Source: Pyrenophora tritici-repentis
Taxonomy: Eukaryota; Ascomycota; Dothideomycetes; Pleosporales; Pleosporaceae
Length of the DNA stretch: 64,000 nt
Direction: 5' to 3'
NCBI RefSeq assembly: GCF_003171515.1
Contig: NW_027093983.1
Span: 119,219-183,218, forward strand
Position numbers and translations under genes: made by a program. Below, in pieces: positions 1 to 64,000 of this stretch (position 1 is its first letter; each line of letters opens with the position of its first letter). The notes under the pieces are model-generated. The model made no database searches. It was not told where the DNA came from and worked only from the letters and a program-made list of their open reading frames with translations.

Positions 1-132
1 TATGTATTTATATTATACATATCTTCCCTGCTGATTGTCTCTAAACCTTAGTATTATCTTATCGTATAACTAACTAAAATTTTAAAGGTGTTCCAGCATA
101 TAGTCAAATTTTACATGCGCCCTATAATTTTG
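1..132 (-). other. Group I intron, 5' part (nad5 intron 9, site HA|F)
   Basis: The exon ends in CATGCGT and the intron starts CAAAATTATAGG. The signature seen in many introns of this window is present on the minus strand: a 'GACTATATGCTGGAA' block (86-103) and a 'AATCAGCAGGGAAG' block (about 25-40). The rest, including any ORF, lies beyond position 1. Confidence 0.8.
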
Positions 133-3100
133 ACGCATGGTTCACCAAATGAAATAAAGCTATATTATAAGAAGATAAACCTACAGCTATAACCATCATC
201 CCAAGCTGGCTCATTGTAGAATAAGCAATAACTTTTTTAATATCTTGTTGGAATAAACCTATTAAAGAACTAAATACAGTTGTAATTGCACCTAATCATA
301 AACATAATATTAGCACTATTGAACTATATTCTATTAAAGGAGATGAACGCATTAATGAGTAAACTCCTGCTGTACATTTGTGTTGGCTATCCTTAACTAT
401 AAGGAATAGCGCGCCATATCTTTAGACATGGATCGGACTATATCTTTAACTTATAAATTTATTGATGTCTTTCGTTAAAAGATCTATTTTATTTAGTCCT
501 TCTAACGTAAGATGTTCCTTATTTAATACCATATCATGTATTTTACATCATTTAGTAAATGAAAGAGATTTTTTGGTTTTTAATTTGTATCTAGAAAAGT
601 AATTTCTAATAACCTTAAGTTTAGTAAAGGATGAACAATGAAAGCTTCAACCATCTCAACTTTTGTCATATCTAACATTTTTTAAATCTAAAGAATCAGT
701 ATTTAAAAATATATCACGAAGTGTTTTAATAATCTTAAATTCTTTTTGAGAAATTTGAAATGTTAAATGCGGAGCTCTTCTAAGTTTGGATGTAGAACAA
801 CTCTTAACTCTACCACAAAAACAACCTTCTGCGTCTACAAAACCAGAGATTCAACCTGAATATAAACTAGGTTTAACTAACTGATCTTTAAAAGGAATAT
901 CCATATTATATTGTTTGTTATATGTAGTTAATCATACTTTAAATTGTTCTTTTTTATAATGAGTGCATAAATTTCCATTAAATATATGAATTAATCTAGA
1001 AAAATTTTCTTTTGAAGAAACATAAAAAACTCCTACATTTCTATTTTCCTCCTTCCTCATTAAAATTTTACCAAAACCTAGTTCTTTTTTTATGTAATAA
1101 AGAACTTGTATATCCGAAATACTTTGAGTAATATCAAAATAGATTTTATCTTTACATACAATAAAAGAACCATCTCCCTCTGTAAAACCTATGAATCATT
1201 CTAAAAACTGTTTGTTAACTTTTTTTTTTTGTTGAGGCATTAAATTAGAATATTCGTTAAATTCATAAGTTATATCACGTGTAGCCTCTGAAGATCCTTC
1301 GTCGTGCGACGAAGTTTCCTGCTGATTAACCCCTTCTAGAATAGAAAAACCTCTTCTAAAACACAAGATTTTCTTATTTATCTTATCTAAGGGTAAACTT
1401 AAAATATAAATAAACTTGATGTAAGGTGATCCCAGCATACAGTGATATCATAATTGATGAACTCACATTAATCAACGGCTACATTCTTTGTTAAATTGTC
1501 AAGTAAATAAATTACAATATACGTTAAAATATCTAGTCATCTTTAAAATTTTCTTCCTGTATTCATTCCATCCACTAAATCTTTTAATTTCTTCAAACCC
1601 TCAGGAGTTAAATGTGCCTTGTCTTTTAACAAAAAAACACCTTTACAAAAATCTAAAAAATCTTCATATTTTGCTCCATATATAGTATGAGTTTGAAATA
1701 AGGGTATAATTATTGTAATTAAATCTTTTAAATTTGCTACAGATATTGTGTATCTATCTCTGTCCCCACTAGGTTTTACAATAGTACCACAACCCATAGA
1801 TTCTATAATTCTATTTAAAACAATTAAATCACGTTCATGTTGAGTAATACGGAATTGAGGCTGACAAGTAAATCCTAATGTCATTCTGGCTTGTTTAATA
1901 TAATTTAAACCAAATGTACCATCTGCTTGTGCAAATCCTACTATTCAATTAGGATCTAATTTATCTTTTGGAGAAACAAACACTGGTTTATTTATAGGTA
2001 CAATATTCGGATAATTGTCTAATAAACTAGAAGATAACCCTTTAGGGAACACAGATTTTATGGATAATATCTTTTTAAACCCTTCAAGAGTTAAATGCTC
2101 TTTTTTATTAATAATATCTAATACTTCACATCATAATCTAAAATGAACATCTTTAGTGGTTTGAAGAGGGTATTTTTCAAAATGTTCCCTAACCACATTT
2201 AAAGATTTTATAGATGATATTTCATAAATGTACATATTTCCTGATTTACTAATAGACCCTTCTCCATTAAAATATTCCTTTATTCTCTCTAAAAGAATTA
2301 AATTTAAAGAATTTTGTTCAGCTCCAATAGAGTATACTATACTTGATTGATACCCTATTGGGCTATTTAATAATTTACGTATACGTATAGAAAAACTACC
2401 TTCTCCGTCAGTATAACCTGTTACGAATAAAGGATGTAATTTATTACTTGACTTTGTACTAAAAAATTTTTTTGTAACCATGGTTGCCGTTTTCGTAACC
2501 TTTACCCTTGGTATATATTAGATTAAAATATTACACATTAAGGGAAAGCTGGTTATATACAATTAAGGTAAATTTATTAAGAATTGTTATTCTTATTTAT
2601 TTTTACCACCTGTCTCCAGGCTGCTAGAGTACACCTTAACACTGAGAAAACTCAGGCTCTACCGTCTACTCGTTGCTCTTTTCCTACGATATACTTATAT
2701 CATAAGGTTAGATCCGCGATTGTCCTTTCTTTTCATCATTTAGTGGTTGTTACTATACCCTAATCATTACAGTAGGCCATACTTAAACTTTTCATTAAGT
2801 ACTTAGTACACTAAACATCGGAGTTCCCCGGAGTTTGGCAGAATTATTCGCCTATTATTAGTTGCTTACACTAAACTCAGCGTGTATTAATGCAGACACA
2901 GGAGTAGGCAAATTGGTTGATTTATGCTATATGTAGATCAATGTCTACACTAATACGGCACAAATACTCAACAACTCACGTTATTGTTCGGACTATATCA
3001 TCAATTACATTATTTGTTTATGAATTTAATTTTATCTTTTATGATTTCTATACCTGATTCAGTTAAATGTTTTTTATCTTTAACCAGATGATATACTTTT

Positions 3101-6100
3101 AACCATCTCAAGTATGAAACATGTTTTTTAGTTTTAAGAGGATAATTGTGTATATAATTTAATATTTTATTAAGTTTACCAAAATTAACTACAGTATTAT
3201 AACCATCATAGCTTTTTATATGTGTTACATAACCATCTATTAGGTTAGCAAGGAGTTTACTAAATTCCACATCATCTTTTTGAGAGATTACGTATCTTAC
3301 AGTAACTATATGTTTACCTGTTTTACTTAAATAGGCAGAACTAGTGAAACATCCTTCTGCATCTGTAAATCCAGATAATCATGCATTACATAGATTTACT
3401 TTTTCATTTGATTCTATATGTATAATATTCGTTTTATATTTTAAATTAAAAGCTTCTAATCATGATTTAAACTGAGATTTTTTATTTTTAGTTATTAAGT
3501 TACCATTGAATATCTTTATTATTTTTAAAAGATTATCTTTATCTCTAACTCTATACTGATGAGTTTGGTTTAATTTGCTTTGTACTGTTACGGATCCAAA
3601 GCCTAATTCTTTTTTAATGTAGAATAGTACTTGTGCATCTACGCTAGATTGTGTTACTTTAAACACTAAATAACCTCTTTTGTCTATACTAAATCCTCCA
3701 TCTCCTTCAGCAAATCCTATTAACCATCATTCAAAAATTTTTTTATCATCTAATGTAATTGCTTCACGTGTAGTCTCTGAAGAGCCCAAGTTATTAATGT
3801 GGTTTCCTGCGGATTGTCCCTCATTCTGGATTTTTCCGAAGCTTACAAGGTAAACAGTGGACCATAATATAAAAACGGGATGTTCCCGCATATAGTGAAG
3901 TTTAAGGAAGGCCCTATTCAAACCCTCCATCGCCATAGGTAGTCAGAGGTGAAGACCTACCTGCGAACTTTTAGCCATAGCTCCAATTAATATACATATA
4001 CCTATAATAGTTACTACATTTTCATTCATGTAGGGAGCTAATGAGAATACAGTAGCATAATCTAAATTCAAATTACTTATAGACTTTCAACTATAATTTG
4101 GACTGTATCTTCACCCTATTCTATTTATCATTAGGGTGTATAACGCGCAGTCTCTGAGGATCCTCGATACATAGTATATATATTTAATGTTTCCTGCTGA
4201 TTGTCCATTTTCACTTATTTAAATAAGATCTATTCATTTTAATGTTTATGGTCTGTGTACATATCCAAAAAGATGTTTCCACAATATCCTATAAAATGAC
4301 TTTAGGGGTTTCCAGCGATACAGTTACATAATAAGGGTGATATTACTACCACCCACGGCAATTCTTTTCACTAAAATGCAAAGAATCTAAATGTGAAAAA
4401 TTATATACTTTCCTCTTACTATTAAAATTATTTTTTATAATTTTTATCTTATCCAAATTCTCTTTAGTTAGATTTCCTCTATGAAGATCTTGAACAAGAC
4501 ATCAGTCTTTATATGCTAAATACTTAGAAGAATATAAAGGAAAATTATCAAAATATTTACGAATTATTTCATGACTTCTAGAACTATGAGCCACCGCCAG
4601 AAAAGCATAATATACTTTATCATCTGTTTTTCTAGTTCTAGTGTAGAGATTAACAGTAAAAAAGGCAGTTATTTCAGTTAAAATATTAAAATAACTATTC
4701 CCTCCTTGATCTTGAGTAACTTTTCTAGAATAATTTTGTTTTACTTCTATACGAAAAAAAGTTTGTACTCTTTTAGTAGCAATATTTCCTTTTTTCTTTC
4801 TATCAGTTATTGTAATAGAAAAGTTCCCATCAGCGTCTGTAAATCCTGCTAATCAACTATTACTATCTAAAGGGGATAAATCTAAACCTAGACAAGGAAT
4901 AGTAGTATTATCTTGTTTATTTATTCAACAAATAGCTCTATGTAAAGCTTCTATTTTTGGTGTACGCATGTATCCGTTAATTAAATGGATTATTTTTAAA
5001 ACTTCTTCTTTAGCTAAAATTTGTAATAATACATGACCTGCCTTTTCTCTGTTAATCACCTTACCTACTTTTAATTCAGCGGATAACTTTTCAGCTAAAG
5101 GTTTATCATGAATATTAAAAACGATAATAATTTTTGGCCGATAAATGACTTTAGTGTTAGAGTTTGGGTCCTGAACACCCATGTACCCATCTCCTTCTAT
5201 TAATCCAGCTAAGTAAGGCCCAAGGGAACCATTTCTTCCTATTTGGGTCGTATAATATCTTTTTATTTGATGACAAGAACTAGATCTATTATTTTTATAA
5301 GGGTAATCATATTTATATTCACATTTAGAAACTTTAATTTTTTCTGTCTTACCAAAACCTCAAAGAATCGCAAACATACCAATAGTTAAGAAACAATCAC
5401 CCACACGATTAGTTAAAAATGCTGAAAGAGAACTTTGATTTGCTGCTATTCTAGTAAATCAGAAAGATACTAAAAGATATGAACAAACCCCAACCAACTA
5501 TTGGGTTACTAGTTATCTAATATATATACAAATTATTATACATTAAAGTAACCCCTGTACTTTAAGACCTAACAGGAATTACTTAAAGCCCTAGTATACT
5601 ATACGATATAGTATAAATAGTCTGACCAAGCATTAAGCACCGTTGCAGGCACCCACCTTTGTATATTCTAGTCGATAGCGATCCAAAACATAACCGACGA
5701 TCTGGAAATTTAACAACTTCTTTGATCGTTTTCAAAGGCATCGCTAGTGATATATTAAAACCCTAATTTTTAGACTTTTAATCTATTTATTCTCCTGACT
5801 CACGATAATAGACGATCGCTCTTCTTAGCCAGGTTTCAATTATATGAAACTGTTCTGATTTTCTAAATATAATATCACTAACTATAGCTAGTTATCTTAC
5901 CAAGTGAATATAATATGCTTATTATATAGCGTAGATTGTATAAATCTTATTTAATCTTATATAACATACTTTCATGAATAAAAGGTCCCACAATATCTTT
6001 AAGTTTAGTTTTTTGTCTTACAGGGATGTAAATAACTCACTGATCTTTTTTCTTTTCTTCTAACCTAGTGGTTAAACCAAAATTTTCTAATAACACAAAC

Positions 6101-9100
6101 TGAATATGTTTTACGTCTTCTAGTTTAAATGCTCTAGTATGTAAGATAGTTTGATTATATACTGATAATCCACCATCATCCATATCCTCCTATCCTACTA
6201 CCTAACCTAACCTTACCTAACCTAACTATTATCGCATTATAGTTATTTGGTAATATTTTTTAAACAGTTTAATTTCTCCTTTCTCTTTTTGCACCCTTTC
6301 ATTATTCTGTAGCGCTTTAAAATCAGTACTTAATCCCTCGGCTGCTTTACGTATAGAAGTATAGGTTGTAGTTATTTGTGTTCTTACATCAGTAACCTCA
6401 ACCTTTATAGCTTTTTTTTCATTGATTGCTAGCATACGTTCTCGGGCTTTAACACGTTGTTCTTTGCTGGCATTGTGTTTAGCTAAGTGCTCTTGGAGTT
6501 TGGCTGTTTGTTCAGGAGTACGGAGGCGAGCTTTAAATTTAGCTATAGTTTCTTCAGAATGTTTATAACCTAAAGGTGAGCCAGCTATCTTTAAAATATT
6601 ATATTCAGGGTTCAAAGTATCTATATAATACTGTTCTCTCTCAATCACCTCCGACGATTCGCAATATTCTAAGATTGTAAGACTAAATCCACTATACCCC
6701 GGTGCGGTAAAACCAAATAATTCTTAATCTATAATCTTATATTTGATTCCGTAAATGAAGAAAGAGATATAGAACTGTACCGAGATTTATTCTGGATAGA
6801 ACTAAAGCCTTGGAAAGAACTAATATTAGATTTAGTTGCGCGAAAGCATGGAATCCTAGTCTTTATCAGAACTAGGTATATAGTAAGAGAACTTATACTT
6901 ATTATTATAAGGCTCACCTGACCGTAAATATTTACGAATAGTAGAATGTACTATACCTATTGCTAAAGCTGCAGAACGAATAGAAGAATAAACAATAGTT
7001 GTTTTAGTTCTAATGTCAAAAACTTCCACTTTGTGTGAAGTGCGTAAATGGAGTTTTTTTAAGTGTTCTTGATGTTCTTTACTGTTACTAAGAATTTTCA
7101 TTCTTTCTCGAGATCGTTCTTTCTGTTCTTGACTTGTATTTAACTCCATTAATTGCTCTCTACGATGAGCTTCTCGTTCTATGGTTCATTTTTTAGTTTT
7201 AGATCCTTCAGGATGTTTGTAACCAAAACTGGACCCAGCTTTTTTTAAGATATTGTACTCAGGGTGCAATAAATCAAAATAATGTTGTTCCCTTTCTATT
7301 GCTTTCTCAGGAGCACAATATTCAAGAATTCCCAGCGAAAAGTTAGAGTAGCCGTATTTCCATAAAGCAGCATAAATCTTGCTTCTACCCCTTTTACTGT
7401 GTGTTTCCAAGAAAGAAGCAGTAAAATAATCTCTCAATCTATTACCTAAGTCGATACTACTTCCAATATAACACTGCCCAGAAGGTAAATAAGTCCATAT
7501 ATAGACACCAGCACGCTGGCGATTTTCTTTTATTATTTGTGCCTTCTGGGTATCTGCATTTTCATATATCTTTACCGGAACTAATGAAGATGGAGTGTCA
7601 GTTGAAGTAGAATAAGCTCTATAAATAGCGGCTTTGAAGGATCGGTAGTTTCATAACCTGACAAAAGGTGCCCCCCACATTCGAGAAATAGAAGTATGTT
7701 TAACCATCAGTTGGTTTTCTAAATTGTAATATCAACTAAATCTTTTGGATAGATTTACACTACTACCTACATAACATTTATTGTTACTTAGATTTACTCA
7801 GCAATAAACCCCGCATTTATTTCTATTATCTTTATAAATAAAGACCTTATCTTTATCCGCATTAGAATAAATCTTCTCCACCTCCGTGTTTTTTAAAGGG
7901 GGGGCAGAACTTTTATGAAAGAGTGCGGATGATGTAGAAAAATATCTTCTACCTTCGGCTAAACCTCTAGCTGTCAACAACTCACCTAGATTTCTAGGTA
8001 CTATTTTAACTTTATCCTTATAAAATAAACCGTGATAATAATTTAAACAAGGAAGAGCCATAGTTCAAAATCTAAGAGATTGAGTAACTACACCTGAACG
8101 CTTATCGGGCTTTCTTGTTACAATACTAGGAGAGTTCAAAACGACAGGTTCCATAAGCTTATATAAATAGTTTAAATATTCTTTCTTTTCAGGATAAGAT
8201 TGCTCTATATACAATATTGTGTTATTAGTAAGTTTAGGTCTATGTAAATACCCGTCACCTAATATTAAACCAATAAGAGCTTCTTTTTGTTCTAAACTTA
8301 ACTCACAGGTTTTTCTTAATTTCCTTTTGGAATTCCTTAGATCGGCCAGATCTGGTAAGGTAGCCAGACCTCTTTTAAACTGAGGAGTACCAAATAAAGT
8401 TAATTTTAAAAGAGGCTTATTAAGAAGGTGATGTTGTGAAGATACAATATGATGCTTTACTATTCTAGTAAAAGCATCTCTAGAGGAATTTTTAACATAT
8501 AGTGATCCGCAATTAAGACCACTATTTTTCTTAATCTCAGTTTCTATATTATATTTAATTTTTAAAACCTGAGATAAGTTCCTCAAACCTTTTGCACCGA
8601 AAAATGATAAAGATGTATTTGATCTAGTTTCGTTCATAAATATAGCTTTTTCTTCTGCCCATACAGACGATAAGAATAAAGTAGCTAATGCTAATGGTGT
8701 AATGTATTCATATAAATTATGTGGTATAATTTTTAGGTTGTTTCTATAAAATAAGTAGTATAATCAGTTAAAACTAGCAAAACTATAGCTTTTTAACACA
8801 TAAAAAAACAACACTTTGTTTCCTTTACCTATAAATCTATATAGTTTAGGTTTTTTATCGCTACAATACCCAGCTTTGGCTAACGTTGAATAAAACCACA
8901 TTATATATTCTACATTATCACTATATTTTATAAATATAATCCGAACACCACCATCTAATTCATCAGATCTTCTTTCCAAGTAAGAGCTAGATAGTAAAGA
9001 ACCCACTATTAAAGATATTATATTCAAGTTATGGGGACCTATTCTCTGATGGGATTTTAAATTTTTAGAAAAGAAAAATCTTTTTTGAAAAGGAGTAACC

Positions 9101-12100
9101 ATCATGAGCATAAAATTCAATTCACTATGGTTTGAATAACTTAGCCATTTAAGGCATTTTATAAGGCTACCTTCTCACAGGTTTTCAGTTAAAAACTATT
9201 GCGAATCTTTTGTACAAAAGATTTAATTGGTTATATCCCTAATTTATATAACATTTCAGGTATAAAATACGGTTTTACTAATACTATTAATTTATCCATA
9301 CTTTTTTTACTTATTCTAATTCTATAACTTTGAACACCACTGCTACTAATACGTTTATTCAAAGTAGCTTTTATTCCAAAGTTTTCATGCAATGCACTTA
9401 TTAGAAGTTCTTGTTCCTCTTTAGTGAAACTTTCTGTGCATAACATAACTATGCCTTGATATAAAAACCCATCTCCCATAATTAAGTGAGCTAACCCTCT
9501 TGGTGTTAATAAGTCTTGTATACTTAAAGGAATAACTTTTTTTTGATCTTTGTAAAATAAAGAATGATATTCATTTAAGCAAGAAAACCTTAATGTTCTA
9601 ACATATATAGATTTATATATTTTACCTGTTCTAGGATCAGCTTTTCTTACAACTATTACAGGCTCCATGTCTATTAAATCGCCAAATAAAGTGTATAAAC
9701 TAAATACATATGACTTTTGGTCAGGGTAAGTATGATCTATTCTAAGTCTTGTATTATAAGTAGGTTTACCTTTTTCCAAATAGCCATCTGCTAACATTAT
9801 ACCTATGATTGATTCCTTTTGCTCCTGTGTTAGTTCATACTCTTTTTTGTACTGTTTAGAGTATTTACTGGTTTCAGGTATTTTACTATAAAATCTTTTA
9901 AATACACATAAAGGATAAGTGATATAGTATATATAAGAGGTGTAGTATGGATATAAAAAATAGTATGAGTAAAAAATGAGAATACTAACCAAATAAAAAC
10001 CAATATGCAATAGTTTTATAACAAAAACTTGGACTATATCTTTACCCCTATATCCTGTTTGTTTCCCTCAGTTATTTTTTTTTTTTCTTTTGCCATGCTT
10101 CGAGTATTCGAAATTACGTCGAAAAAAAAGTAACCGTAAGCTTGTGGGAAGAAACCATTTTTTATAGATATAGTAGGGTATTCCACGTATAGTCTCTGAG
10201 GATCTTACTAAGACGAATTGTCCTTTTATTTCCTGCTGATTCTTATAAGCAAAAGGGCTTATACTTTCCAGCATACAGTGGAATAATAGTTTATGAACTT
10301 AAATCCATAAACGGCCGAGAATGGACCTACAAACATTAATAAATAGTTATCTGCTGTAACTAATATAATCATCATAAATGTGAACAAGCTTAAATAGCTA
10401 AAGAATCTTTGGTTATGCATATCATCAAATTTATCCTGCAATTGATTTATTAAGTGTTTTATATTAACAATGGTTAATTATCTTCCAAATTTCTACCTGT
10501 GTTCATACCAGATTTTATTTTTCTAATAGAATTTATACCTTCCACCGTAAGATGAGAACGATTAAGCATTAAACTATGGATCTTACATCAATCAAGATAA
10601 TCATATAATTTTATACCAATTATAGGGTTTTCATTAAAAAATGGAACTAATATATTGGTAATATCCTTAAAATCAACTATTGTAAAACTAAGTGCAGATT
10701 TACCAGCATATTTATATATCTTTCCTGACCCTAGATACTCAACTATTTTCTGCATTAATATAAGATCTCTACTGTGTTGAGATATTCTAAATCTTAATTG
10801 TACTCGATAACCTAGTTTACTATTGGTTGATGGTATACGAACATCAAAGTTTCCCTCCGCGCTAACAAATCCTGAAATTCAATAAGGGTTTAAAATAACA
10901 TTATCATAATTTATTACAGGTCTTTCAACTGGAATATATCCAGCAAACTCTGATATTAACATGTCGGATAAACCTAAATTCATTGATGCTTTTATGTTCA
11001 CTATTTCTTTTATACCTTCGACTGTAAGATGAGCTTTATTATTTACAAGTTCTACGGCTTTTTTAAATAATAAAAAATCTGCGGCTTTTTGAGTTAATAG
11101 CGGATATTTTTCTAAATGAAAAATAAGGTTATTTAAATCTTTAATTGAATCTATTGAATAATTAACTACATCTCGGTTTCGAGCTGAATGAATCGAACCA
11201 ATACCACCTAAGTGTTGTTGTAATAGACATAATAAATTAAGATCTTTTGTGTGTAGACCTATTTGAAATTTCAATTGAACACGTCAACCTAAATTACGAG
11301 CTTTATTTTTGTCTACTATTATACTAAACGAACCCTCACCATCTATTAAACCAGATCAGACTCCAGGATTTACAATAGTAGAACTATAGGTAGAAAATTT
11401 TTTTAAATCGAATTGTTTAGATGGGTTTTTGATGTAGGAGTTTCAACCTTGTTGCATATTGAAACCGAGTTTTATATCTCTATTCCTTTCGGAACCCTGT
11501 AGAATAAGCCTTAAATTCATTAAATTTGATTTAATGAATCAACTGCCGTCTACTCGTTGCTCTTTTACAACAATATCATTTAATATTGCTGACTTAGATC
11601 CGCGATTGTCCATTTTGTTTTCACGCATCTTAAGGCTTATTACCATCTCTGAGTAATTAATTCAGCCACATATAGTTTTTCAACTATAGCTTGGTACCTT
11701 AAGCTTTAGGAATTCCCCGGAGTTTGACAGTTTACCCCCATAGACGCGTTTTCCCGTTACGCGACCCCGAGGGTCATCCTCCATATAACCTATAGAATAG
11801 ATATGCACTAAAGAAGAAACAATTAAAACAGGTATAAGCATAGATCGTACCCTAATTAGTGCAATTTTATTATCAGAAATAGTCCTATAACTGTATTAAA
11901 AGCACAAGCTACTTACTGTACAAGTATAGACTATCAACTGTGTCAGTCTTATATAATCTTCTTGCTTACAATTTGAACTCGTTTTAGGGACCGAGTGCAC
12001 ATTTGAACAGACATTTCAGCCTAACCCTTGTGAACCACTCTGTAGCGACGTTTATAACCGCCGACGGTCTTTGAAAACTTTAAGATATCATTGACCGTTT

Positions 12101-14184
12101 TCACTTTATATATATAAGTATAGAATTGTAGGATTATAATCTTACTCAATTCCTTTTGATTTACTGAATAATTGTTCTAATTCGACTTTTACGTCTATAA
12201 TGACCCATAAGGGACGCAGATTAAATCCCTATGGGCACCCTACCTATCCAAAAAAAATAACTGAGGGTACGGTTTTTAATCGCACGAATTCATACTTTTA
12301 TTATGAGCTTGTTCCTAAGGAGATAGTACTACCAACTGTTTTACATGAATTACTTATCTCTGAAATAACTACTTAAATAACGTAACTTTATATCTGTTAT
12401 ATTACACAAATATGATTTAGGTAGACAATGTAACTAATATAAAAACTGAAACTTGAGCTAAATAAAAGTAAGAATTATTATGCAACAGGGTTAAGGTGAA
12501 ATACAGGTACTCTTCTAATTTTATAGTTATTGAGTCGAACTCAATGTTTTTCTGAAGACTGGACTTTTACATCTAAATATTTACTTAAAGTATCTGGATA
12601 TACTCCCACAATAGAGGCGGCTTTTGTTAAAGTATTTTCTATTAAGACCTCTCCATTTAATTTACGTATATCATATACACAACTTATTTGTTGATGTATC
12701 AATTTTCCTGTAGAAGAATCTATTACTCGACCATCATAAAGATATTCAACAGTCGGTGTTGCAAAATTTAATTTATCTCTTTCCTCATTACTTAGAGATA
12801 AACTTGGGGTTGTATTAGTTGATAAACGGTAATTATTCATTGTGTAAGATAATTTTAATATGATTTTTTTTATCTCCTCTTTTCTATAAGCCCCATTATG
12901 AACAACTCTACAAATAGTTTTAAAGTCTTGAAAATCTTGACCTTTTTTAGTTAAAAATGTCATATCGTCTAAAAAAGGTATGAAATAATTGTTTAAAAGT
13001 TTAACATTTTTAACCGTAATAGCTACGCGACTTTTATTCTCGTTTCTAGCTTTAGGGGTTGTTACTGCTATGATAGAAGAGTTTTTTAATTTATATAAAC
13101 TATATATATCAAAGCCGCCTCCGGAGAAAGAATTTTCTAAAAACTCTTTTATTTTAAGTAAAACGTCAAGTTGTACTCCAGTTAATTCTATACAAAACAC
13201 GGGAGTCAAAATATCTCTTTTTACAAAAAAGGACCCGTCTCCTTCTATGAACCCTAATAACCAGCTTTTCTGAATGATTATTTTACAATTTTCTGGCCGA
13301 TCAAAATTAACACGGTTAGTATTCATTTTATTCTTTAATTCTAGAATTTCATTTTTAACCGATTCAGCTCTTAATTCTTTATCTCTATTTAAGTATAAAT
13401 GGAAAGCTTTCTTAAAGTCTAAATAATCTAGGTATTTAGTAGTATTAAGATTGTACTTGTCAAAGATAGAGATTAAGCATTTAATTCCTTCCTTGTCTGC
13501 AACGTTAAATATACACTCATTTTTATAGAGTCTAACCTTACCTATACCTAACTTACTAGAAATATATCTTAAAACACCTGAATCGTCTTGATGTAAGGCT
13601 ATTTTAAACATAAAAGAAAAACTAGATATGGTAACTTTATCCTTTTTCATGGAAGGATTTATAATAAAAGTGGATTCCGCATCCGAGAACCCGACGAACC
13701 ATTGAAGAAAATTTTCTTCATCCTCTGTGTTTTTGTAATGAGATTGTGTATTAAAAGTATTTTTAATTGAAAAGTCTCTTTTTTGTAAATTAAGGAGACA
13801 ACTATTCTGAAAATAAGAGTTTAGGTGAGTCATACCTGTATTTCTGCAAAAAAAACCGCCACCTGAACAATGTATATTGACAAAAATCACCTTATACAGT
13901 GGGATTTTCACCCACACAGCATCTAACGTATTTCACACTGTTAGTGAATCAAAATGAAATTCTCAGGATACATTTAATGATTCAGAATCAATTCATCTGA
14001 AAACCTCTATGGATACAGGTATATTATTTAACCCAACTTCAAAGAAAGCTAAAACAGCCAATATTGTTGTAGTTACAACAGCTGTACATGTAATTATGTG
14101 TGCTCCTGATACTCCGATTTTTCTACCAAAAAAACCAGAAGCTATGGATCCTAATAGTGGTAAGATAATTATAGTTAGATACAT
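1..14184 (-). CDS. nad5: nad5, NADH dehydrogenase subunit 5 (3'-partial, nine exons visible)
   Basis: Proton-pumping antiporter-like subunit of complex I in the inner membrane. Exons in gene order: 13937-14184 (starts [20 protein letters not shown]), 11770-11845 ([20 protein letters not shown]), 10325-10417 ([20 protein letters not shown]), 9169-9177 (WEG only), about 5350-5494 ([20 protein letters not shown]), 3922 to about 4080 ([20 protein letters not shown]), 2879-2908 ([10 protein letters not shown]), 2476-2487 (ATMV), 133-374 ([18 protein letters not shown] to HLVNHA). Joined, they give the unbroken conserved ND5 core; UGA is Trp in several conserved places. The start ATG overlaps the nad4L stop as TAATG, typical of fungi, implying co-transcription. 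A ninth intron begins at 132 and runs off the window, so the C-terminal third is missing here. Identification is secure; exact splice sites are by eye. Confidence 0.93.
446..1438 (-). CDS. LAGLIDADG homing endonuclease, second ORF of nad5 intron 8
   Basis: About 330 codons open with UGA as Trp. Two LAGLIDADG motifs, [12 protein letters not shown] (just below 1198) and [12 protein letters not shown] (about 840-875), make it a single-chain two-domain enzyme that would cleave an intronless nad5 allele at this exon junction. The start is uncertain: the frame runs up through an intron-core block (TCAGCAGGAAAC, 1310-1325), so translation may be fused or begin near 1240. Ends with TAA at 446-448. 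Lies in the same intron as another LAGLIDADG ORF (1543-2487); having two full ORFs in one intron is unusual. No internal break seen. Confidence 0.85.
1543..2487 (-). CDS. LAGLIDADG homing endonuclease fused to nad5 exon 8
   Basis: The frame continues without a stop from the 12-nt exon coding ATMV into the intron and ends at 1543, about 314 codons. First motif [15 protein letters not shown] near 2395-2440; second [14 protein letters not shown] near 1905-1950, after a UGA-Trp at 2131. The C-terminus has the family's usual [18 protein letters not shown] stretch. In-frame fusion to the upstream exon is the common expression route for fungal intronic HEGs (exon-fused translation, then proteolytic trimming). 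Intact by eye. Confidence 0.88.
2488..2878 (-). other. ORF-less group I intron (nad5 intron 7, site HA|ATMV)
   Basis: A 391-nt insert between exons coding [10 protein letters not shown] and ATMV. It holds no ORF. Blocks recognisable as a group I core include the strings around 2544-2570 (GAAAGCTGGTTATATAC), 2605-2635 (CACCTGTCTCCAGGCTGC), 2660-2690 (TACTCGTTGCTCTTTTCC), 2707-2720 (AGATCCGCGAT) and 2817-2840 (CCCCGGAGTTTGGCAG), in plus-strand reading. The same blocks in the same order occur in the ORF-less cox1 intron at 42601-43047. Confidence 0.82.
3010..3936 (-). CDS. LAGLIDADG homing endonuclease fused to nad5 exon 6 (intron 6)
   Basis: Continuous from the exon end (MAMEG) through the intron core to TAA at 3010; 309 codons from 3936. 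Motifs [15 protein letters not shown] (about 3680-3725) and [15 protein letters not shown] (about 3340-3385), both beginning at UGA-Trp codons. The N-terminal stretch translates intron-core sequence ([19 protein letters not shown]), a hallmark of ORFs that grew upstream through P3-P7. Two-domain LAGLIDADG_1 architecture of normal length, intact. Confidence 0.88.
4346..5494 (-). CDS. LAGLIDADG homing endonuclease fused to nad5 exon 5 (intron 5)
   Basis: Open from the exon VGVCSYLL...ILWGFG into the intron, ending with TAG at 4346-4348; 383 codons including the exon part. First motif [15 protein letters not shown] near 5170-5215, second [15 protein letters not shown] near 4820-4865. Between them sits the usual linker [17 protein letters not shown], shared with several other ORFs here, so these belong to one subfamily (same INGxxRTPK block in ORFs of cox1 introns 1, 2, 5, 6). 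No frameshift seen. Confidence 0.87.
5947..6183 (-). pseudogene. Severed C-terminal piece of a LAGLIDADG_2 endonuclease
   Basis: 79 codons open from an ATG in [19 protein letters not shown] to TAA at 5947. It matches the second half of the LAGLIDADG_2 family (second motif MDDGG, then a stretch ending [11 protein letters not shown], like [13 protein letters not shown] in the intact ORF at 9231-10010). The first half of the same protein ends at about 7958 with LLTARGLA, so the GIY-YIG ORF between them looks like an insertion into this gene. It has no visible expression signal of its own. Confidence 0.75.
6184..6232. repeat. Telomere-like CCTAACC short tandem repeat
   Basis: The plus strand reads CCTCCTATCCTACTACCTAACCTAACCTTACCTAACCTAACTA: four to five CCTAA(C)C units plus degenerate flanks. 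It lies exactly between the end of a truncated GIY-YIG copy and the severed LAGLIDADG tail, so it may be filler from repair of the insertion. Probably not a working telomere. Confidence 0.7.
6229..6720 (-). pseudogene. Truncated second copy of a GIY-YIG endonuclease (C-terminal part)
   Basis: Codes [13 protein letters not shown], then [40 protein letters not shown] and a C-terminal domain ending in YYQITIMR with TAG at 6229. This is parallel to residues of the complete GIY-YIG module at 6856-7680 ([30 protein letters not shown]), but the catalytic N-terminus (GIY...YIG) is missing. It looks like a tandem duplication remnant. The C-terminal part resembles NUMOD DNA-binding repeats ([20 protein letters not shown]). 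Confidence 0.75.
6856..9177 (-). CDS. Composite endonuclease ORF: LAGLIDADG_2 + LAGLIDADG_2 half + GIY-YIG, fused to a 9-nt nad5 exon
   Basis: One frame, 774 codons including stop under code 4, starts in the nad5 micro-exon (WEG, 9169-9177) and runs to TAA at 6856. Order: a LAGLIDADG_2-like domain ([20 protein letters not shown] near 9010-9060, to [10 protein letters not shown] near 8690); the front half of a second LAGLIDADG_2 protein ([16 protein letters not shown] near 8240-8285, to LLTARGLA near 7958); an extra GIY-YIG front (CGVYCWVNL..KCYVGSS, about 7750-7810); then a full GIY-YIG module ([16 protein letters not shown], about 7450-7515; [23 protein letters not shown]-like [17 protein letters not shown]). 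The first LAGLIDADG domain may be inactive: its motif reads GSLLSSSYL rather than GSLLGDxY. In-frame phase was checked across all segments. Whether the long product is made, or only the GIY-YIG part from a downstream ATG (7678-7680), is unknown. Confidence 0.85.
9231..10010 (-). CDS. LAGLIDADG_2 homing endonuclease (nad5 intron 3)
   Basis: 259 codons from ATG at 10010 to TAG at 9231 with no UGA needed. Both motifs present: [16 protein letters not shown] (about 9765-9815) and [13 protein letters not shown] (about 9455-9495), with the family's [17 protein letters not shown] block between. N-terminus is hydrophobic and poorly conserved, so the true start may be further in, near the ELTQEQKE block. 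This is the intact relative of the split protein in the next intron, and shows what an uninterrupted family member looks like here. The intron core blocks lie at 10180-10280. Confidence 0.88.
   Translation of the reverse strand: MHIGFYLVSILIFYSYYFLYPYYTSYIYYITYPLCVFKRFYSKIPETSKYSKQYKKEYELTQEQKESIIGIMLADGYLEKGKPTYNTRLRIDHTYPDQKSYVFSLYTLFGDLIDMEPVIVVRKADPRTGKIYKSIYVRTLRFSCLNEYHSLFYKDQKKVIPLSIQDLLTPRGLAHLIMGDGFLYQGIVMLCTESFTKEEQELLISALHENFGIKATLNKRISSSGVQSYRIRISKKSMDKLIVLVKPYFIPEMLYKLGI
10474..11457 (-). CDS. LAGLIDADG homing endonuclease (nad5 intron 2)
   Basis: 327 codons from ATG (11455-11457) to TAA (10474-10476). Motifs [16 protein letters not shown] near 11310-11360 and [15 protein letters not shown] near 10840-10885, each led by UGA-Trp. 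Contains [10 protein letters not shown] and [11 protein letters not shown], a subfamily shared with the nad4L and rns intron ORFs. A group I core with AAACTCCGGGGAA, GAGCAACGAGTAGACGG and AATCGCGGATC blocks (minus strand) lies directly upstream at 11520-11720, so the ORF follows the core and is not fused to the exon. Confidence 0.88.
12541..13936 (-). CDS. LAGLIDADG homing endonuclease with C-terminal NUMOD-like tail (nad5 intron 1)
   Basis: In frame with nad5 exon 1; ATG at 13915-13917 gives 458 codons to TGA/stop at 12541. Motifs [14 protein letters not shown] (about 13665-13705) and [16 protein letters not shown] (about 13215-13262). After the endonuclease, [20 protein letters not shown] and [13 protein letters not shown] look like a NUMOD1 DNA-binding repeat. 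Longer than most ORFs here. The front translates a helix-like intron segment ([11 protein letters not shown]) that recurs in nad6 intron 2 (WVRIPLYKVLL), whose ORF is a decayed relative of this one. Here no break is visible. Confidence 0.9.
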
Positions 14185-15869
14185 TATTTAAATTCGATAT
14201 TAATATTTCCTCTTCGTTTTCTCCTTTTTCCGTAGGAATTATATTCCCTTAGGAAGGCTAGGATATTACCATAATCTTTGAATTATGCCTGACTATATCT
14301 TAAGCAAATAATTATATTATCATAATTATAAACCAACCTACACTTAGTCGATGAACTGTGCACCAACATTATCTTGGTGTTTAGCTGCGGATAATCTATT
14401 TCATTTCTTCATACAAATCGTTTTTACCATACAACGAGTCATTACCTGTTCCATATATTACATTACTGTAATAATTTGGTAGATTTGTCTTTAAGATGTT
14501 CCCGCAATTTGAAGGTTTTGCCTTATATAAAGACTAGATGGAGGTTCACTCATCTTTTTTGATCCCTTTTACTTTTAAAGCCCTAATCATAACCATGATT
14601 ATTTTTAACCTCATTCCTATCCGTCATATTTTTCTTTAATAATAAAATTTTATTCAGACCTATTCCATCTTGTTTTAAATGCTCTTTATTCTTAATAATT
14701 AAAGCAGCACTCTTAAAATCCAGGAAGTTTGAGTATTTTGATCCTCTTATACAATATTTATCAAAAAAAGGAATAATATGATTTACTATGTGATCAATTT
14801 TTGTGACTATAAATTCACAAACTAAACGATTTTTATACTTAGCTACATACCCACATCCAAAAAAATCTACAAAACTCTCCAATAAAGATAAATCTCTCAA
14901 ATCTTGAGCTATAGAAAAACGTAATGAAGTAGCTATACCACTTTTAGTTTTAGATTTTTGAACCGTAATAAAGAAGTTAGATTCTCCAGTTGAAAACCCA
15001 GCCATTCATTCTTTAGCGGACACAGGGATATTATAGTTTTTTACTGTTTGTTCTTTTTTTACTGCTATAGTATAAGGGAAAGCTTCTTTTACCCCATTGG
15101 GTAGGCCTCAATTCATGGACGCTCTGTTATTAACTATTTTTTGTATTCCTTCTAAATTACTATGTTCTTTTTCTGACATTAATATTACAATTTCTTTAAA
15201 AAACATGTAGTCAAAAGATTTTTTAGTTAATAATGGGTAATTAGTAAAATGTGGTATAATAACGTTAATTAGATCCTTCGTACTACTAACTCTAAATTCA
15301 ACAGTTGAATTTTTGTGGGGATTTGATACATATCCTATACCTCCAAAATACTCTTGTACTTTTAGAATTAAGTCTCTATCCTTTTCATGCATTTTTATTT
15401 GAGTTCTTGCTTGAATATTTCATCCTGTTTTGTATCTAGGATTTTTTAGTATAGTAACTACAAAAGAACTTTCAGCATCAAAAATACCAGTTATAAATCA
15501 AGGATCAACTGAGAAACTTTTAGAATGAGTATTTGTAGAGTAATTCCTTATTCCAAGTGGAATAGTATTTACGGGGTTTATATAAGATTTATAAGGGTTA
15601 AAGGATAGATGATTTGATTTTAAAAATACGAATCTATAAAAAGCTACTAAAATACCTAGACCTATCGCAGATTCTGCTCCGGCTATGGCAATAATATAAA
15701 TAGCATATGTTTGACCTAATATATCATCGAAACTAAGTGAACTAACCAATACTAGAAATGTAATAGCTAATAGCATTATTTCTATTGAAATAAGCATTAA
15801 TATTATGTTTTTTCTGTTTAAAACAAAACCTAAAATTCCAATTGTAAATAAAATTAGTGATAAATTCAT
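14184..15869 (-). CDS. nad4L: nad4L, NADH dehydrogenase subunit 4L (two exons)
   Basis: Small three-helix subunit of complex I. Exon 1 is 15633-15869 ([20 protein letters not shown] to LGILVAFYR); exon 2 is about 14184-14213, coding RGNINIEFK and stop. Together about 90 residues, normal length. The TAA stop shares its last A with the nad5 ATG (TAATG at 14182-14186), a conserved fungal arrangement. A group I intron of about 1.4 kb separates the exons after the AFYR codons. Confidence 0.93.
14583..15632 (-). CDS. LAGLIDADG homing endonuclease fused to nad4L exon 1
   Basis: Open from the nad4L ATG (15869) through to TAG at 14583, 429 codons including the exon. Motifs [16 protein letters not shown] (about 15450-15500) and [16 protein letters not shown] (about 14960-15010). 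The second motif has GES in place of the usual xDG/xEG, keeping the acidic residue. Same subfamily as the nad5 intron 2 ORF. The downstream core, at 14330-14540, has the 'GACTCGT / ATTATCCGCAGC / TTAGTCGATGAACT' signature also seen in cox2 intron 2 and cox1 intron 6. Confidence 0.87.
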
Positions 15870-15902
15870 TGTATAAAAAAAAAATCTTAATATAGCTTTA
15901 AC

Positions 15903-16272
15903 AAGAAATAAGTGATTCGAACACTTAACCTTCTACTTTCATTATTACTATCTAAAATGTTTCTTCCGGAAATTCCCCTCAGTTATTTTTTTTTTCTTTG
16001 CTCGTGTCTGGCTATAAGTTTTAGCAAAGAAAAAAAAAATTACACCCCTAACTTTTTTTTTACATATTTCATGAAATATGTAAAAAAAAAGTAAAAGAGC
16101 GACCCAGTCTTCTTTTTTCATTTTTTTTTTCAGTATATAATATCATATAAAAAAAGACGAGGGGAACTTTTTTGTTTACATGTATCATTATATATTAAAC
16201 CAAAAAGTAAGGGGAGGAAAAAAGAAACAAAAAGGAAAACACGAATTCTCTACCAGGTTGAGCTAATCTCTT
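15903..16272 (-). tRNA. Candidate tRNA interrupted by ~300 bp of repeat sequence
   Basis: On the minus strand a tRNA 5' half at 16241-16272 has acceptor AAGAGAT, a TA spacer and a D-arm GCTC-AACCTGGTA-GAG. About 300 nt further on, 15903-15926 has a T-arm AAGTG-TTCGAAT-CACTT and acceptor ATTTCTT, which pairs with the 5' half over all 7 positions (one G-U). The anticodon arm cannot be assembled convincingly; the gap contains the palindromic repeats. It may be a tRNA broken by a palindrome insertion, or two unrelated halves. Confidence 0.4.
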
Positions 16273-16920
16273 TTTATTTTTACGGCTATTATTTAGTAAA
16301 TTATATGAAATTACTAAATAAAAAAAATTACCCCCGTCTGGTTTTTTTTCTTGTAATCAAAAAGATAAATTAAAAAAAAAAATTCATGACGCCCTTATTT
16401 TCTTGCCAGTCGCTCGAACTTTTTTTTTCTTTTGCCGGGTTTTGGGGGGGTTATTTATCGCAGATAAATAACCCCCCAAAAACCCGATCAACTGCTAAAC
16501 ACTGCAAAAGAAAAAAAAGTAAGAAATGGGCCCAAATGGGGGCGGGCGAGTAATTTATGTGTAATTACTTGTTATAAAAAAAACCTAGTAAAAGGGCTTT
16601 AATAAACCTAAGTTCATCTTCTCCTGTAATTGCTCTAGAAATAGTAATCACGAATGCAATTTTCCACTAGATAATTTTATCTACTGGGATTTGTTATACT
16701 ATTATGGATAAAAATGTAACTACCCTTTTGGGATGGTCTTATTTTTTCTTTTGCCTGGTTTTTGGGGGGTTATTTATCCCAGATAAATAACCAAAAAAAA
16801 CCCGATCAACTACTAAACATTGCAAAAGAAAAAAAATTAAGAAGGGGACTATAAATAACAAATATTACCATTTTCATAACAAGTTAACGGTAATCTAACC
16901 GTTATTTTTCTATTTAACTG
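15970..16920. repeat. Spacer packed with palindromic repeat elements
   Basis: No gene seen. Elements: 15976-16045 (T-run, TTTGCT ... AGCAAAG, A-run); 16092-16170 (CAGTCTTC, T-run, TATAATATCATATA, A-run, GACGAGGGG), found inverted at 38870-38945; 16424-16515 and 16744-16838, two copies of a double palindrome (CTTTTGCC, GGGTTTT, G-run, TTATTTATC/GATAAATAA, C-run, AAAACCC, GCAAAAG), with a third copy at 61783-61865. At 16617-16700 lies a version of the motif following two other minus-strand genes (CTTCTCCTGTAATTGC, CAATTTTCCACTAGA). Confidence 0.8.
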
Positions 16921-16931
16921 TTAAGTTTTTT

Positions 16932-17140
16932 CTATTTTTTGTGTCTTAAATCCACAAAAGTATTTTCAACGACAGTAACACCATACATTACAAAAGTAAG
17001 AGAAGTATAAAACTGTACTTATTTGACCAAATTCAATAAATGGAGATTCTACATGTTTAGCCCATAATTGCATTAATATGAATAATTAGCCAATAATAAC
17101 CCAAAAAAGCTGCTTTACTTAAAGGTCTAAATTTCATACC
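16932..17140 (-). pseudogene. cob: Decayed 3' fragment of cob (cytochrome b)
   Basis: In three frames the minus strand codes RGMKFRPLSKAAFLG, then [20 protein letters not shown] continuing STVLYFSYF, then [13 protein letters not shown] and stop at 16932. This matches in order the last ~65 residues of fungal cytochrome b (RPLSK..., [14 protein letters not shown]..., SLVENTFID...). At least two frameshifts separate the blocks, and nothing upstream of 17150 resembles the rest of cob, so it is a truncated, broken copy. The functional cob is presumably elsewhere in the genome. Confidence 0.72.
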
Positions 17141-17214
17141 TCTATATATCTACTTACCTGTTAAATATCTTACATCAACATACCTTCTACTTGAATTGTA
17201 ACTCCCCGCAATAT

Positions 17215-19629
17215 TTAAGTAGAGGGGATTAGCTTCTCTAATTCGTCTATTATATCTCCATACAGCATAGAACTAGGGTTTGTTCTATTTATAACAGAAA
17301 GTAATCCCATTAAACCAGGGAAATCTTGTCTAATCTTATACTCATTATGGAAATCTAGTCCCATCTGCTGTAAAGTATATGGTCTAATAGAATCTTCATC
17401 CTCCTCCTCCCTTGGATCTGCATAAAGTTCATCATGATGCTCAGCTCGAATTCTAGCTTTACAAAGTAGATTGTCTAATATAAGTAAATTCTCTCTAGTT
17501 AATGAAACAGAAGGTAAATTATCTGTAATGGATGGAACATAAGGTAAATTTGTAAAAGACTGTCCAGGTCTAAAACGTAAATAAGCTGCTACATCTTCAT
17601 TGTAAGGATTACTTGGTATATATTCTGACTTAGGAATATCCATTTTATTACACCACGCTCAGTGAAATCCACACAATTCCAGCCACTTATTAATACCCTC
17701 ATAAAATTCAACTTCTATAATCCACGACCAGTTAATTTTTCTTTATTATTGTCAAAGTATATCTCAGGATACGTCACCTTGATTCAGTCACACTCTGCTA
17801 ACGTAGAAAGATCCACAATCGTAGGGTCTTCTTGATTTAGTACCAGATCCCTTACAAGCCATAAAATGAATTTATTAGCTTTTTCATAATTATATACGTA
17901 CGGACCATCTCTCAAACAATAACTAATTTTTGTTGAAGCTTTTACTCATTTTCATACCTCGGTATGTTGTACTAAATCACTTAACCTAAAGGTCTATCCC
18001 CCCAAATTTGCCTCATTTTCTTTAAATAGTGCATAAAGTTCATGATTAACAGCTCTTGTCTTGCCATGTATATTTCATACAATGCATTCTCAAAATCTTT
18101 TACTCACTCTTCCTCAGCTTGAGTTAAGATACGTTCTGCTATAGGTCTTGTATCAGAAAGACGTTCATTTTGTCTAATTAAAATACCAGGATTACTTTCG
18201 TTTACATCTTCTATAGATGGCTGATGTGAATAATAGTTGTTATAAAAGTCATTATTCATGTATACTTTTATATCGTTACATTTAGCAGGGCTTATGTTGT
18301 AATTGTATAAAAAGCTTAATTCATTATCGTTATTTGAGTATCCTTTACAGAAACCTGCTTTGAGATTCTCTGTCTTAACATGGGTTAACTCTTTTTTAGA
18401 TATATTAAACTGTTCAAGTAAACCTCTATTAAACTTTACATTTAAATCAACTTAGGAGTCAGTACATGTAAGTTTAATCTTACATGTAAGATTTCCATGT
18501 CTATAAACTAAATTAGAGATAACATTAGTAAAATAAAGCCTGCTATTATTTAACACTACAGATAGTTAAACTACCATTAAAAGAATAATTAAATTCCTTA
18601 CTTACAGCTGTGGGTATAAATATTGTAGTAAACATACTTAATTTGTTTAAAGGATGTATAGATATAATATTCCTAATAACATTTTTATTGTTCATTCTAA
18701 AAGGAGAAGATCTATTATTAGAATTATCCAGATTTAAACTTTTAACTAATAAATCTAAATATCTACCTATAATAGGCAATTTAGTTATAATCTTATATAT
18801 CCCTTGTCGATAAAGTTTCTGAATTATCTAATTTAACACTAGTTTTTTCAATTAATGAAATTAGATTGTTAAATATAGTTGCTGCATTACTTAAACCTGC
18901 TGCTAAAACAATCTTGTGCGACAAAAGGAATAACATAATAGCAGTTTATCCCACCTAATATAGATAAATATAACACTAGATACACTTAAAAAGAATTTAA
19001 ATTCTTTAGTATAAGCAGATATAACTAACGTAACAATTCATTTTATTAAAACCACTTTACAAAATAAAGTGTAAAAGAAGGATGTAAGATTTAGAGTAGT
19101 AATGCTTACACCTATACCACATAAGAATAAGAAAATATTCATAATAAAGATAAAGATAAACATACAGATCATAAACGGTAAGTTCAAAATTTTTTATAAA
19201 AATTTTTAATTTATCCTTAAGGGACATATTTTTATTACTACCTATTAAGCTAAGTATTATCATAGATACCCCTATAATAAAAAGAGTAGCTAGGTAAACG
19301 TCCTTAAATTGAGAATTAGCTATACCCCCTTCTAATTAAGATGTACAGTATCCTAGATATATACCAAAATTAGATCCATAATTATAGATCTCTGAATTGT
19401 TATAAGAAAACCCTAAAAGACTAATTAAGGCTAAATATGTGCGGAAGAGACTCTCTAGAATGGGATGCATATATCACCCTAATTCATGTAAAATGATAAC
19501 CAAAAACCCTAAAAATAAGATTAGTATTAATAAGTTCATATTGTTTAAAAAATCGTCGGAGTTAGTTATACCCCTTTTTAAATATTTTTTTATATTAATT
19601 AATACTGCATTAAATATAGAATAAAACAT
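17215..19629 (-). pseudogene. Long decayed ORF of unknown function
   Basis: Read from ATG at 19627-19629, the minus strand shows one protein-like sequence spread over frames: a hydrophobic front (NMNLLILILFLGFLVIILHE), further membrane-like stretches (19057-19330), a middle (PIIGRYLDLLVKSLNLDNSN to GSLTIC, 18546-18790), then a soluble C-terminal part (FNRGLLEQFNISKKELTHVK; RILTQAEEEWVKDFENALY; WIIEVEFYEGINKWLELCGF; MDIPKSEYIPSNPYNEDVAA) ending at 17215. Breaks: an in-frame TAA near 19340, a frameshift near 18545, a TAA near 18440, frameshifts near 17993 and 17738 (an A-run). The last 142 codons (17215-17643) are open on their own. I do not recognise the family. Its leader equals the nad6 leader (see inverted repeat). 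Confidence 0.6.
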
Positions 19630-20001
19630 ATATAAATTGTTCTTTTACCCTTTTCATAACTATTCTATAGCTATTCTATAAGTAAAAATATGCCTAGTCT
19701 ATATTACGATTATATAAGTAAAAAGTATACCTAGTCTATATTACTATTATAATAGCCATTCACAAATGATCATGCATATATAAATATGAGGTATAAGCTG
19801 CCCTTTATAATCATTTGTATCATTGTTTGAAATAATAATGTGTTAAGTAATTATACTCAAAAAGCCAAAGGCTCTTGGAATTAACTTAACCTGCAAAATA
19901 GTAGGCATAAACTCTCTATTTTTGCAAGCCTTTAAAATGAATCGAACATTTATCAGAATATTAACAGTATTCCGCTCTACCATTGAGCTATAAAGGCGAT
20001 T
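19630..20001 (-). repeat. Inverted repeat, copy A (tRNA-Asn plus nad6-type leader)
   Basis: The reverse complement of this segment equals 60678-61047 by eye, with a single difference noted in the tRNA acceptor and near identity otherwise over about 370 bp. Copy B ends at the ATG of nad6; copy A ends at the ATG of the decayed ORF at 19629. Two long inverted copies about 41 kb apart could support inversion by homologous recombination. Confidence 0.9.
19928..19997 (-). tRNA. trnN: tRNA-Asn (GTT), copy A
   Basis: 70 nt on the minus strand. Acceptor GCCTTTA pairs with TAAAGGC over 7 bp; D-arm AGCTC...GAGC; anticodon stem GAATA/TATTC with loop CTGTTAA giving anticodon GTT; T-arm AATG-TTCGATT-CATT. 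Its acceptor is fully Watson-Crick, so this may be the ancestral copy compared with 60681-60750. Confidence 0.93.
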
Positions 20002-20009
20002 AAATAATG

Positions 20010-20180
20010 TAATAAAATATCTAGTTTATTTTAATGATAAACCTTATAATTTTTTTACAATTTATTATAGCCATAGTAAAAACCTCCTAAATTTACGAGA
20101 GTCACCTATGTTTTTCTTTTTTTTTTTTACAGAATAAAAAATGCAACAAATTACTTTCTTTCCTAACTAATATAGTATTG
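20010..20180. repeat. Dispersed leader repeat, partial copy 1
   Basis: Shares TAATAAAATAT, TAATGATAAACC, ATTTTACAATTTA, ATAGTAAAAA, CCTAAATTTACG and a T-run followed by ACAGAATAAAAAATG with 21107-21425 and 48688-49040. The 5' portion of the repeat, next to the genes, is missing here. No gene recognised. Confidence 0.75.
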
Positions 20181-20369
20181 GACAATTCTAATACTATACT
20201 ATTATATTTATACTTTTACTAGATTTTACCATAAGGGTATTCATAGGACTTTACTAAACATAGGTTTAATCTTCTCCCCAATAGCTGTGTAAATATAAAT
20301 CTACAAATACAATTTTCCAGCTTATATATTGCTAAAAAAAAAAAAGTCCCTGGCTTTAATTAATCATAG

Positions 20370-20520
20370 ATTAATCTTCTCCTTAATTACTGCTGTGTAA
20401 ATATATATCTACAAGTGCAATTTTCCAGCTTAATAAAAGTTATATCTACTGGGATATGTTATACTATTATGTAAGGTACTTACTTTTCATAACATGTTAA
20501 TTGTACAAAACAATTCTTTA
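20370..20520 (-). repeat. Conserved gene-tail repeat, copy 1
   Basis: Plus-strand blocks TAATCTTCTCCTTAATTACT, GTGCAATTTTCCA, ATCTACTGGGATATG, TTATACTATTATGTAAGG and CATAACATGTTAATTGTAC recur at 21440-21600 in the same order. Each copy sits just past the 3' end of a minus-strand reading frame (20542 and cox2), so it may mark a 3' processing or stability element. This is inference from position and conservation only. Confidence 0.6.
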
Positions 20521-20541
20521 AAAAAAATCTATATATAAGTT

Positions 20542-20979
20542 TTATCTAGTAGTTCTACATAGACAGGTATTATCGCCGCAAAAAACCTTACCGTGGCAAT
20601 TTTTCTCTATACACCTAGAACCGCTATTATCCCTAACTCCCTTAATAACAGGATTATTCCCTGCACACCTTATATTCTTATATTTTTGAAAGTCATTTTC
20701 ACCAAATAGATGTTTTCTAGATGTAAAAGGATGGTCACAAGGTCTGTTATGGGAGTTATGTCTGGCAGGATACTGTGCAGACACCAATTTTTTATGTCAA
20801 GGTGAATTGGTAACCGTTAATAAAACGAGCATACCTGATAAAAGAGATATAAATGCTAAACAATACTTAAAACTAAGAATTCTTAGTTTTACTGTTTCTA
20901 ATGTAGCATTACCATGAGAGTAAGGTTCTAAAGGTACAGCCGCATAACACTTAGATACGTATTTTATAAAAATAGCCAT
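20542..20979 (-). CDS. Unidentified ORF, possible membrane protein
   Basis: 145 codons from ATG at 20979 to TAG at 20542 with one UGA-Trp at 20797. The frame stays open further upstream to beyond 21110 with another hydrophobic stretch (STIFSAVIFSVFSGWIFALC), so the real start may be non-ATG and inside the repeated leader. Hydrophobic helix FKYCLAFISLLSGMLVLLTV is followed by a basic, Cys/His-containing tail (KYKNIRCAGNNPVIKGV, HGKVFCGDNTCLC). No family recognised. Its 5' flank is the same repeated sequence that lies ahead of cox1, and its 3' flank the repeat found after cox2, which argues that it is or was an expressed gene. Confidence 0.4.
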
Positions 20980-21106
20980 TACATTTGAATCTGCACATAG
21001 TGCAAATATTCAACCTGAAAATACTGAAAATATTACAGCTGAAAATATTGTAGATCAACTAAATCCTGATTTTTTTGCGCTAAGGTTTTTGTATTCATGT
21101 TTTTTA

Positions 21107-21425
21107 GGAAATATGACTTTGCTACTAGAAAAGCGATTAAGAGAAGGGGATCAAGTGGTCACACTATGTATAAATATTTGGTGTAGGTATATATAATATA
21201 GATTATATATTGCTAAAAAAAGTTTTTTTACTACACTTATTATGGGAGTTATTGTAATAAAATATCTCAATTTTTTAATGATAAACCTTCTAATTTTATT
21301 ACAATTTACTTTTATTACAATTTACTATAGCAATAGTAAAAATGTCCTAATTTACGGGAGTTACTAATGTTTCTTGGGATTTTTTTTTTTACGCACTGGG
21401 GAGAATAAAAAAAAAACCCCCCAAA
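21107..21425 (-). repeat. Dispersed leader repeat, copy 2
   Basis: About 300 bp almost matching 48688-49040: TATGACTTTGCTACTAGAAA, GCGATTAAGAGAAGGGG, GTGTAGGTATATATAATATA, TTGCTAAAAAAAGTTTTTTT, then TATAGCAATAGTAAAAATGT. On the minus strand it forms the 5' flank of the ORF at 20542, as 48688-49040 does for cox1. Confidence 0.85.
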
Positions 21426-21439
21426 AAATCCCTGGCTTT

Positions 21440-21600
21440 ATTAACCATAGATTAATCTTCTCCTTAATTACTGTGTAAATATAGATCTACAGTGCAATTT
21501 TCCACTAGATATATTTATCTACGGGGATATGTTATACTATTATGTAAGGTACTTACTTTTCATAACATGTTAATTGTACAAAACAATTATTTTAATAAAA
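21440..21600 (-). repeat. Conserved gene-tail repeat, copy 2 (downstream of cox2)
   Basis: Same ordered blocks as 20370-20520 (TTAATCTTCTCCTTAATTAC, GTGCAATTTTCCACTAGA, GGGATATGTTATACTATTAT, CATAACATGTTAATTGTACA). It begins some 60 bp past the cox2 stop at 21658, in the expected place for a 3' end element. A weaker version occurs at 16617-16700. Confidence 0.65.
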
Positions 21601-21657
21601 TTTATCTTTAGATATTACATAAATTTTATCTTGAGTTATTACATAGGTTTTATCCTA

Positions 21658-24600
21658 CTATTGTTCTTGTAATCAAGATAAGAATTTCTCTAAGGATACA
21701 GATTCTACAACAATAGGCATAGAACTGTGTAAGATACCACAAATTTCTGAACATTGCGAATTATTCTACGTTTATTTAATGTAAAAAGCAAGTATTATTG
21801 CTATACCAGTTAATAAATTATATGATTACACTAGTATCGTATTATTTGTGAGAAAAAGAATAGTCTTTATATCTTTTACCATCCTTTAGACGGAGATATA
21901 AAGTTTTTCTATCTAATTTTAGATTTAAATGAGTAGCAAAGTATTTTATTGTATCCGTAATACTTTCAAATTCTTCCTTAAAATTTTCACCTTTTACTAA
22001 AATAGATTTATTTTTTCTATTCACTTTTAAGACATCTGAGTCCGGATCTAGTTTTAATTTTTTGTATTCATCTATAATTAATCCTATATCTGAGAAGTTA
22101 TCCGGTAAAATATTCTCTGAATACTTGCATAAGAAGTGATCAAATTCATTTTCATCCTTTATATAGTTAGTAAGAGTGGCTCTTTTAATGGTTAAACCTA
22201 ATTTTCTTAAATATTCAATACAGGATGTTAATGAATCAAATTTTAAAGTTTGACCTATAAAATCTGAATTTACAAAGGTATTTCCCTCTTTTATTTCTAA
22301 TTCTACTGGAATACTTCTACGAGTTCCTAATCTGTACATATCCTTTCTTTCTTCTTTCATAATATCTACTAATTTATCCACTGGAATATTGCTTGTTAAA
22401 GCAGTAAGTATAGGATAGCTTAATAGCAAGAATCTATTAAGATACGGCATTTTGGAATCTACATACTTCTTACTAGTTATAGGATGTACTTTTAATACTT
22501 TTTTTAATTCAATACTAGATTTCGCATGATAATAAAGAGTACTACATCTTAAATCATAAACATATATAGGATTACCTGTTGAAGATCCTGCATTAACAAT
22601 TCTTAATGTATTCAAGTTAAATTCTTTATTTAATAAATGATATTGTTCTAAGATTAAGGCGTCTCTATAACTAAATATATTTCTATCTAATTTAAATATA
22701 ATTAGTTTAAAAGCTTTTAGCCCTTCTTTGTGAAGTAAAGGTAAAAATTTACCACCAGCTCCGCAGCCCCCGACTCTGAGAGTCGAAGGGGCTAAAGGAA
22801 AATTATCTTTAAAGTAGTAATCCATTCTACGTCTCAATAAATTAGATGAACCTACATATTTACTTCCTGTACTTTTATGTATAAAGATATATACACCAGA
22901 AAAACCTTTATACGGAGATTTACCAGTTAATTCGTCAAATAATTGTTTATCTTTTGTCGTAGATATAGGTAGATCTAATTCAACACCTTTAACTTTTAAT
23001 AATTCTTCTAATTTAGTGTCAGTAACGGATAAATTTTGATTTAACAATATTTTATTTATAATAAATGCATTAGCAGATTTTTCATTATTAATAAAATCTA
23101 GCGCTAAAGACTCTTCACTATTTGCCAAAGGTCTTATTGAATTAAAAAATCTTTTTGTACTATAATACCTAGTTGAAGATATAACAGCTATTGAACTAAT
23201 AGGTCCATCAAAAATGAAATTATTCTTAAATAAACTTTTGTTAATTGTATCGTGCAAACACTACATCGTCGTCATTTTTTTTTTTTAATAACTCTGTAAA
23301 CAAATACAACTACCGTATTTTTCTATAATAATTATACTATTACATTAAAATAGTCTAGCAGACTATTGTAGAAATCCCTAAATACAATTAATCTAATTAA
23401 TATATATCTATTTAACAAAAAACATAAAAAATACTTATGTCTTTCTGCACCTTTTCAGGAGGGGTCTGACTATATCTTAAGCATTATTAATAATAACAAT
23501 ACCAACCACCGTTTAGTCGATGAACTGCATACCAAATATTTTATATTTGGTACTTGGCTGCGGATTGCCCATTAAACTATAAATCTTGATTTTACTATAC
23601 CACGAGTCATTACCTGTGCCATAAGTTATGTTACCATACTTACTTAGTTAAGATTTCTTTAGGGGTTTCCCGTCAATTTGATGATTTATAACCATAGGTT
23701 CACTACAGTTTTGGCCATTGTTCATAAGACCATAGAATGTTCCTAATCTGTTAATTAAAACAGAGAATTGATTTAATCTCCCTGGATATGCATCACACTT
23801 TACTCCTAAAGCTGGTATGGCAAAACTGTGGATAACATCTGCTGCAGTAAGAATAAATCTAGTATGTGTTATTTCAGGAAGAATAACTCTGTTATCTACC
23901 TCTAACATTCTTAACGCTCCATCTTCTAAATCAGATTCAGGTACTAAGTAAGAATCAAACTCAATAAAATCTCCATCACTGTTTAAGAAATCTGGGTATT
24001 CGTAGCTTCAATATCATTGGTGCAAGGTAAAACAACCTTGATCGACTGTACATTAAGCATCAGATATACTGACACCCACAAGTGACCCAGTCTGTTGCAA
24101 TAAATAAAAAATAAACTATTTACTGACAGTTTTTTATTATTATCTGCCACCGATCGGTGTGATATTTAATATGATAATAATATTTTAACTGTTTTCACTC
24201 GTGTCGCCATAGAAAAGATTAAATATTTTCTATAAGAATCCCGTCGGAAACTTAGAGATAAACGGCTTTACCGTTTATCTCACGACTATCGCATATATGT
24301 GCAGGGGAGTTAGAAAAGCTTCTTCTCCTTAATCATACTATAAAAGATTAACGACAAAAAGTATATTGTTTTTATAATCCTAATTTATAGTACATAGATG
24401 TATGTAAATGAGGTAAAACTAGCTCCCTTAACTTAGGAACTGAGCTTCCTTTAATATAAATATTATGATTACCCGAAGGTTTTAGTGTTTGAATAGTACA
24501 ATTTAAACCAAATTTACTTTGAAGAACTTCAACTAGAAATTCTACTTCTTTTAATTTGAAACTATTTACAGCTAATCTTACACCAGGTTTAGCTCAACCT

Positions 24601-26856
24601 CCATCATCAAGTTTTAGATAATTGAAACTATACATAAGAAAATTTATATAAACCATTTAAAATCTTTTGATCTTTTATACGTCTACTTATTGTAAATCTG
24701 TTTAGATTTAAAGCTCTAGCTGCATCACTGACCGAATTATAACTTACTGTGTCGTTTGTAACGACATTAGTTACAACAAGAACATTACCTTTAGCTTTGT
24801 TTCAATTCATTAAACCTTTAGATAAGTTATCTCTGGCTAGCTCTACTCTTTTAAGGTGCTCTACTTTAGATATATCCTCTCTTAGAATAGTTATTACATA
24901 TCTACCCTTATAAGGTATTACGTCATTACTTTTTTGCTCAGATTTTTCCTTAGTTCAAAAAGCTTTAGTAGCTACCTTAATAACCTTGGAAGCTTCATCT
25001 ATTGAATCATAAGTAGTCGTTATATCTGTACTAAAATCATGTATCGACACTTTTAAGCGTTTATTTTTATTAAACTCTATAAAATTCGCAGAACCAGTTT
25101 TACGTATTAATTCAAGATGTTCTTTAGATAATACTCTAAGTTTAAATTTCAACAATGTTTCATCCGAATGTTTAAATCCTAAATTAGAACCAGCTGTTTT
25201 TAAAATGTTGTATTCAGGAGAATATAAATTTAAATAATGTTGCTCTCTAACTAATAGTTCCTTAGGTTCGCAATATTCTAGAATATCTAATTTAAAATTA
25301 CTATGACCATTCTTTAATAAAGCAAAATATATAAGACTTTTTGTTTTTAAGGATGCCCTTGTTAAATAATTAATAGAAAAATAACCTGAAAATCTTTTAG
25401 CTAAGTTAGATGAGCTACCTATATATGTTTTTCCACTTATTAAATTTGTTCAACGATATATTCCAGCCTTTTTCAGGTTCTATTTATAAATAACAGATTT
25501 AAATTTAATAGGGTTAGAATATGATGCAACAAAAGAGCTATCTTTAGTTGAATAGAATCTCTTACTTAATATATAATTTGTAGATGAAACTTTGTTCACA
25601 TCTCCTTTGCTGTACGAAGTATGCAAAGAAGAGCGTATATTGGTGTTAAAATATAATCCTATTTTATTTTTCATAGTAGGTAAAATGTAAGGTGAAACAA
25701 TCGAATGTAATAATTTAACAGATTCTTTATAAATTACTACTTTATAATACTTACCATGCACTATTACACCACAGTTAAGACCAAAACAACTAGTTAACAT
25801 ATTGTTTAACATTTCTAATTCTTGCGCAGATCTAAAAGGTGTGTTTAATTCCAATCTTCCTTGAACATATTTACCACTATCCATGCACCAGATAGCTAAT
25901 GCTAAGGGTGTTATGTATTTAACTAAATCCGCGTTAATATATTTTATCCCTTTTTTATAAAACATTTTATGTACTCAATTAAAACTTCTAAAAGTAAAGG
26001 TATTAAATTCATAACCATAATGAGTTTTATCATCACTACCTTTATTTTTTAATACTCTTTTATATATTCTAGGCTCTAAATTAGAACAATAACCTCTAGT
26101 GAAGAAAAAGTTATATAATCAAAATAAATAATCTTTATGTACAGTACTTTGTCTATAACAAAGTCTTGTACCTTCTACTGATCTTTTATTCGCATAACAA
26201 TCACCTAATAATGAACCAACTATAACTGAAATAACATCTAAGTTATGTGGACCTATTCTAGATGCAGCTTTTACTCTAGTATGGAACATACGGTTAGATG
26301 GTATTTTCTTAATAATATAATTTTTTTGGCCTGCTATAGTTAACACACAGGTGTCTTCTGTTTTATTTAATATATGCGATTTAGGGCCACCTAAAAAAAG
26401 ACCCTCTGCTAATACAGATAATGAAGGATCAGTAACTTCATCCATTAAATATAGTAACTTGAAAGAAGGGAAAGCAATTAATACTAAGATTAAAGCAGGT
26501 GTAATAGTCCATATTAATTCGATTAATGTACCGTGATTAAGATATTTATTACTTATAGGTGATCTAGAACTATCAAAATTTCTAATAATAGCTCCTTGTA
26601 TTCAACCTACAGCAAATAAAATAGCAACTAAGTAGTACATGATATTGTCATGTAATTCTACTAGCGCCTCCATTTGTGGGCTAGCACTGTCTTGGAAGTA
26701 AAGTCCTCAAGCTCTAGGTGCATCACAGCTAATTACACTAAAATCGAAAGAGAAAAATAGAATGAATGAAGAAATGAATAAAGAACATAGCCCTATAAAA
26801 ATATAAGGTGTTACACTTCTGTATTTAACAAATACTGATATACTTGCTGGATCCAT
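21658..26856 (-). CDS. cox2: cox2, cytochrome c oxidase subunit 2, in frame with cox1 (three exons)
   Basis: Carries the CuA site of complex IV. Exons: 26401 upward ([20 protein letters not shown] ... [15 protein letters not shown]), 23729-24022 ([19 protein letters not shown] ... NRLGTFYG), 21658-21757 ([20 protein letters not shown] to WLQEQ and stop TAG). The CuA ligands [16 protein letters not shown] (His) and [12 protein letters not shown] (Cys, Cys, His, Met) are intact. There is no stop between cox1 and cox2: the frame runs back from CDAPRAWG through a hydrophobic linker to cox1. The only in-frame ATG that could start cox2 alone is at 26854-26856 (MDPASISVF), but then cox1 would have no stop. 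Confidence 0.93.
21842..23257 (-). CDS. GIY-YIG homing endonuclease (cox2 intron 2)
   Basis: 471 codons from ATG at 23257 to TAA at 21842, no UGA needed. Catalytic motif [19 protein letters not shown] with RRRMDYYF behind it (about 22840-22920), then [20 protein letters not shown] (conserved Glu and Asn region). Between them is an inserted [11 protein letters not shown] coded by a GC-rich hairpin (22762-22798); it keeps the frame. The C-terminal 250 residues contain two weak repeats ([20 protein letters not shown] and [20 protein letters not shown]) that could be DNA-binding NUMOD-type units. Longer than usual but unbroken. Confidence 0.87.
   Translation of the reverse strand: MHDTINKSLFKNNFIFDGPISSIAVISSTRYYSTKRFFNSIRPLANSEESLALDFINNEKSANAFIINKILLNQNLSVTDTKLEELLKVKGVELDLPISTTKDKQLFDELTGKSPYKGFSGVYIFIHKSTGSKYVGSSNLLRRRMDYYFKDNFPLAPSTLRVGGCGAGGKFLPLLHKEGLKAFKLIIFKLDRNIFSYRDALILEQYHLLNKEFNLNTLRIVNAGSSTGNPIYVYDLRCSTLYYHAKSSIELKKVLKVHPITSKKYVDSKMPYLNRFLLLSYPILTALTSNIPVDKLVDIMKEERKDMYRLGTRRSIPVELEIKEGNTFVNSDFIGQTLKFDSLTSCIEYLRKLGLTIKRATLTNYIKDENEFDHFLCKYSENILPDNFSDIGLIIDEYKKLKLDPDSDVLKVNRKNKSILVKGENFKEEFESITDTIKYFATHLNLKLDRKTLYLRLKDGKRYKDYSFSHK
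23258..23728 (-). other. Group I intron core (cox2 intron 2, 5' part)
   Basis: The intron starts right after TTCTATGGT (GTFYG). Plus-strand blocks GACTATATCTTAAGC (23469), TTTAGTCGATGAACTGC (23512), TTGGCTGCGGATTGCCC (23552), ACGAGTCATTACCTGTGCCA (23599) and TTTCCCGTCAATTTGATG (23666) also occur, in this order, in the nad4L intron (14290-14540) and cox1 intron 6 (38650-39060). The core precedes the ORF, which lies near the 3' end. Confidence 0.8.
24372..24635 (-). pseudogene. C-terminal remnant of a LAGLIDADG_2 endonuclease (cox2 intron 1)
   Basis: 88 codons: [14 protein letters not shown] (second LAGLIDADG motif), then [20 protein letters not shown] and [12 protein letters not shown] with stop at 24372. 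It aligns with the tail of the split protein in nad5 intron 4 (5947-6183) and the end of the intact ORF at 9231-10010. Its front half is not present in this intron; the GIY-YIG ORF lies directly upstream and overlaps it by about 20 nt. Confidence 0.75.
24614..25479 (-). CDS. GIY-YIG endonuclease directly after a TAG in the LAGLIDADG_2 frame (cox2 intron 1)
   Basis: Same frame as the upstream LAGLIDADG_2 ORF, separated only by TAG at 25480-25482. Catalytic region [20 protein letters not shown] (25400-25465), then [20 protein letters not shown] (about 25200-25260) and [11 protein letters not shown]. The rest, with [19 protein letters not shown] and [18 protein letters not shown], looks like two NUMOD1-type repeats, the second ahead of an HTH-like ISRRIKDQK. 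Ends with TAA at 24614. No ATG lies near the front, so expression would need read-through of the TAG, reinitiation at an internal ATG, or a pre-mutation fusion. Probably recently disabled or weakly expressed. Confidence 0.75.
25480..26445 (-). CDS. LAGLIDADG_2 homing endonuclease fused to cox2 exon 1 (cox2 intron 1)
   Basis: In frame with the exon ([15 protein letters not shown]), continuing past the splice site at 26400 to TAG at 25480. Motifs [19 protein letters not shown] (about 26190-26245) and [17 protein letters not shown] (about 25860-25905); between them [19 protein letters not shown]. Both active-site acids (D of GD and MD) are present, so it should be active. It is the clear relative of the first, motif-damaged LAGLIDADG domain of the nad5 composite ORF ([18 protein letters not shown] against [18 protein letters not shown]). 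Confidence 0.87.

Positions 26857-26860
<4 letters not shown>
26740..26860 (-). other. cox1-cox2 junction with hydrophobic linker
   Basis: Codon-by-codon reading of 26701-26880 on the minus strand gives [56 protein letters not shown] with no TAA or TAG. The linker holds one membrane-length hydrophobic run. Known topology puts the Cox1 C-terminus in the matrix and the mature Cox2 N-terminus in the intermembrane space, so an added helix is what a real fusion would need; it could equally be the cleavable Cox2 leader. Confidence 0.88.
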
Positions 26861-48640
<21,780 letters not shown>

Positions 48641-48687
48641 GCTTATTCCAGATGTATTTGCGCTTTTCTCATCTTCGTTATTTTTAG

Positions 48688-49040
48688 ACAATATGACTTT
48701 GCTACTAGAAAAGCGATTAAGAGAAGGGGAGCAAGGGGTCACACTATGTAAAAATATTAGGTGTAGGTATATATAATATATATAGATTATATATTGCTAA
48801 AAAAAGTTTTTTTACTACACTTATTATTGTGGTTATAGTAATAAAATATAATGTTTATCATTAAGTTTTTGAACTATTTTATTACAATTTACTTTTATTA
48901 CAATTTACTATAGCAATAGTAAAAATGTCCTAAATTTACGGGAGCTACGAATGTAATTTGGATTTTTTTTTTATTTTACAGAATAAAAAAATGTATCAAT
49001 AACTTTACTCCCTAACTAAGCTAGTAAGGGAGATAAAAGT
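48688..49040 (-). repeat. Dispersed leader repeat, copy 3 (5' flank of cox1)
   Basis: About 300 bp near-matching 21107-21425. On the minus strand it lies directly upstream of cox1. The cox1 frame stays open into it (SLNRFSSSKVI), as does the ORF at 20542, but no in-frame ATG was found. It may hold a promoter or mRNA 5' processing site shared by the two genes. Confidence 0.8.
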
Positions 49041-49109
49041 TAAAGCTACACTATTTTTTTTAGTGACCCTGTAGTACCTAAAAAATGTAATAACTAAAAA
49101 ATGTTATAT

Positions 49110-49430
49110 TACCATGTTGCAGTGCTGCTGCTCTTGCTGGCCATGCTGCTGCTTTTACCGCTCATGCGTATGATGTGACAGATGTTGCTGCTCGTGATAA
49201 TGGTGTTGTTATTATGCTGCCTTCTCGAATGGGCTGATGGCTAGCCTTGGCACTAGGACAGTTCAGGGAAGCTATCGTTGAGACTATGGATCAACAAGGA
49301 AATAACATGTCATCTGAAGACTACAGTACTTTTGCCTATGTGCAAAGAGGTACACATGTCGGAATATTCGAATACCACAACACTGCAACCATCCTGGATG
49401 AAGAAGGGGTTCCGAATAAGGGGGGGGGAG
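49110..49430 (+). other. GC-richer island of apparent foreign (nuclear-like) origin
   Basis: About 50% GC by eye against about 25-30% around it, with codons unlike mitochondrial genes here (GCT GCT GCT CTT GCT GGC). One frame is open across it: LAGHAAAFTAHAYDVTDVAA, LPSRMGWWLALALGQFREAI, STFAYVQRGTHVGIFEYHNT. It stops sharply at a G9 tract (49421-49429), after which AT-rich plasmid RNA polymerase sequence follows in the same frame. I do not recognise the protein. Confidence 0.55.
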
Positions 49431-51275
49431 AAGTGCGAGTTAAAAAGGACTTATTTAAACGTTATATTTTACCTACAGATAATTTAAAAAAATTTTTTGA
49501 AAAGTTTACTTTTATAGACAGTGAAGAAATTCCTATGTTAGTTAAGCCTTTACCTTGAAAAATTAACAATGAAGGTGATATTGTTGAATATGGTGGTACA
49601 TATACTAATAATAAATATAAATTGGAACCTCTAATATCCAATACTTATAAAAACCCTATAGCAAATGACACTAAATTTAATGAGGATTACATAAATACTA
49701 TCAACAAACTATCATCTAACGGGTTTAAAATAAATAGAGATGTATTTGACATTCTAACTAAAAAAGAGTATTATACAAAGGACAATAAAAGTTTAGTTTT
49801 TTTTAAACCTCATGAAGAAACCAGTCTTTTAAGTAGTTACTTAAACGAAAAAAACTATGTTAAAGTTAATGAAATCGTATCATTTAATAGTAAATATCTT
49901 AAGAAACTTCCGTTTTAAACTTAGCTAGATTAATGGTAAATGTAGATGAGTTTTTTTTAACAGTTTTCGCGGATTGAAGAGGGAGAATTTATACATCCCG
50001 TTCTATTTTAAATATGCAAGGGGGTGAATTAGCTAGAGGATTGATTATGTTTTCAAAAGGTGAAATATTAAAAGATGAAGGATTGCGTGCTTTGAAGATT
50101 TATACAGCGAATGCTTTTGGTTTAGATAAAAAATCTAAAAAGTGTAGAATTAATTGAGTCGATAAACAATTTAATAATATTATGAATGTACCTAATAATG
50201 ATCTTTGATTATCTGCTGATGAACCTGTGTTGTTTTTAGCTTGCTGTTTAGAATTACAGAAATATGGCAATAAAAACCACAACTTTATTTCAAGATTACC
50301 AATTCTTTTAGATGGTACATGCAACGGTCTTCAACATTTAAGTGGAATAGCCTCTGACTTAAACTTGGCTGAAAGAGTTAACATTACACCTTCTACGGAT
50401 GATAATACACCTAATGATATTTACTCTGATTTAATCCAACCAATTAGAGATTCTATAAAAAATTTAGTTGAAAAAGAACCAGGACATTATAACCTTTTAA
50501 AATTAAATATTAAAAGAAAACTTATAAAAAGAGGTATTATGACTATAACTTACGGTGTGACCGTTAAAGGTATATTAGAACAATTACTTAGTGAACATTT
50601 CTACAAATTTGGTTTATTGGATAATCATTATATATACAGACCTAAAGATGTTGATCTTGGTGATGTTTGTTTAACGTATAAGGATTTATACGCTTTAAGT
50701 GTAATTATTTATAACACATTATTTAAAGCACATCCTACCTTAAACAACATTATGGAATATTTTCAAGACATGGTTATATTAATGAATGATTTAAATGTAG
50801 CTGTTCAATGAGTAACTCCCTATGGATTAGTTATTAAGCAAAAATATTATAAATTTACAAAATATGATATAACCAGTTTAATGCAAGGTAGTCGTAAAAA
50901 GGTTACATTGAAAAAATACGCTGTCGATGATGAAAAAATACCACTTATTAATAAAGATAAACAAATTAACTCATTCATTCCTAATTTTATTCACTCAATG
51001 GATGCTACAAATATTGTTCTCTTAATTAAAAGAGTGCAAGATGATTTTAAATTTGACGTAGTTACAATCCATGATTGTTTTGGAGTACATTCTAATAATG
51101 TAGAATTATTAAGTTATCTAGTTAAAGTTTTATCGCTATATATGGTAACAAAGATAGTATAGATAAATTTCACACACATATGTTAGAAAACATGAAAGCC
51201 GTGCATACGGTTTGCGATGATGTAGTGATAGATGAAACAGGTATTTCGTTTAGTATACCTAAAAACCTGTTTTAG
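49431..51275 (+). pseudogene. rpo: Plasmid-type single-subunit RNA polymerase, frameshifted
   Basis: T7-like mitochondrial-plasmid RNA polymerase. Visible motifs: ADWRGRIY (49967-49990, palm aspartate), LDGTCNGLQHLSG (50315-50355), KLIKRGIMTITYG (50520-50560, O-helix Lys and Tyr), NFIHSMDA and IHDCFGVH (about 50985-51095, second catalytic Asp). Lesions: frame change near 49900-49918 (KKLPF-stop, resuming LNLARLMVNVDEFF), another near 51140, after which YGNKDSIDKFHTHMLENMKA and SIPKNLF finish at 51275. The N-terminus is replaced by the GC-rich island. With two frameshifts it is probably dead. Confidence 0.85.
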
Positions 51276-51404
51276 GTGAAATGGATCTGAGAGCTCAGTT
51301 GTTAGAGTCAAAATATTTTATTAATTAGTTATAATATATTACAGTTACTATAACTAATTCAAGTAGTATATTGATTATTAACTCTATTAAACCAACAATA
51401 ATGT

Positions 51405-51475
51405 AGCTTTAATAAAAAAAAAGTTTTTTTTTAGTCTGATAGTATTATCAGACTTTTTTTTTTATTATACCTAGC
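51405..51475. terminator. Hairpin between convergent rpo and dpo
   Basis: A-run, T-run, then GTCTGATAGTATTATCAGAC (perfect inverted repeat around ATA/TAT) followed by T10. Symmetric enough to act on both strands; sits between the 3' ends of two convergent genes. Terminator function in mitochondria is inferred. Confidence 0.5.
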
Positions 51476-51687
51476 AGAAATAATTTCGAGGTTTGTGTAT
51501 AGTATTAGTGTTATTTACACTAAAATAATAGAATAAAAAAAAACACCACTATATGTTGAATGGTGCTCAACAATTTATGGTGTAAAAAAACTAATTTATT
51601 TGTTAAGTTAACCTCTTAAAGTTAAACTAGTTTATTTTAGAAATGGAATAAATATAATAATTTCATTTAATGAAACTTTGTCGTAAT

Positions 51688-54147
51688 TTAAATAATTGCG
51701 GAGAATGTTAAAGGTTTTGTCATGTTCACATGTAGTTGTGTGAAAGGTATAAGGGATAAAGAACAATTGTGAAAAGTATTTAAAACCAAGCTGTGTCTAC
51801 CCTTTTCAAATATTGTTAGGGCTGTCGGTAGAATTTGTAATAAAGAATTAACCACTAAAGGTGAAGTACCCATTCACCTACCTTTTGAGTAAATTTTATT
51901 ACGTTTATTGTATTCACCTGTAATAACTAACTCTTGGTCGTCAACTACTTTAACAGTTTTATTCACAATATCTTTATGTCAACGTGTGTCAGTAACTTTA
52001 ATCAACTCAGCCTTGTATAAAGAGATATAATCAGATAAAGACAATTTACCACTATACCCCTTAGATTTACTAACTATTCCACCATTAGTGTCCAGAAGAT
52101 ATAGTTTAGATGCTGGAAATATAGCTTTCTTAATCATGCCGCCATACTCTAATTTAAATTGACCAATCCCAATCCCTATTAAATCATTATTTAGTGGATA
52201 ATCTAAAAAAACAGAGTCTGTGTCTGAATAGTATGCATTGGCTAAGTAAGGGTACATTATAATACGTGCCCAGCTAGCTGTGGCAGCAGCTATGGGGGAT
52301 GAATTCATGATAGTATCCTCATTATCCGAATATTTTAGCATTTCAAGGTCGTAATCTTTTCCATTTTGCTCACATTTTATTCTACTACGTAGTTTACTAT
52401 TTAGAACGAATATTTTTTTATCCAACTGAATATAGCTTTTAATATCAAACAATAATTCAATTTTATTGTATTTTTCTAAATCAACCATCTTAATTTTGTC
52501 ACGCTCATTACTCATACCCATTCTACCAAATATAGAATTCATTGTTAGTTTTGCTGAATTACGTTCAGCAGCGGATGCGGCAAGCATTTTTTGGTTATAA
52601 AAATCTATAATAAAATCTTTAAATGTATTTACACCACGGTCAAATATAAAACTTTCTACGACTTCTATATGATAACCATAATGCATAGCTAATTTGATTT
52701 CTTCTGAAAAGTATCACCCTTCTCAACTACCCAGAGTGGGGGGGGGGGGGGGAAAAATGAATTTACTTTCCCCAGTTTTATCGATAATACGGCAAGGTAA
52801 TACAGGTTTGTCTATGTATGAAGGTGTATTAATTTTAACTTTGACAAAACCAAATATTTTTGTAATATCTTTTTGTAAACTATAAATCGGCGTTCCAACT
52901 GGCATATCTTTAAGCATTGCATAGGGGTAAAGACTATTAATGTCATAGCAAAATAATCCGTAACCTGTGGGTTTAAATACTTCCGTTCTTCCTCCAAAAA
53001 ATGAACTTCTAACCGCATATTCTAAATCACCTCTACATCTGGGCAGTAATATGTTTTTATTTAAAAAATTACTTCTAATAATTCCCATTGATATAGAAGG
53101 TAATGTTGGATAAGTTGTAATATTAAGTCTGTAATTACTAAAATAGTATTGGTCAGCTTTCTGTAATATTTGGTAGAGGGATATTACATCGTTACTTAAA
53201 TATTCTAAAGTTTCTTTTTTTAAATCTCAAACTTTATTTTCGTAATATTTAATAAATCCATCGTAAACGATTATAGTATCTAGACTCTCTTCAAAGTATT
53301 TTATATCTGGAAGATAACCTTTATAGTTTAAATTATTTACATTAACAAACTTATAAGGGAAAACACTCTTTTTTACTTTAACTTGATAACTATGCCCTAA
53401 ATGTAACTTAGAACTGGGTAATATTGCGTAAGAATCGGCAAAACGAAGACATACTGTATTTTTGTCTTTTTTATATGAAGCTTTGAAAGATATAATACTA
53501 TTTACTTTAGAAAGTAAATTACGGATGTTATATAATTTATCCATAATAGTAAATATAAATGCAATGTCAAATCCACCTAAATTATGTGCATAAGCTGTGT
53601 AGTTATTGTATTTAATGGCCATCATATCACGAATAAACTTAACTAACATTTCCTCTCAACTGTTAAAGTCTGTTACATAGTATAAATTTTTTTTTCTACC
53701 ATCATAAAACCCACAAGCATAAGGTACAAATTCCTTTTTTTCATTAGTGTATGCCTCTTTATCAAAAGTTAAAAATTTATCTTTTCTTTTTAATTCTTTT
53801 ACTTTTTTATCTATGAATTTAACATCTTTGTAATATTCTAAATTAATCCATCTGTTGTTTTCCCCGTATTGTGCGTATGTTAAATTTTTACCGCTTTCAA
53901 AACTACGAATTAAAGTATTATCATGCATAACATCTTCCACATTAACAAGAAAAATCAGACCATCTTCTTTTTTTCTGTAAACAGTAAGAATATGATGCTC
54001 ATTATAGATAACAATTTTAACATTTATTATAAACTTATCATTGTATAAATATGATATAGTATTCTCTTTATAACTTAAAGCAACACCGTAAAAAAATAAA
54101 TTCATAGTTTGAGGTAATCAATTAGGCGATAAAAGTCTACTATTCAT
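51688..54147 (-). CDS. dpo: Plasmid-type family B DNA polymerase, intact
   Basis: 819 codons from ATG at 54145-54147 to the stop at 51688, continuous with UGA-Trp at several places; a TAA lies just upstream of the start. Protein-primed polymerase of invertron-type linear plasmids. Exonuclease motifs: FDKEAY (Exo I, about 53770), YAHNLGGFDIAFI (Exo II, 53560-53600), YLSNDVISLYQIL (Exo III YxxxD, about 53170-53205). Polymerase motifs: YDINSLYPYAM (motif A, 52910-52945), KLTMNSIFGRMGM (motif B, 52505-52545), YYSDTDSVFLDY (motif C, 52205-52240). A 15-C tract at 52740-52754 codes a Pro run without breaking the frame. No terminal-protein domain was recognised. The partner rpo is broken. Confidence 0.92.
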
Positions 54148-54339
54148 GTCTAATTAAGAGAATCAGGCTTATACACTGTATTATTAATTCGCCCCCCACT
54201 ATATGATAATTCAGGGTCCTTGACTTTTAAATAAAGAGCTCAAGAAAAGAAGCTGAAGGGATACGGATACCGTGTTGGAAAGAGATTTAACACTCGAAGC
54301 GGAAAAAACTGAAGATTTTTGAGGAGGGTAAAACGGGTA

Positions 54340-54700
54340 TAACAGAAAATGTAGGATTTGAATATTATGTACCCACCTTTACAAACCATCCTGCTTACCA
54401 CATTCAAATCATCCTTCATTTATTCTTCCGGCTTCCCTAGTTATACTTCCTTTTTGGATTTTCCCTCCAATCTTCTTTTCGGCCATCTTCCATTTTCTCA
54501 TGCCTTCCTCAGCCTCATGCTTCCATTTGTCGCATTCCTCTTCCAACATATCGACCTTATCCGCCTCAGCAGCCTCCTTCTCCTTTCTCAAATACTCCAT
54601 GTGTGTGACGGCTTGTCTCGCTGGGTACAACAGAGCATGCGGAGTAGGATGTAGGAGTTTGTATTCAAAATGGCCCCCCCTCTCCTTGTTGGTTGTGTAT
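54340..54700 (-). other. Second GC-richer nuclear-like island with a coiled-coil reading frame
   Basis: Roughly 50% GC, in contrast to its flanks. The minus strand 54409-54630 codes a charged, heptad-like stretch (MEYLRKEKEAAEADKVDMLE, WKHEAEEGMRKWKMAEKKIG), typical of a nuclear coiled-coil protein and unlike any mitochondrial gene here. Ends near a C7 tract (54673). Probably transferred from the nucleus; no function is claimed. The opposite-strand frame of similar length is its shadow. Confidence 0.5.
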
Positions 54701-55350
54701 TTGTTGGTATTGTTTGAACTTAGTACATCTTTTTTCTATATTTTTTTTTTTATTATTTATCATAGATAAATAACTAAAAAAAAATAAAGAACCCTGCTTT
54801 TTCTGTTTACGCTTTAAAGACCTGTTTCTAAATGTCTTATGTGTTCTGTCCGGTGTTAGCGTTCAGCTCGGTACATGTCCACCTGGGTATCTACAAATGA
54901 TAAGGGACAAACTTCCATCCATAATTGTTAATATAAATTAAATGTAGAAAATGAATATTATATTATTCATTTTATAGTAATGTATAATAGCTAGGATAAT
55001 AATATAATTTAATACTAGTGCATTACGATATAGTGGTTTAAGAGTTATTTCTATAAAAAATAAAAAAATCATATGGATTCTATAGAATTTAATAGTAATG
55101 TAATGGGTATACTCCAAAACCCGAGTGAATGGTTATGAAAATATATAACCCTTTTTATCATTTACATATGATTTCTTATATATAGAATGGTTTAATAGTT
55201 ATATAACATAATAAGAAAAATCATATGGATTCTATAGAATTTAATAGTAATGTAATGGGTATACTCCAAAACCCAAGTGAATAGTTATGAAAATATATAA
55301 CCCTTTTTATCATTTACATTTACATTTTATAATACTTTTATGAGATAATA
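54700..55350. repeat. AT-rich spacer with a tandem duplication
   Basis: No gene seen. 54742-54787 holds TTATTTATCATAGATAAATAA between T- and A-runs, the centre of the family-A palindrome. 55040-55180 and 55195-55325 are two tandem copies of one ~150-bp unit (AATCATATGGATTCTATAGA, GTAATGGGTATACTCCAAAA, ATATATAACCCTTTTTATCA) differing at a few bases. Possibly an intergenic control region ahead of the rRNA/tRNA cluster. Confidence 0.7.
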
Positions 55351-55357
55351 AGAAAGA

Positions 55358-55427
55358 TTCTTAGTAGTTTAATGGTAGAACAAGATAGTTCTAATACCCT
55401 AATCTAAGTTCGAGTCTTAGATAAGAA
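55358..55427 (+). tRNA. trnR: tRNA-Arg (TCT), copy 1
   Basis: Acceptor TTCTTAG/ATAAGAA with a mismatch at the innermost pair; D-arm GTTTAATGGTAGAAC; anticodon loop GTTCTAA (TCT); T-arm CTAAG-TTCGAGT-CTTAG. The anticodon stem AGATA/TACCC is poorly paired, so this copy may be decaying. Confidence 0.6.
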
Positions 55428-55489
55428 TAACGATTTCTATAGTAATAGCTATTCATTTAATAAGATAGCTAGATTTATTCCAAAAAAAA

Positions 55490-55559
55490 TTCTTATTAGT
55501 TTAATGGTAGAACAAGATATTCCTAATATCCTAATCTAAGTTCGAGTCTTAGATAAGAA
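55490..55559 (+). tRNA. trnR: tRNA-Arg-like (CCT), copy 2
   Basis: Acceptor TTCTTAT/ATAAGAA, 7 bp. Anticodon loop TTCCTAA (CCT) on stem AGATA/TATCC with one mismatch. Rest as copy 1. CCT would read AGG. Confidence 0.6.
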
Positions 55560-55620
55560 TAACGATTTCTATAGTAATAGCTATTCATTTAATAAGATAG
55601 CTAGATTTATTCCAAAAAAA

Positions 55621-55690
55621 TTCTTATTAGTTTAATGGTAGAACAAGATACTTCTAATATCTGAATCTAAGTTCGAGTCTTAGATAAGAA
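55621..55690 (+). tRNA. trnR: tRNA-Arg (TCT), copy 3
   Basis: Best-formed copy: acceptor TTCTTAT/ATAAGAA, anticodon stem AGATA/TATCT perfect, loop CTTCTAA giving TCT (reads AGA), T-arm CTAAG-TTCGAGT-CTTAG. Likely the functional gene. Confidence 0.82.
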
Positions 55691-55745
55691 TAACGATTTC
55701 TATAGTAATAGCTATTCATTTAATAAGATAGATTTATTTAAAAAA

Positions 55746-55810
55746 TTCTTATTAATGGTAGAACAATATATTCCTAATATCCTAATCTAAGTTCGAGTCT
55801 TAGATAACAA
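55746..55810 (+). pseudogene. tRNA-Arg-like, truncated copy 4
   Basis: Five bases are missing in the D-arm (TTCTTATTAATGGTAGAAC), the acceptor 3' strand is ATAACAA instead of ATAAGAA, and the anticodon loop is TTCCTAA. Unlikely to be charged. Confidence 0.65.
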
Positions 55811-55874
55811 AGATAGTTAGAACGAATAGGTTTTAATTTACTATATTGTTTAGTTAGATAATAAATAGTACTTT

Positions 55875-58800
55875 ACATTTTGGGATTTTTATTTGAGTTT
55901 GATGATGGCTCTGAGTGAACGCTATGTAAATGCTTGACACATGCTAATCGAACGTCAATATTTAATTTGTATAAATTATGTATATTGAAGTGGTGTACAG
56001 GTGAGTAAGTGGTATTATGGCTACCTAAGAGTAAGGCAAAATAAATCCCTTATAATAACAATTTATTATAATTTATTAATACTATATCTAATCACCCGAT
56101 GGTCGATTATATTGAAAAGTTTAGATATAAAGGTTAATAATATTAAAAATAAATGTGTTTAAAAGAAATAGTATTTCGCTCTTAGTTGATTATTAATAAC
56201 CATCGGATAAGTAGTAAGTATGGTAATGGCATATTTAGCTTATGTCCGTAGTCAAGACTGAGAGGTCTATTGACCACACTGGGTCTGAAAAAACCCCAGT
56301 GCGTGTAGTACAGCAGTGAGGAATTTTGGTCAATGGCCTAACGGCTGAACCAGCAACTTGCAGGAATGAGAGTTAATATAATAAGTTTATTAACTTGCTT
56401 GACTAGGTCTTATAAAGTTCTGGATAAAGCTTATTATGAAAACTTTATATCCATAGGTCTCGACCAAATCTTGTGCCAGCAGTCGCGGTAAGACAAGGGA
56501 GACGAGTGTTATTCATCTTTAACAGGTATATAGGGTACCTAGACGGTGTGCAATGGCTTAAATAAGTACCTGGTACACTTGAGTTTGATATGTGAGAGGA
56601 ATATGTCGGAATTGTTGGAGGAGAGATGAAATTTGTTGATACCAATAGGACTGATAACGGCGAAGGCAAACCTCTATGTACATGTACTTGCTATTTCTAA
56701 ATTAGAAGAAATTTCTCATATATATTTTATTTAAAGGAGGAAAAAAAGCGATGTGAAAAAAGCGATGTCCTTTTAAAAAGGGATCTCTCGACAAATTTTA
56801 TATAAAAGAGGAAAAAAGCAATGTGCTATAACTGACGTTGAGGGACGAAGGCTCAGATAGTGAAGAGGATTAGATACCCCCGTAACCTGGGCAGACAATG
56901 ATGAGTGCCATAGGTTGGCTTTAAGGCGGAACTATAAATGAAAGTGGAAGCACTCCACCTCAAGAGTAATGTGGCAACGCAGGAACTGAAATCATTAGAC
57001 CGTTTCTGAAACCAGTAGTGAAGTATGTTATTTAATTCGATGATCCGCGAATAACCTTACCACAATTTGAATGACCTAAAATATTGTTAGCCTAGGGCTA
57101 GTTAACCCTAGGTTATAAAGTTTTAGACCACATGCGTTGCATGGCTGTCTTCAGTTAATGTCGTGAGATTTGGTTAGGTCCATTAAATTAACGTAAACCC
57201 TTGTTTTATTTATTACAATAAAGCAGCTCTCCGCTTACAATTGGATGTGATAATAGGGACTAAGACAAGTCATCATGGCCTTAATATTGTGGGCTGATAA
57301 GTGTTGTAGGAATACACTAGATTGGCTAAAACTATCAAATTACGGGGACCTCCTAAAGCTTCTGGTACCAAGCTGTAGTCGAAAGTCTACAAGTGGCTGA
57401 ACTAATTACTCAGGTACGGTAATAAGCCAGAAGATGAATGAAAATGAAATGGATAATCGCGTATCTAAATCAGAGTTTAAATTAGATCATAAGAAAGATC
57501 TTGTGTTAAACTCTGTAAAAGAGCAACGAGTAGACGGTAGTTGACCTCTTTTTATAAAAGCCAATCCAATAAATATAAAAAGAAGTTTAAGGTATACACT
57601 AATAGGCCTTGAGAGAGGTTGCCGAAGTTTTAATAACGTAGGCCTATTTTCAAATACAATTGAAAGTAGTAAGATCAAAATCCTTACTAAGGTGTCATTA
57701 AGTAAAAATTATAATACTTTAGCAAAATGTAACCTAGATCCTTGATTTCTAACAGGTTTTTCAGATGCTGAAGGTTCTTTCATTATTTCTATTTATAGAG
57801 ATGAGAAAAGTAAGTTTAAATGAAGAGTTTCGGCGTACTTTTCTATTCACATCCATGTTAAAGATGTTTTATTATTGGAACAAATTCATAAAACTTTTGG
57901 AGTCGGTACTCTTCGTAAAAACAATGAAAACACGGTTCTATTTAGAGTTAGTGATATTAAAGAGTTACAAACAATCATAGATCATTTTAAAAATTACCCG
58001 TTAGTTAGTGCCAAATATTCTGATTTCCTATTGTTTGAACAATGTTTTAACATAATTAAAAAGAAAGAGCATTTAACGTCGGATGGTTTTAAAAGAATAT
58101 TAGATTTACGTGCTTCACTTAATAAAGGTTTATCTCCTGAATTAAAGGAAGCTTTCCCTTTAGTCCTACCTGTAACTAGAAAAGAGTATGTTTTTAATGA
58201 TATACCTAATCCTTTATGAATTTCTGGGTTTGCTACTGGAGATTCTTCGTTTAGGGTTTCTATAGAAAATTCTACCAGCAAAATTGGTAAAAGAGTTAGG
58301 TTATGCTTTGACACTTGTTTACATATTAGAGAAACTACTCTTTTAGAGGGAATCGCAAAGTATTTTAGTTTATACAATTCCCATGTAACTGCTTCCAATA
58401 AAGAAATGTCCATTCAATGTTCTGAAAAGAACCAAACTTGCTTATTGCAATTTAGAAATAACTCAGACATAGATAATAAAATCATACCTTTTTTTAAAGA
58501 ATACCCTTGCCCCTGCAACCCCCAACTACGTAGTCGTTGGAGGGTATAAAAGGTGTAAAGGCTTTAGATTTCAATGATTGATGTAATGTGGCTGAATTAG
58601 TAAAAAATAAAGAACATTTAAGTAAAGAGGGTTTAAATAAAATTACAGAGATTGCGAATAACATAAACTTAAATAGAAAATGATAAATAATTATAATCTT
58701 AATAATTACTATGTTAAATTTGATTTCCATGATAGACGTGCCACATATGCCTTTACAAAGGGATGCAATAATGCGAATTGGAGCTAATCCCCAAAACAGG

Positions 58801-59075
58801 ATAAAGTATGGATTGTAGTCTGAAATTCGACTACATGAAAAAGGAATTACTAGTAATCGTGAGTAATCACATCACGGTGAATTTTATCTCAGATAGGTAC
58901 TAACCACTCGTCAGGCGCTGAAAGGAGTATGTGCAATAAGTTTGGTGGCTGCGGATTGCTAGTCTAAATGTACAGGTTTAGATCTTTTGGCAGAAATATC
59001 TTCGTATGCGTGACTCTAATTGGTGTTAAGTCGAAATACGGTTCGGGTTGGGGAACTAGCCCGGGATAAATTAAA
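55875..59075 (+). rRNA. rns: rns, small-subunit ribosomal RNA with one group I intron
   Basis: Starts near GAGTTTGATGATGGCTCTGA (55894). Universal SSU blocks follow in order: CAGCAGTGAGGAATTTTGG (56311), GTGCCAGCAGTCGCGGTAAG (56473), GATTAGATACCCCCGTAAC (56868), GCATGGCTGTCTTCAGTTAA (57140), CAAGTCATCATGGCCTTAAT (57264), GGAATTACTAGTAATCG (58842), CACTCGTCAGGCGCTG (58905) and GTTAAGTCGAAATACGG (59026). The intron is 57296-58734, after GTGGGCT and before GACGTGCC. The 3' end is approximate. About 130 nt at 56690-56830 are an AT-rich insert with three GGAAAAAAGCGATGTG-like repeats in a variable region. Confidence 0.92.
57434..58549 (+). pseudogene. LAGLIDADG endonuclease in the rns intron, tail cut by a GC hairpin
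   Basis: Open from ATG at 57434 (inside the core; GAGCAACGAGTAGACGG at 57521) to TAA at about 58547. First motif WFLTGFSDAEGSFIISI (57743-57795), second WISGFATGDSSFRVSI (58218-58262). At 58505-58548 a GC hairpin (ACCCCCAACTACG) replaces the expected sequence and adds a stop; after it the usual C-terminal block resumes (KGVKALDFNDWCNVAELVKN, LSKEGLNKITEIANNINLN) to about 58684. Loss of the last ~45 residues makes activity doubtful. Same subfamily as the nad4L and nad5 intron 2 ORFs. Confidence 0.8.
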
Positions 59076-59095
59076 ATTAACGATACACCCAAAAA

Positions 59096-59166
59096 AAGAG
59101 CTCGGTTTAGTCTGGAATAGGTTAGGTGTGGCTAACCAGTTTAAGGGTGCAAATCCCTTAGCTCTT
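59096..59166 (+). tRNA. trnH: tRNA-His (GTG), probable
   Basis: Acceptor AAGAGCT/AGCTCTT, 7 bp perfect; anticodon arm GGTTA-GGTGTGGC-TAACC, where T-GTG puts GTG at the anticodon but with an 8-nt loop; T-arm AAGGG-TGCAAAT-CCCTT. The D-arm (CGGTTTAGTCTGGAATAG) is weak. Identity is less sure than the tRNA call. Confidence 0.6.
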
Positions 59167-60131
59167 ACATGCAAAAAACAATAAAAACATTTATAATTTT
59201 ATCTAATTCTATTACTTCAAGGCGAGACAAATCTAATTTTTTCTATTCTCATTTCTCTAAAACCATTTCTTCAAGACGTGACAACCTACTCAAACAAGGG
59301 TTAGCTCTAAATTACTTAGAAAGTGTCTTTGGCCTTTATAACCAGTATTAAGTATGAAATAAGTAAATACGAATTGCAATGGAAGAACAAACGAGTTGTA
59401 ATTCATTATAAGTTGGTGAATAAGCTCTGGTCGAAGACCTAATTACTCATGAAGTATTAGGGCTTAGACCATTCCACTAGGCCTGAAGGGAACCTCAACA
59501 GAGGGAGTAGTCGTAAGAGAGTTATTTAATTGAAATAGGTCCGGGCGACGCCTTTAAGGCGGCTGGCCCTGCGGTTAGGTCACCACGAACTTTTTAACGC
59601 TACGGTCGGTTATGGATTGAGGACGTAAATCTCCTTAAACTTAAGAGCCAGCAATCGAAATAGTTCGACGTTTAACTCAGCGTTATCCAGCTTGGGGAAA
59701 GGTTCACTAATCCACTGTGGGGATTTCCCCTTTAGGAAATCCATAAGGATTTCCCGATGGAAATAGGAACACCTTGTCAATGTTATTTGAAAAGGAAACA
59801 AAAGGATTCCTGCTAGACATATTAGATTAGGCCTACTTGAATCTTTTATTGGACCTTTCTTTAGAAGTGATTTAACAGTGGTCATTTCCTTTATGGGGGC
59901 CTTTAACCTTCGTTATACATTTGACTTTCGACGGCTGAACACAATAAACCTAGACGACTTTTTATGAAGAATGATTAAGAACTATATATATAGTAAAATA
60001 AAAATTATGAAAACATAAACAAATTTAAAATGGAAAACATTATTTACACTAATGAAAAAATCACTAAAAAAAAAAAAGTGTGGGGTTCGGCTATGTATCC
60101 GGGTCCTTTTGGACCCAGAACCCCCTTAAAA
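59167..60131. other. Spacer without a recognised gene
   Basis: A 60-codon plus ORF (59169-59351, with two copies of TSRRDxxNFF/SSRRDNLL) and a 91-codon minus ORF (59610-59885) exist, but neither resembles a family I know. The stretch 59440-59700 is GC-richer and structured (GGCGACGCCTTTAAGGCGGC, CTTTAGGAAATCCATAAGGA), and could hold an unassigned structured RNA. 60099-60116 is a small GGGTCC-TTTT-GGACCC hairpin. Confidence 0.4.
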
Positions 60132-60213
60132 ATCCGAGTGCTGGAATTGGTAGACAGGACAAATTTAAGCTTTGTTGACGTTATGTCGTGAACGTTCAAG
60201 TCGTTCTTCGGAT
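60132..60213 (+). tRNA. trnL: tRNA-Leu (TAA)
   Basis: Acceptor ATCCGAG/TTCGGAT; D-arm GCTGGAATTGGTAGACAGG; anticodon stem ACAAA/TTTGT with loop TTTAAGC, anticodon TAA; long class II variable arm (GACGTTATGTCGTGAAC), as expected for leucine; T-arm GTTCAAGTC. Confidence 0.92.
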
Positions 60214-60298
60214 AAAAGGTACACGAAAAACCTCGTCAAGTTAAAAGGGATAAGACCTCTACACTAAGACTTTAAAGGTTAGCCCCGGCGTCTTCTTG

Positions 60299-60518
60299 CG
60301 CCTGCAACCCCCAACTACGAAGTCGTTGGAGGGTAACTTTTTTTTGATATATATTTGATTTTTCAAAAAGTAAGAAAAGAAGAAGGGGGCTGCGTATGAC
60401 TTTTTATGTCTAATATTTTTAGGCCCCCCCTCTCTCTTTTTTTTTTCTTTTGCAGTGTTTAGTAGTGGATCTAGGCAAAAGAAAAAAAAAGAGGAAGAGA
60501 GAGGGGGTCCAAACCGAA
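60299..60518. repeat. Spacer with GC hairpin (copy 3) and T-run/A-run palindrome
   Basis: 60299-60337 is the third copy of the CCCCCAACTACGAAGTCGTTGG hairpin (written here without its last bases). 60425-60500 is a palindrome: CCTCTCTC, T-run, CTTTTGC, spacer, GCAAAAG, A-run, GAGAGAGGG. No gene seen. Confidence 0.8.
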
Positions 60519-60602
60519 AGGAGAGTTCCTTTATTGGTAAGAAGGGTTGAGCTGTAAACTCAATAGTATTACGCTTTTAAGAGTTCGAATCTCTTGTCTC
60601 CT
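60519..60602 (+). tRNA. trnY: tRNA-Tyr (GTA)
   Basis: Anticodon stem TTGAG/CTCAA, loop CTGTAAA, anticodon GTA; D-arm CCTT-TATTGGTAAG-AAGG; extended variable region (TAGTATTACGCTTTT), usual for fungal mitochondrial Tyr; T-arm AAGAG-TTCGAAT-CTCTT; acceptor AGGAGA/TCTCCT. Confidence 0.9.
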
Positions 60603-60677
60603 AAAATATAATTAAATGTTTATATTGTATTATAAATATAATTCTTAAATAGTTAATTTTATACATTACATTATTTA

Positions 60678-61047
60678 ATAGCTTTTATAGCTCAATGGTA
60701 GAGCGGAATACTGTTAATATTCTGATAAATGTTCGATTCATTTTAAAGGCTTGCAAAAATAGAGAGTTTATGCCTACTATTTTGCAGGTTAAGTTAATTC
60801 CAAGAGCCTTTGGCTTTTTGAGTATAATTACTTAACACATTATTATTTCAAACAATGATACAAATGATTATAAAGGGCAGCTTATACCTCATATTTATAT
60901 ATGCATGATCATTTGTGAATGGCTATTATAATAGTAATATAGACTAGGTATACTTTTTACTTATATAATCGTAATATAGACTAGGCATATTTTTACTTAT
61001 AGAATAGCTATAGAATAGTTATGAAAAGGGTAAAAGAATAATTTTAT
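60678..61047 (+). repeat. Inverted repeat, copy B (tRNA-Asn plus nad6 leader)
   Basis: Matches the reverse complement of 19630-20001 over about 370 bp (for example CTTATACCTCATATTTATAT and TAGACTAGGCATATTTTTAC in both). Ends at the nad6 ATG. Confidence 0.9.
60681..60750 (+). tRNA. trnN: tRNA-Asn (GTT), copy B
   Basis: Same as 19928-19997 except acceptor GCTTTTA, which pairs with TAAAGGC through one G-U. Otherwise intact; both copies could be used. Confidence 0.9.
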
Positions 61048-64000
61048 ATGTTGTATATAGTTAATGAAATGACATTTAGTGGTTATAAAGTAGTTAATTT
61101 AGATTTACTGTACATTATTGCTATCTTATTAGGTATATTAGTTATTATTAGTAAAAATCCTGAAAACACATTGGGATCAAACTATCAAACTCCGGGGACA
61201 CCTTAAAGCTTTTTGATACCAAGCTGTAGTTGAAAAATTATATGTGGCTGAAGTAGTTACTCAGGTAAGGTAATAAGTCAGAAGATGATCCTATCTATAA
61301 TAATTGTCCCCTCTTTTTTAATTACGGAATCTACGATTTGACTAGTCAAATCCGTTCATTCGTACGATTAAAAAAAAAGGGGGTCCAAATAGAAAAGGAG
61401 AAATAGGCAATCGCGGATCTAAATCAGTATCAGGTTTATATAAACCTACAAGCTTTAAACCTGGTACTGTAAAAGAGCAACGAGTAGACGATAGTTGGTA
61501 GTAATAGAGTAAATAATATTACTACTTAAGGTATACTCTACATATTAAAAAAGATGTGGATATAATGAATACGAATCTAAACCTACTTACAACTTATTTT
61601 GGTTTAGATTCAAAAGATTTATCCTTCTCCTCTAATCACAACAATATTCTGTTACAATCCGGTGTAACCCGGCCACACCCATTAAATGATCTCTTAACAA
61701 GACCCTGTTATACGAAGTATTTAAGTAGTCTACATACACCCTTAAAATCCTTTATTCATTACAGGATTTACCTTATTTTTCGCCGGGTTTTTGGGGGGTT
61801 ATTTATCGCAGATAAATAACCCCCAAAAAAACCCGATCCACTCGAAACATGGCAAAAGAAAAAAAAAAATTCCCCTCTTTTTTTTTATATTTGATGATAT
61901 GTTCTTTTTTTTTGGCCAAAAAAAAAAAAAAGAAAAAAAATGCAAAAAGAAGACGAGGGGAACTTTTTAATATACCAGGATATATTAAAAAAAAAGTCCA
62001 AAATGAACTAGAAATATCTGATTTAACTTTATCTCCAGATTTAATAATAGATCCCTGTTGATTAGCAGGGTTTATATCAGCGGAAGGTTGTTTTATCATA
62101 AGTGTACATCCATCTACATCTGTAAAAATAGGGTATCAAGTACAGTTAAGATTTGTACTAAGTCAACACATAAGAGATAAAGAGTTATTTGAATATTTTG
62201 TCGCCAAATATTTGGGATGTGGTTATACAGCTGTTAATAGAGAAGGGATAGATTTCATAGTTACTAAATTTTCGGATTTAAAAATTATTACCCCTATTAC
62301 ATTTACATCATCCCATAGTAGGTTATAAACATTTAGATTTTTTATATTTTATGCAGGCTGTAGAAATTATGGAAAAAAAACTCCATTTAACAGAAAAGGG
62401 GTTAAATAAACTACGTGAGATACAAGTATTAATGAACAGTGGAAGAAAGAACACACCTTCACAAGATACCGATCCAGGTACAACAGATTAAACTATGTGT
62501 TTTGTGTGTGTGGGTAATATAAAAGGGATGCTTAGTGGCTTAGCCTATAAAGAGGAATGTATATTTGAATATTGTACAGGAGGCATCTTTAATTTGTGAT
62601 TGTATCTGTTTTATTTTTAATAGGTTTATTTTTATGTATATCTGGTTATTTAATTTTAACAGGATTAAACTTTATAGGGTTAGCATACCTTTTGGTGTAC
62701 ATAGGGGCAGTTAAAAACCGTAAGGTTAGATCACTTAGATCTAAATGGGCTGCGTGGGTTAGAATCCCACTCTACAAGGTACTTTTAATTATAAAAAATT
62801 TTTTATTTAAAACCATGTTCTACAAAAATAAACTTCCTTCGGCTTTAAAGTTTAAACGGGTTAAAAAAAAATAAAAACTAAAATCTTCTTACATATTATA
62901 AAAGATCCATTATATTTAGATTTTATTTTTATTTTTTTTTTTACACGGTTAGCCTTCGCCTATTTTTTTGGCTAGTTATTTCGAATTTTCGAAATTACGT
63001 CGAAAAAAAATAAAGCAAAGGAAATCACTTCTCTCAAAAGTCGTTCAGCAACCACTCAGAAGAATTTATTAAATGATTTGTTGGATTCTCAGATGCAGAA
63101 TCTAATTTCAGTATAGTCCTATATAAGGATAAAACGGATAAAATTTATCTATTACTTTCAGATTTTTGATTGAGTTACATGTTGATGACATAGATGCTTT
63201 AAAATTCATAAAAAGTAAATTAAACATAGGTAATGATATAGCAGTGTATGGTCATAGTTGTAAATTTACGGTAACACATCCAAAAGATATTTATAAATTA
63301 ATAGCTATATTTGATGAAATAACCTAAATACTACTAAGTACCTTGATTATTTAGATTTTAAAAAAGCTTTTAATTTATAAAGGGTAGAGATAAAACAATT
63401 AAAGATAACCAAACCTTAATAGATCAAATACTAGAATTAAAAAAGGGGATGAACAAGTCTCGGATTCATTTTAGTTTACCATTAGATCATAAAATAGTAA
63501 TATCTCGTCCTTGATTACTAGGGTTTATTGAGGGGGAAGGTTCATTTTATTAACTAGAGCTGAATTTGAACCTGCTTTTTCAATTACACAATCTGAAACA
63601 CAACTACCTGTAGTGGAAAAAATAAAGAATTTTTAGAAAATAACTTAGGGTTTGATAAGTATTCTATGTTTAAATTAAAATGTTCATCAGCCATAACTAT
63701 TAAAAGAGGTAAAGCTGTAAAGAACAGCAAACCGCTAGCAGTAGTTACGATTAGAAATACTAATATCTTAGTTAATTATTTAATACCTTATTTAGAAAAT
63801 ATGCGGTTTATTACTAAAAAGGTAAAGATTTTTATGATTTTAAAATTATATGCACAGCTGTGTATAATGGAACTTATAGAAGAGAGGAAATAAAACCGTT
63901 AATCTTAAATTATCGTATTCTATGAATAACTATAGATTAACTACAAACTCAGACTTAAAAAAAGTTAACGGTTTACCTGAGGAAATTTTAGATAAAATAA
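61048..64000 (+). CDS. nad6: nad6, NADH dehydrogenase subunit 6 (3'-partial, two exons visible)
   Basis: Membrane subunit of complex I. Exon 1, 61048-61161, codes MLYIVNEMTFSGYKVVNLDL to ILVIISKNP. Exon 2, 62596-62712, codes VIVSVLFLIGLFLCISGYLI to YLLVYIGAV. Joined KNP-VIVSVLFLI and the conserved LVYIGAV ending are characteristic of ND6. The second intron begins after GCAGTT (62712) and continues past the window, so the C-terminal half is absent. Its leader is the inverted repeat shared with the decayed ORF at 19629. Confidence 0.9.
61556..62490 (+). pseudogene. LAGLIDADG endonuclease of nad6 intron 1, broken by palindrome insertions
   Basis: The core (AAACTATCAAACTCCGGGG, 61187; GAGCAACGAGTAGACG, 61474) precedes it. 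A front (NLNLLTTYFGLDSKDLSF, from 61556) runs into the family-A palindrome at 61783-61865 and a second T-run/A-run palindrome at 61860-61975, and stops. Endonuclease sequence resumes at about 62045: DPCWLAGFISAEGCFIISV (62053-62105), RFVLSQHIRDKELFEYF, GCGYTAVNREGIDFIV; a frameshift near 62305 leads to GYKHLDFLYFMQAVEIMEKK and ends TAA about 62490. Only one clear LAGLIDADG motif remains in the resumed part. Confidence 0.8.
61783..61865. repeat. Family-A double palindrome, copy 3
   Basis: GCCGGGTTTTTGGGGGGTT, TATCGCAGATA, AACCCCCAAAAAAACCCGATC, CAAAAG, A-run. Two further copies at 16424-16515 and 16744-16838. Here it interrupts an endonuclease frame. Confidence 0.88.
62713..64000 (+). pseudogene. 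Heavily decayed LAGLIDADG endonuclease of nad6 intron 2
   Basis: Starts in frame with exon 2 (SKWAAWVRIPLYKVLL), then a palindrome (62935-63013), then [20 protein letters not shown] (about 63080-63135), [26 protein letters not shown] (63512-63550), LGFDKYSMFKLKCSSAITIK, MRFITKK, and NNYRLTTNSDL to the window edge. At least five frameshifts lie between these blocks (near 63168, 63325, 63550, 63633, 63822). It is an order-preserving relative of the intact nad5 intron 1 ORF at 12541-13936 ([38 protein letters not shown]). Confidence 0.85.

Follow-up and report, generated by a model that had tools for sequence, protein, structure and literature searches.

Few proteins of aerobic organisms are as conserved as Cox1 and Cox2, which are normally made apart and have ends on opposite sides of the membrane; how can both be encoded in one uninterrupted reading frame? 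The question is raised by a 64,000-base stretch of Pyrenophora tritici-repentis DNA (the window), which covers bases 119219–183218 of the 183,218-base contig C41 in an assembly of 40.9 Mb and 41 contigs; C41 is an intron-rich fungal mitogenome. The end of cox1, a linker and the start of cox2 (Table 1) form a single minus-strand frame at 26347–27132, which under translation table 4 contains no TAA or TAG and five TGA codons read as Trp. Its translation passes from FTSLPLQS at the Cox1 end through the linker to CDAPRAWG...LSVLAEG of Cox2. The sequence-only reading of this DNA had proposed such a continuous frame with an added hydrophobic linker; the frame and the hydrophobic segment stand, while the frame begins at 27132 rather than 27133 and the linker, put at about 42 residues, has exactly 43. 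Splicing the exons by hand yields approximately 527 residues for Cox1, 43 for the linker and 239 for Cox2. The introns among the upstream cox1 exons hold open reading frames resembling homing endonucleases. Protein and Pfam searches of the whole 40.9 Mb found one cox1 locus and one cox2 locus, and therefore both subunits should come from here.

Table 1. Positions in the window of the features of the joined cox1–cox2 locus
Feature	Position	Strand	Basis or remark
Upstream cox1 exons, intron-split	29892..48646	-	Approximate boundaries; a few very short exons escaped detection
Recognised cox1 pieces, part 1	48359-48646, 46627-46719, 43048-43146, about 42470-42600, 38449-38526	-	
Recognised cox1 pieces, part 2	about 34860-35028, 33696-33854, about 32265-32320, 29892-30062	-	
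Last coding exon of cox1 (PRRISDY...FTSLPLQS; Cox1 end and matrix tail)	26857..27132	-	Translation; aligned to yeast Cox1 437-534
Linker, 43 residues (129 bases), in frame between Cox1 and Cox2	26728..26856	-	Translation
In-frame ATG adjoining LPLQS; possible internal start	26854..26856	-	Sequence; Met not conserved among linkers beginning xDP
Predicted linker membrane helix, 19 residues	26746..26802	-	Kyte-Doolittle 2.37 (19-residue window)
Predicted cleavage motif I-S-C↓D	26722..26733	-	Cut proposed between 26725 and 26724; alignment to yeast Cox2, Ile enrichment
First exon of cox2 (CDAPRAWG...LSVLAEG), two membrane helices	26401..26727	-	
Second exon of cox2 (HQWYW...GTFYG)	23729..24022	-	
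Third exon of cox2 (QCSEICG...LQEQ), then stop	21661..21756	-	

The open linker by itself is little proof of a fusion, because 43 codons would be open by chance at the local base composition with P of about 0.07, which is not rare; stops are present in both other minus-strand frames of the linker. That the fusion is real is shown by the single cox1 and cox2 locus in the assembly, by those stops and by comparison with other records. As the sequence-only reading had suggested, the same junction was sought in relatives, and a junction-spanning query, with which fused proteins rank first, returned 627 matches, of which all 120 listed carry cox1, linker and cox2 in frame. Two records from the source jgi with identical linkers (P0004 and P0005) share 37 of 38 residues with the last 38 of the window linker and keep the window's frame into cox2. 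Since other records have the junction frame and most of the linker in common with the window, the continuous frame is confirmed as real and is not a sequencing slip. Locus L003, from a different fungus, is fused likewise, with a different linker of 22 residues; its DNA is 96.4% identical to the window in the cox1 exon (4 synonymous and 3 nonsynonymous codon changes) and 91.9% in the cox2 exon (13 and 2), and the two linkers align no better than shuffled sequences, 34 of 300 shuffles reaching the score. Unfused fungal-looking cox1 genes stop at LPLQS (L069) or shortly beyond it, with 5, 7 and 9 further residues in L092, L068 and L093, respectively.

The loci used in these comparisons were gathered by several scans. 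A scan of IMG/VR with a 16-base cox1 end gave 43 loci, including L034 from the same contig as L003; of two further IMG/VR scans, one yielded L003 and L004 and the other L091 (also the L003 contig), L092 and L093. A scan of genome contigs gave 28 loci: L063, L067, L068, L069 and L090, the last a fragment, hold cox1 sequences of eukaryotic appearance filed under bacterial genomes, L064–L066 and L070 are unfused cox2 heads, and L071–L089 are bacterial by title.

The earlier reading knew of no such fusion in fungi, and on this point published work corrects it: the cox1–cox2 fusion itself is known in Pleosporales, and the linker is the part for which no description was found. In the parts of the publications consulted, it has been reported that cox1 and cox2 form a single open reading frame in Stemphylium lycopersici, Didymella pinodes and Phaeosphaeria nodorum, and fusions are cited for Acanthamoeba, Dictyostelium, Polysphondylium and Paracercomonas (PMC5626475). 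A cox1–cox2 polyprotein is suspected in Coniothyrium glycines, where cox2 is annotated with a UUA start (PMC6221350), and cox1 of Bipolaris is described as "seamlessly adjacent" to cox2, "resembling a fused gene" (PMC11167856). In Shiraia, cox1 was given a TGA stop with an AAT start of cox2 directly after it (PMC4366305); should TGA be read as Trp there, as code 4 does, this pair would also be one frame. Database records are named in the same sense, with P0067 from Periconia digitata a "cytochrome oxidase subunits 1 and 2 polyprotein" and P0121 from Exserohilum turcicum "subunit 1/2". In the Leotiomycetes literature, the sections consulted contain no fungal cox1–cox2 fusion (PMC8260586, PMC8767329, PMC4162613, PMC6877775), and the sections of PMC8393795, PMC7225605, PMC10085805, PMC6467859, PMC8847149 and PMC11881002 hold nothing useful on the linker. 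In the consulted parts of the Pleosporales fusion papers there is no discussion of the linker, of its hydrophobic segment and variability, or of a cleavage motif. Searches of an open-access library likewise gave no account of linker variability, where absence is no proof.

The mitogenome itself looks pleosporalean. The genera named among the listed junction matches are Exserohilum and Periconia, and those named near the top of the nad4 matches are Edenia, Coniothyrium, Bipolaris, Corynespora and Curvularia. A search of the mitochondrial contig gave no match for atp9, the absence of which has been reported for Pleosporales (PMC6221350, in the part consulted). Besides the main locus, the assembly search returned only a degenerate cox2 head behind nad4.

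The linkers of the relatives are extremely diverse. The comparison set comprised 122 proteins, namely the 120 listed of the 627 matches together with P0001 and P0002, and in all 122 FTSLP(L/I/V)QS is followed by CDAP(R/K)AWG in one protein. Between these motifs lie 15–404 residues, with 108 distinct sequences among the 122 proteins; when the last 60 residues were clustered at approximately 55% identity, 76 representatives remained. One kind recurs in 20 of the 122 and has the pattern C-x(1-2)-H ... CD(F/M)(N/S) ... H ... CxxC ... CxxC, a zinc-ribbon-like arrangement that may bind zinc; Pfam named no domain in such linkers of P0009, P0017 and P0043. The remaining linkers are acidic, helical, or merely 22 mostly hydrophobic residues. 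The window linker matches the last part of the zinc-ribbon-like linkers (P0009 and also P0247) but has no ribbon; its local BLOSUM62 score against P0009 is 149, and 300 shuffles gave at most 48. It therefore looks like the product of a deletion. The extra helix of the sequence-only reading is retained as a hydrophobic linker, though it was not simply added: it is rather a shortened form of the zinc-ribbon-like linker of the closest relatives. No free-standing zinc-ribbon-like linker was found: a database search with one linker of this kind on its own gave six proteins, all running straight into CDAP, and a profile of 19 such linkers gave no convincing other copy in the mitogenome (best E 0.13). 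The shortest linker was seen outside the set, in L063, with just 9 residues and Ser at the position of the Ile discussed below. An intron was also considered for the linker and rejected: 129 bases are too short for group I or II, and an Rfam search at gathering thresholds gave no intron at this place.

What stays constant is the end of the linker. Among the 51 representatives with linkers of at least 60 residues, 46 have a 19-residue window with a Kyte-Doolittle (KD) mean of at least 1.6 within the last 40 residues, and 39 surpass their own shuffles in this terminal hydrophobic segment (p ≤ 0.05); at all lengths, the segment is present in 65 of the 75 representatives with at least 19 residues. 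In 61 of 76 representatives the best segment has a more positive net charge on its N side than on its C side, with the reverse in 7, and the count of K and R alone is higher on the N side in 51, equal in 17 and lower in 8. A more positive N side is what would be expected for an N-in/C-out orientation, and in the window K and R likewise flank the predicted helix on its N side. An AlphaFold2 model built from 33 aligned sequences puts a helix at residues 108–128; the model is poor (mean pLDDT 52, pTM 0.27) and was used solely for the place of the helix. The pattern has its irregular members. A second KD window of at least 1.6 upstream of the last 40 residues occurs in 25 of the 51 long representatives, P0014 and P0050 among them, and would spoil the topology if it also crossed the membrane; P0082, with 41 residues, has no hydrophobic segment (best KD 0.82), P0081 and P0091 have weak ones, and the 22-residue linkers are marginal (KD about 1.3–1.7). 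In P0114 (15 residues) and L063 the hydrophobic stretch must borrow from the Cox1 tail, with KD 1.47 and 1.63, respectively.

The second constant lies next to Cox2. At position −2 before the Cys of CDAP, Ile is found in 42 of 76 representatives and Ile, Val or Phe in 62, with binomial p of about 2e-16 and 6e-19, respectively, against the composition of the last 40 residues. The entropy at −2 is 1.95 bits, compared with 3.18–3.45 elsewhere in the last twelve positions, and −2 is the only one of the twelve that is clearly constrained. With stricter clustering, Ile is still found in 32 of 56 and 21 of 37; the signal may be partly shared descent. In an alignment to PDB chains, the linker Ile matches that of the I-M-N-D motif in 6giq_b, and the Asp of this motif is the first residue of chains 6hu9_b and 8ucj_b; structures 6giq and 6hu9 are from yeast. 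Relative to the proposed cut, the window's I134-S-C↓D137 carries Ile at −3 and, at +1, Asp, as in yeast Cox2, and at −1, where yeast Cox2 has Asn, it has Cys. This Cys precedes the proposed cut in 122 of 122 proteins, a count that follows the search pattern, to which the Cys belonged.

The reading that we favour, with moderate confidence, is that the locus encodes one polyprotein. Its linker is predicted to span the inner membrane, and the inner membrane peptidase probably cleaves it at I-S-C↓D to give mature Cox2. The end of Cox1 lies in the matrix and the start of Cox2 outside, and therefore a fusion needs one crossing. Under this mechanism, a single Cox1–linker–Cox2 chain would be translated, and the linker helix would carry it from the matrix to the intermembrane space in place of the short Cox2 leader of yeast. 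Imp1 with Cox20 would then cut at the motif, after which the linker would either stay as a C-terminal tail of Cox1 or be removed by another protease. The Imp1 site prefers residues such as Ile. The genome encodes Cox20 and two S26 peptidases, of which L062 looks like Imp1 and L061 like Imp2; these assignments come from reading the open reading frames for their motifs rather than from a family model. In yeast, it has been reported that Oxa1 exports the N-terminus of Cox2 and that Imp1/Imp2/Som1, together with Cox20, cut it (PMC5086520, in the part consulted). Against the favoured reading count the second hydrophobic windows in 25 of the 51 long representatives, the very short linkers of L063 and P0114, the lack of a hydrophobic stretch in P0082, the Cys ahead of the cut and the poor structure model. 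The sequence-only reading had argued that an extra helix would make the fusion topologically workable and that cleavage might occur as for the Cox2 leader; both ideas are favoured, rather than proved, by the comparative data.

Three other accounts of expression have to be weighed against this polyprotein. The one that survives best, although it is unlikely, is that Cox2 starts separately inside the linker at the ATG adjoining LPLQS, with Cox1 ending in an unknown way or keeping extra residues. The window ATG is in frame exactly past LPLQS, MDP begins 7 of the 122 linkers, and odd cox2 starts have been forced in annotations, UUA in C. glycines (PMC6221350) and AAU in Shiraia (PMC4366305), as given in the parts consulted. 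However, a stop after Cox1 occurs in none of the 122 proteins, which came from a search favouring fused proteins, and the account, as far as ATG starts go, is made less likely by the fact that Met is absent from 32 of the 122 linkers (16 of the 76 representatives) and that, of the 14 linkers with DP near the start, 7 have Met before it and the other 7 have V, A, T, L or E. A somewhat smaller chance is given to cutting or editing of the RNA between the genes, which would yield two mRNAs, with cox1 having no stop or an edited one. This was raised for Stemphylium by its authors (PMC5626475, in the part consulted), but it leaves unexplained why the frame, the terminal hydrophobic segment and the Ile are kept across dissimilar linkers of up to 404 residues. 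Less probable again is a fusion protein that remains uncut and works as one chain with an extra helix. The topology closes with one such helix, but linkers from 9 (L063) to 404 residues have no common body and yet keep a cleavage-like end, and the fused frame of Acanthamoeba is stated to give one mRNA and two products (PMC5626475, likewise in part). A missed stop, frameshift or pseudogene, for which one may cite the single contig and the appreciable chance of an open linker, is very improbable, as this is the only copy found in the genome, other records have the identical junction, and the codon changes relative to L003 are mostly synonymous in the cox2 exon, though less clearly so in the cox1 exon.

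In the favoured polyprotein, the middle of the linker would be free for replacement by recombination, the requirements being the two ends and the frame, and this freedom would account for the 15–404 residues seen in the 122 proteins compared. Possible traces of rearrangement are present at these ends. P0003 contains, in one frame, a cox1 tail, a linker, a cox2 head, a second cox1 tail, another linker and a cox2 head, and P0007 and P0008 have two cox1 tails each. An origin of the linker's end from nad4 was also considered. The nad4 gene, here and in relatives, ends in ..FD.NVIS followed by a cox2 head, and therefore the nad4 and cox1/cox2 loci seem to have exchanged sequence, in one direction or the other. 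Among the 120 listed nad4-tail relatives, 49 run from the nad4 end into a cox2-head-like CD(A/G/S), in a search whose query contained the cox2 head and so ranked such proteins first. In P0181, nad4 is joined to a piece resembling a cox1 tail and to nad1. Linker replacement could plausibly be driven by recombination between short copies of these ends.

A wider interpretation is possible, although we hold it tentatively and would not call it probable: the Pleosporales junction may be a hypervariable slot in an essential polyprotein, in which the flanking subunits, the frame, the terminal helix and an I-x-C↓D cut are held while the rest is swapped by recombination, releasing a fast-changing third mitochondrial polypeptide that in many species would be a zinc-ribbon protein anchored by a C-terminal helix. 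If the long linkers are released, they would constitute an undescribed, fast-evolving class of mitochondrially encoded proteins. The fusions also form a natural series, with linkers from a few to hundreds of residues, which bears on the minimal needs of a membrane polyprotein and makes the expression of stop-less cox1 genes directly testable.

Compared with known systems, the locus is closest to the cox1/cox2 frames of other Pleosporales, with which it shares one stop-less frame, the gene order and the lack of a second copy in the searches made. It differs from Stemphylium lycopersici in its linker, which is estimated there at about 23 residues (2,370 bp; 789 minus 527 minus 239) and is 43 residues of another kind in the window. 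The cox1/2 genes of Acanthamoeba castellanii and Dictyostelium likewise place Cox1 and Cox2 in one open reading frame but belong to a separate lineage, the Amoebozoa. The likeness to the Cox2 leader of yeast concerns processing: Ile stands three residues ahead of the Asp of mature Cox2, the N-terminus must reach the intermembrane space, and Imp-type peptidases and Cox20 are encoded here, whereas Cys rather than Asn precedes the predicted cut, and Cox1 together with the linker would act as the "leader".

The table lists several features of the mitochondrial contig (C41). The frame of cox2 exon 1 stays open into the following intron, where it runs on as an intronic ORF, so that an unspliced RNA would yield Cox1-Cox2 joined to the intronic product. 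A cox2-like run-on is found behind nad4 of this genome, where a degenerate cox2 head follows the nad4 end in frame (..DLNVIS CDAAVYWGLYIQNSAS..), and this run-on includes a Cys-rich tail. Among the matches listed, 49 of 120 relatives carry a similar nad4 run-on, the query having contained the cox2 head, which ranks run-on proteins first; a long cox2-like stretch is present in the database proteins P0129 and P0132. The ORF between cox2 and nad4L, for which a Pfam scan returned no match, contains a stretch similar to the N-terminal leader of cox1 (SPSLNRFSSSKVI); by eye, the Cys-rich tail of this ORF looks like that of nad4.

Features of the window and of the nad4 locus
Feature	Position	Strand	Remark
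ORF, cox2-nad4L interval	window 20542-21270	-	cox1-leader-like piece and Cys-rich tail
cox2 exon 1 frame running on into an intronic ORF	window 25480-26856	-	open into the intron
nad4 with degenerate cox2 head	L002 (nad4 locus) 1219-3084, C41:23655-23825	-	in-frame run-on
Putative RNA polymerase ORF, mitochondrial-plasmid type	window 49175-51162	+	likeness by eye
Putative type-B DNA polymerase ORF, mitochondrial-plasmid type	window 51688-54147	-	likeness by eye
Three consecutive tRNA-Arg genes	window 55357-55692	+	anticodons tct, cct, tct
Inverted repeat, 14.6 kb	window 49439-64000 = C41:168657-183218		partner C41:80709-95284

The two copies of the inverted repeat are 99.9% identical, and the opposite contig end (C41:1-14143) is an inverted copy of window 48614-62791; these repeats represent either real structure or the assembly of alternative forms.

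Other cox1 fusions occur in fungal-looking contigs filed under bacterial genomes. In L067, a mitochondrial contig filed under a Caulobacter MAG, cox1 and nad4L form a single in-frame ORF of 652 residues (1636-3594, +), with which nad5 shares a one-base overlap. L063, filed under a Nocardioides MAG, holds a cox1-cox2 frame (1324-2838, +) with a linker of just nine residues.
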